A DNA stretch of 64,000 nt from Gelidibacter mesophilus DSM 14095 (lineage in GTDB: Bacteria > Bacteroidota > Bacteroidia > Flavobacteriales > Flavobacteriaceae): the NCBI RefSeq assembly GCF_000423005.1, contig NZ_AUHD01000006.1, positions 310,001-374,000 on the forward strand. Reading direction: 5' to 3'. A program made the position numbers and the translations under genes. A model generated the notes under the pieces. That model did no database searches, was not told the DNA's origin, and worked only from the letters and a program-made list of their open reading frames with translations. Every line of letters begins with the position of its first letter. The first letter of the stretch is position 1. This document shows, in pieces, positions 1 to 64,000 of the stretch.

Positions 1-53
1 TAATTTTTTTGTTATTTCGTAAAAAGGTTTACATTAGCTGTTTATCAAGCCCC

Positions 54-1972
54 ATGACTAAGATTTACCGCTTAATTCTTGTTCTGGTTTTCCCTATGGT
101 CTGTTTGTCACAGGATGAAAACCTATTGAACGCCCACACTATTCCTTCGGATTTAAAAGAAAATGCCAACGCCGTTATTAGATGGGAAGATTCCTATATA
201 GAAGTCAAGGCACCCAATAAAATGGTGCATTCCAACAAGCGGATTGTGACCATTTTAAATTCTTCAGGCAACTCTAAAGTCGATGCTTATTTGGGTTATG
301 ACAAAGGGGTTTCCATCAAAAAAATGGAAGCTCGAATTTATGATTCTGAAGGAAAAGAAATCAAAAAAATCAAGAAAAATGATTTTGAAGACGTCAGTGC
401 AGTCGATGGTGGCTCGCTCTATTCTGACAGTCGTGTTAAATATCTGAATTATACGCCCATAAATTATCCGTATACGGTGCTTTTTGAAACTGAAGTAGAG
501 TATAGTTCAACCGCATATATAAAAAGATGGCAGCCTATTGAAGGTTTTTCTACAAGTACTGAAAACAGTCGCTATATCTTTCGTTACGACAGTTCTAATG
601 AAATCAATACATCTGAGAGAAATTTTGAGATCTTCGGCATTGTAAATCAATCTGAGAAAGGCACCATCCATTACGAGGCTCATAATTTGAAAGCTATTGT
701 TTATGAGGCTTATAGTGTTAGTCTGAAAGATATTACACCCTACGCCATGCTCAACTTGAAAAATTTTTCCTATGAAGGTTATAGTGGAAATGCCAATGAT
801 TGGGAAGGTTTGGGTAAATGGATGCATGAGCAACTATTAATTGGTAGAACTCATGTTTCGGAAAAGACCAAGAATGAGATAAAAAAATTAGTTTCAGGAA
901 TAGACAATCCAATAGAAAAGGCTAAAGTAGTCTATGCCTACGTTCAAAAAAACACAAGATACATCAGTGTTCAGGAAGGCATAGGTGGGATTCAACCCAT
1001 TGATGCGCTAAAAGTGGACGAAGTAAAATACGGCGATTGCAAAGGACTCTCCAATTACACCATGGCCTTATTGGATTTAGTAGGCGTTAAGGCTTACTAT
1101 ACCAGGGTTTATGCGTCGTCAAGCGATGCTGTAGACATTAATAAAGATTTTGTGTCCTTTCTTGGACAAACAAATCATGTTATTTTAAATCTTCCTTACC
1201 AAGGTGAGAATCTATGGTTGGAATGCACCAGTCAAACCTCGCCATTTGGGTATAGTGCCAATTTTACGGATGATAGAAATGTTTTTGTGTAAAGCCAGAG
1301 GGTGGTGAAATTGTACGCACCAAAATTTATACCGCTACCGAAAGTCTTTTGGATACGAAAGCCACTGTTGTCATTACAGAGGAGGGAGACATTGAAGCTA
1401 AAATCCATCTCAATTCCTACGGTAGCCAATATGGGCATCATGAGGGAATTCAAAATAGCCCTTTAAAGGATCAAACACTGTATTACAAGAATTATTGGAG
1501 TCATATTCATAATATGGATGTCCTTTCGATGGCCTTTAAAAATGATAGAGACGCCATTGTATTTAGTGAAAATATTGCGCTAAAGGCAAGAAAATATGCT
1601 TCGAAAACAGGTGACCGCCTGTTGATGAGTCCAAACTTTTTCAATGTACTTGCAAATATTCCAACGCGTTATCGTGATAGAAAATTGCCATTTGAAATTC
1701 AACGTGGCTTTTATGATACCGATGAGTATGAGATAACGATTCCTAAAAACTTTCAGATCGAAGGAATTCAAAAGAAGATCCATATTGAAAACAAATTTGG
1801 CAAATACAGCAGCGCATTGATCAAAAATGCAGATAGTACCCTAACATTTAAACGCGCGTTTATGTTGAATAAAGGAGCTTATGCCAAGGAAGATTATGAA
1901 GATTTTAGAAACTTTCATATGGAAGTCGCCAAACACGATCAATCAAGAATCATACTTATTAAAAAATCATAA
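54..1972 (+). pseudogene. DUF3857/transglutaminase-like protein, frameshifted
   Basis: Secreted or periplasmic protein of the DUF3857 plus transglutaminase-like type common in Bacteroidota; exact function unknown. The ATG at 54 is preferred because it starts a clear signal peptide (MTKIYRLILVLVFPMVCLSQ); an upstream TTG at 9 is in frame but adds no sensible sequence. The first frame runs to TAA at 1290-1292, just after a T5 run. The protein then continues without a gap in the -1 frame (VKPEGGEIVRTK...) to 1972, so one base appears lost near 1282-1290. The transglutaminase-like core with a Cys-containing YGDCKG motif is near residue 330. Six bases separate it from the next DUF3857 gene. A sequencing error is as likely as real decay, and no convincing slippery heptamer is visible. 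Confidence 0.75.
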
Positions 1973-1977
1973 CCTCC

Positions 1978-4005
1978 ATGAAAAAAAGTATTTACCTGTT
2001 TGTCTTTATAGCCTTCAACTGGGCTAATGCCCAAGATTTTAGATATGGAAAAGTATCTATGGATGAGCTCCAAGAAATGACCTATTCGGAAGATTCTGAA
2101 GCAAACGCCGCAATTTTATATTTGAATCAAAAAGTTTATTATGATTTTATACAAAACGAAGGATTTGTTAAGATAGTGGAAGTGTTCAAACGCATAAAAA
2201 TTTATAATAACGATGGATTTGAGTGGGCTACTGAAGCGGTGCAACTTAGAGATAACGAGAAAAAAACTGAAACGATTAGTGCTTTAAGAGGAGTGACCTA
2301 TACCTTGGAGAATGGTAAAATATTAGAAGCGAAACTAAAAAAAGATGGCATATTTGATGAGAAGAACAATAAACATTGGAAAACATCAAAATTTACCATG
2401 CCAAATGTAAAGGAGGGATGTGTCATTGAATTTGAATACAAGATCACATCACCTTACATCAGCATTGATGACCTTAATTTGCAATATAATATTCCAATAA
2501 AGGAATTGGACATGAACGTTCGTATTCCTGAATATTTTAACTTTAATAGATATGTCAATCCAAGAGCCACTTATATTCCAAAAATCAAAGATTATCTAGT
2601 AAGTAGAGCAGAGGTTATTCAGACTAAGGAAAGAACTGGTGGCGGATTAAACAGTGCGAGAGGAGCTGTTGTAAGGACTACAAACTCAAACAGCAATTGG
2701 GAGTTTAAGGAAAATAAAACAGAAATAAAACTTTCGAATGTTCCTGCACTTAAAGATGAAGATTATGTAAGCAATCTTAATACTTACAGAACAAAACTGA
2801 TCTGGGAGTATGCCTCTTACAAAGATTTGAGAGGGTTGACAACAACTTATTCTACAAATTGGGAAGAGCTCACAAGAACGATTTTCAAGGATGCCGATTT
2901 TGGAACACAATTAAAACTAACCAATTATTTTGAAGAAGATGTAGCTGCACTTCTTAAAGGCGTCACTACAGATTCTGATAAAATCAACCTCATTTACAAT
3001 TTTGTAAAGTCCAAAGTAAAATGGAATGACTATTACGGTTATACCACCGATAATGGTGTCAAAAAGGCTTACAAAGAAGGTGTTGGAAACGTTGCGGATA
3101 TCAACCTGATGTTAACATCTATGTTACGCTATGCCAAAATAAAAGCAGACCCAATGCTCATAAGCACATGCAGTAATGATATTCCCCTATTCCCCGGCAC
3201 GGGAGCATTTAATTATGTGGTGGCAGCAGTTCAGGTGCGAAATGACGTGATGATTTTGGATGCCACTGATAAATTTGCTACATCTAATGTGCTTCCTATA
3301 GCTGCAATTAATTGGCAAGGACGAATTATAATGGAAGATGGGAGTTCATCATGGCAGGATTTATCCCCAAAAGATGTGGTGAGAGAAATGTTTACAGTCA
3401 GTGCGACCATTAATGGAGATCTTACGGTAGAAGGTAAGGTAAGGACGCAATTGACTTCATTTGCAGCAAAAAATTTCAGAAGTAAATATGAAAATTACAA
3501 TGCTGAAGAAAAGTTGACCGATTTAGAAAAGGATAAAGGAGAGATTGAAGTGACTAATTATGAAATTACAGATATGAACGAAGTAAATAAACCAATAGTT
3601 TATGTCTATGATTATAAATTATCACGTGGGATTGAGCAAATAGGTGATGAACTATTGCTTACGCCAATGCTATTTCTGGCTCCTCAAGAAAATATCTTCA
3701 AACAGGATAAGAGAGCGTTTCCAATTGATTTTGTGTATGCATTTAGTGAAAAACATGCTATTAACATGGTGGTACCTGAAGGTTATATGGTGGCGTCTTT
3801 ACCGGAAAATTCAATACTTAAATTTCAGGAAAACGGCGGGGAGTTTAAGTATATTGCAAAAGCAAATGGGAAAATGTTACAATTTGTAATTTCGATGGAT
3901 TTGAACCACTCTTTAATCCTTCCGGATGAATATCAGGATTTTAAACGATTCTATCAATTGATGACAGAAAAGCAAATGGAAAAAGTAGTCCTTAAAAAAA
4001 TATAA
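1978..4005 (+). CDS. DUF3857 domain-containing protein
   Basis: A 675-residue exported protein with signal peptide (MKKSIYLFVFIAFNWANAQ), an N-terminal DUF3857 beta domain, a central transglutaminase-like region around residues 320-420 and a C-terminal beta domain ending in a DEYQDFKRFYQ segment. The upstream gene ends in a very similar way (DYEDFRNFHME). The two neighbours are tandem paralogues, probably transcribed together. In this protein the transglutaminase-like stretch lacks an obvious GDC catalytic motif: it reads GVGNVADINLML where the neighbour reads YGDCKGLSN. It is therefore probably not catalytic. Function is unknown. Confidence 0.85.
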   Translation: MKKSIYLFVFIAFNWANAQDFRYGKVSMDELQEMTYSEDSEANAAILYLNQKVYYDFIQNEGFVKIVEVFKRIKIYNNDGFEWATEAVQLRDNEKKTETISALRGVTYTLENGKILEAKLKKDGIFDEKNNKHWKTSKFTMPNVKEGCVIEFEYKITSPYISIDDLNLQYNIPIKELDMNVRIPEYFNFNRYVNPRATYIPKIKDYLVSRAEVIQTKERTGGGLNSARGAVVRTTNSNSNWEFKENKTEIKLSNVPALKDEDYVSNLNTYRTKLIWEYASYKDLRGLTTTYSTNWEELTRTIFKDADFGTQLKLTNYFEEDVAALLKGVTTDSDKINLIYNFVKSKVKWNDYYGYTTDNGVKKAYKEGVGNVADINLMLTSMLRYAKIKADPMLISTCSNDIPLFPGTGAFNYVVAAVQVRNDVMILDATDKFATSNVLPIAAINWQGRIIMEDGSSSWQDLSPKDVVREMFTVSATINGDLTVEGKVRTQLTSFAAKNFRSKYENYNAEEKLTDLEKDKGEIEVTNYEITDMNEVNKPIVYVYDYKLSRGIEQIGDELLLTPMLFLAPQENIFKQDKRAFPIDFVYAFSEKHAINMVVPEGYMVASLPENSILKFQENGGEFKYIAKANGKMLQFVISMDLNHSLILPDEYQDFKRFYQLMTEKQMEKVVLKKI

Positions 4006-4006
4006 A

Positions 4007-4333
4007 ATGGAACTTCAAAACTCGCAAAAGATAGTAGATGAATGGATCAAAGCGCACGGCGTTCGATACTTTAATGAGTTGACCAATATGGCGCAACTTA
4101 CAGAAGAAGTTGGCGAAGTTGCCCGGATTATTGCACGTCGTTACGGCGAGCAAAGCGAAAAGGAGAGCGATAAAAATAAAGATTTGGGCGAGGAATTGGC
4201 TGATGTCGTGTTTGTAGTGTTGTGTTTGGCAAATCAAACAGGAATCGATCTTCAAGCTGCATTTGATAAAAAAATGGATTTAAAAACAAATCGAGATCAC
4301 GACCGGCATCATAATAATGAGAAATTGAAATGA
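4007..4333 (+). CDS. MazG-like nucleotide pyrophosphohydrolase
   Basis: A short (108-residue) all-alpha NTP pyrophosphohydrolase of the MazG-like superfamily, which hydrolyses (d)NTPs, often non-canonical ones, to monophosphate and pyrophosphate. The metal-binding signature is visible: EEVGEVARIIARRYGE at residues 30-45 and, further on, a GEELADVVFVV helix supplying further acidic ligands (E and D around residues 66-70). The start follows the stop of the DUF3857 gene by one base, so it is translationally coupled. The C-terminus DHDRHHNNEK is a usual tail. The substrate cannot be told from sequence. Confidence 0.85.
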   Translation: MELQNSQKIVDEWIKAHGVRYFNELTNMAQLTEEVGEVARIIARRYGEQSEKESDKNKDLGEELADVVFVVLCLANQTGIDLQAAFDKKMDLKTNRDHDRHHNNEKLK

Positions 4334-4526
4334 TCTGTTCTTGATTTCAGAGTTCAGGGTTCAAACTTCAAAGTTGTGAATAGTATGAGTTCAGAATTAT
4401 GAAATGTTATTTCATCAATCACCAATCATTTTAGGTTTTTCCTTGTGAAACTTCGTGCTACTTTGTGTCACTTTGTGGAATAGCTTTTCTATTTTCGTAA
4501 ATCGTAAATCGTAAATCAGAAATTTC
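4334..4526 (+). repeat. Intergenic segment with short repeats
   Basis: No coding potential seen. It contains a direct triple repeat of a CGTAAAT unit at about 4496-4518. Around 4440-4480 a CTTTGTG/CTTCGTG-rich stretch resembles the repeat arms upstream of the GxxExxY-type ORF at 36.7 kb. Probably a degenerate copy of a dispersed repeat. Confidence 0.4.
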
Positions 4527-5792
4527 ATGTTGTTAGTTCTTCATAAATCTACCATTGTAGAAAATCCTCCAAAAATTGTCATCACAGGCTCCAAAAGCGA
4601 ATCCAATAGATTATTGCTCTTACAAGCCCTTTATCCAGAATTACAAATTGAGAATGTCTCAAATTCTGACGACTCTGAAGTGATGCAAAAAGCTTTGAAA
4701 TCAACTTCAAATCATATTGATATCTCCCATGCAGGCACCGCCATGCGATTTTTAACTGCTTTTTTTTCAACCCAAGAAGGGCGAGAAATTACGATTACCG
4801 GTTCTGCCAGAATGAAAGAACGCCCTATTCAGGTATTGGTAGAAGCGTTGAATGCTTTGGGTGCCGATATTTCTTATGTGGAAACTGAAGGTTGTCCGCC
4901 ATTAAACATAAATGGTAAAGTACTGTCAAAAAATCAAGTAGCGCTCAAGGCCAATGTAAGTAGCCAGTATATTTCTGCACTGTTGTTGATTGCCCCAAAA
5001 TTGGAAAATGGATTGGAATTGACCTTGGAAGGTGAAATCACCTCCGTTCCGTACATCAACATGACGTTAGATTTACTCAAACAGATAGGTGTTTCAACTA
5101 GTTTTGAGAATAATATAATAAAAGTAAAACCACTTCAAAGTCAAAATGTACATTCTAAAACCTTGATCGTTGAAAGTGATTGGTCGTCAGCCTCATATTT
5201 TTACAGTATTGTTGCGCTAAGTCCAATTGGTACAGAAATTACTTTATCATCCTATAAAAACGACAGTTTGCAAGGCGACTCTGTCCTGTCAGAGATCTAT
5301 TCCGATTTCGGTGTAGAAACCACATTTAATGAGAATGCCATTATACTTTTAAAGAAAGCTGACTGCCAGCTTGAAACGATTAGCTGTCAGTTAAAAAATG
5401 CGCCGGACATTGCCCAAACGATTTCTGTAACCTGTTTCGGATTGGGAATTGGATGTGATCTTAGAGGATTACACACTCTTAAAATTAAAGAAACCGACCG
5501 ATTGGTGGCTTTAAAGACGGAACTAGAGAAATTGGGGGCACAAGTAGACATCACAGAAAACAGATTGTTATTGCGCCCTCACAAGATGTATACGTCAGAC
5601 AATAGTTTCCTTACTTCGGAGGGGGTAGAAAAGGTTTCTATCGCTACCTACCATGATCACAGAATGGCAATGGCTTTCGCGCCTTTAGCGCTGAAAAGAA
5701 ACCTCCAAATTGAAGATGCTATGGTCGTTTCTAAATCTTATCCTACCTTTTGGGAGGACCTGAAGCGCATCGGATTTAAAATTTCAGAATAA
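4527..5792 (+). CDS. aroA: 3-phosphoshikimate 1-carboxyvinyltransferase (EPSP synthase)
   Basis: Sixth step of the shikimate pathway in the cytosol: transfers enolpyruvyl from PEP to shikimate-3-phosphate. The 421-residue length is normal. Signature residues are present: the GSKSESNR loop at 21-28 (K23 and R28 bind substrate), a GTAMRFL motif, RPIQVLVEAL, and the late KETDR and HDHRMAMAFA motifs (catalytic Asp/Lys/His region). The ATG at 4527 gives the usual short N-terminus of flavobacterial enzymes. It stands alone between a repeat-bearing gap and the queA promoter. Confidence 0.96.
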   Translation: MLLVLHKSTIVENPPKIVITGSKSESNRLLLLQALYPELQIENVSNSDDSEVMQKALKSTSNHIDISHAGTAMRFLTAFFSTQEGREITITGSARMKERPIQVLVEALNALGADISYVETEGCPPLNINGKVLSKNQVALKANVSSQYISALLLIAPKLENGLELTLEGEITSVPYINMTLDLLKQIGVSTSFENNIIKVKPLQSQNVHSKTLIVESDWSSASYFYSIVALSPIGTEITLSSYKNDSLQGDSVLSEIYSDFGVETTFNENAIILLKKADCQLETISCQLKNAPDIAQTISVTCFGLGIGCDLRGLHTLKIKETDRLVALKTELEKLGAQVDITENRLLLRPHKMYTSDNSFLTSEGVEKVSIATYHDHRMAMAFAPLALKRNLQIEDAMVVSKSYPTFWEDLKRIGFKISE

Positions 5793-5807
5793 TAAACCGT
5801 CTTTTAC

Positions 5808-5839
5808 TTGACAACGCCTACTTTGAGATTGTATATTTG
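5808..5839 (+). promoter_or_regulatory. Bacteroidota-type promoter upstream of queA
   Basis: A TTG at 5808-5810 (-33) and TATATTTG at 5832-5839 (-7), spaced by 21 bases, match the TTG/TAnnTTTG consensus known for the major sigma factor of Bacteroidota. It would give a leader of about 130 nt before queA. Confidence 0.6.
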
Positions 5840-5880
5840 CAGCTTGCCAAAAAAATCTATATAAATCGCGTTGTGAAATA

Positions 5881-5952
5881 CTTACATACAAGTAAGGAGC
5901 AGTCGGTATGATAGAAAAGGTATTCCTGAGATCCGCCGGCAAATAGATCTTA
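5881..5952 (+). other. Possible structured 5' leader of queA
   Basis: Two inverted repeats lie in the leader: CTTAC/GTAAG (5881-5885 with 5892-5896) and TGAGATC/GATCTTA (5927-5933 with 5946-5952, one G-T pair, 12-base loop containing GCCGGC). It does not match a preQ1-I riboswitch that I can recognise. Role unknown. Confidence 0.3.
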
Positions 5953-5976
5953 TCATTAAAAAATAAAAAGAAACAG

Positions 5977-7026
5977 ATGAAATTATCCCATTTTGGTTTT
6001 AAACTTCCTGAAGAATTATTAGCTGAACATCCAACCGAAAATAGAGATGAAGCACGATTGATGGTGTTGGACAGAAAGAAGAAAACTATTGAGCATAAAT
6101 TATTTAAGGATATCATTGATTATTTTGATGAAGGTGATGTCATGATTCTCAACAATACTAAGGTTTTCCCAGCGCGCTTATTTGGTAACAAAGAAAAAAC
6201 TGGCGCAAGGATTGAAGTGTTCTTATTAAGAGAACTTAATGAAGAACAACGCCTTTGGGATGTGTTGGTTGATCCAGCCCGTAAAATACGTATTGGTAAC
6301 AAGTTGTATTTTGGAGATGATGAAACTTTGGTCGCTGAGGTTATTGATAATACCACCTCTCGAGGGCGTACTTTGCGTTTCCTTTATGATGGGTCTTATA
6401 AAGAATTCCGTCAAAAACTGACACAACTTGGTGAAACACCATTGCCAAAGTACATAAAAAGAGATGTGGAGCCAGAAGACGAAGAGCGCTACCAAACTAT
6501 TTTTGCAAAAAATGAAGGGGCCGTTGCAGCTCCAACAGCAGGATTGCATTTTTCTAAGCATTTATTAAAGCGTTTGGAAATTAAGGGAATTGATTTTGCT
6601 GAAGTGACACTTCACGTTGGTTTAGGTACATTTAACCCTGTTGAGGTTGAAGATCTATCAAAGCACAAAATGGATAGTGAGGAAGCATTTGTAACGCAAC
6701 AGGCGGCAGATATTGTCAATGATGCCAAAGCCAGAAAAAAGAGAGTATGTGCTGTGGGTACAACCGCTATGAGAGCGATTGAAAGTTCAGTATCATCAAG
6801 TGGTACACTAAATGAATTTGAAGGATGGACCAATAAATTTATTTTCCCTCCTTATGAGTTTAGTATTGCCAACTGTATGATTACGAATTTCCATACACCA
6901 AAATCGACGTTGTTGATGATGGTTTCTGCTTTTGCGGGTCATGATTTTATGAAAGAAGCTTATGAAATAGCCGTCAAGGAAAAATACCGCTTCTACACTT
7001 ATGGAGATGCGATGTTGATTATATAA
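5977..7026 (+). CDS. queA: tRNA preQ1(34) S-adenosylmethionine ribosyltransferase-isomerase
   Basis: Transfers and isomerises the ribosyl moiety of SAM onto preQ1 in the tRNA anticodon wobble position, forming epoxyqueuosine. The 349-residue length is normal. Family motifs are clear: the N-terminal [20 protein letters not shown] around residue 60, PTAGLHFS around residue 190, LHVGLGTF, and C-terminal [18 protein letters not shown]. The ATG is preceded by an A-rich stretch rather than a strong ribosome binding site. It has its own promoter and a good terminator just after the stop, so it is monocistronic. Confidence 0.96.
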
Positions 7027-7048
7027 TTGACAGATAAATATAAATTAT

Positions 7049-7079
7049 AGCCTCATTCTTTTGGATGGGGCTTTTTTTG
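7049..7079 (+). terminator. Rho-independent terminator after queA
   Basis: Hairpin AGCCTCATTC / GGATGGGGCT (7049-7058 with 7063-7072, two G-T pairs) with a TTTT loop, followed by a T7 run. It begins 23 bases after the queA stop. Confidence 0.8.
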
Positions 7080-7204
7080 TAGTCTCAGTCTTGAGTCAAC
7101 AGTTTTCAGGAGGCCATAGGTTAATATGTTCTGGAAGTCTCAACTTCAACTCCATTTTCAACTTCAAATTGGTCCTAGCTTTCGAGTTTGTCAATTCCTT
7201 TCAG

Positions 7205-7212
7205 TATTTTTG
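7205..7212 (+). promoter_or_regulatory. -7 box directly before rlmN
   Basis: TATTTTTG matches TAnnTTTG and ends only 8 bases before the rlmN ATG, so the transcript would be leaderless or nearly so. No TTG at the expected -33 spacing is seen (nearest spacing is 14 bases). Confidence 0.35.
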
Positions 7213-7220
7213 CAATTGCA

Positions 7221-8261
7221 ATGGAAATAATAAAAAAAGACATACGCGCTTTAAGCAAAGAGCAACTCCGCGAATTTTTCGTGGCGCAAGGCGATCAGGA
7301 ATTCAGGGGCAATCAAGTGTATGAATGGCTGTGGAATAAAGGTGCCCATAAGTTTGAAGATATGACAAATATCTCCAAGCAAACGCGACAGATGTTGGAA
7401 GATCATTTTGTGATCAATCATATTGAAGTGGATCAAATGCAACGCAGTAACGATGGTACCATTAAAAATGCAGTGCGTCTACACGATGGCTTGATAGTGG
7501 AATCGGTGTTGATTCCAACAAAAAAGCGGACTACGGCATGTGTGTCGTCGCAAGTTGGTTGTAGTCTCGATTGTAAATTCTGTGCCACGTCACGTCTTAA
7601 ACGGATGCGTAATCTCAATCCTGATGAAATTTTTGATCAGGTGGTGGCTATTGATAAAGAAAGCCGATTGTATTTCAATAAACCTTTGACCAATATTGTA
7701 TTCATGGGCATGGGAGAGCCACTTATGAACTATAACAACGTCTTAAAGGCTATTGATAAGATAACGTCGCCAGAAGGCTTGGGCATGTCGCCTAAGCGAA
7801 TTGTCGTATCTACATCAGGAGTTCCCAAAATGATCAAAAAAATGGCCGATGATGACGTGAAATTCGGTCTTGCCGTTTCTTTGCATTCCGCCATTGATGA
7901 CGTACGAACTTCCATTATGCCTTTTAACGCCACTTTTCCGCTGGCCGATTTAAGAGAAGCTTTAGAGTATTGGTATGCCAAAACAAAAAACCTGATTACT
8001 TATGAATATGTGGTATGGGATGGTATTAATGATTCAAAAAAAGATGTGGAAGCCCTTATTCAATTCTGTAAATTTGCGCCCAGCAAAGTCAATTTAATTG
8101 AATACAACCCTATTGATGATGGGCAATTTCAACAAGCGGATAATGCTGCGTTGGACATGTACATTTCTATGTTGGAAGCCAATAATATCACCGTTACCGT
8201 AAGACGATCGAGAGGTAAGGATATTGACGCTGCTTGCGGTCAATTGGCGAATAAATCTTAA
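7221..8261 (+). CDS. rlmN: 23S rRNA (A2503-C2)/tRNA (A37-C2) methyltransferase
   Basis: Radical-SAM methyltransferase acting on 23S rRNA A2503 and tRNA A37. I chose the ATG at 7221 because the protein then starts MEIIKKDIRALSKEQL as in relatives; the ORF extends upstream to 7188 but that part overlaps the -7 box. The 4Fe-4S motif CxxxCxxC is at Cys114, Cys118 and Cys121 (CSLDCKFC). The catalytic C-terminal Cys lies in DAACGQL near the end. GMGEPLMNY and STSG(V)P motifs are also present. Confidence 0.95.
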   Translation: MEIIKKDIRALSKEQLREFFVAQGDQEFRGNQVYEWLWNKGAHKFEDMTNISKQTRQMLEDHFVINHIEVDQMQRSNDGTIKNAVRLHDGLIVESVLIPTKKRTTACVSSQVGCSLDCKFCATSRLKRMRNLNPDEIFDQVVAIDKESRLYFNKPLTNIVFMGMGEPLMNYNNVLKAIDKITSPEGLGMSPKRIVVSTSGVPKMIKKMADDDVKFGLAVSLHSAIDDVRTSIMPFNATFPLADLREALEYWYAKTKNLITYEYVVWDGINDSKKDVEALIQFCKFAPSKVNLIEYNPIDDGQFQQADNAALDMYISMLEANNITVTVRRSRGKDIDAACGQLANKS

Positions 8262-8408
8262 AAAATTCAGGTAAATTTCTAAGACCTTGCTATTGCGGGA
8301 TTGTTTTCTAGTTATCCGCAGAATTTTTTGGCTTTATCAAATTTTAAGATAGCATATCATTCGCATTTTTAGTACGTTTGTTATACAAATCCGCAGGACT
8401 ACATTCAT

Positions 8409-9386
8409 TTGAAAATTGTTGAACAAATAAAACAGCCTATTGCCTACGAAATGGAACTTTTTGAGCAAAAGTTTCTACTTTCTATGTCTTCAAAAGTGGC
8501 GCTTTTAAATAGGATTACAACGTATATTGTCAACAGAAAGGGTAAACAAATGCGCCCAATGTTTGTGTTTCTTGTTGCTAAAATGGTCAATAATGGCAAT
8601 GTCAGCGAACGTACCTATAGAGGTGCTGCCGTCATCGAATTGATCCACACTGCAACCTTAGTACATGATGATGTTGTGGATGACAGCAATAGAAGACGCG
8701 GTTTTTTTTCGATCAATGCCCTTTGGAAAAATAAAATTGCGGTGCTTATTGGCGACTATCTACTATCCAAAGGCCTTCTTCTGTCAATTGATAATAATGA
8801 TTTTGATTTACTTAAAATTATTTCTGTTGCCGTTAGGGAAATGAGCGAAGGCGAACTCCTTCAAATCGAAAAGGCACGACAATTAGACATTACCGAAACT
8901 ATTTATTATGAAATCATCCGGCAGAAAACAGCAACACTTATTGCTGCCTGTTGTAGTCTTGGCGCTGCTTCCGTAAAACCAAACTCCCCAGATGTAGAGA
9001 CCATGCGTAAATTTGGAGAACTCATTGGGATGGCGTTTCAAATTAAGGATGATTTATTTGATTATGGGAACGAAGCCATCGGGAAACCTACAGGAATCGA
9101 TATCAAGGAACAGAAAATGACGTTACCACTTATCTATGCCATTAACAACTCTTCTAAAAAAGAAAAGGCATGGCTGATTAATTCGGTCAAAAAGCATAAT
9201 AAGGACAAAAAGCGCGTTAAGGAAGTCATTGCATTTGTAAAAAGTAAAGGCGGATTGGATTATGCGGTTTCTAAAATGTTGGAATTTCAAGACGAGGCCC
9301 TATTGCTTTTAAATACCTATCCTGAATCTCAGTTCAAGGCATCCTTATTGCTCATGGTCAACTATGTTATTGATCGGAAGAAGTAG
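8409..9386 (+). CDS. Trans-polyprenyl diphosphate synthase
   Basis: All-trans polyprenyl chain elongation from FPP/GGPP with IPP, probably making the side chain of menaquinone. Both Asp-rich motifs are present: DDVVD at 87-91 followed by RRR, and DDLFD at 214-218. KGKQMRP is near residue 44. The start is TTG at 8409, giving MKIVEQIKQPI, which resembles the N-terminus of flavobacterial homologues; the next in-frame ATG would remove the first 14 residues. A TACGTTTG box at 8373-8380 could serve as -7. Chain length cannot be read safely. Confidence 0.9.
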   Translation: MKIVEQIKQPIAYEMELFEQKFLLSMSSKVALLNRITTYIVNRKGKQMRPMFVFLVAKMVNNGNVSERTYRGAAVIELIHTATLVHDDVVDDSNRRRGFFSINALWKNKIAVLIGDYLLSKGLLLSIDNNDFDLLKIISVAVREMSEGELLQIEKARQLDITETIYYEIIRQKTATLIAACCSLGAASVKPNSPDVETMRKFGELIGMAFQIKDDLFDYGNEAIGKPTGIDIKEQKMTLPLIYAINNSSKKEKAWLINSVKKHNKDKKRVKEVIAFVKSKGGLDYAVSKMLEFQDEALLLLNTYPESQFKASLLLMVNYVIDRKK

Positions 9387-9593
9387 GACTAAACGTTTGA
9401 AACTTGAAGTTGGAAGTTCGAAGTTTTTTACTTTTTTTTAAAATATATCGATTTAAGTTATGGTGATAAATTGTTAATAATCAGTTAGTTTGGACTTGGT
9501 TTTGCGCAATTCGATAATTAACTTATAATCTTCAGGCAACCATTTGCCCAACTTTCGCGTCTTTATAAATAGAAGACCTAATGCGACCAACTT

Positions 9594-10169
9594 TTGAAAG
9601 TCATTCAACTACATAACAACAATATCGAGCTTATTAAGAAAGCTGCCAAAAACAACCGTGAGGCGCAGCACATGCTTTATCAGTCGCATGCGCCAAAAAT
9701 GTTGAGTATTTGTAGATATTATATAAAAGATCTTCAAAAAGCGGAAGAGGTCATGTTGAACGGATTCTTTAAATGTTTTACGAATTTGAAAAGTTTTAAG
9801 AATGAAGGTAGTTTTGAAGGTTGGCTCAGGAAAATCATGGTCAGGGAAGCCATTTCGTTCATAAGACAGAAAAATAAAGTCGAGTTTTCAATGGAAGATA
9901 TGGAGGTCCACCAGCAACAGACCAATAATATCCAGACGGCAATTGAATTGGATGAGATTCAGCAATATATTGATGAATTGCCCGAAGGTTACAAAATGGT
10001 TTTTATGATGTACGCCGTTGAAGGCTATAAACACCACGAAATTGCAAGCATGCTGAACATCAATGAAGGCACTTCAAAATCGCAGTTGTTTAAGGCAAGA
10101 CAATTTTTACAAGATAAAATAAATAAATCGAACTCTATAAATAATGGAACAGATGAAATGGGAAGATAA
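9594..10169 (+). CDS. RNA polymerase sigma factor, sigma-70 family (ECF type)
   Basis: A 191-residue ECF-type sigma factor. Region 2 lies around residues 20-90 (YKDLQKAEEVM-like helix, GSFEGWLRKIMVREAISFIR) and region 4 around 120-175 (LPEGYKMVFMMYAVEGYKHHEIASML, then a helix-turn-helix). The TTG start at 9594 gives the MKVIQLH N-terminus usual in flavobacterial homologues. Its last 26 bases overlap the downstream membrane-protein gene, so the two are translationally coupled. The downstream protein is the obvious anti-sigma candidate. Confidence 0.9.
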   Translation: MKVIQLHNNNIELIKKAAKNNREAQHMLYQSHAPKMLSICRYYIKDLQKAEEVMLNGFFKCFTNLKSFKNEGSFEGWLRKIMVREAISFIRQKNKVEFSMEDMEVHQQQTNNIQTAIELDEIQQYIDELPEGYKMVFMMYAVEGYKHHEIASMLNINEGTSKSQLFKARQFLQDKINKSNSINNGTDEMGR

Positions 10170-10902
10170 ATTTAAGGAGACACTCGAAAAGAGAACTATC
10201 AAGCCCTCTGATGCCTCTTGGAATGCTTTGGCAGATCGGTTGGATGCCGAGGAAAGACATAATAATAAGGCCATGTATTGGTGGATGGGAATTGCAGCAG
10301 GTTTGATAGCAATAATGTTTATGGTAAGCCTGTTTTTTAACAATAGCAGCACCGAGATTCAACAATCAGTCGTAGTGGACACTCAGAAAGAAGTTATTGA
10401 AAACCCAGTGTCGCGACAAGTTGTGCCAGAGCCGAAACAAATAGTAGAAGTGTCTGAAAACTCAAAAACTGTTGAGCATGTTGAAGAATATACTGATAAA
10501 AAAGAACACTCTAAAAAACAAAATTCTTTTACGTCCCCAATTAAGCTAAGTCAAAGCCTTGCTAAAACCAAAACAATAGAGCCATTAAAGCCTTTAGAGG
10601 TGGTTACCCAAAGCCAAACTTTGGAAGCTGAGAGAGTGTCAGAAATTATTGCTCAAATACACAGTTTAAAAGATAGAGGAGAAACGGTATCGGACGCCGA
10701 TATTGATGCCTTATTAGATAAGGCCCAAAAAGAAATTGCTTACCAAAGCATCTTAATGGAAAGCACAAGAACTGTTGATGCAAATGCACTGTTACAAGAC
10801 GTTGAATCAGATTTGCAGCGATCGTTTAGAACTAAGATCCTTGAAGCTTTAATGAGCAGTTATGAAACCTTGAAAACGTCTGTTGCTGAACGTCATAACT
10901 GA
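10144..10902 (+). CDS. Single-pass membrane protein, candidate anti-sigma factor
   Basis: The 252-residue protein has an acidic/basic cytoplasmic N-terminus of about 43 residues, one strong transmembrane segment (about 44-65, MYWWMGIAAGLIAIMFMVSLFF region) and a polar, Lys/Glu-rich periplasmic part that looks disordered and then helical. No zinc anti-sigma motif is visible. The overlap with the sigma gene and the membrane topology suggest an anti-sigma or sigma-linked sensor role, which is inference only. The sequence alone does not place it in a named family. Confidence 0.7.
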   Translation: MEQMKWEDKFKETLEKRTIKPSDASWNALADRLDAEERHNNKAMYWWMGIAAGLIAIMFMVSLFFNNSSTEIQQSVVVDTQKEVIENPVSRQVVPEPKQIVEVSENSKTVEHVEEYTDKKEHSKKQNSFTSPIKLSQSLAKTKTIEPLKPLEVVTQSQTLEAERVSEIIAQIHSLKDRGETVSDADIDALLDKAQKEIAYQSILMESTRTVDANALLQDVESDLQRSFRTKILEALMSSYETLKTSVAERHN

Positions 10903-11002
10903 TGAATGACTGCAAGGAAACAGTTTTTAATCATGTAAAATAAATTACCGAGACTTCGGAATTATAGAGTAGAATTTAATCAAAAATCAAAAATCGAACA
11001 TC

Positions 11003-12067
11003 ATGAACACAATTGCAAAAATTATTGTGCTGGCAACCTTATGCCTCATAATTGGGAAAACCCAAGCACAGGACACACTCCAAAAAAAGGATAATCAGTT
11101 GAGGATTGAAAGTCATTTACAGTACAAAGAAACCATTAAGGAGGAGGAGAAAACCGCTTTAAAAGCCGAAATAGAGACGATTAATCTGCGTCTTGAAAAA
11201 GGAGAAATTACCCATGCACGTGCAGAAGATTTAAAATTAGAAATGGCAAAGAAAAGAGCCCTGAATATTGAAAATCGTAACGTCATCATTGACAATCAGA
11301 TTGAACTTCTATCGAGAAATCCAGATTTTTATAAAGCAAGCGATCTAAATAAAAACGACATCCTGTTTTCTGTTGGGAAAAAGAATGGCCTGTACATTAA
11401 TAGAAAAAAAACACCTCCAAAATATGATATTCGTACCTCTAATAAATTGTTATTTGCCATCGGATTTAACAATGCCATAATTGATGGGCAAAGTTTAGAT
11501 GATTCCCCTTATAAAATTGGTGGCTCTGGCTTTGTGGAATTAGGATGGATCTGGAGTACGAGAATACTTGAAAATTCCAATTTTGTCAGGGTAAATTATG
11601 GTTTGTCAATGCAATGGAATAAATTAAATATTAAAGACAACCTGTATTTTGTAGAAAATGACAACCAAATTACGCTTGAGGAGTTTCCGCTGCCATTGGA
11701 CAAATCAAAATTTAGGACCACGAGTTTGGTCGTTCCAGTCCATTTTGAGTTTGGGCCTTCAAAAATGAAAGATTATGGCGATAGAATCAGGTATTTTACT
11801 GACAATCAATTTAAAGTGGGAATTGGAGGTTTTGCAGGGTTTAATTTAAGCACCCTCCAGAAGTTGAAATACAAGGAAAACGGAGACAATCAAAAACAAA
11901 AGAATAAAACCGATTTTAATACCACCAGTTTTGTTTATGGTGTAAGTGGCTATATAGGTGTCGGGGATTTCAGTGTCTATGTCAAATATAACCTGAATGA
12001 ATTGTTTAAAAATCAAATCGTTGATCAACATAATATCTCTTTAGGGCTCCGATGGGTCTTGGATTGA
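11003..12067 (+). CDS. Outer-membrane beta-barrel protein with coiled-coil N-terminus
   Basis: Signal peptide (MNTIAKIIVLATLCLIIGKTQAQ), then a strongly charged helical stretch at about 35-100 (KETIKEEEKTALKAEI...), then alternating amphipathic strands ending in an aromatic-rich C-terminus (SLGLRWVLD), typical of small outer-membrane barrels. It lies 100 bases after the sigma/membrane-protein pair on the same strand, so the three probably form one envelope-stress cassette. Ligand or substrate unknown. A bidirectional terminator follows. Confidence 0.75.
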   Translation: MNTIAKIIVLATLCLIIGKTQAQDTLQKKDNQLRIESHLQYKETIKEEEKTALKAEIETINLRLEKGEITHARAEDLKLEMAKKRALNIENRNVIIDNQIELLSRNPDFYKASDLNKNDILFSVGKKNGLYINRKKTPPKYDIRTSNKLLFAIGFNNAIIDGQSLDDSPYKIGGSGFVELGWIWSTRILENSNFVRVNYGLSMQWNKLNIKDNLYFVENDNQITLEEFPLPLDKSKFRTTSLVVPVHFEFGPSKMKDYGDRIRYFTDNQFKVGIGGFAGFNLSTLQKLKYKENGDNQKQKNKTDFNTTSFVYGVSGYIGVGDFSVYVKYNLNELFKNQIVDQHNISLGLRWVLD

Positions 12068-12102
12068 GCCAATAAACCAAACTTCAATTATTTAATTCAG
12101 TC

Positions 12103-12139
12103 AAAAAAAAAGGACCTTGAAAATTTTCGAGGTCTTTTT
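12103..12139. terminator. Bidirectional terminator
   Basis: GACCT (12113-12117) pairs with AGGTC (12130-12134), flanked by an A8 run on one side and T5 on the other, between two convergent genes. It should work in both directions. Confidence 0.75.
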
Positions 12140-12143
12140 GAAT

Positions 12144-13361
12144 TTAGTCGGTAGTCTCTTTTTCTGACTGTTGTTTCGCTTTGCGCTCTTCACGACGTTC
12201 TTTGCGCGCTTCTTTCTTTTCTTGACGTTTCTCTTTTCTTTTTTCCTTTTCCGACGCTTTGTTAGCATCATCCTTGGCTTTTTCAAAGGCATCTTTAAAA
12301 TCGATATCACCATCCACTTCCCCGGTAAAGGCTTTTATCCAAGCGTTACCGAAAATATTGATCACTGTGGGCCAAACACCGGTCTCGACGTTATTTAAGT
12401 CGCCTTCAAAAGGAACTTTTGTAGCTAAGGTATCGGTAGTCTGATTTTTAAGAATAAACTTGAAAAAACCGACAAACCCTTCCCATAGAACGCCTAAAAA
12501 CCCATCCTCTTTGCCAATCAGCTTGGAGTCAGTGAGCATTGGTTTGATATAACCTTGCAAATAGCCATCTGCTATGGCCACTTCACTATAAAGTTCAAAG
12601 GTTCCTTTTTCAAAATCGATACCTGCATAATGACGCGTCATGTCGTTTAGAGCCGTGGCATTTGAACCCTTTAACGCAAATTCCAAATCCATATCAGGAA
12701 TTTCCTTTATCAAATTAATCTTGCCATCTAAAGTCATATTTCCATCGCCAAAAGTAACCCCAGAAGCATGGATGGGAGAGGGCAAGGTGCCTTGTGCAGA
12801 TTTGACATTCCGCAAGTTATCGGCATATAGTTCAATGTTGTCAATGTTCAAATCAATATTTGGATCCGCTTGCAACTGGACAAATGCAATTTTACCATCA
12901 TGAACTTCAAAATGATTAATATCAATAGGCACAATTTCTGTTAAGGCCTTAGTCCAATCATCAACATCAGCAGTTTTTTCATCTGTAGGCGCCTGTTGAT
13001 CTTCAAAGATATAAATCACTTCCGGGCTGGTCATGATAATCTCACTCACAATTCTTCCTTTAAAAAGCGATTTCCACTCGATTGAAATATCGCTTTTTGG
13101 GAAATTTAAAAAGGGCACTTGTGTTTTGGCATTCACTTTATTTAGATACATACCGTTAACCACATAAGCGCCGCGTATTAAAGAAATATCCACATCCTCT
13201 ATTTGACCATAGTATCCCGGGATATCAGCAAGGATTTTATTGATATTATTTTTGACCAACGTGGGTAAATAAATTCTAAAGGCAACGAGCAATACGACAA
13301 TGATGATAGGAATGGTATATCGTTTTTTCTTATAAATACTTCGTCTGGTTTTAGTGCCCAT
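12144..13361 (-). CDS. DUF748 / AsmA-like membrane-anchored protein
   Basis: A 405-residue protein with a basic N-terminus, one transmembrane helix (about 15-33, YTIPIIIVVLLVAFRIY region) and a large periplasmic beta-rich part of the DUF748/AsmA-like type, thought to act in envelope lipid handling. The C-terminal 45 residues are almost only Lys, Arg and Glu. The ATG at 13361 (MGTKTRRSIYKKK) is preferred over the ORF's upstream start at 13472, because the upstream extension has no family resemblance. Monocistronic, with a terminator shared with the convergent barrel gene. Confidence 0.8.
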   Translation of the reverse strand: MGTKTRRSIYKKKRYTIPIIIVVLLVAFRIYLPTLVKNNINKILADIPGYYGQIEDVDISLIRGAYVVNGMYLNKVNAKTQVPFLNFPKSDISIEWKSLFKGRIVSEIIMTSPEVIYIFEDQQAPTDEKTADVDDWTKALTEIVPIDINHFEVHDGKIAFVQLQADPNIDLNIDNIELYADNLRNVKSAQGTLPSPIHASGVTFGDGNMTLDGKINLIKEIPDMDLEFALKGSNATALNDMTRHYAGIDFEKGTFELYSEVAIADGYLQGYIKPMLTDSKLIGKEDGFLGVLWEGFVGFFKFILKNQTTDTLATKVPFEGDLNNVETGVWPTVINIFGNAWIKAFTGEVDGDIDFKDAFEKAKDDANKASEKEKRKEKRQEKKEARKERREERKAKQQSEKETTD

Positions 13362-13667
13362 AGCGTCTCTTTTAATTAAAATTACGAAAAAGAGGGCGCT
13401 GTTAGAATGAGTTTGGGAAAGTTTTAGGGATTTTTTGGATTGTAATAGTTCAGGTAATACTATAAGATCCAAAATTTAATTTAAACCATTTTTTCTATAT
13501 AACGAATTTGAACCATCGGGATTCAAACTTTAGCAGTTCAAAGTCAATCATCATCGCATTATTAAAAAACGAGATTTAGATTCAACTTTTTTCTATAAAA
13601 CTCAAATAGAGATTCAGGTACGTTTCGATTGTTTGTGCTATTTTTACAAAAATTTACTACCAGAATT
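13362..13667. other. Intergenic region between divergent DUF748 gene and dnaG
   Basis: AT-rich, no convincing gene. A small inverted repeat TTTGAA-N9-TTCAAA sits at about 13507-13527. No clear TAnnTTTG box in the right place for dnaG. Presumably contains both promoters. Confidence 0.4.
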
Positions 13668-15635
13668 TTGATTTCAAGATCTTCCATAGAACAAGTATTT
13701 GAAACCGCTCGAGTAGAGGAGGTTATTGGCGATTTCGTTAACCTCAAAAAGGCGGGAAGCAACTTTAAAGGTTTGAGTCCGTTCAGTGATGAACGTTCTC
13801 CAAGCTTTGTGGTAAGTCCCGTTAAGCAAATTTGGAAGGATTTTTCTAGTGGCAAGGGCGGAAATGCGGTGACATTCCTCATGGAGCATGAACATTTTAC
13901 ATATCCTGAAGCTATAAAATACCTCGCCAGAAAATACAATATTGAAATTGAGGAAACTGAGCAGACCAACGAACAAAAAGAGGAAGCTAATGAGCGTGAA
14001 AGCCTTTATTTAGTGAATGATTTTGCCAATACTTATTTTCAAAGAATCCTTCATAAAACAGATCAAGGAAAAGCGATTGGTCTTAGTTATTTTAAGGAAC
14101 GTGGTTTTACTACGGAAACCATTAAAACTTTTAATTTGGGGTATTCGCTTGATGAATGGCAAGCGTTTACTGATGAAGCTTTAAAGAAAGCATATCGGCT
14201 TGAGTTTCTTGAAAAAACCGGATTGACCATTGTTAAGGACGAGAAACGATTTGATCGTTTTAAAGGTCGGGTGATGTTTCCTATCCATAGTATGAGCGGT
14301 CGGGTTTTAGGATTTGGAGGTCGTATTTTGGGCGCTGATAAAAAAGCGGCCAAATATCTCAATTCTCCTGAAAGTGAAGTGTATCATAAGAGTAAAATTT
14401 TATACGGTCTGTTCCATGCTAAGCAATCTATTGCGAAAGAAGACAACTGTTTTCTCGTAGAAGGCTATACTGATGTGATTCAATTCCATCAAACCGGGAT
14501 AAAAAACGTTGTGGCTTCTTCTGGGACGGCCTTGTCTCCAGAACAGATCAGGCTGATCAATAGATTGACCAAGAATATTACCGTGCTTTTTGATGGTGAT
14601 GCTGCGGGAGTCCGAGCTGCTGTAAGGGGTGTTGATTTGATTTTGGAACAAGGAATGAATGTTAAAGTGTGTTCCTTCCCGAATGGTGCAGACCCTGATA
14701 GTTTTGCTAGAGAACATACGGCTGATGAACTTGCGGCCTATCTAAAAGATCATGCAAAAGATTTTATTCAGTTTAAAGCGTCTTTATTGGTTGAGGATGC
14801 TAAGAATGATCCGATAAAAAAGGCAGATACCATCAGGGAAATTGTGAATAGTATTTCAAAAATTCCTGATCCAATCAAACGCGAAATCTATATTAGGGAA
14901 TGTTCTAATATTATGGATATTAGTGAGCAGGTCTTGTTCACTACGCTAGCTCAGATCAATAAAAAGGAAAACCAAGAAGCAGGTAAACCTCATAGATCAG
15001 AACAAACCGCCTTTGAGGTGGTGCGCTCACAACAACCCACAAACAAGGTCAACCATCAATATGAGTTGGAACGAAAGATCATTGAAATTTTATTGCTCTA
15101 TGGTAATGAGACTGAAGATTTTGAAGATTTGGTAATGAAGGAGGATAGTGCTGGCGAATTAAAAATGGAGCCTATAATTCATCAGGCAAAAGTTTTTGAG
15201 AAAATCTACTTGGACCTACAGGAAGATGAAATGCAATTTTCTGATGAGCGCTTTAAAAATTTGTATTATATAATCATTGATGCCCTCCATCAGGCGAAAG
15301 ATTTTCAATTGAAAGATTTTATCAATAAACTAGATCAGGATATGGCCAATGAAGTGACCACCATCTTGATGAATGATGAGCGGTATTCATTGCATGATTG
15401 GGAACGCAATCATATCATCCCTAAAGAGAAGCACGAAACCATTGCGCAATTGGTAACCCAAACTATTTTAAGCTTGAGATGCTTTTTAATTGACCAAAAG
15501 GTGGTAGAGTACCAATTGGAAACCAGAAAGCCAAATGTTAACCTTTTGGGAGTGATGGAAGATGTAAGAGATTATTTAAGATTAAAAACGCTTTTATCTA
15601 AAAAATTAGGAAAAGTTGTTGGGGGGAAAATCTAA
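13668..15635 (+). CDS. dnaG: DNA primase, with lost zinc ligands
   Basis: Makes RNA primers for the replication fork. I chose the TTG at 13668, giving LISRSSIEQVFETARVEEV, the family N-terminus; the upstream TTG at 13629 adds an unrelated stretch. Order: zinc-ribbon-like domain (1-95), TOPRIM catalytic core (EGYTDVI near residue 270 and later a DGDAAG motif), then the C-terminal helicase-binding part. The CHC2 zinc ligands are absent: the usual CCPFHNEK region reads LSPFSDER and the usual CxxC region reads FSSGKGG. The fold is otherwise conserved. The last four bases overlap the convergent response regulator. Confidence 0.95.
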   Translation: MISRSSIEQVFETARVEEVIGDFVNLKKAGSNFKGLSPFSDERSPSFVVSPVKQIWKDFSSGKGGNAVTFLMEHEHFTYPEAIKYLARKYNIEIEETEQTNEQKEEANERESLYLVNDFANTYFQRILHKTDQGKAIGLSYFKERGFTTETIKTFNLGYSLDEWQAFTDEALKKAYRLEFLEKTGLTIVKDEKRFDRFKGRVMFPIHSMSGRVLGFGGRILGADKKAAKYLNSPESEVYHKSKILYGLFHAKQSIAKEDNCFLVEGYTDVIQFHQTGIKNVVASSGTALSPEQIRLINRLTKNITVLFDGDAAGVRAAVRGVDLILEQGMNVKVCSFPNGADPDSFAREHTADELAAYLKDHAKDFIQFKASLLVEDAKNDPIKKADTIREIVNSISKIPDPIKREIYIRECSNIMDISEQVLFTTLAQINKKENQEAGKPHRSEQTAFEVVRSQQPTNKVNHQYELERKIIEILLLYGNETEDFEDLVMKEDSAGELKMEPIIHQAKVFEKIYLDLQEDEMQFSDERFKNLYYIIIDALHQAKDFQLKDFINKLDQDMANEVTTILMNDERYSLHDWERNHIIPKEKHETIAQLVTQTILSLRCFLIDQKVVEYQLETRKPNVNLLGVMEDVRDYLRLKTLLSKKLGKVVGGKI

Positions 15636-16261
15636 ATTTTTCCCATATGTTCTGCTTGATGGATTAAATCTACCAAATTATTCACATTTAATTTTTTAAA
15701 CAGCCTTGCTTTGTAGGTGCTCACAGTTTTTTCGTTGATATCAAGCTCCAGTGCTATTTCCTTGTTTTTCTTGCCTGACGACAATAGTTTCAAAACTTCC
15801 ACTTCTCTTGTGGATAAACGCTTGTATAATTTGCTTTTCTTGTTACGGGTGTCATCATAATTTAAGTGCTTTGCCATATTATCACTTAAATAAATTCCCC
15901 CGTTATGTACTTTAAGTATGGCCTCTTTGATGGTTTCTGTAGCAACATTTTTGGAAAGGTAACCTGAAGCCCCTGCTTTTATAGTGCTAATGGCATAAAT
16001 TTCTTCGGGATGGTAACTAAACATAATGACTTTTACCTGTGTATGTTCTTTTTTGATGGCTCTTAATGCGGTAATGCCATTAAGTTCAGGAAGATCAATT
16101 TCGGAAATAATAACATCCACGGGGTGACGTCTTACAAATTCGAAAATTTCAATACCTGAGCCAATAGAGCCCACAACTTCAATTTCAGGATCAGCGTCAA
16201 AAAGTAGCTTTAGTCCTTTTCTTACAATGGGATGAGAGTCCACAACCAATACCTTAATCAT
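15632..16261 (-). CDS. NarL/FixJ-family response regulator with Glu at the phospho-acceptor site
   Basis: Receiver domain (1-120) plus LuxR-type helix-turn-helix (about 145-205, with LSTREVEVLKLLSSGKKNKEIA). The acidic pocket Asp8 and the conserved Lys104 are present, but the phospho-acceptor position reads Glu54 (ISEIDLPELNG, where NarL has LLDLNMPGMNG). Asp-to-Glu at this site often mimics the phosphorylated state, so the protein may be constitutively active or controlled another way (inference). No kinase gene is adjacent. Convergent with dnaG, overlapping by four bases. Confidence 0.9.
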   Translation of the reverse strand: MIKVLVVDSHPIVRKGLKLLFDADPEIEVVGSIGSGIEIFEFVRRHPVDVIISEIDLPELNGITALRAIKKEHTQVKVIMFSYHPEEIYAISTIKAGASGYLSKNVATETIKEAILKVHNGGIYLSDNMAKHLNYDDTRNKKSKLYKRLSTREVEVLKLLSSGKKNKEIALELDINEKTVSTYKARLFKKLNVNNLVDLIHQAEHMGKI

Positions 16262-16403
16262 AATATGTCATTTATTATTTAGTTAATACACGTAAGGACT
16301 TAAGTTGAAACCGTGGAGATGTGGTACGTAAAAGTATAAAAAAAATAATTGTATTCCATGAAAATTGGTAATATTCAAGGAATTAGAGCGTAAAAAAGAT
16401 GGA

Positions 16404-17192
16404 TTATATTAGATTTTTAGGAATTTCGCATATCGGAATCGGGATCATCTTATGTTGATTGATTGTATTTAGTCTTGAAAACAACTCAAAGACTTCACGC
16501 TTTCTCCCTTCAAAATCAAGCGTTGTTTTGCCGTTTTCTTTCATGTGCATGGCCCATTCCAATTCTGGATAGGATGCGCCAATTTGATCTTCATCACTTC
16601 TGTCATCACCAAATAATCCGTCACTTGGGGCGGCATTAATAATAGATTCGGTCACCCCCAAGGCTTTTGCAAGAGTGTAAACTTCTGATTTCATCAAATC
16701 CGCAATTGGGCTTAGGTCTACACCTCCATCACCATACTTGGTGTAAAATCCAACACCAAAATCCTCCACCTTATTACCGGTTCCTGCAACCAATAAACCT
16801 TTCATGCCTGCATAATAATAGAGACTGGTCATTCTTAACCGTGCACGGGTATTGGCGAGAGCCATATCCACTGTGGCTTGGGAGCCATCTAAGGTGACCT
16901 CAGATTTAAATGCTTCGAAAACAGGCGTCAAATTGACGAGCTGGTCGCTTACATTTTTAAAATTGGCTTTCAATTGTTTGATGTGTTCCTGCCCTCTTGA
17001 GACATGGCTTTCTGGCTGATGGATGGGCATTTCAATACATAAAACATTCAACCCTGTTTTGGCACATAAAATAGAGGTGACAGCGGAATCTATTCCACCT
17101 GAAATACCTATAACAAAACCATTTACTTGGGCGTTGTTGGCATAATCTTTTAGCCAGGTTACAATGTGGTCAATTACTTTTTCTGTTTGCAT
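16404..17192 (-). CDS. nadE: NH3-dependent NAD+ synthetase
   Basis: Amidates nicotinate adenine dinucleotide with ATP and ammonia. The 262-residue length fits the ammonia-dependent class with no glutaminase domain. The PP-loop SGGIDSAV is at 31-38, and the NTRARLRMTSLYY, GTGNKVEDFGVGFYTKYGDGGVDLSPI and late SDEDQIGA motifs are visible. Divergent from gldB. The intergenic region has a gldB -7/-33 pair on the other strand. Confidence 0.95.
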   Translation of the reverse strand: MQTEKVIDHIVTWLKDYANNAQVNGFVIGISGGIDSAVTSILCAKTGLNVLCIEMPIHQPESHVSRGQEHIKQLKANFKNVSDQLVNLTPVFEAFKSEVTLDGSQATVDMALANTRARLRMTSLYYYAGMKGLLVAGTGNKVEDFGVGFYTKYGDGGVDLSPIADLMKSEVYTLAKALGVTESIINAAPSDGLFGDDRSDEDQIGASYPELEWAMHMKENGKTTLDFEGRKREVFELFSRLNTINQHKMIPIPICEIPKNLI

Positions 17193-17195
17193 TTT

Positions 17196-17228
17196 TTGGA
17201 AGATTTAACACAAAGAATACTACCTTTG
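17196..17228 (+). promoter_or_regulatory. Promoter for gldBC
   Basis: TTG at 17196-17198 and TACCTTTG at 17221-17228 with 22 bases between; matches the Bacteroidota consensus. Leader of about 55 nt to gldB. Confidence 0.55.
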
Positions 17229-17288
17229 CGCCACAAAAATAAAGTAATCACTTAAGTAATAAAAATTAAAGACCTTTTAAAAATTTCT

Positions 17289-18248
17289 ATGAAAAATGTT
17301 GGTTTTCTTATAGTTCTGTTGCTTTTTTTCAATGCTTGTAAAGAAGATGATCAATTAGAAAGTGAAATTTCTAAAATGGATGTGGAGGTTAAGATCGAAC
17401 GTTTTGATTTGGCGTTTGCCCATGCGAACCCAGCGGATTTACCAAAACTGAAGGAGGCTTATCCTTTTTTGTTCTCGGAGCGTATCAATGATTCTATATG
17501 GATAGACCGAATTAATGATTCCTTGCAGAAAGAACTTTCAGATGAAGTTGAAAAAACTTTTGCGAATTTTGATGACGTTCGTGACAATATTGAATCACTT
17601 TTTCAACATTTAAAATATTACGATAAGACCTTCAAGATACCACGGGTGATTACCGTCACATCAGATGTTGACTACAGGAATAAAACCATTGTAACTGATA
17701 CTATTGTGCTTATTTCTTTAGACACCTATTTAGGTGCTGACCATCATTTTTACGAAGGCATACAAAGGTTTCTGACCCAAAATATGAAACGATCGCAAAT
17801 TGTGAGTGATTTGGCCGCAAACTATTCGGAAAAGTATATATATCAAGATCAGCCCAAAACACTGTTGGATGATATGATTTACTTCGGAAAACAACTTTAT
17901 TTTAAGGATAAGATGATTCCATTCGTCTCAGATGCGGTAAAAATTGGCTATTCCGATGTGCAATTGGAATGGGTTAAAGAAAATGAAAGCGAAATATGGC
18001 GCTATTTTATAGAGCGTGAACTGTTGTTCAGTACTGATAATAGTTTGGCCGAACGCTTTATTGCTGATGCGCCGTTTTCAAAATTTTACTTGGAATTGGA
18101 TAGTGAATCCCCAGGCAAAATAGGTCAGTATATGGGTTGGCACATTGTAAGATCGTATATGAAAAACAATGATGTCGACTTCATGGACATGATGCAAAAG
18201 AATGCCGACGAAATTTTTAATAAATCTAAATTTAAACCTCGAAAGTAA
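17289..18248 (+). CDS. gldB: Gliding motility lipoprotein GldB
   Basis: A 319-residue lipoprotein required for gliding and type IX secretion in Flavobacterium; biochemical role not settled. Lipobox FFNAC with Cys17. The body matches GldB: IERFDLAFA near residue 40, then DTYLGADHHFYEG, then a C-terminal GQYMGWHIVRSYM. Its stop codon overlaps the gldC start (TAATG), so translation is coupled. Confidence 0.93.
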   Translation: MKNVGFLIVLLLFFNACKEDDQLESEISKMDVEVKIERFDLAFAHANPADLPKLKEAYPFLFSERINDSIWIDRINDSLQKELSDEVEKTFANFDDVRDNIESLFQHLKYYDKTFKIPRVITVTSDVDYRNKTIVTDTIVLISLDTYLGADHHFYEGIQRFLTQNMKRSQIVSDLAANYSEKYIYQDQPKTLLDDMIYFGKQLYFKDKMIPFVSDAVKIGYSDVQLEWVKENESEIWRYFIERELLFSTDNSLAERFIADAPFSKFYLELDSESPGKIGQYMGWHIVRSYMKNNDVDFMDMMQKNADEIFNKSKFKPRK

Positions 18249-18583
18249 TGTCAAATACTATAAAATCAACTATAGAACTGCACGTTGAATTGGATGAAAA
18301 TCGCGTGCCGGAAAAATTAAGCTGGACGGCCACTGACGGCGGTATCAATAATGAAGAAGCCAAGGCTATGATGCTTTCGGTATGGGACAGTAAAGCCCAA
18401 GAATCATTGCGAATTGATCTTTGGACTAAAGATATGCCTGTTGACGAAATGAAACTGTTTTTTCACCAAACCTTGGTTGAAATGAGTCATACGTTCCAGC
18501 GTGCTACCCAAGATGAAAAGATGACCGCCACCATGAAGGATTTTTGCGATTATTTTGCCGAAAAGTTGGAGCTCAATAAATAG
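18248..18583 (+). CDS. gldC: Gliding motility protein GldC
   Basis: A 111-residue soluble protein found next to gldB in gliding Bacteroidota. The TSTIELHVELDENxVPE-like N-terminus and the SWTATDGG and DFCDYFAEKL segments are characteristic. Coupled to gldB by a one-base overlap. Role in gliding is accessory. Confidence 0.92.
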   Translation: MSNTIKSTIELHVELDENRVPEKLSWTATDGGINNEEAKAMMLSVWDSKAQESLRIDLWTKDMPVDEMKLFFHQTLVEMSHTFQRATQDEKMTATMKDFCDYFAEKLELNK

Positions 18584-18637
18584 AATCTAAAAACCAATAA
18601 GGTTTTCAAAATCTTGTGGGTTTCAAAAAATAAAAAA

Positions 18638-19249
18638 ATGCGAAAACTCCTATACGTTTTAATATTCGTCATGGTCGTTTTGTTCGGCTATCGCTATATT
18701 TTCAATGATAAGGATAAAACCATCCTTCAGGAAAACTCTGCACTCATTCAAGAACAAATTAGGAATGTTAGCAAATTAGTGGTTACTGAAGGGCATTTCA
18801 GTCAAGTTTTTACTTATAAAAATTCGAAAGCTATTTTTGCCAACTTGGTCAATGTGGAAAAGAAAGCTTTAGTGGTGGTCAATGCGGATGTCACTGTTTC
18901 TTATGATTTGAGCCTGATTCAGTATGAACTTGATGAGGAAAGTAAAACACTCAAAATTTTAAGCATCCCTAAAGAAGAAATAAACATCAGTCCAGATTTT
19001 GAATATTACGATGTGACAGCCGATTATTTGAATCCATTTAACGCTGAAGATTATAATAAAATTAAAGATAAAGTCAAAGTGCAATTGATGAAAAAGGTGG
19101 AAGCATCCAACTTGAAAAGTAATGCCGAAAATCGATTGATAAGCGAATTGTCCAAATTTTATATCCTGACAAGCTCCTTAGGTTGGACGCTTCAGTATGA
19201 AGGCAATTCCATCAAATCTTCTGATGATTTGCAAAACATAAAACTCTAA
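18638..19249 (+). CDS. DUF4230 domain-containing protein
   Basis: A 203-residue protein with an N-terminal transmembrane/signal-anchor segment (KLLYVLIFVMVVLFGYRYIF) followed by a DUF4230 domain (alpha/beta, residues about 35-200). I chose the ATG at 18638 over a TTG at 18614, since the latter adds only eight polar residues. It follows gldC by 54 bases and may share the transcript. Function unknown. Confidence 0.8.
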   Translation: MRKLLYVLIFVMVVLFGYRYIFNDKDKTILQENSALIQEQIRNVSKLVVTEGHFSQVFTYKNSKAIFANLVNVEKKALVVVNADVTVSYDLSLIQYELDEESKTLKILSIPKEEINISPDFEYYDVTADYLNPFNAEDYNKIKDKVKVQLMKKVEASNLKSNAENRLISELSKFYILTSSLGWTLQYEGNSIKSSDDLQNIKL

Positions 19250-19307
19250 GTTTAAAAGGACTATTCGGCAAGTCAACAGTAATCAAAAATCCTTTCTTCT
19301 GGGGGAT

Positions 19308-19619
19308 TTATATAGGCATTTTAGTCTTTAAGCTTAACCAGCTACCGCCATTTGTAGCTATAATATTGTTAAGCGCCAAATATTCTGCGGCTTTGGCCGA
19401 TCGGGCTCCACTAGCACAACAGGTAATCACAGGTTTATCTAATTTTTGAAGTTCAGCCATATGATTTTTTAAATCATCCAACGGAATATGTTTTGCATTT
19501 TCAATGTGATCTTTATCCCATTCTCTTTGAGTCCTAACATCTAAAATAATCGCACCTTTTTCTAGTAACTCACTAATCTGTCTTTTTTTGATGCCGAATA
19601 TAAAATCAAAAATCCCCAT
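19308..19619 (-). CDS. Rhodanese-like domain protein
   Basis: A single small rhodanese domain of 103 residues, without signal peptide. The ILDVRTQREWDKDHI motif is at about 25-39 and the active-site loop CASGAR at 68-73 (Cys68 would carry the persulfide). Such stand-alone domains act in sulfur transfer or cyanide/thiosulfate handling; the partner is unknown. Divergent from the tetR gene, with 72 bases between. Confidence 0.88.
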   Translation of the reverse strand: MGIFDFIFGIKKRQISELLEKGAIILDVRTQREWDKDHIENAKHIPLDDLKNHMAELQKLDKPVITCCASGARSAKAAEYLALNNIIATNGGSWLSLKTKMPI

Positions 19620-19691
19620 AATTTTCTTTTGTTTAAATTTACGAAAAATTGGACAGATCCTGAGCCATTAACCTTAAATTTTAAACTGTAA

Positions 19692-20267
19692 ATGGTGAAC
19701 ATCGAAGGCACACGTAGAGATGAAATTATAAAAACAGCGGCAAAACTTTTTAAAGAAAAGGGATACAGCGCGGTGACCATGCGAGATCTGGCAACGGCCA
19801 TGGGAATGAAAGCTGCTAGTCTTTATAACCATATAAATTCAAAGCAGGAGATTTTAAAAGCTATCATTATCTCCTTGGCTGAAGAATTCACGCATGGCAT
19901 GGATATCATCAAAAATTCAGATCAGACCGCCATAGAAAAATTAAAACTGATTGTGGCACTTCACGTTGAAATTACCACCAAGAACCCATACGGAATGGCC
20001 TCTCTTAATAATGATTGGATGCATTTGGAAGAACAACTTGGATACTATTTGGAATTGCGGGAAGGCTATGAGCAAGACTTCCTAAAGATTATCAGAAATG
20101 GAGTTTTTTCCAATGAAATAGCGGACACCAACCCTGAAGTCATCATGTTCTCCATACTGTCTACGTTGCGTTCCTTGTACTTATGGATCCCTAAAAAGGA
20201 AGTTGTTAATTCCAAAGCATTAGCCCAAAACTTAAGCCAGGTCCTCATCAACGGAATTAATAAATAG
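19692..20267 (+). CDS. TetR/AcrR-family transcriptional regulator, probable paa repressor
   Basis: A 191-residue TetR-type protein. The DNA-binding domain is at 6-55 (FKEKGYSAVTMRDLATAMGMKAASLYNHI with recognition helix). The C-terminal domain is all-alpha, for ligand binding. It stands 144 bases upstream of paaE on the same strand, and a perfect palindrome sits over the paaE promoter region, so it likely represses the cluster and is released by an aryl-CoA (inference from PaaR-type regulators). The start could also be the GTG directly after the ATG. Confidence 0.85.
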   Translation: MVNIEGTRRDEIIKTAAKLFKEKGYSAVTMRDLATAMGMKAASLYNHINSKQEILKAIIISLAEEFTHGMDIIKNSDQTAIEKLKLIVALHVEITTKNPYGMASLNNDWMHLEEQLGYYLELREGYEQDFLKIIRNGVFSNEIADTNPEVIMFSILSTLRSLYLWIPKKEVVNSKALAQNLSQVLINGINK

Positions 20268-20283
20268 TTTACAATAATTTTTG

Positions 20284-20314
20284 TAAATTTGCCGTTAGAC
20301 TAACAAGTGTTAGT
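20284..20314 (+). promoter_or_regulatory. paa promoter -7 box and TetR-type operator
   Basis: TAAATTTG (20284-20291) matches the Bacteroidota -7 box. Eight bases on lies a perfect 16-base palindrome ACTAAC-AAGT-GTTAGT (20299-20314), where transcription should start. It is the only copy I found in the window. No good TTG -33 at standard spacing. Confidence 0.65.
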
Positions 20315-20386
20315 TTGATTTCAGCAAGTTTTCCGGTCCTCGAGCCAGATACTTGTAGTGATACTGAATTTAATAAAACAAAACCT

Positions 20387-20402
20387 CCTTTCCTTGGAAA
20401 GG
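20387..20402 (+). promoter_or_regulatory. Perfect palindrome in paaE leader
   Basis: CCTTTCC-TT-GGAAAGG, ending nine bases before the paaE ATG. Either an RNA hairpin at the ribosome-binding region or a second protein-binding site. Confidence 0.4.
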
Positions 20403-20411
20403 AATAGGATT

Positions 20412-21485
20412 ATGGCAGAATTCCACAACCTCAAAGTTGCAGATATTTACAAGGAAACAAAAGACTGTGTAGTCGTTGCTTTTGACATTCCTGATGAGCT
20501 CAAAGAAACGTTCAGATACCGCCAAGGACAGCATTTAACTTTGCGAAAAGAGATCAATGGCGAAGACATTCGACGGAATTATTCGTTATGTTCAAGTCCG
20601 TTGGATGGCGAATGGAAAGTCGCGGTTAAGACCATACGGGACGGTGTGTTTTCAAATTATGCCTTTAGCGAACTTAAAAAGGGTGACACTCTTGAAGTCA
20701 TGATTCCACATGGCGAATTTACGGTTGATGTGGATGTTGAGGCAAGTAATAATTACATCGCATTTGCTGCAGGAAGTGGGATTACGCCATTATTATCCAT
20801 AATCAAAACACACTTGCAGCAAGAACCCAACAGTACCTTTAAGCTGTTTTACTTGAACAGGACCGTAAAATCCATTATCTTTAAAGAGGAAATAGAACAG
20901 CTTAAAAATCAATTTTTTGGAAGGTTTCAGGTCTTTTATTTTTTAACGAAGGAGCAGCGCGACATTCCATTTTTGAACGGACGTTTTGATAAGGAAAAAT
21001 TAGCCGTGTTAACCAAGACCTTTATTGATATTCCGGATACGCAACATGCGTTCATCTGTGGTCCGCAAGACATGATTTTCTTGATTCGCGATGAATTACA
21101 AGCTGCTGGGATGCCTAAGGATAATATCCATTTCGAATTGTTTTTTACGGGCAGTTCAGAAGAAGAAAATAAACATATTGCCGAAGTCCTTGAGCAACGA
21201 ATTGACGGCACAAGTGTGACCATTATCGATGGCGGAAAAGAATTCCATTTCATTATGAATGATGATTTTGATACGATTCTTGATGGTGCTTTAGCTGCGG
21301 GAGCCGATTTGCCTTTTGCCTGTAAAGGTGGCGTTTGTAGTACCTGCAAATGTCAAGTCATTGAAGGTTCGGTGAAAATGAAAAAGAATTACGCACTCGC
21401 TGACAAGGAAGTGGCACAAAATTATGTGTTGAGTTGTCAAGCCGTTCCTACAAGCGATAAGGTTGTGGTCGATTTTGACGTTTAG
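20412..21485 (+). CDS. paaE: Phenylacetyl-CoA 1,2-epoxidase, reductase subunit
   Basis: Passes electrons from NAD(P)H to the di-iron oxygenase PaaA. Ferredoxin-reductase FAD domain (about 1-105, with RRNYSLCSSP), NAD-binding domain (about 110-235, AGSGITPLLSI and CGPQDMI), and C-terminal plant-type 2Fe-2S domain with Cys304, Cys309, Cys312 and Cys342. The ATG at 20412 (MAEFHNLKV) is chosen over an upstream ORF start at 20358 that crosses the leader palindrome. First gene of the cluster, whereas in E. coli it follows paaABCD. Confidence 0.95.
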   Translation: MAEFHNLKVADIYKETKDCVVVAFDIPDELKETFRYRQGQHLTLRKEINGEDIRRNYSLCSSPLDGEWKVAVKTIRDGVFSNYAFSELKKGDTLEVMIPHGEFTVDVDVEASNNYIAFAAGSGITPLLSIIKTHLQQEPNSTFKLFYLNRTVKSIIFKEEIEQLKNQFFGRFQVFYFLTKEQRDIPFLNGRFDKEKLAVLTKTFIDIPDTQHAFICGPQDMIFLIRDELQAAGMPKDNIHFELFFTGSSEEENKHIAEVLEQRIDGTSVTIIDGGKEFHFIMNDDFDTILDGALAAGADLPFACKGGVCSTCKCQVIEGSVKMKKNYALADKEVAQNYVLSCQAVPTSDKVVVDFDV

Positions 21486-21493
21486 ATAGCATC

Positions 21494-21525
21494 AACCTGC
21501 AAGGTTTTAAAAACCTGGCAGGTTT
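21494..21525. repeat. Palindromic repeat family A, copy 1
   Basis: AACCTGC (21494-21500) pairs with GCAGGTT (21518-21524), with an inner AAGGTTTT/AAAACCT extension. Five A copies lie in paa gaps and none were seen elsewhere in the window. Confidence 0.75.
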
Positions 21526-21584
21526 CAAGTTTGTTTAAAGATTACCCTTGTAGAACAGGATAAAGAGATCATAAAGCGTGACAA

Positions 21585-21615
21585 GACCTCACAGGTTTTA
21601 AAAACCTGCGAGGTC
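21585..21615. repeat. Palindromic repeat family A, copy 2
   Basis: GACCTC (21585-21590) pairs with GAGGTC (21610-21615); the inner AGGTTTTAAAAACCT is shared with copy 1. The second copy in the same paaE-paaA gap. Confidence 0.7.
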
Positions 21616-21653
21616 TGAGCAAAGTAAATAACCATTCACTAATAATTATTAAA

Positions 21654-22610
21654 ATGAGTGAAGAGCAAATTAGGAATTTAGAAAAACAATTCGAAGAACA
21701 TATCGCAAGAGACGAAAAAATCGAACCGAAAGATTGGATGCCAGAAAAGTACCGTCAGACGCATATTCGTCAAATGTCGCAACATGCGCATTCTGAAATT
21801 GTAGGGATGCTTCCAGAAGGCAATTGGATCACCCGGGCCCCTTCTTTAAGACGGAAGGTAGCTTTGTTGGCTAAAGTCCAAGATGAAGCGGGACATGGAT
21901 TATATCTCTATTCTGCAACAGAAACCTTGGGCATTACACGAGAAGAAATGTATGAGCAATTACATACGGGAAAAGCGAAATACTCGAGTATTTTCAACTA
22001 TCCTACCGTTACTTGGGCCGATATGGGCGCTATTGGGTGGTTAGTTGATGGTGCGGCGATTATTAATCAAGTACCCTTATGCAGCACCTCTTTTGGCCCT
22101 TACGCTCGTGCAATGGTGCGTGTATGTAAAGAAGAAAGTTTCCATCAGCGTCAAGGTTATGAAATCATGATTAAGTTGGCAAACGGTACATTTGAACAAA
22201 AGGAAATGGCACAAGATGCTTTAAACCGATGGTGGTGGCCGAGTTTAATGATGTTAGGCCCTACAGATGCAGAATCTGTCCATACTGAACAATCCATGAA
22301 ATGGAAACTGAAACGTAAATCAAATGACGAATTACGTCAGCAGTTTATAGATCAAACCGTGCCACAAGCAGATTTGATCGGATTGACCATTCCCGACCCC
22401 GATTTGAAATGGAACGAAGAACGTGGTAGTTATGACTTTGGTGACATCGATTGGAATGAATTTTGGCAGGTGGTCAAAGGTCATGGTCCAATGAACAAAG
22501 AGCGTATGAAAGCCAGAGTTGGTGCATGGGAACGCGGCGAATGGGTGCGAGATGCAGCCATGGCACACGCAGAGAAGAAAGCGGAAAGAAAAGAAAAAGA
22601 AGCAGTATAA
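21654..22610 (+). CDS. paaA: Phenylacetyl-CoA 1,2-epoxidase, catalytic subunit A
   Basis: Ferritin-like di-iron oxygenase that epoxidises the ring of phenylacetyl-CoA, working with PaaB, C and E. The 318-residue length is normal. Glu/His ligands are seen in ExxH-type helices ([32 protein letters not shown]). The usual [14 protein letters not shown]-like segment is present ([14 protein letters not shown]). The Lys/Glu-rich tail from about residue 300 ([10 protein letters not shown]) is typical. The ATG at 21654 follows an AT-rich stretch. Confidence 0.97.
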
Positions 22611-22611
22611 C

Positions 22612-22643
22612 AACCTGCAAGGTTTTCAAAACCTTGTAAGTTT
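22612..22643. repeat. Palindromic repeat family A, copy 3
   Basis: AACCTGCAAGGTTTT facing AAAACCTTGTAAGTT. Begins one base after the paaA stop. Confidence 0.7.
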
Positions 22644-22690
22644 GAATTATAACTTTTCAGGTTTGAAACATAATATTAAGTTACAAAACT

Positions 22691-22981
22691 ATGACAACAA
22701 CAAAGAATTGGCCTCTATGGGAAGTCTTCGTAAGAAGCAAAAACGGATTGGAACATCGTCATTTTGGTAGTCTCCACGCAGCAGATGCAGACATGGCACT
22801 TGAAAATGCCCGCGATGTTTACACCCGAAGAAATGAAGGCGTCAGCATTTGGGTTGTAGAATCCAAAAACATTACCGCCTCCAATCCAGAACACAATGGC
22901 GAAATGTTTGAGCCAGCAAAAGATAAAGTATATCGCCATCCAACGTTTTACGAATTGCCTGATGAGGTGAAATATATGTAA
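22691..22981 (+). CDS. paaB: Phenylacetyl-CoA 1,2-epoxidase subunit B
   Basis: Small (96-residue) bridging subunit of the epoxidase. Carries the WPLWEVFVRSKNGLEHRHFG N-terminus and the HAADADMALENARDVYTRR and SIWVV motifs that define PaaB. Full length. Followed at once by a repeat-bounded small ORF instead of paaC. Confidence 0.96.
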   Translation: MTTTKNWPLWEVFVRSKNGLEHRHFGSLHAADADMALENARDVYTRRNEGVSIWVVESKNITASNPEHNGEMFEPAKDKVYRHPTFYELPDEVKYM

Positions 22982-23008
22982 TACGAACTTGAAATTGAAC
23001 GTGAAGTT

Positions 23009-23027
23009 GCCCGCCTGCCGGACGGGC
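23009..23027. repeat. Palindromic repeat family B, copy 1
   Basis: GCCCG-N9-CGGGC with a GCCTGCCGG core, much more GC-rich than its surroundings. It abuts the left arm of element 1. Related copies are in paaH and at 29.5 kb. Confidence 0.6.
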
Positions 23028-23041
23028 ATGAAATTGAAAAA

Positions 23042-23392
23042 ATGAATGAGAACAAATATGATTTATGCGAACGTTTAGAAGATTTTGCAGCTTCAATCAT
23101 TTTATTATATGATAAAAAGCCGTTGTCTTATGCTGGTGATTATTTGGCTAAACAACTCATTCGTTCCTCATGTTCATCAGCTTTAAACTATGGAGAAGTT
23201 TTGGGAGCAGGAACAGATGCAGACAAAATTAATAAGTTAAGAATTTGCTTAAAGGAATTGAGAGAAAGTCAACGAAACCTCAATATTCAATCTAAAGCTA
23301 AATTGTTTTCAAATGAAGATTTATTTGGATTAAAGGATGAAAATGATCAACTGATAAGAATAATAGTTACAAGAATTAAAAACATTAATTAA
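23042..23392 (+). CDS. Four-helix-bundle protein (23S rRNA intervening-sequence type)
   Basis: A 116-residue, all-alpha protein of the S23/IVP four-helix-bundle family, with the family core LAKQLIRSSCSSALNYGEV around residues 35-53 and LRICLKELRESQRN around 66-79. In rRNA genes such ORFs sit inside intervening sequences; related bundles (Avd) occur in diversity-generating retroelements, but I saw no reverse transcriptase here. It lies between inverted repeat arms in a paa gap. The biochemical function is unknown. It shares 'AKQLIRS...SALNYGE' with the ORF at 25912. Confidence 0.8.
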   Translation: MNENKYDLCERLEDFAASIILLYDKKPLSYAGDYLAKQLIRSSCSSALNYGEVLGAGTDADKINKLRICLKELRESQRNLNIQSKAKLFSNEDLFGLKDENDQLIRIIVTRIKNIN

Positions 23393-23492
23393 AAAAGGAG
23401 TTGAAATTTAAATCGGATTTCAATTCGAAAAGGATAAATTATGTATTGGAGCCCTTCAATTTCAACTTCAATTTCAACTTCAATTTTTTAAA

Positions 23493-24245
23493 ATGAAAGA
23501 TAATCTCTATCAATATATTCTCGGCATCGCCGACAACTCCCTAATCCTCGGGCAACGCATGGGCGAACTTTGCGGCCACGGACCAAGTTTGGAAACCGAC
23601 ATTGCCTGTACCAATATTTCTTTGGATTTATTCGGGCAGGTGCGCAGCTATTACCAATATGCGGCCAAAATCGCAGGTGATGGGCGTACAGAAGACGACA
23701 TTGCCATGCTTCGTAAAGAACGGGACTATGTCAACGTGCTTTTAGTAGAACAGCCCAACACCGATTTTGCTTATACTATGGCTCGTCACTTTTTATTTGA
23801 TGTGTATCACTTACTGTTTTTAACAGAGTTGAAGAAAAGTAAGGATATGACCTTGGCGGCAATCGCTATAAAATGTATTAAAGAGGTCAGTTACCATCGA
23901 CGTTTCTCATCGGATTGGATCCGACGTTTAGGCGACGGCACCGAAGAAAGTCACAACCGGATGCAAGCGGCAATTAACGATTTATGGACCTATACCGATG
24001 AATTGTTCCACCAAACTGAAGCCGATAAAGCGATGGTTTCAGAAGGTATTGGCGTAGATGTTACCAAATTAAAAGCCGCTTATTACGAAAAAGTAAATAC
24101 GATTTTAGAAGAAGCAACCTTAACCATTCCTGAATCCAAATATTTCCAAAAAGGAGGCAAATTGGGGATTCATACGGAACATATGGGTTTTTTGCTATCA
24201 GAATTGCAATACATGCAGCGTACTTATCCCAATATGGAATGGTAG
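23493..24245 (+). CDS. paaC: Phenylacetyl-CoA 1,2-epoxidase subunit C
   Basis: A 250-residue structural partner of PaaA, ferritin-like but without a complete di-iron site. Family motifs include LADNSLILGQRMGELCGHGP-like start (IADNSLILGQRMGELCGHGP), DIACTNISLDLFGQ and KEVSYHRRFSSDWIRRLGDGTEESHNRM. The ATG at 23493 lies directly after the right arm of element 1. That arm may therefore set the ribosome access of paaC. Confidence 0.96.
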   Translation: MKDNLYQYILGIADNSLILGQRMGELCGHGPSLETDIACTNISLDLFGQVRSYYQYAAKIAGDGRTEDDIAMLRKERDYVNVLLVEQPNTDFAYTMARHFLFDVYHLLFLTELKKSKDMTLAAIAIKCIKEVSYHRRFSSDWIRRLGDGTEESHNRMQAAINDLWTYTDELFHQTEADKAMVSEGIGVDVTKLKAAYYEKVNTILEEATLTIPESKYFQKGGKLGIHTEHMGFLLSELQYMQRTYPNMEW

Positions 24246-24268
24246 AAAAATCATGAATAAGGAAGTTT

Positions 24269-24334
24269 GAATATCGAATCATGAAGTTAAATCTGAACAA
24301 AACTTCAAATTTCATTATTCAGCGTTCGATATTC
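24269..24334. repeat. Palindromic repeat, family H
   Basis: GAATATCGAA (24269-24278) pairs with TTCGATATTC (24325-24334), and an inner TGAAGTT (24282-24288) pairs with AACTTCA (24301-24307). It is in the paaC-paaD gap. The inner GAAGTT/AACTTC is shared with family E. Confidence 0.6.
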
Positions 24335-24344
24335 GATATTAACT

Positions 24345-24845
24345 ATGATCACAACAGAACAAAATATCGACCCAAAATTAATCCCGATCCTGGAAGCAGT
24401 TTCCGATCCGGAAATCCCAGTCCTATCTATTATGGACATGGGTGTTGTGCGTTCTGCTGTTTTTGAAAATAGCATTGTAAAAGTTCAAATCACACCAACC
24501 TATAGTGGCTGTCCTGCCATGGATGTTATTGGTGATGATATAAGAAAAGCATTAAAAGATGCGGGATATAAGTCGGAAGTAGAGTTGATTTTATCCCCAG
24601 CTTGGACCACCGATTGGATTACCCCAAGAGGCAGAAAGGCATTAGAAGATTATGGAATCACAGCACCCTTAGGTGTCGAAGCCGACAAAGATGTATTGCT
24701 TCACGGCAAACGCCTTGTAAAGTGTCCACAATGTGGTTCAACAAATACAAAAATGGTGAGCCAGTTTGGTTCAACAGCATGTAAAGCACAGTTTCAGTGC
24801 GACGATTGCTTGGAACCCTTTGATTATTTTAAATGTTTAAAGTAG
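24345..24845 (+). CDS. paaD: 1,2-phenylacetyl-CoA epoxidase maturation protein PaaD
   Basis: A 166-residue protein with an N-terminal MIP18/SufT-like domain (DPEIPVLSIMDMGVVRS near residue 20) and a C-terminal zinc-ribbon-like part with CPQCG and CDDC pairs. It is needed for epoxidase activity in vivo, probably in metal-centre assembly. Full length. Separated from paaC by a palindromic repeat (family H). Confidence 0.95.
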   Translation: MITTEQNIDPKLIPILEAVSDPEIPVLSIMDMGVVRSAVFENSIVKVQITPTYSGCPAMDVIGDDIRKALKDAGYKSEVELILSPAWTTDWITPRGRKALEDYGITAPLGVEADKDVLLHGKRLVKCPQCGSTNTKMVSQFGSTACKAQFQCDDCLEPFDYFKCLK

Positions 24846-24856
24846 CAAGGATCAAC

Positions 24857-24922
24857 GATTGCAGATCGAAGAATGTTGATTTTTGAAGTACTTCTAAAAT
24901 CAACAATCGTTAATCTTCAATC
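24857..24922. repeat. Palindromic repeat family E, empty copy 1
   Basis: Two 33-base arms meet with no loop (24857-24889 and 24890-24922); 27 of 33 positions pair by my alignment. The core is GTTGATTTTTGAAGT facing ACTTCTAAAATCAAC. The arms of element 2 belong to the same family. Confidence 0.7.
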
Positions 24923-24936
24923 AAAAATTATATAAA

Positions 24937-25716
24937 ATGAATTCAATATTATTAGAGATAAAAAATAGTGTGGCGTATATCACGCTCAACCGCCCAGAAG
25001 TCTTCAATAGTTTTAATCGTGAAATGGCGCTACGGTTGCAAGACACACTTGATGCTTGTGAAAAAAGCGACGAGGTTCGAGCCATCGTTTTGACCGGTAA
25101 CGGAAAAGCATTTTGTGCGGGTCAAGATTTAAAAGAGGTGACCTCGCCAGAATTAAATCCAGGGTTTAAGAAGATCTTGGAAGAACATTACAATCCGATA
25201 ATCACAAGAATCCGCTCGATCAAAAAACCAATTATTGGTGCGATCAACGGGGTAGCTGCTGGAGCGGGAGCAAATATTGCTTTGGCTTGCGATATAGTTG
25301 TAGCTCATGAAAAGGTCAGTTTTATTCAAGCATTTAGTCTCATTGGTTTGGTGCCTGATAGTGCAGGAACTTTCTTCTTGCCAAGACTTATCGGATTTCA
25401 AAAAGCATTGGCATTGGCTATGCTGGGCGATAAAGTGTCTGCAGAAGAAGCTGAAAAAATGGGAATGCTCTATAAAGTTCTGCCTTTAGAGACTTTTGAA
25501 GAAGATGTCAATCAACTTGCTTTAAAACTTGCCAATATGCCCACAAAAGCTTTAGGCATGATCAAGGAATTATTCAATCAATCCATGACTAACGATTTGG
25601 AAGCCCAGTTGGCATTGGAATCTAAATTTCAAATCGAAGCAGCACAAACTGAAGATTATGCTGAAGGCGTTGCGGCATTTGTTGAAAAAAGGAAACCGAA
25701 TTTCATCGGTAGATAA
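24937..25716 (+). CDS. paaG: 2-(1,2-epoxy-1,2-dihydrophenyl)acetyl-CoA isomerase
   Basis: Crotonase-fold enzyme that isomerises ring-epoxide to oxepin-CoA and later shifts a double bond. The 259-residue length is normal. FCAGQDL is at about 59-65. The isomerase Asp lies in LVPDSAGTF (Asp141), while the two hydratase Glu positions are Asn and Ala. This identifies PaaG rather than the PaaF hydratase. It ends EKRKPNFIGR, a usual tail for the family. Confidence 0.9.
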   Translation: MNSILLEIKNSVAYITLNRPEVFNSFNREMALRLQDTLDACEKSDEVRAIVLTGNGKAFCAGQDLKEVTSPELNPGFKKILEEHYNPIITRIRSIKKPIIGAINGVAAGAGANIALACDIVVAHEKVSFIQAFSLIGLVPDSAGTFFLPRLIGFQKALALAMLGDKVSAEEAEKMGMLYKVLPLETFEEDVNQLALKLANMPTKALGMIKELFNQSMTNDLEAQLALESKFQIEAAQTEDYAEGVAAFVEKRKPNFIGR

Positions 25717-25721
25717 ATTTA

Positions 25722-26331
25722 TATTGTAGATTGTTGAATGTCGATTTAGGATTTTTGAAGTTATATTTTTTGCACAATTTGAGAGTTTGCGTAAAAAAAT
25801 TACAGGGATGCTCAATCAACATGAAAATCCGGAAAGCGGCATATAACATATTATGAAGACAAACTTCAAGAATCAACAATTTTAAATCATTTATAGTTTA
25901 ATTATAATAATATGAAACCAAATCAATTAGAGGAGCGACTTATTCAGTTTGCAATTGATGTGATTTTGATTTGCAAGAAGATAGATAATTCATTTGCTTC
26001 AGAACATCTGGCTAAACAACTTATAAGATCGGCAACTTCTGCCGCATTAAATTATGGGGAGGCTCAAGGTGGAGAATCAATTAGGGATTTTCTGCATAAT
26101 ATGAAAATCTGTTTAAAGGAATTACGTGAATGCTTAATAAATATGAAGATTCAGAAAGGAGCCAATTTAATTACAGACATAAATGCTTTGGACAAGCTAT
26201 TAAAGGAAAATAATGAATTGATTTCGATTTTTGTGGTTAGCATAAAAACGGCATCATTAAAATTGAAATCATAGGTTATGTCTGGAGCCAAACTTCAAAA
26301 ATCATCAATTTCCAATCAACAATCTTCAATA
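25722..26331 (+). mobile_element. IVS-like element 2: family E arms around a four-helix-bundle ORF
   Basis: Left arm 25722-25762 and right arm 26291-26331 are inverted repeats of 41 bases, 34 pairing by my alignment. Their inner ends GAAGTT and AACTTC correspond to the centre of the empty family E palindromes at 24.9 and 34.4 kb. The 528 bases between the arms hold one four-helix-bundle ORF. The right arm ends just before the true paaH start. This is the clearest case of an ORF lodged in a palindrome loop. Insertion history is inference. Confidence 0.65.
25912..26274 (+). CDS. Four-helix-bundle protein (23S rRNA intervening-sequence type)
   Basis: A 120-residue all-alpha protein. The core LAKQLIRSATSAALNYGEAQ (about 33-52) and MKICLKELRECLINMKI (about 64-80) are those of the S23/IVP bundle family. 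It has 150 bases of AT-rich leader inside the element. Intact reading frame, unlike the copy at 27.6 kb. Function unknown; no DGR-type reverse transcriptase is in the window. Confidence 0.8.
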   Translation: MKPNQLEERLIQFAIDVILICKKIDNSFASEHLAKQLIRSATSAALNYGEAQGGESIRDFLHNMKICLKELRECLINMKIQKGANLITDINALDKLLKENNELISIFVVSIKTASLKLKS

Positions 26332-27525
26332 ATGAGAGTAGGAATTATCGGCTCAGGAACCATGGGAAGCGGCATCGCACAGGTTGCTGCAACATCGGGC
26401 TGCAAAGTAAAATTGTACGATACCAATCAATCCGCATTGGACAAGGCAAAAGCCGCTTTGGAAAAAATATTATCACGATTGATTGAAAAAGATCGTATTG
26501 ATGCTGACGAAAAATCCCGAATCCAAAACAACATTTCCTACGTCGATGATTTAAAAGACCTATCAGACTCCGATTTGACCATTGAAGCCATTGTTGAAAA
26601 TCTGGACATCAAGAAGAAAGTGTTTTCAGAATTGGAAACCTATGTTTCAAAAGACTGTATTATAGCCTCCAATACGTCAAGTTTGTCGATTGCTTCCATT
26701 GCAGCCTCCTTAAAAAAACCAGAACGTTGCATTGGGATCCATTTTTTCAATCCAGCCCCATTGATGCAATTGGTAGAAGTGATTCCGGCCATTCAAACTT
26801 CAAAAGAAGTTTTAGAGAAATCGACAAAAATTATATCCGATTGGAAAAAAACAGTAGCCGTTGCAAAAGACACTCCCGGATTTATAGTCAATCGGGTTGC
26901 AAGACCTTTTTATGGCGAAGCTTTAAGAATATACGAAGAAGGTATTGCTGACCTGCCTGCCGGACAGGCAGGTTTCGCAACCATCGATGAGAGTTTGAAA
27001 ACTTTAGGAGGTTTCAAAATGGGGCCTTTCGAATTAATGGATTTCATTGGAAATGACGTTAATTATACAGTGACTGAAACTGTTTTTACGGCGTTTTATT
27101 TCGATCCGAGATACAAACCAGCCTTTACCCAAAAACGTTTTGCAGAAGCTGGCTATTTAGGAAGAAAATCAGGAAAGGGTTATTATGATTATGATGACAA
27201 TGGTAGGATACTAATTTCAACTGAGTTAAAGAAACCACTCGACGAAAAATTAGCCCAACAAATTTTCGACCGCGTATTGGTTATGCTTATTAATGAAGCT
27301 GCAGATGCACTATTCATGAACATTGCTTCTGCAGAAGATATTGATCATGCGATGACCAAAGGGGTTAACTACCCAAAAGGCCTATTGGCGTGGGCAGACG
27401 AAAAAGGAATCGATTGGTGCGTTTCAAAAATGGACGAATTATATAATGAATATCATGAGGATAGGTATCGGTGTAGCCCGTTGTTGAGGAAGATGAAAAC
27501 TAACGGATTGAGGTTTGAGGTATGA
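26332..27525 (+). CDS. paaH: 3-hydroxyadipyl-CoA / 3-hydroxybutyryl-CoA dehydrogenase
   Basis: NAD-dependent oxidation of 3-hydroxyadipyl-CoA. The N-terminal Rossmann motif GIIGSGTMGSGIA is at about 3-15, and C-terminal helical domains carry ETPGF-like (DTPGFIVNR) and GPFELMDFIG motifs. I chose the ATG at 26332. The ORF is open upstream from 26278, but those 54 bases are family E repeat. A palindrome adds seven residues (LPAGQAG) at positions 208-214 between otherwise contiguous family sequence (GIAD...FATID). Whether the insert is tolerated depends on its place in the fold, apparently a loop. Confidence 0.92.
   Translation: MRVGIIGSGTMGSGIAQVAATSGCKVKLYDTNQSALDKAKAALEKILSRLIEKDRIDADEKSRIQNNISYVDDLKDLSDSDLTIEAIVENLDIKKKVFSELETYVSKDCIIASNTSSLSIASIAASLKKPERCIGIHFFNPAPLMQLVEVIPAIQTSKEVLEKSTKIISDWKKTVAVAKDTPGFIVNRVARPFYGEALRIYEEGIADLPAGQAGFATIDESLKTLGGFKMGPFELMDFIGNDVNYTVTETVFTAFYFDPRYKPAFTQKRFAEAGYLGRKSGKGYYDYDDNGRILISTELKKPLDEKLAQQIFDRVLVMLINEAADALFMNIASAEDIDHAMTKGVNYPKGLLAWADEKGIDWCVSKMDELYNEYHEDRYRCSPLLRKMKTNGLRFEV
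26951..26973. repeat. Palindromic repeat family B inserted in paaH
   Basis: Perfect 9-base arms ACCTGCCTG (26951-26959) and CAGGCAGGT (26965-26973) with a 5-base loop. About 21 bases appear added in frame. Confidence 0.75.
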
Positions 27526-27561
27526 GGAAACGGAGGGACTAACATTTTTTTATTAGAGTTA

Positions 27562-28007
27562 TTGAGGGATTAGGTATTAGGCATTTGGTATTAGTATGAA
27601 AAGTGCATTTCATTTTAAGTTTGAAGATTTACAAGTTTATCAGAAAGCGATGGACTTTGGGGGAAGTCGTTGATGTGATAGTCAAAAAGTTTCCAGCATA
27701 CGAATTGTACCCCTTATCATCACAGTTCAGAAGAGCAGCGGATTCGATTGCTTTAAATATTGCAGAAGGCTATCCTGGTTCTGATGCACAATTTGTTAAG
27801 CATATAAATTATGCCATTTATAGCGCAAATGAGTGTGTTAGTTGCAGTACAAAAGCCAAACGAAGATTATATATTAATTTTGATGAAGATGAAGAAAATA
27901 GAAAGTTGATTTCAGAATTGACAAAAATGATGTCTTCTTTAAGAAAGAAGATTTTAGAAAGAAACGCAAATAACTAATCCCTAATTCCAAATACCTAATG
28001 CCAATAA
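27562..28007 (+). mobile_element. IVS-like element 3: imperfect arms around a broken four-helix-bundle ORF
   Basis: The left arm at about 27562-27595 and right arm at about 27973-28007 share TTATTG, ATTAGGTATT and ATTAGT blocks in inverted order, with a two-base length difference. The arms differ in sequence from those of elements 1 and 2. Between them is a frameshifted four-helix-bundle ORF. It lies between paaH and paaI; the annotated paaI ATG lies within the right arm. Confidence 0.45.
27596..27977 (+). pseudogene. Four-helix-bundle protein, frameshifted
   Basis: ATG at 27596 starts MKSAFHFKFEDLQVYQKAMDFG, the usual family start. An extra G in a G5 run (27659-27663) shifts the frame to a TGA. 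Continuing in the other frame gives EVVDVIVKKFPAYEL, the core SSQFRRAADSIALNIAEGYP and a Lys-rich end at 27977. This variant is of another subfamily from the two intact ORFs (FRRAADS in place of AKQLIRS). A GTG at 27603 starts the second frame but gives an unrelated N-terminus, so I treat it as broken. Confidence 0.65.
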
Positions 28008-28411
28008 ACGGAAACCTCATTCCTTACAAAATGCTCTCACTCGATGCCTACAGCACCTACCTCGGCATTGAAATTTTAGAATGCGAAATAGGAAGATGTA
28101 AGGTCGGAATGACCATCAGAAAAGAAATGCTAAATAGCATGGGAAAGGCCCACGGCGGTATCAGTTACGCCTTAGCAGACACTGCTTTCGGATTTGCGGC
28201 TAATACGCATGGTAAGTACGCAGTTTCTATAGAGACAAGTATCAATCATATTGAAGCCTTAAATGAAGGCGATTATATAGTGGCTGAATCCGTAATTGAG
28301 AAGATGAAAAACAAATTAGGATTTAATATCATCGAGGTTAAGCGCGGCAATGAATTGGTAGCACTTTTCAAAGGTGTGGTATATAGAACCAATAAAAAAT
28401 GGGAAGAATAG
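27998..28411 (+). CDS. paaI: Hotdog-fold thioesterase PaaI
   Basis: Hydrolyses stalled aryl-CoA intermediates to free CoA. A 137-residue hotdog protein with the family motif MGKAHGGISYALADTAFG (residues about 48-65; Asp61-type catalytic acid and HGG loop). The ATG at 27998 lies in the repeat arm, so the native start may be ATG at 28031 (MLSLDAYSTYLG), which is close to typical PaaI N-termini. The 28031 start gives 126 residues. Confidence 0.88.
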   Translation: MPINGNLIPYKMLSLDAYSTYLGIEILECEIGRCKVGMTIRKEMLNSMGKAHGGISYALADTAFGFAANTHGKYAVSIETSINHIEALNEGDYIVAESVIEKMKNKLGFNIIEVKRGNELVALFKGVVYRTNKKWEE

Positions 28412-28467
28412 CTGGTATTGTTTTATATTTAATACAAAATAAATAATACCAATAAACAATAGCAAAT

Positions 28468-29325
28468 ATGAAATGGAAAGGTAGAAGAAAAAGTGGTAAT
28501 TTGGAAGACCGTCGTGGCATGTCCAATAAAGGAAAGTTTGCCGCAGGTGGCGGTATTATAGCCGTGGTTGTAGTGCTACTGCAAATGTTTGGAGGTGATA
28601 CCGGACAAGTATTGGCACCAATTCTTGAAGGTGTAACACAGTCAAGTTCACAGCCGACTGAAGAACGCGAATTGACCGAACAAGAAATAGAATTAGGTGA
28701 ATTCATGGACGCTGTATTAGTGGATACAGAAGATATTTGGAGTCAAATTTTTAAGGACAATAATCTCGGAAATTATAAAGAAGCTGGAATGGTTTTGTTT
28801 ACTGATGCTGTAAGAACTGGTTGTGGAAATGCAAGCTCGGCTTCGGGACCATTTTATTGTCCAACTGATCAGAAACTGTATATGGATCTAAGTTTTTTTG
28901 ATGAATTACGAACCCGATTTGGAGCAAAAGGTGGTGATTTTGCTATGGCATACGTAACCGCTCACGAAATTGGTCATCACGTTCAAACCTTGCTCGGAAC
29001 TTCTCAAAAAGTAAGGCAGATGCAGCAGCAATCCAGTGCGGCACAAGCCAATCAGCTTTCGGTAGCACAAGAACTTCAAGCCGATTTTTACGCAGGGGTG
29101 TGGGCGCATCACAATAAAGAATATTTGGAAGAAGGTGATATTGAAGAAGCCTTAAGTGCTGCAAACGCGGTTGGTGATGATGCCATTCAAAAACGAACGC
29201 AAGGTAGTGTCCAACCAGATAGTTTTACCCATGGTACTTCCGAGCAACGCATGCACTGGTTCATGAAAGGCTATAAAACTGGCGATATCAGACAAGGCGA
29301 TACGTTTTCGGAATTATTGAATTAA
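28468..29325 (+). CDS. YpfJ-family neutral zinc metallopeptidase
   Basis: A 285-residue membrane-anchored protein: short cytoplasmic N-terminus (RKSGNLEDRRG), one transmembrane segment at about 27-50, then a zinc peptidase-like domain with HEIGHH near residue 170 and a downstream QELQADFYAGVWAH motif with the third ligand. In the family it is called putative neutral zinc metallopeptidase; natural substrate unknown. It has no known role in phenylacetate breakdown, so its place inside the paa run is odd. Confidence 0.88.
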   Translation: MKWKGRRKSGNLEDRRGMSNKGKFAAGGGIIAVVVVLLQMFGGDTGQVLAPILEGVTQSSSQPTEERELTEQEIELGEFMDAVLVDTEDIWSQIFKDNNLGNYKEAGMVLFTDAVRTGCGNASSASGPFYCPTDQKLYMDLSFFDELRTRFGAKGGDFAMAYVTAHEIGHHVQTLLGTSQKVRQMQQQSSAAQANQLSVAQELQADFYAGVWAHHNKEYLEEGDIEEALSAANAVGDDAIQKRTQGSVQPDSFTHGTSEQRMHWFMKGYKTGDIRQGDTFSELLN

Positions 29326-29329
29326 ACTC

Positions 29330-29347
29330 TTCCTGCGAAGGCAGGAA
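29330..29347. repeat. Palindromic repeat family C, copy 1
   Basis: TTCCTGC-N4-GCAGGAA (29330-29336 and 29341-29347), four bases after the stop of the peptidase gene. Copies also occur in paaY and in the E1 gene. Confidence 0.7.
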
Positions 29348-29421
29348 TCTCATTGTTGTAAGAAAAGTTGAGCATCGTAAATGCAGTTGGTGATGATTGA
29401 ATAAATAAATTATAACTGACC

Positions 29422-29453
29422 AATCTGCTAGGTTTCTAAAACCTTGTTGGTTT
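29422..29453. repeat. Palindromic repeat family A, copy 4 (diverged)
   Basis: AATCTGCTAGGTTT facing AAACCTTGTTGGTTT; the most diverged A copy. Confidence 0.55.
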
Positions 29454-29476
29454 GGAAATTAAAATAAAAACAAAAG

Positions 29477-29516
29477 ATTCCCGCCCCTGCCTGCCGGCAG
29501 GCAGGTTCGCGGGAAT
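29477..29516. repeat. Nested palindrome: family B inside family C
   Basis: Outer arms ATTCCCGC (29477-29484) and GCGGGAAT (29509-29516) are family C. The loop holds a family B palindrome CCTGCCTGCC-GGCAGGCAGG (29486-29505). It ends 11 bases before the thiolase ATG. Confidence 0.7.
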
Positions 29517-29527
29517 AAGGAAAGCTT

Positions 29528-30742
29528 ATGAAAGAAGCATATATCATAGACGGCATCAGAACGCCAATAGGAAGTTATCAAGGCACTTTATCTGCAGTAA
29601 GAACTGACGATTTAGCAGCTTTGGTTATAGCAGAAATTGTCAAACGGAATTCAAACATTCCAAAAGAAGCGTATGACGATGTCATTTTGGGCTGTGCAAA
29701 CCAAGCAGGAGAAGACAACCGAAATGTGGCGCGTATGGCCTCATTATTGGCTGGTTTACCATTTTCAGTTCCAGGTGAAACGGTCAACCGTTTATGCAGT
29801 TCTGGTTTATCTGCAATTATTCATGCCAATCGCGCCATAAAAGCTGGTGATGGTGATATTTTTATTGCTGGAGGTGTGGAGCATATGACCCGAGGGCCGT
29901 ATGTGGTTGCCAAACCATCCAGTGCGTTTGGAACTGATGCTAAAATGTACGATTCCAGTTTTGGTTGGCGCTTTGTCAATCCGAAAATGGAAAAATTATA
30001 TGGCACCGATGGCATGGGGCAAACCGCAGAAAATCTCGTAGGGAAATATAAGATATCTCGGGAAGATCAAGATAAGTTTGCTTTTTGGAGCCAAATGAAA
30101 GCAGCTAAAGCCCAAGAAAACGGACGTTTAGCTAAAGAAATCATGACCGTTGAAATTCCTCAGCGAAAGAAGGATCCCATTCTGTTTTCAAAAGATGAAT
30201 TTGTAAAACCGAATACATCTTTAGAAGTTTTAGGGAAATTGCGCGGCGCATTTAAAGCTGAAGGAGGAAGCGTCACCGCCGGGAATTCATCAGGACTGAA
30301 CGATGGAGCCGCCGCAACGATCATCGCTTCTGAAGCAGCCGTAAAAAAATACAATTTAAAACCCTTGGCGAGAATTGTAAGTTCAGCAGTGGTTGGTGTC
30401 GAACCAAGAATCATGGGCATCGGTCCAGTGGAAGCCTCTAACAAGGCATTACTAAAATCAGGTTTGACGATGGACGATATGGACATCATCGAACTCAACG
30501 AAGCGTTTGCAGCGCAAGCTTTGGCGTGCACCAGAGCATGGGGATTGGCAGATGACGACCCGCGATTAAACCCTAACGGAGGGGCGATTGCTATTGGTCA
30601 TCCGCTCGGTGTAACGGGAACTCGTGTTGCGTATTCAGCTGCTTTGGAGTTGAAAGAAAAAGGAAAAAGATATGCACTTATAACGATGTGTATTGGCGTT
30701 GGTCAAGGGTATGCAGCAATAATTGAAAATGTGAATTTGTAG
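29528..30742 (+). CDS. paaJ: 3-oxoadipyl-CoA/3-oxo-5,6-dehydrosuberyl-CoA thiolase
   Basis: Thiolase that yields acetyl-CoA and succinyl-CoA at the end of the pathway; equivalent to PcaF. The 404-residue length is normal. Active-site Cys in NRLCSSGLSA near residue 90, His in GGAIAIGHPLG near residue 360, and the second Cys in MCIGVGQG near residue 392. The ATG at 29528 follows a nested palindrome. Named paaJ by context; pcaF is equally possible. Confidence 0.93.
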   Translation: MKEAYIIDGIRTPIGSYQGTLSAVRTDDLAALVIAEIVKRNSNIPKEAYDDVILGCANQAGEDNRNVARMASLLAGLPFSVPGETVNRLCSSGLSAIIHANRAIKAGDGDIFIAGGVEHMTRGPYVVAKPSSAFGTDAKMYDSSFGWRFVNPKMEKLYGTDGMGQTAENLVGKYKISREDQDKFAFWSQMKAAKAQENGRLAKEIMTVEIPQRKKDPILFSKDEFVKPNTSLEVLGKLRGAFKAEGGSVTAGNSSGLNDGAAATIIASEAAVKKYNLKPLARIVSSAVVGVEPRIMGIGPVEASNKALLKSGLTMDDMDIIELNEAFAAQALACTRAWGLADDDPRLNPNGGAIAIGHPLGVTGTRVAYSAALELKEKGKRYALITMCIGVGQGYAAIIENVNL

Positions 30743-30744
30743 TA

Positions 30745-30812
30745 TTTGGGCGTTCCCCGAAAAGGGTCGCGCTTTCACTACTCGCTTCCCACCGAAAGAG
30801 TGGGAGAGTTCA
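30745..30812. repeat. Dispersed repeat family D, copy 1
   Basis: Starts TTTGGGCGTT, then CCCCGAAAAGGGTCGCGCTTTC. The shape (GGCGTT..CCC..GGGTC.GGCTTTC) is shared with the copy at 35.1 kb and with repeats I recall from other flavobacterial genomes. Non-coding. Confidence 0.5.
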
Positions 30813-30971
30813 AACAGATCGTTCAAATGCTGAGCATTCACGATTTCTTAATTATCAAATAAGTATGGTTGAGTAATCGCTAACGCAGTCAAGCAAAATA
30901 GAACAAGGTTGTTGAATTAATATTGGAGTAAAGAATTTAATAATACGATTTCCACTTTTGTGGGCATTACT

Positions 30972-33470
30972 ATGAAAAAAATACAAAATTACGTCACAGG
31001 ACAATGGATAGAAGGTAAAGGAGAAGGTACTCCTATGTACGACGCTATCACAGGCGAGGTTGTAGCGCTTTCTGATACACAAGGCTTGGATTTTGCCGAA
31101 ATTCTTCACTACGGAAGAACCAAAGGCGGCGAAGTACTTCGTAAAATGACCTTTCAAGAGCGTGGGAATATGTTAAAAACTCTTGCGTTATATCTTACCA
31201 AAAGAAAGGAAGCGTTTTACGAGCTAAGTTATAGAACCGGTGCAACCAGAATGGATAGTTGGATTGATATTGAAGGCGGATTTGGTAATCTCTTTGCCAA
31301 CGCGTCCCTAAGAAAATTATTCCCTAACCAGTCCTATCACGTAGAAGGAGAGCCTATCGATTTGTCCCGAGGCGGACGGTTTGTGGCACATCATATCATG
31401 GTGCCAAAACGCGGGGTGGCAGTTCATATCAATGCCTTTAACTTCCCCGTATGGGGCATGTTGGAGAAATGCGCATCCAATTGGATGGCAGGTGTTCCCG
31501 CAGTTGTAAAACCTGCAACAAATGGCTCGTTTTTAACGGAAGCTGTGGTGCGTGAAATTATAGCCTCACGGATTTTACCAGAAGGAGCATTACAATTAAT
31601 TACAGGATCAGCGAGAACAATTTTGGATACGGTCGAATCTCAAGATGTGGTCACTTTTACTGGTTCTGCAACCACCGGCCGACTCCTAAAATCGCATAAA
31701 CGTATCATAGAAGAATCCGTCTCATTTAATATGGAAGCAGATTCCTTGAACGCTTCTGTTTTAGGAGAAGATGCTGTTCCTGGAACACCCGAGTTCGACC
31801 TTTTTATCAAAGAAGTCAGAAATGAAATGACGGTCAAATGCGGACAGAAATGTACGGCAATCCGAAGAATTATAGTACCGCAAGATTTGGTCGAAGATGT
31901 ACAGATTTCCTTAGGAAAGACCTTGGATAAAGTCACTATTGGAGATCCGAGACTTAAAGAAGTCAGAATGGGTGCCTTGGTAAGTAAAGATCAAGTGACA
32001 GAAGTTAGAAATCGCGTTCAGGAATTGGCTAAAACTGCCAGTATTGTTTATGGCGATTTAGATAAAATAGAAGCCATAGGTGCCGATGCCAAGAAAGGGG
32101 CTTTTTTAAGTCCGATTTTACTACGTGAAGACCATCCATTTAAAAACCTATCGGTTCATGAGACCGAAGCTTTTGGTCCAGTAAGTACCATTATGCCTTA
32201 TAAGAATATAGATGAGGCCGTTACTTTGGCCCAAATGGGAAAAGGTTCATTGGTGTCATCCATTGCCACTTTTGATGATAAGATCGCAAAAGAATATGTG
32301 ATTAACGCGGCAAGCCATCACGGACGGATTTTAGTCATCAATCGTGAAATGGCAAAGGAAAGTACAGGTCATGGGTCACCATTACCAAACTTAGTTCATG
32401 GAGGCCCAGGACGTGCCGGTGGTGGTGAAGAAATGGGAGGTCTAAGAGGAATCAAGCATTACTTACAGCGTACCGCCATTCAGGGATCTCCAACTACATT
32501 GACGGAAATTACTGGAATATATCAAGCCAAAGCCAAATATAAAGAAGCCGACCAACATCCATTCCAATACCATTGGGAAGATATTCAGCCCGGTATGTCG
32601 TTAAAAACGCACAAACGGACCCTTACAGATACGGATATCATCAATTTTTCCAATCTCACTTGGGACCATTTTTATGCCCATACTGATATCACTTCCTTGG
32701 ATGGTAGCATTTTTGAAAAACGAACTGCCCATGGCTATTTTATCATTGCTGCTGCCGCTGGATTGTTTGTTTATCCAAATAAAGGACCAGTTGCTGCAAA
32801 TTACGGATTGGAAGACTGTCGATTTTTACGTCCATTATATCATAATGATACCATTTATGTGCGATTGACTTGTAAGCAAAAGGTGGATAGAGATGTGGCT
32901 TCCGCAGAGCATCCAAGTGGGATTGTCAAATGGTTTGTTGAGGTATTTGATGCGGAAGATGAATTGGTAGCTGTCGCTACAATTTTAACCATGGTTCAAA
33001 AGAAACAAGAGGTTTTTGTTGAAATGACTGATGATAAAATTCAAGAACTTCTTTCAAAGTTAACTCCAGACATGAAGCCAAAATGGGGCATCATGACTGC
33101 TCAGCATATGTTGGAGCATTTAGAATATACCTATAAAATTGCCTCTGGTGAGATTCAGGATTTTGAAGTGGCAACACCGGAAAAGATTTTAGAAAAAGTC
33201 CACGCCAGCCTTTATACTTATGATAAGTTTCCAAGAAACACGAATTTTCCATTACTCGAAAAAGACAAACTCGAAGATTTAAAATACCCAGATTTAGAGA
33301 CAGCGAAACAAAAGTTTCAAGAGCAAAGAGAAAAGTATCTGGAGTTTTTCAAAGAAAATCCAGAAGCAAAACTGAAAAACTTAGTTTTTGGTGAATTGAA
33401 TAAATATGAATCTTATTTGTTAGAAAGAAAACATTTGAATCATCACTTTGAACAGTTTGGATTAATTTAA
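30972..33470 (+). CDS. paaZ: Oxepin-CoA hydrolase / 3-oxo-5,6-dehydrosuberyl-CoA semialdehyde dehydrogenase PaaZ, fused to a DUF1569-like domain
   Basis: Bifunctional ring-opening enzyme. The aldehyde dehydrogenase domain (1-520) has Glu255 (in FNMEADSLN) and catalytic Cys294 (GQKCTAI). The MaoC-type hydratase (about 530-677) carries Asp565 and His570 in TWDHFYAH. A normal PaaZ ends near residue 680, but here 150 more residues follow. They carry WGIMTAQHMLEHLEY and ERKHLNHHFEQFG, matching DUF1569/DinB-like proteins. The start at 30972 (MKKIQNYVTGQWIEG) is typical; an upstream GTG at 30960 adds four residues. The fusion's role is unknown. Confidence 0.94.
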   Translation: MKKIQNYVTGQWIEGKGEGTPMYDAITGEVVALSDTQGLDFAEILHYGRTKGGEVLRKMTFQERGNMLKTLALYLTKRKEAFYELSYRTGATRMDSWIDIEGGFGNLFANASLRKLFPNQSYHVEGEPIDLSRGGRFVAHHIMVPKRGVAVHINAFNFPVWGMLEKCASNWMAGVPAVVKPATNGSFLTEAVVREIIASRILPEGALQLITGSARTILDTVESQDVVTFTGSATTGRLLKSHKRIIEESVSFNMEADSLNASVLGEDAVPGTPEFDLFIKEVRNEMTVKCGQKCTAIRRIIVPQDLVEDVQISLGKTLDKVTIGDPRLKEVRMGALVSKDQVTEVRNRVQELAKTASIVYGDLDKIEAIGADAKKGAFLSPILLREDHPFKNLSVHETEAFGPVSTIMPYKNIDEAVTLAQMGKGSLVSSIATFDDKIAKEYVINAASHHGRILVINREMAKESTGHGSPLPNLVHGGPGRAGGGEEMGGLRGIKHYLQRTAIQGSPTTLTEITGIYQAKAKYKEADQHPFQYHWEDIQPGMSLKTHKRTLTDTDIINFSNLTWDHFYAHTDITSLDGSIFEKRTAHGYFIIAAAAGLFVYPNKGPVAANYGLEDCRFLRPLYHNDTIYVRLTCKQKVDRDVASAEHPSGIVKWFVEVFDAEDELVAVATILTMVQKKQEVFVEMTDDKIQELLSKLTPDMKPKWGIMTAQHMLEHLEYTYKIASGEIQDFEVATPEKILEKVHASLYTYDKFPRNTNFPLLEKDKLEDLKYPDLETAKQKFQEQREKYLEFFKENPEAKLKNLVFGELNKYESYLLERKHLNHHFEQFGLI

Positions 33471-33484
33471 AAAATGAATGACTC

Positions 33485-33516
33485 AACCTGCAAGGTTTTC
33501 AAAACCTTGTAGGTTT
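33485..33516. repeat. Palindromic repeat family A, copy 5
   Basis: AACCTGCAAGGTTTT facing AAAACCTTGTAGGTTT, nearly identical to copy 3. A fragment AAAACCTGAAAGGTCT follows at about 33547. Confidence 0.7.
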
Positions 33517-33632
33517 GAAAATAGCTTATTTATAAACTCTTTAGGTAAAACCTGAAAGGTCTCAATCATAAAACATCATTCAAGAGTCAAAACAGTCTTG
33601 ATTCTTGATTCTAAAAATCTTGATTCTAATAT

Positions 33633-34382
33633 ATGGAGCCATACGTAACACTAAAAAACAAAAACGGAGTAGGATATATCGAATTTTTCCATCCTGCCCA
33701 AAACTCCTTACCCGGAAATCTATTGTCAGAATTGGCACGAACTATTCATTCTGCTGGTGAAGACGAACATATCAAGGTCATGGTCCTGCAGAGCGGGGGC
33801 GATAGAACGTTCTGTGCAGGTGCAAGTTTCAACGAACTTGTTGCTATCAACGATGAGGAAACTGGAAAGATATTCTTTTCGGGTTTCGCGAACGTCATTA
33901 ATGCCATGCGAAAATGTCCAAAATTCATCATCGGTCGTATTCAAGGAAAAACCGTTGGTGGAGGTGTCGGACTGGCATCAGCCACCGACTATTGTATGGC
34001 AACTAAATATGCCCAAATCAAATTAAGCGAACTGAATGTTGGCATCGGACCGTTTGTGGTTGGGCCTGCAGTACAACGCAAATTGGGATTGAGCGGCATG
34101 TCGCAGATAGCCATTGACGCCAACACATTTTATACCGCAGAATGGGCCATGCAAAAAGGATTATATACCCAGGTATTCGATTCCGCTGAAGAATTGGACG
34201 ATGCTGTAAAAACATTCGCCGAAACCATGTGCAGTTACAATCCAAAAGCCATGGCCGAAATGAAAACAATGTTTTGGCGCGGTACCGAAGATTGGGACCA
34301 ACTGTTGCTACAACGTGCAAAAATTAGTGGACGCTTGGTGCTTTCAGACTTTACTAAGGAGAAACTCAAAGAATATGAATGA
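33633..34382 (+). CDS. paaF: Enoyl-CoA hydratase/isomerase-family protein, probable 2,3-dehydroadipyl-CoA hydratase
   Basis: Crotonase-fold protein (249 residues). FCAGASF is at about 60-66 and VGGGVGLA at 108-115. By alignment to rat crotonase, the residue matching Glu164 is present (Glu133, SELNVGIG) but that matching Glu144 is Gly113, so it is not a textbook hydratase. By pathway position it is the only candidate in the window for the PaaF step, since the paralogue at 24.9 kb is PaaG-like. The function is therefore inferred mostly from context. Confidence 0.7.
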   Translation: MEPYVTLKNKNGVGYIEFFHPAQNSLPGNLLSELARTIHSAGEDEHIKVMVLQSGGDRTFCAGASFNELVAINDEETGKIFFSGFANVINAMRKCPKFIIGRIQGKTVGGGVGLASATDYCMATKYAQIKLSELNVGIGPFVVGPAVQRKLGLSGMSQIAIDANTFYTAEWAMQKGLYTQVFDSAEELDDAVKTFAETMCSYNPKAMAEMKTMFWRGTEDWDQLLLQRAKISGRLVLSDFTKEKLKEYE

Positions 34383-34391
34383 TTAACGAAT

Positions 34392-34456
34392 TAAGATTAA
34401 CGATTGTTGATTTTGGAAGTTCAAAAATCAACAATCTTCAATCAACAATCTTCAAT
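34392..34456. repeat. Palindromic repeat family E, empty copy 2
   Basis: GATTGTTGATTTT (34402-34414) pairs perfectly with AAAATCAACAATC (34424-34436) round a 9-base centre containing GGAAGTTC. Followed by one further half-arm (CTTCAATCAACAATCTTCAAT). Confidence 0.75.
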
Positions 34457-34467
34457 ATAAGATCACA

Positions 34468-35082
34468 ATGATTTATTCTTTCCAAGGTTACATTCCCGTC
34501 GTTCACGAATCCAGTTTCGTGCACCCCTTGGCAGCGGTAACAGGAAATGTCATCATCGGTAAAAACTGTTATATCGGTCCGGGAGCTGCAATTAGAGGTG
34601 ATTGGGGACAGATTATTCTGGAGGATGGCGTCAACGTTCAAGAAAATTGCACGGTGCACATGTTTCCAGGCAAATCGATCACCTTAAAAGAAAGCGCTCA
34701 TGTGGGGCATGGTGCGATTATTCACGGGGCTAATTTGGGTAGAAATTGCCTGATTGGGATGAATTCAGTGATTATGGATGACGCTGAAATTGGCGATGAA
34801 AGCATCGTTGGTGCCATGTCATTTATAAAAGCAGAAACCATCATTCCTAAACGCAGTTTGGTAGTTGGGAATCCTGCAAAAGTAATTAAACAAGTAAGCG
34901 ATGAGATGATGGCATGGAAAACTAAAGGCACCCAACTTTATCAACAATTACCAGCCGACTGTCATGAGAGTTTAAGAGCAGTGGAGCCATTAAGGGAAGT
35001 TCCGGAGAATATGAAAATACAGGAGGATGTTTATAAAACGCTTCGTGAACACTTCCTGCGAAAGCAGGAATCTCGTGATTAA
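34468..35082 (+). CDS. paaY: Hexapeptide-repeat thioesterase PaaY (gamma-carbonic-anhydrase-like)
   Basis: Left-handed beta-helix protein (204 residues) of the PaaY/gamma-CA type. In the phenylacetate cluster it serves as a thioesterase for side products. His ligands are in NCTVHMF, VGHGAIIHGA. The C-terminal residues from about 193 (EHFLRKQESRD) are encoded by a family C palindrome and the stop codon lies just beyond it, so the native tail may have been replaced. Confidence 0.87.
   Translation: MIYSFQGYIPVVHESSFVHPLAAVTGNVIIGKNCYIGPGAAIRGDWGQIILEDGVNVQENCTVHMFPGKSITLKESAHVGHGAIIHGANLGRNCLIGMNSVIMDDAEIGDESIVGAMSFIKAETIIPKRSLVVGNPAKVIKQVSDEMMAWKTKGTQLYQQLPADCHESLRAVEPLREVPENMKIQEDVYKTLREHFLRKQESRD
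35053..35070. repeat. Palindromic repeat family C, copy 2, in paaY
   Basis: TTCCTGC (35053-35059) pairs with GCAGGAA (35064-35070) with a GAAA loop; it encodes the end of paaY. Confidence 0.7.
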
Positions 35083-35145
35083 AGGCTCAAGCATCATGAT
35101 ATGGTGAATAAATTAGATGGAAAAGGTAAAGTGCATAATATGAGG

Positions 35146-35220
35146 TTTTTTGGCGTTACCCTAACGGGTCAGGCTTTCGGCAGTCGCTCTCTTCGAGGAG
35201 CTTCAACAATGCCTCAATCC
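35146..35220. repeat. Dispersed repeat family D, copy 2
   Basis: Shares with the copy at 30.7 kb the GGCGTT..CCC..GGGTC.GGCTTTC pattern, then runs on to CGAGGAGCTTC..CAATGCCTCAATCC. Lies in the 216-base gap between paaY and the E2 gene; nothing else seen there. Confidence 0.5.
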
Positions 35221-35298
35221 TTAAAGCAGTTACGAGAATATTAACGAAATTTTGATAACCAGTAGTGTTCAAATCTTCTTGGTTAAAACTAAAAGACA

Positions 35299-36636
35299 AT
35301 GAGTAAAGAGAAGAAATTCCCACTGTCGTGGGAATTAAAGATGCCCAAAATGGGAGAAAGCATCACAGAAGGAACTATCATCAGTTGGTTGATCAATGAA
35401 GGAGACAGCTTTGAAGAAGGCGATATCATTTTGGAGGTTGCTACCGATAAAGTAGATAACGAAGTCCCAGCACCTCAATCTGGAAAACTGATACAAACCC
35501 TATTTCAGGCAAAGGACGTGGTTCCTGTTGGAGAAATTATTGCAATTTTTGAGGCTTCGGAAGATATAACGGCCGATGAGAAAGTTGATTTTCCCTCTAA
35601 ACCTGGTGTTTCTGAAGAAAAAATAATTCAAAAGGTAAAAAAATCAGAAGCTACAAAAGCTTCATCAAGACCAATTACTTCAAGTTCATCTTCGATTTCA
35701 TTTTCAACTTCAAATGCTTTCTTCTCCCCACTAATCCAAAAAATAGCAAAAGAACAACACATCAGTTATGAAGAACTCGCCCGAATTCCAACAACTGGAC
35801 ATGAGGGAAGATTGCGAAAAAGCGATCTCTTTAATTATATAGAAGAGGGAAGACCTTACAAGCTTGCACAACCCATTGCACAAGACTCGACCGCATATAG
35901 AATTCCACAATTGAATTTCGATAAAGGCAAGGGTAAAATCATTAAAATGGATCGGATGCGCCAAATGATTGCTGATCATATGGTCTATTCGAAACATATA
36001 TCACCGCACGTCACCGCTTATGTGGAAGCAGATATGACCAATATGGTCAACTGGAGAAACGCTAATAAGGCAGCTTTTCAAGAAAAATATGGCGAACGCC
36101 TAACTTTTACGCCATTGTTTGTTGAAGCAGTCGCCAAAGCCGTCAAGGATTTCCCAAACATTAATGCATCGGTGGACGGGAATAACATCATCGTCAAGGA
36201 AGATATCAATATAGGAATGGCAACGGCATTACCGAGTGGAAATTTGATTGTTCCTGTTGTGAAAAATGCAGACACCAAAGATTTAAGAACATTAGCTGAA
36301 AACGTCAATGAAATGGCCAATAAAGCTCGAGAAAATAAACTTGGAGGCGATGACATTAAAGGCAGTACGTTTACCATTTCCAACGTAGGAACTTTCGGTA
36401 GTGTCATGGGAACGCCCATCATCAATCAACCTGAAGTTGCCATTTTAGCCTTGGGGATCATTAAAAAAAGAGCTGAAGTGATAGAAACTGAAAAAGGCGA
36501 TGAGATTGCGATTAGAAGTATGATGTACTTGTCTCTGTCGTTCGACCATCGCGTGGTTGATGGTTTTTTAGGCGGTAGTTTTGTGCGTCGCGTTGCCGAT
36601 TATTTCGAGCAATTTGATGTTAATAGAGAAATATAA
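35299..36636 (+). CDS. 2-oxoacid dehydrogenase E2 (dihydrolipoamide acyltransferase)
   Basis: Lipoyl domain at about 12-90 with lipoylated Lys51 (VATDKVDNE), an E3/E1 binding segment around 148-185, and the acyltransferase core with catalytic HRVVDG near residue 418. The 445-residue length is normal for branched-chain-type E2. It pairs with the fused E1 at 37.2 kb, with a repeat-borne ORF between. Acyl specificity cannot be read from sequence; branched-chain or phenylpyruvate are candidates. Confidence 0.9.
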   Translation: MSKEKKFPLSWELKMPKMGESITEGTIISWLINEGDSFEEGDIILEVATDKVDNEVPAPQSGKLIQTLFQAKDVVPVGEIIAIFEASEDITADEKVDFPSKPGVSEEKIIQKVKKSEATKASSRPITSSSSSISFSTSNAFFSPLIQKIAKEQHISYEELARIPTTGHEGRLRKSDLFNYIEEGRPYKLAQPIAQDSTAYRIPQLNFDKGKGKIIKMDRMRQMIADHMVYSKHISPHVTAYVEADMTNMVNWRNANKAAFQEKYGERLTFTPLFVEAVAKAVKDFPNINASVDGNNIIVKEDINIGMATALPSGNLIVPVVKNADTKDLRTLAENVNEMANKARENKLGGDDIKGSTFTISNVGTFGSVMGTPIINQPEVAILALGIIKKRAEVIETEKGDEIAIRSMMYLSLSFDHRVVDGFLGGSFVRRVADYFEQFDVNREI

Positions 36637-36644
36637 ATGAAAAG

Positions 36645-37166
36645 AAAATGAAGTTCCACGCAAAGACCACGAAGATTTTAACGCAAAGATATTTTGCGTG
36701 CTTTGCGAGTTATTTATGTTGCTTTGCGTGAGATAATTAGATGATGACAGAGAATGAACTTTCTTTTAAAGTTATTGAATTGCTTTAGAATTGCATAAGA
36801 GTATTGGTCCTGGTTTATTGGAATCAACTTATGAAAATGCATTAGCTTATGATTTGAGAGAAAGTGGTCTTTCGGTTCAGCAGCAAGTTCCAATGCCATT
36901 CATTTACAAAGAAGTTAAAATGGATATTGGATATAGATTAGATTTATTGGTTGAAAATATAATAATTATTGAAATTAAATCTGTCGAAAATTTGGCACCT
37001 GTTCATTACGCGCAACTATTGACTTATCTGAAATTATCAGATTTGAAATTAGGATTACTGATGAATTTTAATTCTAAGTTATTGAAAGAAGGAATTCATA
37101 GGATAGTAAATAATTTATAAAACCCTCCGAATTAAAGAGTTCAAAACTTTAGCAAACTTTGCTAAA
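36645..37166 (+). mobile_element. Element 4: repeat arms around a broken GxxExxY ORF
   Basis: Upstream there are several CGCAAAG/CTTTGCG words, including a hairpin ACGCAAA-N5-TTTGCGT (36681-36699). Downstream is a small hairpin TTTAGC-N7-GCTAAA (37148-37166). The two sides are only weakly complementary, so the pairing is less sure than in elements 1 to 3. Between E2 and E1 genes. Confidence 0.35.
36741..37120 (+). pseudogene. GxxExxY-type nuclease-like protein, frameshifted
   Basis: ATG at 36741 starts MMTENELSFKVIE, the usual family start; then a TAG follows because one base is missing near 36776-36779. In the other frame the family sequence continues with LHKSIGPGLLESTYENAL, where the GxxExxY core is visible, and then a PD-(D/E)xK-like IIIEIKS motif to the end IVNNL. 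Close in style to GxxExxY proteins abundant in Bacteroidota. A TTG at 36791 could start the rest, but I treat it as broken. Confidence 0.65.
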
Positions 37167-37187
37167 AATAAAAGAGAATAAATCAAA

Positions 37188-39338
37188 ATGACCCACAATA
37201 TTCCAAAAGAAATATTCCGTAAAGCTTTTACAAACCTCTGTACCGCGAAGGCGATGTCCGAATTGTACGAAGCCAATTTTAAACAAGTATCCAAATACGT
37301 ACATGCCACCTCAAGAGGCCACGAAGCAATCCAAATTGCTTTAGGAATGCAATTGTTGCCACAAGATTATGCATTTCCGTATTATAGGGATGATGCGATG
37401 TTACTGTCCTTCGGACTCACACCTTATGATTTGATGTTGCAATTGTTGGCTAAAAAGGATGATCCGTTTTCTGGAGGACGTACCTATTACGCACATCCAA
37501 GTTTACGGGATTTTGATAAACCTAAAATCCCACACCAATCGTCAGCCACTGGAATGCAGGCCATTCCAGCAACAGGTGTTGCCATGGGGTTTAAATATCG
37601 CGAAAACGGTAATCTCTTTAAGGAAGAAAACGCAACAACGAAAAAAACAATTCTTGAGGGAAATGAATTTTCAAATGATTATGATACGTCTGTTCATTCA
37701 GAAGATTCCCGCCTTCGCGGGAATGCGCCAATTGTAGTCTGCTCCTTAGGCGACGCCTCCGTAACCGAAGGCGAAGTTTCTGAAGCTTTCCAAATGGCGG
37801 TCTTGAAAAAGTTGCCCATCCTATTTTTGGTACAGGATAACGAATGGGATATTTCAGCCAATGCCGCTGAAATCAGAGCGCAAGATGCCTTTGAATATGC
37901 TAAAGGTTTTAAAGGTTTGGAAGCCATAACTATTGATGGAGCCAATTTCATCGAAAGTTATGAAGCCCTTGAAAAAGTGATTAAAACCATTCGTAAAGAA
38001 CGTCGGCCATTTTTGGTTCATGCTAAAGTGCCTTTGTTGAATCATCATACCTCGGGTGTGCGAATGGAGTGGTATCGTGATGATTTGGAAGAGGCCAGAT
38101 CTCGGGATCCTTATCCAGTGTTGAAACAACAATTGTTGGACCATGGATTTTCAAATGATGATTTAGAAACCATAGAAAAAGAATGTCATACGGCTGTAGA
38201 GATAGATTACCATCTGTCTCTGTCGGCCGAAGATCCCAAACCAGAAGATTTATTTACCCACGATTTTGCACCCACACCAATTACTGAAGAAAAAGGTGTG
38301 CGTTCTCCAAAAGGTGCAGAGAAAGTCGTGATGGTCGATTGTGCCCTGTTTGCTGTGGAAGAGTTGATGAGAAAACACAAAGAGTGTTTGTTATATGGAC
38401 AGGATGTTGGTGGTCGTTTGGGTGGTGTGTTTAGAGAAGCGGCAACCTTAGCTCAAAAATTCGGAGATGATCGTGTATTCAATACGCCAATTCAAGAAGC
38501 TTTTATTGTTGGGTCAACCGTTGGGATGAGTGCTGTTGGACTAAAGCCCATTGTTGAGGTTCAATTTGCCGATTATATTTGGCCAGGCTTAAACCAATTA
38601 TTCACAGAAGTGAGCAGAAGCTGCTATTTATCCAACGGAAAATGGCCCGTGAGCATGATTCTGCGTGTACCGATTGGTGCTTATGGCAGTGGTGGACCCT
38701 ATCATTCTTCTTCGGTTGAAAGTATTGTAACCAACATTAGAGGCATTAAAATCGCTTACCCGAGCAATGGCGCCGATTTAAAAGGCTTGATGAAGGCGGC
38801 CTATTACGATCCAAATCCAGTCGTGATTTTAGAACACAAAGGTTTGTATTGGAGCAAGGTGCCAGGCACAAAAGGAGCTACCTCTGTTGAGCCGAGTGAG
38901 AATTATGTGTTGCCTTTTGGAAAAGCTTGGGTACTTCAAGAAATCTGGAAGCAAGAAGGAAAAGAAACCATATCGATTGTGACTTACGGAATGGGCGTGC
39001 ATTGGGCATATAATGCGTCAGGCGAATTAGGAATGCGTGACCAAATAGAAATCATCGATTTGCGGACCTTGTTTCCATTGGATGAAGATACGATTATGAA
39101 ATCCGTTAAAAAAACAGGTAAATGCCTTGTGGTTACTGAAGAACCTTCAAATAATTCTTTTGCAAGAGCTTTGGCAGGAAAAATTCAGGAAGAATGTTTT
39201 AAATCTTTAGATGCGCCAGTCATGACTGTAGGAAGTGAGAATATGCCTGCGATACCGTTAAATTCAATATTGGAGGAAGCGATGATTCCGAGTACTGAAA
39301 AAGTGAAGGCTAAAATAAATGAGCTATTAAATTACTGA
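37188..39338 (+). CDS. 2-oxoacid dehydrogenase E1, fused alpha and beta subunits
   Basis: A 716-residue fusion: alpha part (about 1-350) with TPP motif GDASVTEGEVSEAFQ...QDN, and beta part (about 380-716) with LYGQDVG, GAYGSGGPYHSSSVE and EEPSNNSF-like motifs. An unusual 30-residue insert at about 150-180, which contains a family C palindrome (coding SRLRGN), lies just before the TPP motif. With the E2 gene it would oxidatively decarboxylate a branched or aromatic 2-oxoacid to its acyl-CoA. E3 is not in the window. Confidence 0.9.
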   Translation: MTHNIPKEIFRKAFTNLCTAKAMSELYEANFKQVSKYVHATSRGHEAIQIALGMQLLPQDYAFPYYRDDAMLLSFGLTPYDLMLQLLAKKDDPFSGGRTYYAHPSLRDFDKPKIPHQSSATGMQAIPATGVAMGFKYRENGNLFKEENATTKKTILEGNEFSNDYDTSVHSEDSRLRGNAPIVVCSLGDASVTEGEVSEAFQMAVLKKLPILFLVQDNEWDISANAAEIRAQDAFEYAKGFKGLEAITIDGANFIESYEALEKVIKTIRKERRPFLVHAKVPLLNHHTSGVRMEWYRDDLEEARSRDPYPVLKQQLLDHGFSNDDLETIEKECHTAVEIDYHLSLSAEDPKPEDLFTHDFAPTPITEEKGVRSPKGAEKVVMVDCALFAVEELMRKHKECLLYGQDVGGRLGGVFREAATLAQKFGDDRVFNTPIQEAFIVGSTVGMSAVGLKPIVEVQFADYIWPGLNQLFTEVSRSCYLSNGKWPVSMILRVPIGAYGSGGPYHSSSVESIVTNIRGIKIAYPSNGADLKGLMKAAYYDPNPVVILEHKGLYWSKVPGTKGATSVEPSENYVLPFGKAWVLQEIWKQEGKETISIVTYGMGVHWAYNASGELGMRDQIEIIDLRTLFPLDEDTIMKSVKKTGKCLVVTEEPSNNSFARALAGKIQEECFKSLDAPVMTVGSENMPAIPLNSILEEAMIPSTEKVKAKINELLNY
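37705..37724. repeat. Palindromic repeat family C, copy 3, in the E1 gene
   Basis: ATTCCCGC (37705-37712) and GCGGGAAT (37717-37724) with CTTC loop, in frame within the E1 alpha part (residues 173-179). Confidence 0.75.
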
Positions 39339-39400
39339 TTAGAGTTAAGTTTGAATGGGGAACGATGTTAATTTTATATCAAATATTTAAACATAGTATT

Positions 39401-39643
39401 ATGAAAAAAGTAATTTTTACGACGTTGATGGCTGTTTTCTTATCGTTATCTATAACCTCTTGTAGAGAACAAACAGAAAAAGAACGAGTTATCGATGAGA
39501 TGAATGATAAAGGTGCCGACGTCAAAATCAAACAAGATGGCGATAAAATAAAAATGGAGACCGATGATAAAAAGGTCAAAATAAAGACTGATGACGATGG
39601 TGATGTTAAGATAAAAGAGAAAACACAAAATGATGATAACTAA
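39401..39643 (+). CDS. Small acidic/basic lipoprotein, unknown family
   Basis: An 80-residue lipoprotein: lipobox SITSC with Cys21, then a very polar body of alternating Lys and Asp made of repeated KIKxDGDKIKME-like units (DVKIKQDGDKIK, KVKIKTDDDGDVK). I chose ATG at 39401; the ORF open from 39365 adds only leader. A strong terminator follows. Function unknown. Confidence 0.7.
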   Translation: MKKVIFTTLMAVFLSLSITSCREQTEKERVIDEMNDKGADVKIKQDGDKIKMETDDKKVKIKTDDDGDVKIKEKTQNDDN

Positions 39644-39661
39644 TCATTGTTATTAATAGCG

Positions 39662-39693
39662 AAAAAGGCGACTCTCTCGAGTCGCCTTTTTTT
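39662..39693. terminator. Strong bidirectional terminator
   Basis: GGCGACTC (39667-39674), TCTC loop, GAGTCGCC (39679-39686), with A5 before and T7 after. It closes the lipoprotein gene and, on the other strand, sulP. Confidence 0.9.
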
Positions 39694-41359
39694 ATAGCTT
39701 ATATTCTGAAAGTGGTTTGGTGAACTTTTCGGGGTCTTCTGCTAAATAATAACGAGGATCATTAATGGCTTCAATAATGACTTCCTTAAATTTTGGATTT
39801 GCTTTGTACATCAATGCCTTACAATCCTGACTCAAATGTTTAAGTTTAATTGTTTTGCCTTCAGCCTCATATTTTTTAACCAAATTGAAAATGGCCTCCA
39901 ATGCAGAATGATCACTCACTCTTGATTCCACAAAATCAATTTCGACGTTTTGAGGATCGGTTTTTACGTCAAATTTTGAATTAAAGTTTTGAATGGAACC
40001 AAAGAATAACGGCCCCCAAATTTCATAAACTTTAGTCCCATCTTCTCTTAAGCGTTTGCGTGCTCTAATCATGGTCGCATTTTTCCAGGCAAATACAAGG
40101 GCCGATAAAATAACCCCAATAAACACCGCAATGGCAAGATCATAGATTACTGTTACCGCCGATACTGTGACAAGCACAAATGCATCTGCAACAGGAATTT
40201 TTCTGATAATCCTAAAACTGGACCAGGCAAACGTTTCAATAACCATCATAAACATAACGCCTACTAAAGCGGCAATTGGCACTTGTTCAATATATTGCGC
40301 CGTAAATAGAATAAAGGTCAATAAGGTCAATGCCATTGCAATTCCGGACAAACGACCTCTACCGCCAGCATTAATGTTAATAACCGTTTGGCCAATCATT
40401 CCACAACCACCTGTGCCTCCAAACAACCCACTGACCATATTCCCAGCGCCTTGTGCCACACATTCCCTGTTTCCATTGCCACGAGTATCCGTTAACTCAT
40501 CTACTAAGTTCATGGTCATTAAAGACTCGATAAGTCCTACAGAAGCGGCTAAAAATGCATAAGGAAGAATGAATTTAAGCGTCGCAAAATTAATAGGAAG
40601 ATTCTGCCAAAGCTCCGTATTTGGCGTTGGGAATTCGCCTTTTAGACCTTCACCACCACCTTCAATAATGTACGATCCCACCGTACTTACATCTAATCCT
40701 CCAAAAATAACGACACCACTGGTAACGATAATTGCTATTAAGGCTGCAGGTATTTTAGTGGTTACCTTAGGAAGTAACCAAATAATGGCCATGGTAAGTC
40801 CCACAAGACCTAACATGATGTACAGTTCAGAACCTTGCATTGGAATATTGATATATTTTTTTAATCCGTCAGCTCCTATTTCTAACTCTTTATGAGAAAA
40901 CATACGAACTTGCGCCAGAAAAATCACAATGGCCAGTCCGTTAACAAATCCCATCATCACCGAATGGGGGATCAATCGTACGAATCGTCCTAATTTTAAA
41001 ACGCCAGCACCTATTTGAATGAGTCCCATCAATATAACGGCTGCCAACAAATAGAAGTAGCCCATATTTTCCACGGGTACGTCAAATAACATGCCTCGCT
41101 CATGTCCTTCTGAAATGAGATTTACAAAAATAACGGCTACAGCCCCAGCAGCACCTGAGATCAATCCAGGTCGACCTCCAAAGATCGCTGCAATTAATCC
41201 TACTATAAAAGCTCCTGATAATGCCACCAAAGGATCTATCTGTGCCACAAAAGCAAAGGCAACTACCTCAGGGATCATTGCTAATGATACAGTAATACCA
41301 GCAAGGATGTCATTCTTTGGGTTTTGGGTAAAGTTTTTTCTTGTTTGACTGAACATCAT
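39692..41359 (-). CDS. SulP-family anion transporter
   Basis: Membrane transporter (555 residues, about 11-12 hydrophobic segments) with a C-terminal STAS domain from about residue 430. Family motifs include the N-terminal DILAGITVSLAMIPEVVAFAF and SGAAGAVAVIFV segments. Substrate could be sulfate, bicarbonate or another anion and cannot be read from sequence. It has its own TATATTTG box and convergent terminator, so it is monocistronic. Confidence 0.92.
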   Translation of the reverse strand: MMFSQTRKNFTQNPKNDILAGITVSLAMIPEVVAFAFVAQIDPLVALSGAFIVGLIAAIFGGRPGLISGAAGAVAVIFVNLISEGHERGMLFDVPVENMGYFYLLAAVILMGLIQIGAGVLKLGRFVRLIPHSVMMGFVNGLAIVIFLAQVRMFSHKELEIGADGLKKYINIPMQGSELYIMLGLVGLTMAIIWLLPKVTTKIPAALIAIIVTSGVVIFGGLDVSTVGSYIIEGGGEGLKGEFPTPNTELWQNLPINFATLKFILPYAFLAASVGLIESLMTMNLVDELTDTRGNGNRECVAQGAGNMVSGLFGGTGGCGMIGQTVININAGGRGRLSGIAMALTLLTFILFTAQYIEQVPIAALVGVMFMMVIETFAWSSFRIIRKIPVADAFVLVTVSAVTVIYDLAIAVFIGVILSALVFAWKNATMIRARKRLREDGTKVYEIWGPLFFGSIQNFNSKFDVKTDPQNVEIDFVESRVSDHSALEAIFNLVKKYEAEGKTIKLKHLSQDCKALMYKANPKFKEVIIEAINDPRYYLAEDPEKFTKPLSEYKL

Positions 41360-41381
41360 AATTTTTGCACTTAAAAGGGAG

Positions 41382-41389
41382 CAAATATA
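41382..41389 (-). promoter_or_regulatory. -7 box for the SulP gene
   Basis: TATATTTG on the minus strand, 22 bases upstream of the SulP ATG. No clear TTG at -33. Confidence 0.4.
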
Positions 41390-41435
41390 GGGTTTTAGAA
41401 CCGAAGGCTCGTTTTTTCTATATTTTTAAGCATAA

Positions 41436-41470
41436 AAAAAAGCATCAAAAATTAATATTGATGCTTTAAA
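41436..41470. terminator. Terminator between DUF4136 and SulP genes
   Basis: AAAGCATCAA (41440-41449) pairs with TTGATGCTTT (41459-41468) round an AT-rich loop, A-run on the far side, so it works for the minus-strand DUF4136 gene. Confidence 0.75.
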
Positions 41471-41487
41471 ATATATATTGATTTTTA

Positions 41488-42036
41488 CTATAATTCTACT
41501 CCTGGAGGATATTTTTCCATGATCTTGGCAACAAATTCATTGATGCGCTCTTCCTTTTTATCCATGCGTTCTGATAAATAACCAGTTCCCATACCTTGCC
41601 AAACTAATTCCTTTTTGTTAGCATCAATCAGGTCTACGTATAATGTGCCTTCAGTAGAAGTGGATACAGAATTATATCCAGAATTCCAATAATATGGACT
41701 CCATCCCCAGCCATAGCCATAAGGTCCATAACCCATAGCATTATTATAAACATTTATTTTATCTCGAGATTTAGTGAAAATACTGACCAGCATATCCGGG
41801 TTTTCGGATTTGACGTAGCCTTTTGCCATAAGTTCACTTTCAATTGCTCTCAAAATACGACGCTTGTCAAGATCACTAATCTCGGCCTTATCAATACCAT
41901 TTTTGAAGAAAGCAAAGGTTTTAAACTGGTTGAAATCTGCATTCTTGTCAAAATCTGCTGCAACTTTTACTGAGCTACAGGATGTTGCCACTACTAATAG
42001 CAGGGCCATTGTTACTGTTGTTAATATTTTGTTCAT
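41488..42036 (-). CDS. DUF4136 lipoprotein
   Basis: A 182-residue lipoprotein with lipobox ATSCSS (Cys20). The body has the DUF4136 pattern FKTFAFF near residue 42, DKRRILRAIESELMAKGY near 60-77, and a Gly/Tyr-rich stretch (GYGPYGYGWGWSPYYW) in the middle. Envelope protein of unknown role. A gap of only 15 bases separates it from hutU upstream, so the two may be co-transcribed. Confidence 0.85.
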   Translation of the reverse strand: MNKILTTVTMALLLVVATSCSSVKVAADFDKNADFNQFKTFAFFKNGIDKAEISDLDKRRILRAIESELMAKGYVKSENPDMLVSIFTKSRDKINVYNNAMGYGPYGYGWGWSPYYWNSGYNSVSTSTEGTLYVDLIDANKKELVWQGMGTGYLSERMDKKEERINEFVAKIMEKYPPGVEL

Positions 42037-42051
42037 AGCATAATTATTTGG

Positions 42052-44061
42052 TTATATAGAATTCAATAAATCCTTGCTTACGATATTTGGAAGTGTAACT
42101 TTTAAATTGGGTTCAGCTTCCATGGCACGCTTTATCGCGAAAATAGCGCCATCATTTCTTGCCCAACTCCGTCTTGAAATACCGTTGTTGACATCCCAAA
42201 AAAGCATGGACTTCAAGCGTTGTTCCGCTTCTTTACTTCCATCAAGAACCATACCAAATCCTCCATTTATTACTTCTCCCCAACCAACACCGCCGCCGTT
42301 ATGAATGCTGACCCAAGTAGCGCCTCTAAAACTGTCGCCTATTACATTTTGGATCGCCATATCTGCTGTATAGCGTGAACCATCATAAATATTTGAAGTT
42401 TCACGATATGGAGAATCTGTACCTGATACATCATGGTGATCACGTCCTAAAACCACGTAACCAATTTCGTTTTTGGCAATGGCATCATTAAATGCTTTGG
42501 CTATTTTTGTGCGGCCTTGGGCATCGGCGTATAAAATCCGAGCTTGAGAACCGACTACTAATTTATTCGCTTGTGCGCCTTTAATCCATTGGATATTATC
42601 GGCCATTTGCTGTTGTATTTCTTCAGGTGAATTGGTCTTCATCTCTTCTAACACCTTACAGGCAATTTGATCTGTTTTTGCTAAATCTTCGGGTTTTCCC
42701 GAGGTGCAAACCCAGCGGAATGGTCCAAAACCATAATCAAAACACATGGGTCCCATAATATCCTGTACATAGCTCGGGAATTTGAATTCGCGTCCTAATG
42801 TCGGATTGTCGGCCATCACATCGGCTCCAGCGCGCGACGCTTCCAATAGGAAAGCATTGCCATAGTCGAAAAAGTAGGTGCCTTTTTCAGTATGTTTATT
42901 GATGGCTTTAGCATGACGGCGCAAGGTTTCCTGAACTTTTTCCTTGAAGAGCATCGGATGGTTTGCCATCATCTCATTGGCATCTTCAAACGAGATATCA
43001 ACCGGATAATAGCCGCCTGCCCACGGATTATGAAGTGAGGTTTGGTCACTTCCCAAATCGATATGAATATGATCTTGGTCAAATTTTTCCCAGACGTCAA
43101 CGATATTTCCTAAATAGGCAATAGAAACGGTTTCTTTATCAGCTTTTGCCTTTTTCACCCTAGCTACAAGTTGGTCTAAATTTGAAATCTTTTCATCGAT
43201 CCAACCTTGATCCAAGCGCACTTGTGTAATTTTTGGGTTGACTTCTGCACACACCGTAATACAACCCGCAATGGTCCCTGCTTTTGGTTGTGCCCCAGAC
43301 ATGCCGCCTAATCCTGAAGTGACGAATAGGTTTCCTTCGGGTGATTTATTTATTTTACGGAATCCGTTAAGAACCGTAATTGTGGTTCCATGAACAATGC
43401 CCTGCGGACCGATATACATATAACTTCCGGCAGTCATTTGTCCGTATTGTGTAACGCCCAGAGCATTGAATTTCTCCCAGTCGTCAGGTTTTGAATAATT
43501 CGGGATCATCATGCCATTGGTAACCACAACTCGTGGCGCTTCTTTATGACTTGGAAATAAGCCCATGGGATGTCCTGAATACATGGTCAGAGTTTGATCA
43601 TCATTCATTTCTGCCAAATATTTCATGGTCAATCGGTATTGGGCCCAATTGGAGAATACGGCGCCATTGCCGCCGTAAGTGATGAGTTCATGTGGATGTT
43701 GCGCCACGGCATAGTCGAGGTTGTTTTGAATCATTAACATGATGGCCGCTGCTTGTTTTGATTTTGCAGGATACTCATCCAAAGGTCTGGCGTACATTTT
43801 ATAATCTGGACGTAGGCGGTACATGTAAATCCTCCCGTAGGTCTCTAATTCACGTTTAAATTCTGGCAGTAACTCTGCATGCTGGCTTTGATCGAAATAA
43901 CGTAATGCATTTTGTAAGGCCAGCTTTTTTTCTTCATCAGATAAAATGTTTTTGCGTTTTGGCGCATGATTTATGTGTTCATCATAAGGTTTTGTGGGAG
44001 GTAAAACGCTTGGGATGCCTTCAAGAATTTGATCTTTAAAAGAGATGGAAGTACTTTGCAT
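42052..44061 (-). CDS. hutU: Urocanate hydratase
   Basis: Second step of histidine breakdown, converting urocanate to imidazolone propionate with bound NAD+. The 669-residue length is of the longer form seen in Bacteroidota (the gammaproteobacterial one is near 557). Motifs include GGNGAVFSNWAQYRLTMKYL, TSGLGGMSGAQPKA, CFDYGFGPFRWVC and SIHNGGGVGWGE. The other hut genes are not in the window. It overlaps the upstream DUF5522 gene by one base. Confidence 0.95.
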   Translation of the reverse strand: MQSTSISFKDQILEGIPSVLPPTKPYDEHINHAPKRKNILSDEEKKLALQNALRYFDQSQHAELLPEFKRELETYGRIYMYRLRPDYKMYARPLDEYPAKSKQAAAIMLMIQNNLDYAVAQHPHELITYGGNGAVFSNWAQYRLTMKYLAEMNDDQTLTMYSGHPMGLFPSHKEAPRVVVTNGMMIPNYSKPDDWEKFNALGVTQYGQMTAGSYMYIGPQGIVHGTTITVLNGFRKINKSPEGNLFVTSGLGGMSGAQPKAGTIAGCITVCAEVNPKITQVRLDQGWIDEKISNLDQLVARVKKAKADKETVSIAYLGNIVDVWEKFDQDHIHIDLGSDQTSLHNPWAGGYYPVDISFEDANEMMANHPMLFKEKVQETLRRHAKAINKHTEKGTYFFDYGNAFLLEASRAGADVMADNPTLGREFKFPSYVQDIMGPMCFDYGFGPFRWVCTSGKPEDLAKTDQIACKVLEEMKTNSPEEIQQQMADNIQWIKGAQANKLVVGSQARILYADAQGRTKIAKAFNDAIAKNEIGYVVLGRDHHDVSGTDSPYRETSNIYDGSRYTADMAIQNVIGDSFRGATWVSIHNGGGVGWGEVINGGFGMVLDGSKEAEQRLKSMLFWDVNNGISRRSWARNDGAIFAIKRAMEAEPNLKVTLPNIVSKDLLNSI

Positions 44062-44222
44062 TAGTTTGTTTTTAATTTTTTCTTATCAAAACCATAAGGG
44101 CAATGTCTGCATCCACTTTCGCAACAATAACCACGTTTAAGTAGGTATTGTGCAGTGAAACAACGGTAGCCTTCAGGTGTCAAATAATAATCGCCTTCTT
44201 CAAGAGGCACAATTTTCTTCAT
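44061..44222 (-). CDS. DUF5522 small Cys-rich protein
   Basis: A 53-residue protein whose second half has the CxxxCRHCPYGF signature (CCESGCRHCPYGFDKKK), a likely metal-binding site. I use the ATG at 44222, as the longer ORF start at 44291 lies before the -7 box. Its stop overlaps the hutU ATG (TAATG), so they are translated together. Function unknown. Confidence 0.75.
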   Translation of the reverse strand: MKKIVPLEEGDYYLTPEGYRCFTAQYLLKRGYCCESGCRHCPYGFDKKKLKTN

Positions 44223-44229
44223 AGTATCA

Positions 44230-44237
44230 CAAAGATA
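44230..44237 (-). promoter_or_regulatory. -7 box before DUF5522-hutU
   Basis: TATCTTTG on the minus strand, 7 bases before the ATG at 44222; suggests a leaderless transcript. No TTG at -33 spacing. Confidence 0.4.
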
Positions 44238-44329
44238 GTGTAAATTCGAGAAAATATTCCTTGACGCAATGGCAAGGTTTATGGTTTCCATAATTTACGG
44301 AATCTAAACGAATTTGAGGTTTTATACCT

Positions 44330-44653
44330 ATGATATTAGTTTCAAAATACATCATCCCTAACGGTTTTATAGGCATAACCTTGTTTCCGTTTATTTTTGT
44401 AAAGCATGCGCAGCTCAAACATAATAAGGTTTTGGTCAATCATGAGCGCATTCACTTAAAACAACAACTGGAATTGTTAATCCTTCCTTTTTTTATGTGG
44501 TATTGGGTAGAGTTTTTATTCCGCTATTTACATTATAAAGATTGGCATCAAGCCTATCGGAACATCTCTTTTGAACGTGAGTGCTATCAAAACGAACAGC
44601 ATTTAGAATATCTTAAAAACCGCAAATTTTGGAGTTTTTTGAAATATCTTTGA
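44330..44653 (+). CDS. Small protein with HExxH-type motif, unknown
   Basis: A 107-residue protein with hydrophobic segments at about 10-25 and 48-65 and the tetrad HERIH at 38-42, just where a zinc-dependent peptidase would place its ligands (NHERIHLKQQLELL). A third ligand cannot be assigned. Five bases precede the next start, so it is coupled to the PLP enzyme. I do not recognise a named family. Confidence 0.7.
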   Translation: MILVSKYIIPNGFIGITLFPFIFVKHAQLKHNKVLVNHERIHLKQQLELLILPFFMWYWVEFLFRYLHYKDWHQAYRNISFERECYQNEQHLEYLKNRKFWSFLKYL

Positions 44654-44657
44654 GGCC

Positions 44658-45569
44658 ATGAATTTTAAAGTCCATCTCTCAAAAAACCAATGCTTAAACT
44701 TGGATTTCAATTCCAATCACCTGGTTTGTGTTAAAAGGGAAGATCTCATTCATCCCTATATCTCCGGTAACAAATACCGAAAATTAAAATACAATCTGGC
44801 ACAGGCAAAAACTGAAGGTAAAGAGGTCTTGGCTACTTTTGGAGGTGCTTTTTCAAACCATATTGCTGCCGTTGCTGCTGTTGGAAAGGAGTTTGGTTTT
44901 AAAACTATTGGCGTGATAAGAGGTGAGGAGTTGGTTGATAAAATTGAGGGTAATCCTACCTTGAAATTCGCCAGAAGTTGTGACATGCAGTTTAAATTTG
45001 TGACTAGAGAGGCCTTTAGAAATAAAATTTCCGAAGATTTTATTCAGGATCTTCAACGCGAATTTGGCGACTTCTATCTCATTCCAGAAGGCGGTACCAA
45101 TGATTTGGCTATTAAAGGCTGTGAGGAAATCCTGACCAATGAAGATGAGAAATTTGACTATATCTGTTGTTCAGTTGGGACTGGAGGCACCATTTCTGGA
45201 ATTATCAACGCCTCAAAACCAGATCAGAAGGTTCTAGGATTTCCTGCATTAAAAGGTGACTTTTTGCAAGAAGAAATTAGTAAGTTTGCCAAAAATTCAA
45301 ACTGGCAACTCATCACTGACTATCATTTTGGGGGATATGCTAAAATAAATCCCAAATTAATTGGTTTTATGAATCAGTTTAAGAGCGATTATGGCATTCC
45401 GCTCGATCCTATTTATACTGGAAAACTGCTATTTGGCGTAATGGATTTGTTGAGCAAAGGATATTTTCCTGAGCATTCAAAAATATTGGTCATTCATACT
45501 GGCGGTTTACAGGGGATTTCTGGAATGAATGAATTATTGAAAATAAAGAAATGGCCTTTAATTAGTTAA
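44658..45569 (+). CDS. PLP-dependent deaminase/D-cysteine desulfhydrase-family protein
   Basis: A 303-residue fold-type II PLP enzyme related to ACC deaminase and D-cysteine desulfhydrase. The PLP lysine is in SGNKYRKLKYN (Lys39), the phosphate loop is near SVGTGGTISG, and QGISGMNEL near the end. Substrate is not predictable. The short upstream ORF and the downstream glucosaminidase are within eight bases, so an operon. Confidence 0.88.
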   Translation: MNFKVHLSKNQCLNLDFNSNHLVCVKREDLIHPYISGNKYRKLKYNLAQAKTEGKEVLATFGGAFSNHIAAVAAVGKEFGFKTIGVIRGEELVDKIEGNPTLKFARSCDMQFKFVTREAFRNKISEDFIQDLQREFGDFYLIPEGGTNDLAIKGCEEILTNEDEKFDYICCSVGTGGTISGIINASKPDQKVLGFPALKGDFLQEEISKFAKNSNWQLITDYHFGGYAKINPKLIGFMNQFKSDYGIPLDPIYTGKLLFGVMDLLSKGYFPEHSKILVIHTGGLQGISGMNELLKIKKWPLIS

Positions 45570-45576
45570 GTTATCT

Positions 45577-46416
45577 ATGAAATTTAGTCTGAGAATAATA
45601 ATGGTTTTAATCGTGGCTTTAATCCTAGCTAGTTGTGGGGGAAAGAAACGCATTGTCACTAAAAAGAAAAATGCTAGAACAAAAACTGAACGTGTTGTGA
45701 GAGATGACCGCACTTCAATTCCATTGGAGGATCAGTCTAAAGAGGTGGCTCCTGTGGTCGCTGTTCCGAAGCCTTCGAACAACTTAAATATTACTGAAAT
45801 TTATATTGCGACTTACGGTGAAATAGCCAAAAATAACATGCGAGCGCACAAAATCCCTGCTAGTATCACTTTGGCACAAGGCATTTTAGAGTCAGGTTCA
45901 GGAAGAGGACGACTGGCGGTGGAAGGCAATAATCATTTTGGAATCAAATGCCATGGATGGTCCGGAGATAAAATTTATCATGACGATGATGCTTCTCAAG
46001 AATGTTTTCGGAAATATAGACATGCTGAACAATCTTTTGAGGACCATTCTCAATTTTTAACATCACGCGGTCGCTATGCTAAACTATTTGAACTAGATGG
46101 CGATGATTATGAAGCTTGGGCCAAAGGTTTAAGAGCAGCTGGTTATGCGACGGATCGAAAATATCCGGATAAATTGATCAGTTTGATAGAGCGTTTTCAA
46201 TTGTATAAGTATGATCAGGAAGTGCTAGGATCGACCAGGTCAAAACCGCGAAGGACTGAGGTTCCTTCCCATCTTACTCATAAAGTAGTTCAGGGCGATA
46301 CGATGTATTCCCTTTCGAGACGCTATAATATTTCCGTGAATGAATTACAGAAAATGAACGGAATGAGAAATAGCAATTTACAAATAGGTCAAATTCTAAT
46401 AATAAAAGACAATTAG
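45577..46416 (+). CDS. Peptidoglycan N-acetylglucosaminidase lipoprotein with LysM
   Basis: Lipobox ILASCGG (Cys20), Lys/Arg-rich linker, glucosaminidase domain (about 70-215; SITLAQGILESGSGRGRLAVEGNNHFGIK, WAKGLRAAGYATD), and one C-terminal LysM (about 230-278). It hydrolyses peptidoglycan at the outer-membrane periplasmic face. In a tight run with the PLP enzyme before and hemL after (three bases). Confidence 0.92.
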   Translation: MKFSLRIIMVLIVALILASCGGKKRIVTKKKNARTKTERVVRDDRTSIPLEDQSKEVAPVVAVPKPSNNLNITEIYIATYGEIAKNNMRAHKIPASITLAQGILESGSGRGRLAVEGNNHFGIKCHGWSGDKIYHDDDASQECFRKYRHAEQSFEDHSQFLTSRGRYAKLFELDGDDYEAWAKGLRAAGYATDRKYPDKLISLIERFQLYKYDQEVLGSTRSKPRRTEVPSHLTHKVVQGDTMYSLSRRYNISVNELQKMNGMRNSNLQIGQILIIKDN

Positions 46417-46419
46417 TTC

Positions 46420-47706
46420 ATGTTATATCAACGCAGTAGTAGTTTATTTAAGGAAGCAGAAAAAGTGATTCCGGGTGGTGTCAATTCACCCGTAAGAGCA
46501 TTTGGAGCCGTAGGTGGGACACCTATTTTTGCTAAATCAGCCAAAGGTGCTTATGTCCATGACGAAGATGGAAACACCTATATTGATTATATCAATTCTT
46601 GGGGTCCAATGATTCTTGGTCACGCATTTGAACCGGTTGTGGCCGCAGTTATTGAAAAGGCTAAACAAGGCACTTCTTTCGGGATGCCAACAGCCATAGA
46701 AACGGGGATTGCTAAATTGGCAATTTCTATGGTGCCGAATGTCGACAAAATAAGATTCGTCAATTCAGGTACTGAGGCTTGTATGAGTGCGGTACGATTG
46801 GCTCGTGGTTATACCAAAAAGGATAAAATAATTAAGTTTTCTGGGTGCTATCATGGGCATAGTGATGCGTTCTTGATTGCGGCCGGTTCTGGCGCCATTA
46901 CTTTTGGTACGCCTAATAGTCCTGGGGTAACTCAAGGCACGGCAAAAGATACGCTGTTAGCAAAGTTTAATGATATTGCAAATGTCACACAATTAGTGGA
47001 ATCTAACAAAGGTGAGATTGCCTGTATTATTATAGAACCTGTGGCAGGAAATATGGGGTGTATTCCACCAAAGGATAATTTCTTGCAAAAACTGAGATCT
47101 TTATGTGATAAACATGAAATCCTCTTGATATTTGATGAGGTCATGACCGGATTCAGATTGGCTGCAGGGGGCGCTCAAGAATTATATAAAGTGAATGCGG
47201 ATATTGTATGCTTCGGAAAGGTAATTGGCGGTGGTTTACCTGTTGGAGCCTTTGCCGCCCGAAATGAAATTATGGATTATTTGGCGCCACTTGGTCCCGT
47301 ATACCAAGCAGGGACGTTAAGTGGCAATCCATTGGCCATGGCTGCCGGCCTAGCCATGTTGCAGCATTTGAACAACGATAACTCAGTTTTTAGCCGTTTA
47401 GCCGAGAAAACAGAATATTTACACCAAGGAATGGCGAAAGCACTTCAGGAAAATAAAGTGAATCATACCATCAACAGAATGGGGTCTATGATTTCCATTC
47501 ATTTTGAAGCACATGAAGTGTATGATTTTGAAACTGCTGCAAATGCAAATAATGAGTCTTTTAAACGCTTCTTTCACGGCATGCTTAAAGAAGGTGTTTA
47601 CATTGCACCAAGTGCTTTTGAGACCTGGTTTATTAGTGATGCGCTAAGTTATGAAGATTTGGATACCACTATTAAAGCGGTAGAAAAGGTCAGTAAAAAC
47701 CTATAG
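46420..47706 (+). CDS. hemL: Glutamate-1-semialdehyde 2,1-aminomutase
   Basis: Makes 5-aminolevulinate for haem by the C5 route, in the cytosol. The 428-residue length is normal. Catalytic PLP Lys267 in [15 protein letters not shown], plus [10 protein letters not shown] at the N-terminus and [16 protein letters not shown] near 115-130. Last gene of the run that begins at 44330. No obvious terminator apart from a GGAGGTTCC/GGAATTTCC-type hairpin near 47731. Confidence 0.96.
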
Positions 47707-47785
47707 GCTTCATTCGATTTATTAAAAAAGGGGAGGTTCCAATTCGGAATTTCCCGTTGTATTTTTTGAAAGTTACGATTATAAA

Positions 47786-48268
47786 TTATTGGTTTGTCTT
47801 TTGCTTAGGCACCGCATCTTTTCTATGCTGAGAACGCTTGTGGTGTTTTTTGCTTTTATGACCGCTTTTTTCTTTCATTTGGTCCCATTTTTCATATTGT
47901 TCTGAAGATAAAATACCTTTCATTTTTCTTTTCATTTCAATTTGTTGATCCAATCTGGCGTTTGCCATTTTAAAACGCTTCTCTTTTGACACGCTCTTAT
48001 TTTCATCCTTTTCTTTGGCTTGTAAATAGGCTTCTTTTTGACCTTTTTTCAATTTGGCGTTGTCCAAGTAAATTGCAGAAATTTCTTTCTGTTGCTTTTC
48101 GTTTAAATCAAGGTTCAAGGTCAACTTCTTAGTTTGAAGTTCTGCCATCTGTTCTGGTGAGTAGTCCATTTTTGTGGCCATGCGCTGTTTTTTTAGGTCT
48201 CTTTTTTGTTCTTGTGCAGAAGCTTGCATGGTTGCAAATGCAATCAGAATCATTATCAAATTTTTCAT
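47786..48268 (-). CDS. Spy/CpxP-like periplasmic protein
   Basis: A 160-residue exported protein with signal peptide (MKNLIMILIAFATMQASAQ) and long helices bearing the LTxxQ-like pattern (YSPEQMAELQTKKLTLNLDLNEKQQKEISAIYLDN and LSSEQYEKWDQMKEK). The tail is very basic and His-rich. Probably a periplasmic chaperone or metal/stress sensor in style of Spy. It is convergent with hemL. Confidence 0.75.
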   Translation of the reverse strand: MKNLIMILIAFATMQASAQEQKRDLKKQRMATKMDYSPEQMAELQTKKLTLNLDLNEKQQKEISAIYLDNAKLKKGQKEAYLQAKEKDENKSVSKEKRFKMANARLDQQIEMKRKMKGILSSEQYEKWDQMKEKSGHKSKKHHKRSQHRKDAVPKQKTNQ

Positions 48269-48417
48269 AGTTCTGTTTGTTAAAAGTTATAGTACTATGA
48301 CTGACAATTAGATAAAAAGTTTAAAGCTTGGAGGTTTCAATTTTAATTTTCCTGGTACCCCATGGGTTTTTAAATATTGAATCGTTTATTACAACCTCGG
48401 AAAAAGTATTTAACTAA

Positions 48418-48446
48418 AAATGCTTCAAGAATTCCTGAAGCATTTT
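48418..48446. terminator. Terminator of the metalloprotease gene
   Basis: ATGCTTCA (48420-48427) pairs with TGAAGCAT (48436-48443) with 8-base loop, flanked by A5 and T7. Confidence 0.8.
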
Positions 48447-48469
48447 TTTATAAATATCAAAATGAGTTG

Positions 48470-50968
48470 TTAGCTCTTCGGATTCAATATCGCATCAATG
48501 CGTTCTAAAGCATCACTTAAATGAATTTTACTCATTGGGTCGCTTGTTCGTGCCAATCCTGATTTGATCATGCTTTCTAAGGATTTCAATTCGGCTCTTG
48601 TGACCGCTCTGATATCCGACTGACTCACATCTACGTTAGTTCTTGAAACATAACGTCTGAACTGTGCTGGGACTGGTGTTTGATCTTTGGTCATCAAATA
48701 AGCCATTCTATCAATATAACCACGTTGAAGATTTCTTCTGTAAGCGTCTATCGGCTTCCCGCTATTGAGCTCACTAAAAATCCCTTTGCGTAAATCTTGC
48801 ATCATGGCCAATAAGCCGTAGGCGTCTTTACCGTATATGGCTTCATTTTCACTCATACGCTGCATTCTTCCAAAATCGAGAATATTATCAAGTGTTCTGG
48901 TTTGCGTTCCGCGGATTCGCTCTAGGCTACCGTCAAATTCAATCTTATTAAAAATCTCGTTGTCCAAAAGCCATTCTGGAGTAGCAAACAATTCTTTTTG
49001 AAGGAATTGTAAGGCCTCTTTTTGTTTGGCTTTGTCAACAGGGGTGTAAACCGCACCTTCTTGGTCGTAGGTTTTGTAAATTTCATAAACCCCACCAATA
49101 TTGGCAGTAACATGGCCCATATAACGATTGTATTGACCTAGAACTTCGCCGTACATAGTTCCTAAGTCATCATAATCTTTACCGTCTTCTGCAGTCCATT
49201 CTATAAGTTTTGGAACGATTCGTTTTAAATTGGCAATACCATAGGCACTTGCTTTCATGGCATCATCACCTAAATCTTCTGTTTGAGAACTTGGGTCGAT
49301 TACACCACCACTTTGCTGTTTTCCAAAACGATACATAGGGTCTCCGGCATGCTTTAAAATCCAGCTATCCAAGGTTTTCTTTTCGTCTTCTGGGGTTTGC
49401 GCATCCAAAATTGGACGGTAACCCCATGCAATGGCATATTTATCGTAAATACCAATATTTGGCATTAGAGCCACACCTTCATCACCTGGCTGTGCCACAT
49501 AATTGAAACGCGCGTAATCCATTATAGATGGGGCGGTTCCGTATTTTTTAGTAAACTCTGCATTACGTAGATCGTCCACTTTGTAAGCAGCACTGCTTCC
49601 CATATTATGAGGTAAGCCTATAGTATGTCCAACTTCGTGCGAAGACACAAAACGAATTAATCTACCCATAATGTCATCTTTAAACTTGACGCTTTGAGCA
49701 TCTGTGTTGATGGCTGCTGTTTGCACAAAAAACCAGTTGCGCAATAAGGTCATCACATTGTGGTACCAATTGATATCACTCTCCAATATCTCACCACTTC
49801 TTGGGTCACTGACGTGAGGGCCGTTTGCATTTGGTATGGGAGAAGCCAAATAACGCACAACTGAATAACGGATATCTTCAGGGCTCCACTCTGGATCTTC
49901 TTCAACGGTAGGTGGGTCTTTGGCGATTATTGCATTTTTAAATCCAGCAGCTTCAAAGGCCACTTGCCAATCTTCAATACCTTCTTTGATGTATTTACGC
50001 CATTGCTCAGGAGTGGCTCTATCTATATAATAAACGATTGGTTTCTTTGGTTCTACTAATTCACCACGCTTAAATTTCTCTATGTCTTCATCCTTAACTT
50101 CTAGGCGCCATCTGTCTAAGTACGTTACTTTCTTACTTTCATGGGCATCCAAACCATAATCTATTTGTCCGCTTGTAAACCAACCTACACGCTGATCAAA
50201 TATTCTGCGTTTCATTGGTTCCTTAGGCAAAAGAACCATAGAGTTGCTGAGTTCTATTGAAATAGCACCACTGGTTGCATTGGAAGGGGGTTCACTTGCA
50301 TTGTAGGTTTTTACATGGCGTGTTTCAATGTTCAATGGGTAACTTTTGATACTTTCAATATAGGATAGGTCAGCATCTAAGCGCGTTACTTTATATTGCT
50401 TTCTGCTTCGTTCTGGTAAGCCTAAAGGTTTCACATCTTTATTATATAAATCAGAGACATCAATGACTGTGGTCAATGAGTCTTTTCCGAAAGCTTTTAT
50501 AGGAAAGCTAAATAGAACCGGCTCAAAATTGGAATTGACAACAGCTTCATGTACCGGAAGGGTGTCATTGGCAACAACGCTGTGCGAAACCATGCGTAGC
50601 AATACTTTTTTATCTTTTTTTTGCCACCGTAAAACTTGCTCACCTTGTTTGCCACCACCAAAACCTAAGCCACTGGCAGTTTTAGCAATACGTGTCACCA
50701 TAAGCATTTCACGTTCAAATAATGAATCAGGAATTTCATAAAAGTAAGCCTCGTCTATTTTATGAACCGTAAATAACCCTGGATCAGTTTTAGCCTCTTT
50801 AGTAATGACTTTATTGTAAGGCTGGATGTCATTTTTTCCAGGTTTTTTTGCGGCATCTGAATTGGCGCTAGCGGTAGATGATGCTTTGGACGCTTTTTTT
50901 GTTGTTGAACAAGACACAACTAAAAGAAAAGATGCCAAAAACATTACGCTTAAGGAGATTTTTTTCAA
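48470..50968 (-). CDS. Zinc-dependent metalloprotease lipoprotein (DUF5117/DUF5118 type)
   Basis: An 832-residue lipoprotein: lipobox VVSCS (Cys20), low-complexity Ala/Ser/Lys linker, DUF5118-like then DUF5117-like regions, a central catalytic stretch with HEVGHTIGLPH (HExxHxxGxxH, metzincin motif), and a C-terminal helical part. The motif predicts an active secreted or surface zinc protease. Substrate unknown. Monocistronic with clear terminator. Confidence 0.92.
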   Translation of the reverse strand: MKKISLSVMFLASFLLVVSCSTTKKASKASSTASANSDAAKKPGKNDIQPYNKVITKEAKTDPGLFTVHKIDEAYFYEIPDSLFEREMLMVTRIAKTASGLGFGGGKQGEQVLRWQKKDKKVLLRMVSHSVVANDTLPVHEAVVNSNFEPVLFSFPIKAFGKDSLTTVIDVSDLYNKDVKPLGLPERSRKQYKVTRLDADLSYIESIKSYPLNIETRHVKTYNASEPPSNATSGAISIELSNSMVLLPKEPMKRRIFDQRVGWFTSGQIDYGLDAHESKKVTYLDRWRLEVKDEDIEKFKRGELVEPKKPIVYYIDRATPEQWRKYIKEGIEDWQVAFEAAGFKNAIIAKDPPTVEEDPEWSPEDIRYSVVRYLASPIPNANGPHVSDPRSGEILESDINWYHNVMTLLRNWFFVQTAAINTDAQSVKFKDDIMGRLIRFVSSHEVGHTIGLPHNMGSSAAYKVDDLRNAEFTKKYGTAPSIMDYARFNYVAQPGDEGVALMPNIGIYDKYAIAWGYRPILDAQTPEDEKKTLDSWILKHAGDPMYRFGKQQSGGVIDPSSQTEDLGDDAMKASAYGIANLKRIVPKLIEWTAEDGKDYDDLGTMYGEVLGQYNRYMGHVTANIGGVYEIYKTYDQEGAVYTPVDKAKQKEALQFLQKELFATPEWLLDNEIFNKIEFDGSLERIRGTQTRTLDNILDFGRMQRMSENEAIYGKDAYGLLAMMQDLRKGIFSELNSGKPIDAYRRNLQRGYIDRMAYLMTKDQTPVPAQFRRYVSRTNVDVSQSDIRAVTRAELKSLESMIKSGLARTSDPMSKIHLSDALERIDAILNPKS

Positions 50969-51100
50969 AATGTTAGGAGTTTAGAAAATTAAAAAAGTGA
51001 AAATACGCAATACCTTACATTACTAAAGGTCTACGAAATGTTTTAAGTTTTTTTTAACTATTGAAAGAGAGCCTTCAATAAGAAAAAATAACTTTACAGA

Positions 51101-52027
51101 CTACTGTTTAAAATGTCCCACAAGCATCGCATGGTCTGAAACATCATAATATATTTTTTGAAGAAGAATTGGAGCTATGGGTTTAAGGACATAAATTTGG
51201 TCAATTTCAAGCAATGGAATGCCAAATGGCCATGTTGCACTAAAACCTTGTCCATAGTTATGGAAACTTGTATAATCAAGTTCATAATTCCTGAAATGAA
51301 CACTTTCATAGGGCGTGTTAAAATCGCCAACTATAAGATCAGAATTTCTTTCAGAAACTAATTGTAATATGGTTTCTAAGGTTTTCCGTTTATCCATTCC
51401 TGGATCTTGAAAAGTGTCAGTAAACGCAATTAGAATGGGACCACTCTTTAGTTGGGCTTCTACAAAATTGATGTCATAATTCTGTTCTTCAATAATATAA
51501 GTGATCTTTTCTATAGTTCCTTTAATGCCAATCAACATATCACCTTCCAGTATTCGGAATTCATAAGCAGGAAAAGCTTTTGAGAGCTGCTGAATGTCTT
51601 GTGAGGACGCGTTTTCTGTCTCGGCTAGAGCGATAATATCTGGTGCGATATGCTTGATGTTTTCCGAAAGAAAATCCAAATGGATTGTTGCTCTATTTGC
51701 AGCGTTCCAAAAAATAACAGAAGTTGCGTCACGAGGGATTTCGACAGTTTTTGGAAAGAAATAGGCATTGTTGATCCAGATACCTGTCAAGCCCAAGGTC
51801 ATACATACGAATAAGATAAAATAAGCCTTAGGTCTGAAAAATAAAATAGTAATGATAATGCCTCCCATTATTAATATGGGCAGCGGAAAGGCATAAAAAG
51901 GAATTTGGAAAAACCGGAAATGATCCTTTAAAATAAAATGTATAATCAACAAGGGCATGTATACAAGTAATGCACATGCCCTTATTATGAATAAAAAAAT
52001 TTTGGCGATTTTATACAAGAGATACAA
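51101..52027 (-). CDS. Endonuclease/exonuclease/phosphatase-family membrane protein
   Basis: A 308-residue protein with three hydrophobic segments in the first 90 residues, then an EEP-fold domain with VIFWNAAN, IALAETEN, VGDFNTPY and a final SDHAMLVG motif. These hold the Asn, Glu, Asp and His expected for catalysis. The substrate could be a nucleic acid or lipid phosphate. The start overlaps the end of lysS by 17 bases, so they are coupled. Confidence 0.85.
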   Translation of the reverse strand: MYLLYKIAKIFLFIIRACALLVYMPLLIIHFILKDHFRFFQIPFYAFPLPILIMGGIIITILFFRPKAYFILFVCMTLGLTGIWINNAYFFPKTVEIPRDATSVIFWNAANRATIHLDFLSENIKHIAPDIIALAETENASSQDIQQLSKAFPAYEFRILEGDMLIGIKGTIEKITYIIEEQNYDINFVEAQLKSGPILIAFTDTFQDPGMDKRKTLETILQLVSERNSDLIVGDFNTPYESVHFRNYELDYTSFHNYGQGFSATWPFGIPLLEIDQIYVLKPIAPILLQKIYYDVSDHAMLVGHFKQ

Positions 52028-53699
52028 ATAAACCGTCTTCAGTTTTGGTAACTTTGGCCAAGCTATTCTTTTTAAGACCTTTGATTGTAGCGTCCCATTT
52101 TTTGTTGCTTAATCCGGATTGCTCCTTTAAACTGTTCAAATCTACAGGTGCATTAGCTTTTAGAATGGCAAAAACTGCCTTTTCATCGTCAGTCATAGCC
52201 ACGGCTTTCTTTTCAGGCTTCATTTGAGGGAAGAACAGCACTTCTTGAATAGACTGATTGTTGGTCAAATACATAATGAGACGATCCATGCCTATACCCA
52301 TTCCTGAAGTTGGAGGCATGCCGTATTCTAAGGCCCTTAAAAAATCATAATCAATCATCTCTGTAGCTTCGTCATCTCCCTTTTTCGCCAATTCCATTTG
52401 ATGCTCAAATCGTTCGCGTTGGTCAATAGGATCATTCAACTCAGAATAAGCATTGGCAATCTCCTTACCGCAAACCATCAACTCAAATCGCTCAGTCAAT
52501 TCTGGATTTTCACGGTGTTCTTTGCACAACGGACTCATTTCTTTTGGATAATCAGTAATAAATGTGGGTTGGATATAATTTCCTTCGCACTTTTCACCAA
52601 AGATTTCATCTATCAATTTACCTTTACCCATAGTATGATCCACAGCAATGCCCATATCTTGAGCCGCTTTTCTGATTTCATCTTCAGATTTTCCAGTAAT
52701 ATCAAAACCGGTAAAGTGCTTGATCGAATCGGTCATAGTGACGCGCGCATATGGTGCTTTAAAATCAATTTTATGTTCGCCAAAAGTAGTTTCGGTAGTC
52801 CCGTTTACAGCCATTGCGCAATGTTCCAAAAGCTCCTCACAAAAATGCATCATCCAATTATAATCTTTGTAGGATACGTAAATTTCCATAGCCGTAAACT
52901 CTGGGTTGTGTGTACGGTCCATGCCTTCATTCCTAAAGTTTTTTGAAAACTCATAAACACCATCAAAGCCTCCAACAATAAGACGTTTTAGGTAAAGTTC
53001 ATTGGCAATCCGCATGTACAACGGAATGTCCAAGCTATTATGATGCGTAATAAAAGGTCGAGCTGCAGCACCACCAGGGATAGGTTGTAAAACCGGAGTT
53101 TCTACCTCAAAGTAACCAGCATCATTAAAAAATTGACGCATGGCACTGTATAATTTTGTTCGTTTGATAAATACTTTTTTAACGTTTGGATTGACCACCA
53201 AATCGGCATAACGCTGTCTGTAACGCTGTTCAGGATCAGTAAAAGCGTCATAGATCACCCCGTCTTTTTCTTTTGGCAATGGCAACGGTTTTAAGGATTT
53301 ACTTAAAAGTGTAAAATCTTTGACCTTAACCGTTTTTTCGCCTACTTGTGTGGTGAATAATTCGCCTTCAACACCAAGAAAATCTCCAAAGTCCAATAGT
53401 TTTTTGAACACTTCGTTATATTTGGTTTTGTCTTCTCCCGTACAGATTTCATCGCGGTTAAAATACACTTGTATTTTACCTTCAGAATCCTGTATCTGTG
53501 CAAAACTTGCCTTTCCTTGAACTCTCATGGACATCAATCGGCCAGCGATAACGACCTTTTTACCCTCTTCAAACTGCTCTTTTACCTGTTTGGACGTGTG
53601 GTCTACAGGATATAAATCGGCTGGATATGGATTAATCCCCATCTCACGTAATTTGTCTAATTTCTCTCTTCGAATGAGTTCTTGTTCTGAAAGTTGCAT
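52011..53699 (-). CDS. lysS: Lysine--tRNA ligase
   Basis: Class II lysyl-tRNA synthetase. Anticodon-binding OB domain (about 50-150), then motif 1 (SAMRQFFNDAGYFEVETPVLQP), motif 2 (FRNEGMDRTHNPEFTAMEIY) and motif 3 (GMGIGMDRLIMYL). The enzyme is near 500 residues in most bacteria; here about 60 residues more follow motif 3, with a winged-helix look (LNSLKEQSGLSNKKWDATI). This extension is usual in Bacteroidota as far as I recall. Followed by an overlapping EEP gene. Confidence 0.96.
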   Translation of the reverse strand: MQLSEQELIRREKLDKLREMGINPYPADLYPVDHTSKQVKEQFEEGKKVVIAGRLMSMRVQGKASFAQIQDSEGKIQVYFNRDEICTGEDKTKYNEVFKKLLDFGDFLGVEGELFTTQVGEKTVKVKDFTLLSKSLKPLPLPKEKDGVIYDAFTDPEQRYRQRYADLVVNPNVKKVFIKRTKLYSAMRQFFNDAGYFEVETPVLQPIPGGAAARPFITHHNSLDIPLYMRIANELYLKRLIVGGFDGVYEFSKNFRNEGMDRTHNPEFTAMEIYVSYKDYNWMMHFCEELLEHCAMAVNGTTETTFGEHKIDFKAPYARVTMTDSIKHFTGFDITGKSEDEIRKAAQDMGIAVDHTMGKGKLIDEIFGEKCEGNYIQPTFITDYPKEMSPLCKEHRENPELTERFELMVCGKEIANAYSELNDPIDQRERFEHQMELAKKGDDEATEMIDYDFLRALEYGMPPTSGMGIGMDRLIMYLTNNQSIQEVLFFPQMKPEKKAVAMTDDEKAVFAILKANAPVDLNSLKEQSGLSNKKWDATIKGLKKNSLAKVTKTEDGLFVSLV

Positions 53700-53719
53700 G
53701 CTGTTAAATTTTTGATGAG

Positions 53720-53727
53720 CAAAATTA
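53720..53727 (-). promoter_or_regulatory. -7 box for lysS
   Basis: TAATTTTG on the minus strand, 20 bases before the lysS ATG. No TTG found at -33. Confidence 0.4.
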
Positions 53728-54021
53728 CACCTTTTTTAAAAAATTAACACCCTACTTTCTGGGATAGATTGGCTTTTTGCTTGTTTCTTGGTTCAATTTA
53801 ACGTTAAAGGTTTTCAATTATCTATTTTTGGTCTGTTTTTGAAATTTTATATTTTGATTGATGGACTATTCAAATATTATTTCGGGTTAAAGCCATAAGA
53901 TAGCGGTCTTTGGATTCTGTCGATTCCCGCGTAACAAATTGAATAACTTTGCGTCTTATATTTACATCTATTTACATTAATCAGACGCTCAAAAGAGCGG
54001 AAATCAAAAATCAGTAAAATT
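53728..54021 (+). other. lysS-yqaE intergenic region with candidate promoter and hairpin
   Basis: No gene seen. A TAACTTTG box at 53944-53951 could be the -7 of the yqaE-like gene. Its leader has a small perfect hairpin CGCTC-AAAA-GAGCG at 53986-53999. Confidence 0.35.
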
Positions 54022-54180
54022 ATGAGTATTTGGAGAGTTCTTCTTTCTATTTTTTGTCCACCCCTAGCGGTCCTAGATAAGGGATGCGGTTCTATCATTA
54101 TCGTATTTTTATTATGGCTTTGTGGTTGGGTTCCTGGTGTTATTGCCGCCTTGGTTATTCTAAACAACCCGAAGCGGTAG
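54022..54180 (+). CDS. YqaE/Pmp3-family membrane protein
   Basis: A 52-residue protein with the full UPF0057/Pmp3 pattern: IWRVLLSIFCPPLAV, a Gly-containing turn (DKGCGS), second hydrophobic segment with WLCGWVPGVIAALVI and end NNPKR. Two transmembrane helices; a stress-induced small membrane protein. It was found by translating the stretch directly, since it falls below usual ORF length cut-offs. Stop at 54178-54180. Confidence 0.88.
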   Translation: MSIWRVLLSIFCPPLAVLDKGCGSIIIVFLLWLCGWVPGVIAALVILNNPKR

Positions 54181-54295
54181 GTTGTTAATTGGCAGTGACC
54201 CGTCATCGGCCACCCGTCTTTGATTTATCTCCGTATAACGCAATCGAACCATTTGTTTTTCGGCTACTCTTCACCTGTCATCCATCTAAAAAATG

Positions 54296-54303
54296 TAATT
54301 TTG
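54296..54303 (+). promoter_or_regulatory. -7 box directly before lipB
   Basis: TAATTTTG ends six bases before the lipB ATG; a leaderless transcript is likely if used. No -33 TTG at normal spacing. Confidence 0.35.
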
Positions 54304-54309
54304 TAATCT

Positions 54310-55026
54310 ATGAATAAAAGAGTCCAAGTTCAAGATTTAGGATATCACGATTATAAAGCCACTTGGGATTATCAAGAAGGCTTATTCAAGTCGGTGGTGG
54401 ACACTAAAATTAAGAATAGAAGAGAAGATGCTCATTTGGAAACACAGAATTATTTCCTATTGGTTGAGCATCCACATGTATATACTTTGGGTAAAAGTGG
54501 AGACTTCTCACATCTTTTGTTGAATGAAGATCAGCTGATTGAAAAAGGCGCTACTTTTTATAAAATTAATAGGGGAGGAGATATTACTTATCATGGTCCA
54601 GGACAAATTGTGGGCTACCCCATTCTCGATTTGGAGAACTTCTTTACGGATATTCATAAATACCTACGCTTTCTGGAAGAAATGATCATTTTGACTTTAG
54701 AAGAATATGGAATTACAGCGGAGCGAAGTCCAGGGGAAACCGGAGTTTGGCTTGGTGTGGGGACGCCTTTTGCTCGGAAAATTTGCGCCATGGGCGTGAG
54801 GGCGAGTAGATGGGTTACCATGCATGGATTTGCCTTGAACGTGAATGCCGATTTGGGTTATTTTGATAATATCATTCCATGTGGCATTCGAGGTAAGGCG
54901 GTGACTTCTTTGAATGTGGAATTAGGCGTAGACAAAGTTGATGAATCTGAACTAAAAATCAAATTGTTGAAACATTTCATGGCGTTGTTTGAAGCCGTTC
55001 CCAACCCTAAAAATAGTGTTGTTTAA
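54310..55026 (+). CDS. lipB: Lipoyl(octanoyl) transferase
   Basis: Moves octanoyl from ACP to lipoyl domains; supplies lipoate to E2 enzymes such as that at 35.3 kb. RGGDITYHGPGQIVGYPI (near residue 90) and KICAMGVRASRWVTMHG with the catalytic Cys are visible. The 238-residue length is normal. Followed by a membrane protein two bases on. Confidence 0.95.
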   Translation: MNKRVQVQDLGYHDYKATWDYQEGLFKSVVDTKIKNRREDAHLETQNYFLLVEHPHVYTLGKSGDFSHLLLNEDQLIEKGATFYKINRGGDITYHGPGQIVGYPILDLENFFTDIHKYLRFLEEMIILTLEEYGITAERSPGETGVWLGVGTPFARKICAMGVRASRWVTMHGFALNVNADLGYFDNIIPCGIRGKAVTSLNVELGVDKVDESELKIKLLKHFMALFEAVPNPKNSVV

Positions 55027-55028
55027 AC

Positions 55029-55508
55029 ATGGCACATTTTCAAAAGATACTTCTGTTGGTTTTGATTGTTCCTTTAGCACTTTTTCCTGGAGGATTGATT
55101 TCTTATGTGTTGCTTTTTGAGCAACTCAAATTTGAAATCTCTATGTGGATTCCAATAGGAATATCAATTTTAGGCGTGTGTAGTTTTATTTTTCATTTAA
55201 AAACGAAACGCTTTTATAAACTGGTCCAAAATGAGGTTGATTTGCCAAATGTTGATCCAATCTTTTGGATACTGGATGTCGCTTTTGGCATTGCTTACAT
55301 AGCCATCGCGTTTTATTTAACCTATCTCATGTATAAATTTCCAGCCAAGAAAAGCTTATTTATAGTGCTGGTTTTAATAATCCCGATGTTTATAGCGGGG
55401 GCATGGACCGTTTTTGAAGCTTTTTACCTCAAGAGGGCAATCCAAATTCACAAATTTGCCCATCGTCATTCGGAGATTGAAGATATTAAAGGAGATGTCA
55501 CAGAATAA
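55029..55508 (+). CDS. Small four-helix membrane protein, unknown
   Basis: A 159-residue protein with four hydrophobic segments (about 5-28, 38-55, 78-102, 112-130) and a charged tail (YLKRAIQIHKFAHRHSEIEDIKGD). It begins two bases after lipB, so probably the same transcript. I do not recognise the family. No terminator seen before the convergent gene. Confidence 0.65.
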   Translation: MAHFQKILLLVLIVPLALFPGGLISYVLLFEQLKFEISMWIPIGISILGVCSFIFHLKTKRFYKLVQNEVDLPNVDPIFWILDVAFGIAYIAIAFYLTYLMYKFPAKKSLFIVLVLIIPMFIAGAWTVFEAFYLKRAIQIHKFAHRHSEIEDIKGDVTE

Positions 55509-55672
55509 TAGTTTTGGAAATACGTGATGCGTGGTGCCGTTGGGTCGAGATTGTTTATTAAAGAATGTTTGAATTCGGAAAAGATCAGGATCCATGATAA
55601 GTCTTAATATCCGACCTATCCGTTAAAATTTTATTTCTTTTAAGATTCTTAATTCTTAATTCTTGAATCTCT

Positions 55673-56722
55673 CTAGCTTTCCTCATTAAAAAACACCTTG
55701 TAGTAGTGCATTTTCTTGGCGTCGTCATAACCGCGTTCCAAATATTCTACGGAAGCGTCGGGCGCATCAACATCTAATTTGATCTGGATATTGGTGTCCA
55801 ATTTTATTTCCGTTTTGATTTTCTGTTTTTGTTTCTTTAGAACACTTTCAGAAACATCAAATTGATTACGAATCACTAAGGCGTGATCGGTTTCAAAACC
55901 TTTCTTATAATCGTCAAATAGGTCTTTGTAGGTCTCGTCTTCAAGCACATCATCCTTAAAGTTCTCGACATTAATAACTTCGTTTTCTTTAAAGAAATCG
56001 ATGGTTTTAGCTAAAAAAGTGCTTTTTTGCTGCAGACCAAAAGTTGGTTTTAAAATATCTTCTGAAAAATCCTTGCAGAGTTCGATATAGTTCTTGGTGT
56101 GCTGATTGTGATCATCAGGATATTTTATGTTTAGAAAATGCTTGATCCAATATTGTGTATCGTAAGAATTATTATCAACGCTCAATATGATATTGCCTTC
56201 AGTATCTGAAGTATTTAAAATCAGACAGCCTTTATCCACTTTTTTTGTAGGAATGCCTTTTTGGGTAATTAAATCATAACTGTTGTTTTCCAGATAGGTT
56301 TGAAAAAACTCAGCTCTATTTTCAATTTTAAAGATCCCGATGGCCTTGACGAACATATCGTCATATTGAATGTCTTCAAAAATGCACACCAAAACATCGC
56401 CGGTCTTTATTTGTGCAGAATTGCTCTGTTCAAATAAATGGGTAACGACGTGTTTTGAGACGTCTATAAAGTTGCTTTCGTCCGCAAATAGTTGAGCGGC
56501 ATAACTGTTGATTTCATTAAGGTTGATGTTAGAATGATGATTGAATCTATAGCTCTCAACCAAACTTCCAAAAGGACGCAATAAGTAGCCCAACATCAAA
56601 TCGTAGCTCACTTCATCAAAGTCCAGTTCTTGTTCGGAAAAAGCATTTTTAGTGCTATTGAACTTATTGCCTACCTTATGGAGTATGGCTTTTGAAATAG
56701 AGGCTTTAGTGCGTTTGATCAT
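55673..56722 (-). CDS. Nucleoid-associated protein (NA37/YejK-like)
   Basis: A 349-residue cytoplasmic protein matching the 37-kDa nucleoid-associated family. Visible in it are NKFNSTKNAFSEQELDFDEVSYDLMLGYLL, VFIDVSKH-like and a late EKPDG-less acid/basic tail. DNA-binding in the E. coli homologue. It stands alone, on the minus strand. Confidence 0.8.
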   Translation of the reverse strand: MIKRTKASISKAILHKVGNKFNSTKNAFSEQELDFDEVSYDLMLGYLLRPFGSLVESYRFNHHSNINLNEINSYAAQLFADESNFIDVSKHVVTHLFEQSNSAQIKTGDVLVCIFEDIQYDDMFVKAIGIFKIENRAEFFQTYLENNSYDLITQKGIPTKKVDKGCLILNTSDTEGNIILSVDNNSYDTQYWIKHFLNIKYPDDHNQHTKNYIELCKDFSEDILKPTFGLQQKSTFLAKTIDFFKENEVINVENFKDDVLEDETYKDLFDDYKKGFETDHALVIRNQFDVSESVLKKQKQKIKTEIKLDTNIQIKLDVDAPDASVEYLERGYDDAKKMHYYKVFFNEES

Positions 56723-56783
56723 GGCGGAATGTTTGCATTTTTGAAGTCTGCAATACTACATAATTTTGAATGAAATTAAATGT

Positions 56784-56815
56784 AAAACGCCAAAAAAAAT
56801 CTTTGGCGCTTAAAA
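56784..56815. terminator. Terminator upstream of NA37-type gene
   Basis: CGCCAAA (56788-56794) pairs with TTTGGCG (56802-56808), between two minus-strand genes; it would end the large lipoprotein transcript. Confidence 0.6.
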
Positions 56816-56928
56816 AAATAAGATCTTGATAGAGTCTTTAGTTTGGCTCTCCTACAATAGGAAAATTCCTTTAAGAGTCGTTGCATTATTTTCTATCGCA
56901 TTTCGGAGCAGAAGCTTCTAGAGTTTTA

Positions 56929-59358
56929 TTAATTTATTTGGTAGATAATAATGCCGTTTTTGTCACCTTGGGTCACGAATTCTGGTGTTCTTTCTTTATC
57001 TATATTGTCCAAATCGATGGTGGAATTGCCATAAACAGGGAAGTTGTCAATCGGTTTTCCTAAACTATCAAAAAGATAGACTTTCTTGGATTGTAAATCG
57101 GTTACAGAAACATAAATTTTGTCATTAACGTAGAATATTTTTGGTGGCGTATAATCCCCAAAGTCCAATTCTACTTTATTGGTTTTGATGTGAAGAATGT
57201 TATCAGAGAGTGTTACCAATGTTTTACTGGTAGCAGTGATGCTATGTTTTTCTCCCAAATTTAAATTGCTACTGCTCATTTTTCCATTTTCATCAATTTG
57301 GACGAGATCTCCTTTTGCTGTCGTGGTGGTAAATTTATTGTCATACAAGAAAATGCCACTATCGCTAAAGTCGATATTATTCTTAACCTTAACGCGGGTT
57401 TTGCCCACCCGGCTCAATATTTCGAGCTCATTGCCTTGAACAAAAACGATATAATCTTTTCTTCCAATTCTAAAATGCTGAGGCTGCGTATTGATCGTGT
57501 TCTCCGCTTTTTTGTAATGGAATCCTCCTACAACATTCCCTTTCTTATCATACAGCAAAACGGAGGATCCTTGGGTGACCATCATTCTGTAATTTCTATT
57601 CTTGTCATAATCAAAAACCGAAAGCGGCTGTGTAATCTGGTGCCTAAATTTTAAAGGAAAGGAACCAACATCTTTGCCGCTTCGATCTAAAACATAAACC
57701 CGATGTTGTGTCGCAAATGCCAATTGGAGGCGTCCATTTTTGTAAGTATCTATCTGTTCAATTTTTCCTAAGATCTTACTATCCAATTGTTTTTTCCATT
57801 GTACCTTCCCATCTTTTGAGATTAGGTATAAATTATTATTCACATCCTGAACCACCACTTCCATCTGACTGTTGGTATGGTTATTTACAAATTGAGGGGT
57901 GGTCAAAAGATCGGCATCCAACGTGACGCTGGTATCTTCATAAACAGAACTTGAAGACGATTTTTTCTTATTCTTTTGGATGATGGCATGTACGTGCGCA
58001 AAATCAGTTTCATAAACAAACTGAACGGCAGATGCATTAAACCCTTCAGTATTAATGGCGCTTTCTGTTTCAAAATTTGAATTGATGATTTCTTTTAGGC
58101 TGCTCGTGTTAGCATAAGCAAATAATGAGGACTCGTCACTTAAGTCGTCCATCATATCCTCAAAAGTGGGTGCTGTGGATAGGGTTGCACTATTTTGATA
58201 ACTGCCAATGATCTCTTTTAAAAGCTCCACATCATCTGAGAACACAAAGAAATCTTCAATATTAATGAACTTTGTGGCGGATTTGTAATTAATAAAAGGG
58301 GAAAATATTTTGGAAAATAATTCAGGTTTGTCAAAGTCATAAACTGTAATGTCCCGGTAAGTATCAATGCTATTTTGAGTTCCGAAAAAGGCATTCATAT
58401 TGGGGGCATCGATACTATTTATGACCACCGCCTGGTTTTCATTTTTATAAATAACGCCCGCTTCTAGAACGCTTTCAAAAACAGATTCGGTAAACAGGGA
58501 ATCTTGTTTTTTGAATTGCCACAAATTTTCTTGAAACGTTTTAAAATTGTGAAATGACAAACTCAAAAAACCATCGGCATCTGGAGGACAAATTTTCGGG
58601 ATCTGATTTTCTTGCGGAAAGGTGTTTTTAAAAACATTGAGCAAACTTTTTGAAGAATCTTTGGCGATGGTAATCCCGTCAAATTTGAGTTGGTCTTTTG
58701 TCAATTCTGCATCTAAGAGGAGGTAATTGGTCAGCGGAACCTTGTTGATGTGTTTATCAAAAAAGAAATCAGGCCGGAATGTCTTTTCTTTCGTGTTAAT
58801 TAAAATGGACAGTGATTTCTCGCTTTTTGCAGTAAGATAGAGTTCCTTTAACAAGGGATCGGTATCTTTTTTAGTAAAGGCATCCTCAACAAGCGCCTTA
58901 TCGTTGGATGCAAAGAAAATACTGTCCTTTATAATGCTGTAAATAATTTCGTTTTCAAGGGTCGTTTTAATGATGGACTTTTCTTTTGAAGTGATGGTTT
59001 CAATTGATTGATTAGGTACAGAGGTGAGGTCAAACAGGTTTTTGTGATATTTGGTAATGATTGATATTTGAAGACTATCAGCTGTGTCTTTTCCAAAAAC
59101 TAGGAGAATTTCTTCATCTGGTTTTATATGGTTGAGAAAGTTAAGTTTTGATTTTAGGTGCGCAACCGCACTTTTCTCAGAAAATTGATTAAGTAAACTG
59201 TTGTTTTTAAAAACGCTCTTTAAACCTTCAATGGAAGTTGTTTTTACAACTACTGAAGAATGATTGGGCACCAATGTGATGAGATTGGAGTGCTTATGAA
59301 TGTCGTTTTCACAGCTTACCACCAGGACAAGCAAAAACAGTAAACAAAGAGTTCTCAT
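56929..59358 (-). CDS. Large lipoprotein with C-terminal beta-propeller-like part, unknown
   Basis: An 809-residue lipoprotein: lipobox VVSCEN (Cys16). The N-terminal ~480 residues are alpha/beta and resemble DUF3352-like domains (ALFAYANTSSLKEI-type pattern). From about 490 on there are repeated strands of the YLISKDGKVQWKKQL and VYVLDRSGKDVGSFPLKF type, suggesting a propeller of about five blades. It has its own TATATTTG box. The neighbour rnhB is 26 bases upstream on the same strand. Function unknown. Confidence 0.75.
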   Translation of the reverse strand: MRTLCLLFLLVLVVSCENDIHKHSNLITLVPNHSSVVVKTTSIEGLKSVFKNNSLLNQFSEKSAVAHLKSKLNFLNHIKPDEEILLVFGKDTADSLQISIITKYHKNLFDLTSVPNQSIETITSKEKSIIKTTLENEIIYSIIKDSIFFASNDKALVEDAFTKKDTDPLLKELYLTAKSEKSLSILINTKEKTFRPDFFFDKHINKVPLTNYLLLDAELTKDQLKFDGITIAKDSSKSLLNVFKNTFPQENQIPKICPPDADGFLSLSFHNFKTFQENLWQFKKQDSLFTESVFESVLEAGVIYKNENQAVVINSIDAPNMNAFFGTQNSIDTYRDITVYDFDKPELFSKIFSPFINYKSATKFINIEDFFVFSDDVELLKEIIGSYQNSATLSTAPTFEDMMDDLSDESSLFAYANTSSLKEIINSNFETESAINTEGFNASAVQFVYETDFAHVHAIIQKNKKKSSSSSVYEDTSVTLDADLLTTPQFVNNHTNSQMEVVVQDVNNNLYLISKDGKVQWKKQLDSKILGKIEQIDTYKNGRLQLAFATQHRVYVLDRSGKDVGSFPLKFRHQITQPLSVFDYDKNRNYRMMVTQGSSVLLYDKKGNVVGGFHYKKAENTINTQPQHFRIGRKDYIVFVQGNELEILSRVGKTRVKVKNNIDFSDSGIFLYDNKFTTTTAKGDLVQIDENGKMSSSNLNLGEKHSITATSKTLVTLSDNILHIKTNKVELDFGDYTPPKIFYVNDKIYVSVTDLQSKKVYLFDSLGKPIDNFPVYGNSTIDLDNIDKERTPEFVTQGDKNGIIIYQIN

Positions 59359-59371
59359 GTTTGTTTTATTG

Positions 59372-59379
59372 CAAATATA
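59372..59379 (-). promoter_or_regulatory. -7 box between rnhB and the large lipoprotein gene
   Basis: TATATTTG on the minus strand, 13 bases before the ATG at 59358. Confidence 0.4.
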
Positions 59380-59384
59380 GAAAG

Positions 59385-59996
59385 TTAGACTACTATTTGT
59401 AATTGTTGCGGTAATAATCTAAAGGTTTTTCTATGATAAGGTGTGATGCCATACTTTTTTATAGCTTCGCGATGTTCTTTAGTGGGGTAGCCTTTATTTT
59501 GTTTCCAATTGTACATTGGAAATTCTTCATGGATTTGGCACATATAAGCATCTCTATTGGTTTTTGCCAAAATTGAAGCCGCTGCAATATTAAGGTATTT
59601 ACTGTCGCCTTTAATTATGGTCTTATGTGGGATATTTGTAAATGGCAGAAATCTGTTGCCATCAACACTTATAAATTGGGGCGTTGGAGTTAGTCCAGTG
59701 ATCGCTTTGTGCATGGCTAAAATAGAAGCGTTTAAAATATTTATGGCGTCTATTTCTTCAGGATATACATGGGCAAAGGCAAAGGAAACCGCTTCAGACT
59801 CAATGATAGGTTTTAACACATCGCGCTTGGTTTCAGAAAGTTGCTTTGAATCATTTAGGATTAGGTTTTCAAAGGCTTGCGGCAGAATAACTGCCGCCGC
59901 GGTAACAGGGCCAGCAAGACAGCCACGACCGGCTTCGTCTGTGCCACATTCCAAAAAGTTGGAAGTAAAAGAAAGTTGGAGTTTCAAGTGGTGCAA
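59385..59996 (-). CDS. rnhB: Ribonuclease HII
   Basis: Cuts RNA of RNA-DNA hybrids. DEAGRG with Asp20 and Glu21, the other acids in [11 protein letters not shown] and ISVDGN-type positions, and [21 protein letters not shown] with the fourth Asp. The 203-residue length is normal. It appears to head a transcript including the downstream lipoprotein gene, although that has its own box. Confidence 0.95.
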
Positions 59997-60457
59997 TTTT
60001 TTTCAAAGTTATGATAAAATAAAGAATTTGTAATTTCAGTAAAATTTACAGAATCAACCCAAAATAAAGTAAGCATTTTAAAGTGTAATCGAAGTGCATA
60101 TATTTAATCCATTGGCATTATTATATTTTTAATAAAAAAAATATAATAATTGTTATATATATTCAAAGGGCACAGTGAAATGAATTGCTTTTTAACATAA
60201 AAAATGCTTTATTATCATATATCTTGAAGGATCGGGTAGTTTGTTTTTTGAATTAGCTCTAAAATCATATAATCTGTTAATAAATTAACATAAGTTAGGG
60301 TTGTGAGATCTGTCTAATTGTTGTTGATAATAAGTGTTTTATATGTCTCGTCATAGGGTTAGAGGCTATTTCTTATTAACATTTTATTATGTTCCAGACT
60401 TGCTTTTTTAATATTTTATTATGATGTTTGCGGCAGACTAACTCAAATAATTGTTTT
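59997..60457. other. AT-rich intergenic region upstream of the SusC homologue
   Basis: 460 bases of strongly AT-rich sequence with no coding potential. Contains the divergent promoters of rnhB and susC. Near 60128-60153 a TATTATATTTTTAATA...AATATAATAA inverted stretch is seen. No riboswitch or sRNA recognised. Confidence 0.4.
60400..60430 (+). promoter_or_regulatory. Possible promoter of the susC homologue
   Basis: TTG at 60400-60402 and GATGTTTG at 60423-60430 (one mismatch to TAnnTTTG), spaced by 20 bases. Leader of about 20 nt. Confidence 0.4.
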
Positions 60458-63400
60458 ATGAAATTAAAGTTAACATGGTTAATGACGCTTTTTATGGCGT
60501 TTGTTATGCAAATTTCTCTTGCACAAGAGAAATCTGTTTCTGGTACGGTGACATCCGTTTCAGATGGTTTGCCTTTACCAGGGGTGAACGTTTTAGTAAA
60601 AGGAACTGCACGTGGTGTCCAAACGGATTTTGATGGTAACTATACCATTAGCGTAAGTGTTGGAGAAACCTTAACATTTTCTTTTGTAAGTATGAAATCC
60701 GCCGAAAAAATTGTAGGCGCTAGTAATACTATCAATGTGGGCCTTGAAGAGGACGTTGCTTCTTTAGATGAAGTCATCGTTTTAGGATATAGCTCCAAAG
60801 GTGTTGAAGAAGTTACAGGTTCTTCAGTACAAATAGGAGGAGACCAGCTTGCCGGAATTCCTTCAGTAACAATAGATCAAGCTTTACAAGGTAAAGTTGC
60901 AGGTTTGCAAATTTCTCAATCTTCTGGTACTCCGGGTTCAACTCAGGATATCCGTATTAGAGGTTTGAGCTCATTGGCTTCCTCAAACGAGCCACTTTAC
61001 GTGATTGATGGTGTGCCAGTAGTGAATTCAAATTCATCAGGAAATGAGAATGCGAGTAGCCTTAGCCCTTTATCAGCAATTAATAGTCAGGATATTGCTA
61101 GTGTGACGGTATTAAAGGATGCTTCTGCTACTGCGGCTTACGGTGCTCGTGGTTCAAATGGGGTAATTGTGATTACCACCAAAAGAGGTCAAACGGGTAG
61201 AACTCAATTCAGTTTCAGTTCACAAGTTGGTTTTCAAAATGATGCCTTCATGAAGAGAGACGTATTGTCAGGTGCCGATAGAGTAGCGCTACAAAGCGAG
61301 GCTTTAGTAAATTCTTATGGCGTTAGTAATGGTTTTACACTAGACAATGCAACCGCTCTAGCGGTACAATTTAATTTGATACCTGCAGCGTCTTTAGACT
61401 ATAATGGTGAGGACTACGATTGGTCTGGCCTTATTAAAAATGAGAATGCTTTACTGCAAAACTATACCTTCGCTGCCTCAGGTGGTGATGAGAAAGGAAG
61501 TTTTTACGCATCTGTCGGGTACAATAAGACTGAAGCAACCGTTATTGGTAGTGCTTTTGAACGATTAAATGGAGCGTTCAATTTTAATCGTAAATTAAGA
61601 GATAATCTTGATTTTACGACGTCTATGAACGTATCAAACACGACTCAAAACCCAATTTTGGAACAAGGGTCTTACTTTTCAAATCCATTTATTACAAGGT
61701 ATTTAATGAATCCTTTAAATAATCCTTATAATGCTGATGGGACTCAAAACATCGACCTTCTATTTGGTTCATTGCATAATACATTATATGTTACTGATAA
61801 TAATATTACACGTAACAAACTTACACGTGCTATTTCAAATTCGAAATTGGATTGGGAACTCTTAGATGGTTTGGTTTTTTCTAACAGAATAGCGTTAGAT
61901 TATCAGATTACTGAATATAGAAACTACCAAAATAGATATGAAGGTGATTCTGCTCCAACCAATGGTGCTTCAGAACTTAGTGATGATAAAAACTACAACT
62001 GGGTTTATCAAGGCTCACTTGGTTATGATTTCAAATTGGGAGATAAGCATAACTTGAATGTTATGGCACTTTTTGAATATCAAAAAAATGAACGCACCTA
62101 TTTATATGGATATGGTGAGAATTTCCCAGCTGATGGCTTGACAAATATCAACTCTGCAAGTGCTAATTTTGATGCGGATTCATTTTATACAGATTGGTAC
62201 AACGTGTCTTATTTAGGGTTGTTGAACTATAACTATGCTGGAAAATATGTTCTTGATGGAACCGTAAGAAGAGAAGGTTCTTCTCGTTTTGCTCCAAATA
62301 ATAGATTTGGAAACTTTGGATCAGTAGGTGCTGCATGGAATGTTCATAGAGAAGATTTCATGGCCGGTTCTGTTTTTAATACGTTAAGATTTAGAACTTC
62401 ATACGGTATAACAGGTAATAATGCAGTAGGTTTAAATGCCTATCAAGCATTGCTTTCTTATGGTGCTGATTACTCAAACAATGGAGGTGCAACACCATCA
62501 CAATTTGGAAATCCAGATTTGACTTGGGAAAAAGCTGAAAACTTTGACGTTGGTTTATCATTTGGATTGTTTGAAAACAGATTGTCAGGATCGTTTACTT
62601 ATTTCAACAGACGCACTTATGATTTGCTTCAAGGTGTTCCATTATCACCAACAACTGGATTTCTTTCTCAAGATAGAAACCTAGGTGAAATGACCAATAA
62701 AGGTATTGAGGCTGAATTGTCTTATGACGTTATTCGTACGGATGATTTTACTTGGAATCTTGGCGGAAACTATGCTACTGTTAAAAATGAGGTTACTGAA
62801 TTGGCTATAGGTGCAGATGGTGAGCCAATTGATCCACTTGCAGGTAGTAGTTATAAAAGTACGGTGGTGGGGTTACCTGCTTCTGCTTGGAACATGCGTA
62901 CATGGGCTGGTGTAGATCCTGCAACTGGAGCACCAACTTGGTATGTGAATGGAGTTGACGGAGAAGTTACCTCAAATTACAACTCTGCTGCAAGAGCTTT
63001 TCAAGATGATGCGAGTGCATTGCCAACCTATTCAGGAGGTTTTAGTACGCGAATTAGCTACAAAGGATTTTTTGCTGATGCCAACATATATTTTGCAGGA
63101 GGACATAAGGTTTACGAACAATTTGCTCAGTTTTATATGAGAACAAACTCGTTTACTGTGGGTTCATATAACGGTGCAACTGAATTGTTGGAAAGATGGC
63201 AACAACCAGGTGACATCACTGATGTTCCTAAAATGGATTGGGCTGGAGCTAATAATTTCCATGCCACGTCTTCACGTCATTTATTTGATGGAGATTATAT
63301 CAGACTTAAAAATGTATCTATAGGTTATGAGTTGCCTGCAACTTATGCTAACGCAGTTGGAGTTGATGGGTTATCATTCACTTTAAGAGGTACAAACGTA

Positions 63401-63520
63401 GGTACTTGGGTTAAAGACAAAGGACTTAAATTAGATCCTGAAGTTCGTGCAAACGGATATACGGAGTTAACAACACCTCCGGTTGAATCTTATTCATTAA
63501 GTGTTAATATTAAATTTTAG
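60458..63520 (+). CDS. SusC/RagA-family TonB-linked outer membrane protein
   Basis: Outer-membrane TonB-dependent transporter (1020 residues). Signal peptide (MKLKLTWLMTLFMAFVMQIS), a carboxypeptidase-regulatory-like domain (VSGTVTSVSDGLPLPGVNV..), plug domain (LDEVIVLGYSSKGVEEVTGS, VLKDASATAAYGARGSNGVI), then the barrel to the terminal NIKF. I chose ATG at 60458; upstream TTG adds ten residues only. Followed by a SusD homologue. The substrate cannot be told, as no enzyme genes of a utilisation locus are in view. Confidence 0.95.
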   Translation: MKLKLTWLMTLFMAFVMQISLAQEKSVSGTVTSVSDGLPLPGVNVLVKGTARGVQTDFDGNYTISVSVGETLTFSFVSMKSAEKIVGASNTINVGLEEDVASLDEVIVLGYSSKGVEEVTGSSVQIGGDQLAGIPSVTIDQALQGKVAGLQISQSSGTPGSTQDIRIRGLSSLASSNEPLYVIDGVPVVNSNSSGNENASSLSPLSAINSQDIASVTVLKDASATAAYGARGSNGVIVITTKRGQTGRTQFSFSSQVGFQNDAFMKRDVLSGADRVALQSEALVNSYGVSNGFTLDNATALAVQFNLIPAASLDYNGEDYDWSGLIKNENALLQNYTFAASGGDEKGSFYASVGYNKTEATVIGSAFERLNGAFNFNRKLRDNLDFTTSMNVSNTTQNPILEQGSYFSNPFITRYLMNPLNNPYNADGTQNIDLLFGSLHNTLYVTDNNITRNKLTRAISNSKLDWELLDGLVFSNRIALDYQITEYRNYQNRYEGDSAPTNGASELSDDKNYNWVYQGSLGYDFKLGDKHNLNVMALFEYQKNERTYLYGYGENFPADGLTNINSASANFDADSFYTDWYNVSYLGLLNYNYAGKYVLDGTVRREGSSRFAPNNRFGNFGSVGAAWNVHREDFMAGSVFNTLRFRTSYGITGNNAVGLNAYQALLSYGADYSNNGGATPSQFGNPDLTWEKAENFDVGLSFGLFENRLSGSFTYFNRRTYDLLQGVPLSPTTGFLSQDRNLGEMTNKGIEAELSYDVIRTDDFTWNLGGNYATVKNEVTELAIGADGEPIDPLAGSSYKSTVVGLPASAWNMRTWAGVDPATGAPTWYVNGVDGEVTSNYNSAARAFQDDASALPTYSGGFSTRISYKGFFADANIYFAGGHKVYEQFAQFYMRTNSFTVGSYNGATELLERWQQPGDITDVPKMDWAGANNFHATSSRHLFDGDYIRLKNVSIGYELPATYANAVGVDGLSFTLRGTNVGTWVKDKGLKLDPEVRANGYTELTTPPVESYSLSVNIKF

Positions 63521-63523
63521 AAA

Positions 63524-64000
63524 ATGAAAAATATAAATAAATATTTATTAATTGCTGCCGTGAGTTTTGGACTACTGTCTTCTTGTTCAGAGAATGACTT
63601 AGATCCAACACTACAGCAAGATAAAAGTATCGAAGAGAGTGTAAATACTGTTGGAGATCTTGATGCCATATTAATTGGAGCGTATGACCGTTTGTCATTT
63701 GACAATAAAGTCTATGGTCGTGATCTCATTATCCTTGGAGAGGTTTTTTCTGATAACACAGCTTCCAATGCCAACTCCAACAGATTTGTTACAGAAGGAC
63801 AAATGTCTTTAACGGCTACTTCTACAACTCCTAGAGATTTATGGGAGCAGTCTTATAAAGTTATTGGTTCAGTAAACATTATAATTAATGCCGAAGGCAT
63901 TGAAGGTGATGCTGCTGAAATTAATCAACTTAAAGGTCAAGCCTATGCACTCAGAGCTTTAGTTCACTATAATTTGTTAACATTTTACGGACAACAACAT
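63524..64000 (+). CDS. SusD/RagB-family nutrient-binding lipoprotein (partial, runs off the right end)
   Basis: The first 159 codons are visible. Lipobox LLSSCSEN with Cys21, then the SusD N-terminal pattern (SVNTVGDLDAILIGAYDRL, and EINQLKGQAYALRALVHYNLLTFYG). The start is three bases after the susC stop. It forms the surface lid of the SusC transporter. The C-terminal part is outside the window. Confidence 0.93.
   Translation, partial: MKNINKYLLIAAVSFGLLSSCSENDLDPTLQQDKSIEESVNTVGDLDAILIGAYDRLSFDNKVYGRDLIILGEVFSDNTASNANSNRFVTEGQMSLTATSTTPRDLWEQSYKVIGSVNIIINAEGIEGDAAEINQLKGQAYALRALVHYNLLTFYGQQH

Follow-up and report, generated by a model that had tools for sequence, protein, structure and literature searches.

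IVP open reading frames between inverted word arrays in the gaps of a paa operon look like units of a widespread kind of mobile element

In the RAYT arrangement, an open reading frame (ORF) lies between inverted hairpin arms, and ORF-less hairpins are found elsewhere. In the 23S rRNA intervening sequence (IVS) of Coxiella, a 28-bp stem carries an S23p ORF in its loop; heptamer repeats precede this ORF, and RNase III cuts the middle of the stem in vitro (PMC4990558). In the excerpts of that source used here, S23p proteins are without known function, the function and origin of rRNA IVSs are called unclear, and the Coxiella S23p protein is described as probably not made and its ORF as decaying, which counts against the reading preferred below. 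The accessory variability determinant Avd (4DWL) is a four-helix bundle homologous to PF05635 (2GSC; PMC10053308, in part). TAACTGA and other heptamer repeats are arranged in tandem, mostly between genes, in Beggiatoaceae, Cyanobacteria, and Bacteroidetes, those of Bacteroidetes being forward relative to the downstream ORF (PMC4679880, in part). The excerpts of PMC8934634 and PMC10910872 name the two families merely in passing.

The window (the whole 64-kb stretch of DNA analysed) lies on contig C5 and contains a paa operon, for which an earlier note had described small ORFs of the four-helix-bundle type in the paaB-paaC, paaG-paaH, and paaH-paaI gaps. A profile search of the locus's own proteins agreed with that description: all three ORFs matched PF05635 (23S_rRNA_IVP) above its curated cut-off of 33.8 bits (Table 1). 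PF05635 was their sole domain match, so that the arrangement is not that of a Y1 transposase between hairpins. The neighbouring proteins matched the PaaB, PaaA_PaaC, PaaD-type, enoyl-CoA hydratase, 3-hydroxyacyl-CoA dehydrogenase, thioesterase, and thiolase families. IVPc is broken, as the ATG at 27596 is out of frame with the remainder of the ORF, and translation from it reaches a stop after 25 residues, past a run of G. The statement that transposase and reverse transcriptase are lacking holds for the two families searched, RVT_1 and Y1_Tnp, neither of which gave a match on contig C5; in the same genome the single Y1 match was on contig C14, and RVT_1 was found on contig C25 only. An Rfam search of positions 20000-32000 gave no rRNA match, which places the elements outside 16S and 23S rRNA genes, with paa protein genes adjoining, and no match to a group I or II intron catalytic core at E values up to 1.

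Table 1. Positions of the IVP ORFs, arms, relics, hairpins, and high-identity tracts in the window
Feature	Position	Strand	Remarks
Element a 5' arm, 6-nt words	22985..23009	+	pairs with 3' arm, 25 nt
IVPa, PF05635 ORF, 116 aa	23042..23392	+	41.1 bits, whole-protein E 2.3e-10; paaB-paaC gap
Element a 3' arm	23457..23481	+	84% complementary to 5' arm
Transferred unit, element a	22983..23516	+	98% identical to G003, another species of the genus, 89% outside
ORF-less 7-nt-word hairpin, GAAGTT...AACTTC apex	24247..24340	+	paaC-paaD gap
ORF-less hairpin closed by GAAGTACTTC, vocabulary of the IVPb arms	24857..24922	+	paaD-paaG gap
Element b 5' arm, 7-nt words	25722..25762	+	pairs with 3' arm, 41 nt
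Degenerate fragment (25 aa) of a further IVP ORF, 60% to IVPb	25767..25841	+	upstream of IVPb
Extra copy of element b 3' arm	25854..25889	+	upstream of IVPb
IVPb, PF05635 ORF, 120 aa	25912..26274	+	46.7 bits; paaG-paaH gap
Element b 3' arm	26291..26331	+	83% complementary to 5' arm
High-identity segment, element c	27455..28084 (edges approximate)	+	about 99% to G005, about 84% outside
Element c 5' arm, 7-nt words	27566..27595	+	pairs with 3' arm, 30 nt
IVPc, PF05635 ORF, broken	27603..27977	+	72.2 bits; paaH-paaI gap
Element c 3' arm	27973..28002	+	83% complementary to 5' arm
Further ORF-less 7-nt-word hairpin	34382..34456	+	

The arms repeat with a period of 6 in element a and of 7 in elements b and c, and each of the three units has its own word vocabulary, as the earlier note had observed in stating that the arm sequence differs at each site. 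Its proposal of a long stem with the ORF in the loop gained support from the minimum-energy RNA folds, in which the arms were paired in all three gaps; the fold z-scores were -2.44 for paaB-paaC (1 of 100 shuffles as good), -2.60 for paaG-paaH (0 of 20), and a weak -1.52 for paaH-paaI, the gap of element c (7 of 100). The inverted pair at 21494-21524 and 22612-22642 around paaA was considered as half-arms and rejected; by eye, it consists of two self-complementary hairpins.

The arm-ORF-arm anatomy recurs at IVP loci in several phyla. PF05635 was present in 116 of the 148 sampled genomes of the window's phylum and also in other phyla, and the inverted arms sought around IVP ORFs elsewhere were found widely, in Bacteroidota and beyond. 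Within the genus, 78 matches at 26 sites were patchily distributed over nine genomes. The arm score exceeded the 95th percentile of mispaired flanks at 46 of these 78 loci, which is above chance for the family as a whole, and 54 passed either the paired-arm or the two-sided period test, indicating that paired arms are not universal. Of the IVP loci, 47 reached an arm score that was attained by 17 among 365 control genes and by 7 among the 208 co-directional controls; the controls were drawn from 400 kb of the window's own genome by means of a rough ORF caller. This rules out that the arms are simply hairpins of the kind that flank any operon gene. These controls also bear on a host-based explanation, in which the hairpins in the gaps serve message processing or stability, the IVP ORFs are ordinary operon genes, and exchange occurs by ordinary short-tract homologous recombination. 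One arm on each side of the ORF, the patchy presence at 26 sites, and the same anatomy in several phyla argue against this explanation, which we consider quite unlikely.

The arms are further distinguished by their periodicity. The lag-7 identity was 0.33-0.40 in IVP flanks versus 0.274 in the ORF body and 0.263 in far flanks, and sharp 7-base periodicity was seen in Bacteroidota and other phyla, in samples that were not random: the 30 loci of the phylum were the best-scoring ones, and the 80 named loci were the best of 569, reduced to groups of 52 and 23 by dropping three with short flanks and two of Ignavibacteria that fitted neither group. No clear 7-nt flank periodicity was seen in the control genes or the two control families. 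Inverted flanks above the mispaired 95th percentile were found at 9 of 30 PF13366 loci and at 13 of 28 PF01797 (Y1) loci, two of 30 Y1 loci having been dropped as too short; thus, arms alone are not special. The periodicity of Y1 flanks in the same genus was not clear (0.280 and 0.304 at lag 7), nor was that of PF13366 flanks, and the possibility that any scattered family has flanks of the IVP type was rejected. Both neighbouring ORFs were co-directional with the IVP ORF at 157 of 183 loci (rough ORF caller), and G-rich words were commoner on its 5' side. The latter bias would suit a regulatory role of IVP, in which it binds to words in the transcript that encodes it, for autoregulation or translational insulation; the arms would then be binding sites rather than mobility ends. 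In Beggiatoaceae, direct heptamer repeats have been suggested to act as sites of translational regulation (PMC4679880, in part). This idea leaves the replacement and transfer of whole units, described below, unexplained, and we hold it to be very doubtful.

The same word vocabulary occurs with and without an ORF. By eye, GAAGT[ORF]ACTTC corresponds to GAAGTACTTC, with the ORF placed in the hairpin loop. ORF-less hairpins with 7-periodic arms numbered three in the 64-kb window versus two in 400 kb of contig C1. The sufC-sufD gap holds an ORF-less hairpin in six genomes and an IVP element in three, IVP relics lie in the mraY-murD and paaH-paaI gaps, and relics or ORF-less hairpins occur in several of the gaps that carry IVP elements. 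Among the IVP-free paa gaps of nine genomes, 32 of 55 contain a hairpin for which at most one of 100 shuffles did as well, which is in favour of the host-based explanation.

As comparison of the same sites among relatives demonstrates at the sequence level, the IVP units behave as mobile units, exchanged or replaced as one piece at particular gaps. In the paaB-paaC gap, the units of two species, G000 and G003, share 98% identity versus 89-90% in the flanks; in the paaH-paaI gap, those of G000 and G005 share 99% versus 84% in the flanks. Replacement, with elements less than 70% identical inside flanks at least 88% identical, was seen in 8 of 119 same-site pairs, which come from three sites and are not eight independent events; in G007 and G008, for example, the element is 63% and the flanks are 96% identical. 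In most cases (seven of the eight pairs at each end), the edges of replacement are no more than 20 nt away from the upstream stop codon or the downstream start codon, which speaks against a host feature. In 78 of the 119 pairs the identity of the element did not exceed that of the flanks, a pattern that vertical descent or faster decay would give and that counts against the preferred reading. It exceeded the flanks by more than 5 points in 14 pairs, and among the 12 of these examined for edges, only G000/G003 and G000/G005 showed a strong tract whose edges fell near the gap. A stretch of about 180 nt at the paaA start is also 98-100% identical between G000 and G003; this second high-identity tract favours the host-based explanation, and short-tract homologous recombination could be an alternative carrier of a gap between species.

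The relatives do not all carry these ORFs as conserved paa genes; their presence is sporadic, and the sites lacking the ORF, the replacements, and the transfers between relatives uphold the idea of mobile IVS-like units. The expectation of empty sites that lack exactly the arm-ORF-arm unit failed in the relatives, where sites without the ORF contain hairpins that lack an ORF and use other vocabularies, parts of arms, relics, or other sequence. Within the genus, the best match between elements at different sites was 79% over 122 nt; no two sites had nearly identical copies, so that a recent jump to a new site was not seen, which counts against the preferred reading.

Intact copies of the ORF are under purifying selection (median dN/dS of 0.06 over 36 same-site pairs, comprising only stop-free pairs with dS of 0.05-1.5), which would also be expected of an ordinary operon gene, but in-frame stops in 15 of the 78 genus copies would not. 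The arm mismatches showed no sense-strand G:U excess (146 sense versus 158 antisense), leaving RNA pairing without a sign of selection, which counts against the preferred reading. Arm compensation within sites was 17.25 in cis versus 15.86 in trans (p 0.009), mainly owing to three sites, and the relation of arm words to ORF phylogeny was weak and confounded (rho 0.141, permuted maximum 0.162, orthologous sites included); locus L250, masked upstream, was omitted from the mismatch and correlation tests. The absence of G:U bias is consistent with a DNA transposon-like unit, in which the word arrays are terminal iterons bound as DNA, a transposase acts in trans, and RNA folding is irrelevant. The arms do have the appearance of a single word array present in inverted copies, and the hairpins that share this vocabulary but lack an ORF are reminiscent of miniature derivatives. 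Nevertheless, such a unit would be expected to have left recent copies at new sites, strong sense orientation is unexpected for a simple DNA transposon, and the same ORF family occurs in a stem-loop of rRNA (PMC4990558, in part); we regard this alternative as possible but on the unlikely side.

We conclude that the units in the paa gaps are probably IVS-like selfish elements living in the gaps between co-directional protein genes, each consisting of a 5' word array, an IVP ORF, and an inverted 3' word array. The unit would owe its expression to the host transcript, and this would account for the sense orientation of IVP. In the transcript, the arms would pair into a stem that carries the ORF in its loop, so that insertion would leave the neighbouring genes undamaged, and by analogy with rRNA the stem may be cleavable by RNase III. 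The IVP protein, a pentameric four-helix bundle, may bind the word arrays, as RNA hairpin or as DNA, and assist the copying of the unit into the corresponding gap of alleles that lack the element, with the host or another element providing the enzymes. We know of no catalytic component of the IVP element, and this counts against the reading. A reverse transcriptase required at present in the same genome is ruled out by G007, which has eight IVP matches and zero RVT_1 matches. A bolder version, in which IVP elements are a widespread RNA-borne class, excised from host messages by their stems, bound by the IVP protein through 7-nt words, and copied from RNA into the matching gaps of element-free alleles by enzymes acting in trans, with rRNA IVSs as one outpost, is tentative and rather unlikely.

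The IVP gap units appear to represent a mobile element type that is widespread but so far known mainly from ribosomal RNA. The ORF-in-stem anatomy in operon gaps, together with the transfer and replacement pairs, provides many natural experiments, and the word arrays that mark the element allow simple assays for the binding target of the IVP protein. If the preferred reading is true, a single element type would account, through its parts or relics, for some of the heptamer hairpins between genes and for many of the scattered genes that encode four-helix bundles.

Among known systems, the TAACTGA-type repeats share with the IVP arms the intergenic tandem heptamers, but they are reported as direct, and the excerpts of PMC4679880 mention neither an IVP ORF nor an inverted partner array. 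The IVP protein resembles Avd of diversity-generating retroelements in its homologous four-helix bundle (PMC10053308, in part), whereas RVT_1 is absent from contig C5 and from G007. The REP/REPIN-RAYT systems likewise combine arm-ORF-arm units with scattered ORF-less hairpins, and Y1 flanks are inverted in part, as counted above; the IVP elements differ in being without a Y1 transposase, and Y1 flanks in being without clear 7-nt periodicity. The paa units differ from rRNA IVSs in lying in the gaps of protein operons rather than in rRNA and in arm words that vary from site to site, and from the Coxiella IVS, whose protein is probably not made (PMC4990558, in part), in having intact ORFs under strong purifying selection. 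The likeness to rRNA IVSs claimed by the earlier note is nonetheless borne out, for those of Coxiella and Leptospira, by the S23p/PF05635 ORF, by the stem of terminal inverted repeats with the ORF in its loop, by the sporadic distribution with ORF decay in some strains, and, for Coxiella, by the heptamer repeats (PMC4990558, in part).

All three small ORFs in the phenylacetate operon, IVPa (paaB-paaC gap), IVPb (paaG-paaH gap) and IVPc (paaH-paaI gap), are genuine members of PF05635 (23S_rRNA_IVP) and lie on the + strand. Their flanking arms are inverted, 25 to 41 nt long and 83-84% complementary, with sequences unlike between sites; the PF05635 matches and the arm comparison thus agree with the earlier note, which had described ORFs of the rRNA intervening sequence (IVS) type between site-specific inverted repeats. 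As for the long stem proposed there, with the ORF in its loop, the arms pair in the RNA folds of all three gaps, with modest z-scores (-2.44 for a, -2.60 for b and, weakest, -1.52 for c). The arm period is 7 for IVPb and IVPc and 6 for IVPa. The start of the IVPc ORF is broken, and the paaG-paaH gap additionally contains a decayed remnant of another IVP ORF together with one more copy of the 3' arm.

The three-element observation is real, and the pattern is broader than those three sites. PF05635 matched eight times in the window's own genome (G000) and 78 times across the nine genomes of the genus (G000-G008), and inverted arms were found round IVP ORFs in the genus, the phylum and other groups. 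At the genus loci, the upstream and downstream flanks of one locus scored a mean of 19.2 (12.3 when mispaired), and 12 of the 78 exceeded the mispaired 99th percentile. The autocorrelation of the genus flanks peaked sharply at lag 7 and again at lag 14 (0.352 and 0.351), the remaining lags giving 0.26-0.32; this peak was absent from the ORF bodies (0.274) and far flanks (0.263) of the same loci. The G/C skew of the words was weakest outside Bacteroidota.

Flanks and placement of PF05635 loci. Phylum: the 30 best-scoring loci out of 148 genomes. Named Bacteroidota and other groups: from the best 80 of 569, the latter including Chloroflexota, Planctomycetota, Thiobacillus, Geothrix and Opitutia.
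Property	Genus	Phylum	Named Bacteroidota	Other groups	Control genes
Arms above mispaired 95th percentile	46/78	20/30	25/52	13/23	
Arm score at least 16	47/78	20/30	32/52	13/23	17/365
Autocorrelation at lag 7	0.387, 0.379	0.342, 0.334	0.400, 0.375	0.397, 0.355	
Both flanks 7-periodic (same fixed thresholds)	30/78	15/30	19/52	12/23	2/365
Periodic upstream words, G > C (fraction)	0.79	0.91	0.67	0.58	
Periodic downstream words, C > G (fraction)	0.73	0.85	0.78	0.67	
Both neighbours co-directional (rough ORF caller)	75/78	23/30	47/52	12/23	

According to the same rough ORF caller, both neighbouring ORFs were co-directional with the IVP ORF at 157 of the 183 loci overall; the window's IVPa is among the three genus exceptions, miscalled because of an antisense ORF. 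Over 400 kb of the window's own genome, co-directional gaps make up 224 of 319, so elements inserted at random and in either orientation should lie in sense in about a third of cases.

The 78 genus matches fall into 26 sites when grouped by flank similarity. No near-identical ORFs were found between different sites (best, 79% over 122 nt), and a recent jump to a new site was thus not seen. The empty sites anticipated in relatives exist in the sense that the ORF is missing, and their contents range from a hairpin to nothing recognisable. IVPa occurs in four of the nine genomes; its site holds an ORF-less hairpin of different vocabulary in G006, G007 and G008, and in G004 and G005 7-periodic words with no hairpin that beats shuffles. 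IVPb occurs in eight, as two allele types matching two arm vocabularies (four each), while G005 retains a 3' arm remnant plus another hairpin. IVPc occurs in five; G006 and G008 carry an ORF-less hairpin, G004 a hairpin and a decayed relic, and G001 only a relic. Of the 55 IVP-free paa operon gaps in the nine genomes, 27 are 7-periodic and 32 have a hairpin that beats 99 or more of its 100 shuffles. Elsewhere (sufC-sufD, mraY-murD, nuoC-nuoD and similar gap names come from sequences read by eye), sufC-sufD holds an IVP element in three genomes, every copy with in-frame stops; the remaining six have there a 72-73-nt hairpin built of CAGT words and lacking an ORF, which beats all 100 shuffles in every case. 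At mraY-murD, arm and ORF relics remain in G006 and G007 and an arm-like remnant in G003, and five genomes have at site 6 a different sequence that lacks the 7-nt period; in two of these genomes it includes inverted repeats of a different type. Reading by eye of the paaG-paaH gap of G003 (L038) gave two tandem elements, the first with a short loop matching the window's decayed IVP piece, a hint that loss of the loop can produce ORF-less hairpins.

Whole units have been exchanged within particular sites. Same-site pairs drawn from different genomes numbered 119; element identity exceeded that of the flanks in 41 of them, by more than 4 points in 15, and fell short of it by more than 4 points in 53. 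Transfer is clear for IVPa between G000 and G003 (element 98%, flanks 89-90%), where the tract begins 2 nt downstream of the paaB stop and extends 23 nt beyond the paaC start, and for IVPc between G000 and G005 (99% versus 84%), where it overruns the gap by 70 nt upstream and 86 nt downstream. Replacement (element below 70%, flanks at least 88%) was found in eight pairs at three sites, although these share genomes and the events number fewer than eight. Relative to the upstream stop, the low tract begins at -18 to +2 nt in seven of the eight pairs (the other, -50); relative to the downstream start, it ends at -9 to +12 nt, again in seven (the other, +61). IVPb is discordant: its flanking genes join G007 with G008, and its ORF joins G007 with G002 and G004.

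The median dN/dS of intact same-site pairs was 0.06 (36 pairs with dS 0.05-1.5; none at or above 1), and 15 of the 78 genus copies have in-frame stops; the protein matters during the life of the element, and copies decay. Sense G:U pairs were not in excess among arm mismatches (146 versus 158 for the antisense). The mismatches resemble those of two diverging copies, so that selection on RNA pairing gets no support.

Other repeats and loci were also observed. A PF13366 (GxxExxY, PDDEXK_3) gene has genus counterparts (L126-L155) that lie in sense between co-directional ORFs in 26 of 30 cases, with inverted arms above the mispaired 95th percentile in 9 of 30. Their arm words (CACAGAG, CGCAGATT, CTTTGCG) differ in vocabulary from IVP arms and the 7-nt period is absent; these loci may be a second, parallel kind of element whose ORF has a nuclease fold. 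The hairpins AACCTGCAAGGTTTT...AAAACCTTGTAGGTT stand in for word hairpins in some species, and a longer repeat, GTGAAATTGC...GAGAACC, occurs in tandem in the paaA-paaB gaps of G007 and G008 (L042 and L041). Two contigs of G001 carry the same ORF with similar flanks and long 7-nt arrays on either side (L055, G001:C11:115746; L056, G001:C72:2661), probably an assembly duplicate.

Positions of ORF-less hairpins and other repeats or genes in the window
Feature	Position	Remark
ORF-less 7-nt-word hairpin	24247-24340	same operon
ORF-less 7-nt-word hairpin	24857-24922	same operon; words are those of the IVPb arms
Hairpin family AACCTGCAAGGTTTT...AAAACCTTGTAGGTT	21493-21528, 21584-21619, 22611-22646, 29421-29456	operon gaps
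Palindrome CCTGCCTGCCGGACAGGCA	26952-26970	short, in frame within paaH; coincides with a 21-nt length difference versus G003 and G005
Relative of CCTGCCTGCCGGACAGGCA	23010-23028	5' side of element a
PF13366 gene	36779-37105	G000:C5:346779-347105

At the level of sequence, comparison shows the unit structure, the sense placement, transfer and replacement of the unit in one piece, and selection on and decay of the ORF. We presume that the unit is expressed from the host transcript, that its arms form a stem in the RNA which RNase III would cut, and that IVP may bind the words, the unit being copied into matching gaps. The moving enzyme and the choice between an RNA and a DNA intermediate are the least certain parts; G007 indicates that an RVT_1-family reverse transcriptase in the same genome is not needed at present.

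In the open-access papers searched, we found no report linking operon gaps and inverted word arrays to PF05635 ORFs. Intergenic heptamer direct repeats have been described (PMC4679880). Structures of relatives have been solved (2gsc, 2rld), a pentamer is described for the IVP protein (PMC4990558), and Avd of diversity-generating retroelements is homologous to the family (PMC10053308). As described for Coxiella (PMC4990558), the terminal inverted repeats of the 428-nt 23S IVS make a 28-bp stem whose loop carries the S23p ORF. Copies of the heptamer GACAGAT stand in tandem ahead of the ORF, their number differing between strains, and RNase III cuts the stem near its middle in vitro; the authors consider that the protein is probably not made in Coxiella. 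This anatomy closely matches the operon-gap units. rRNA IVSs take the place of small tetraloops in 23S helices (PMC4990558) and by definition reside in rRNA, so the present units are not filed among them, though alike in looks and behaviour; they are best called IVS-like elements resident in the operon gaps of protein genes.
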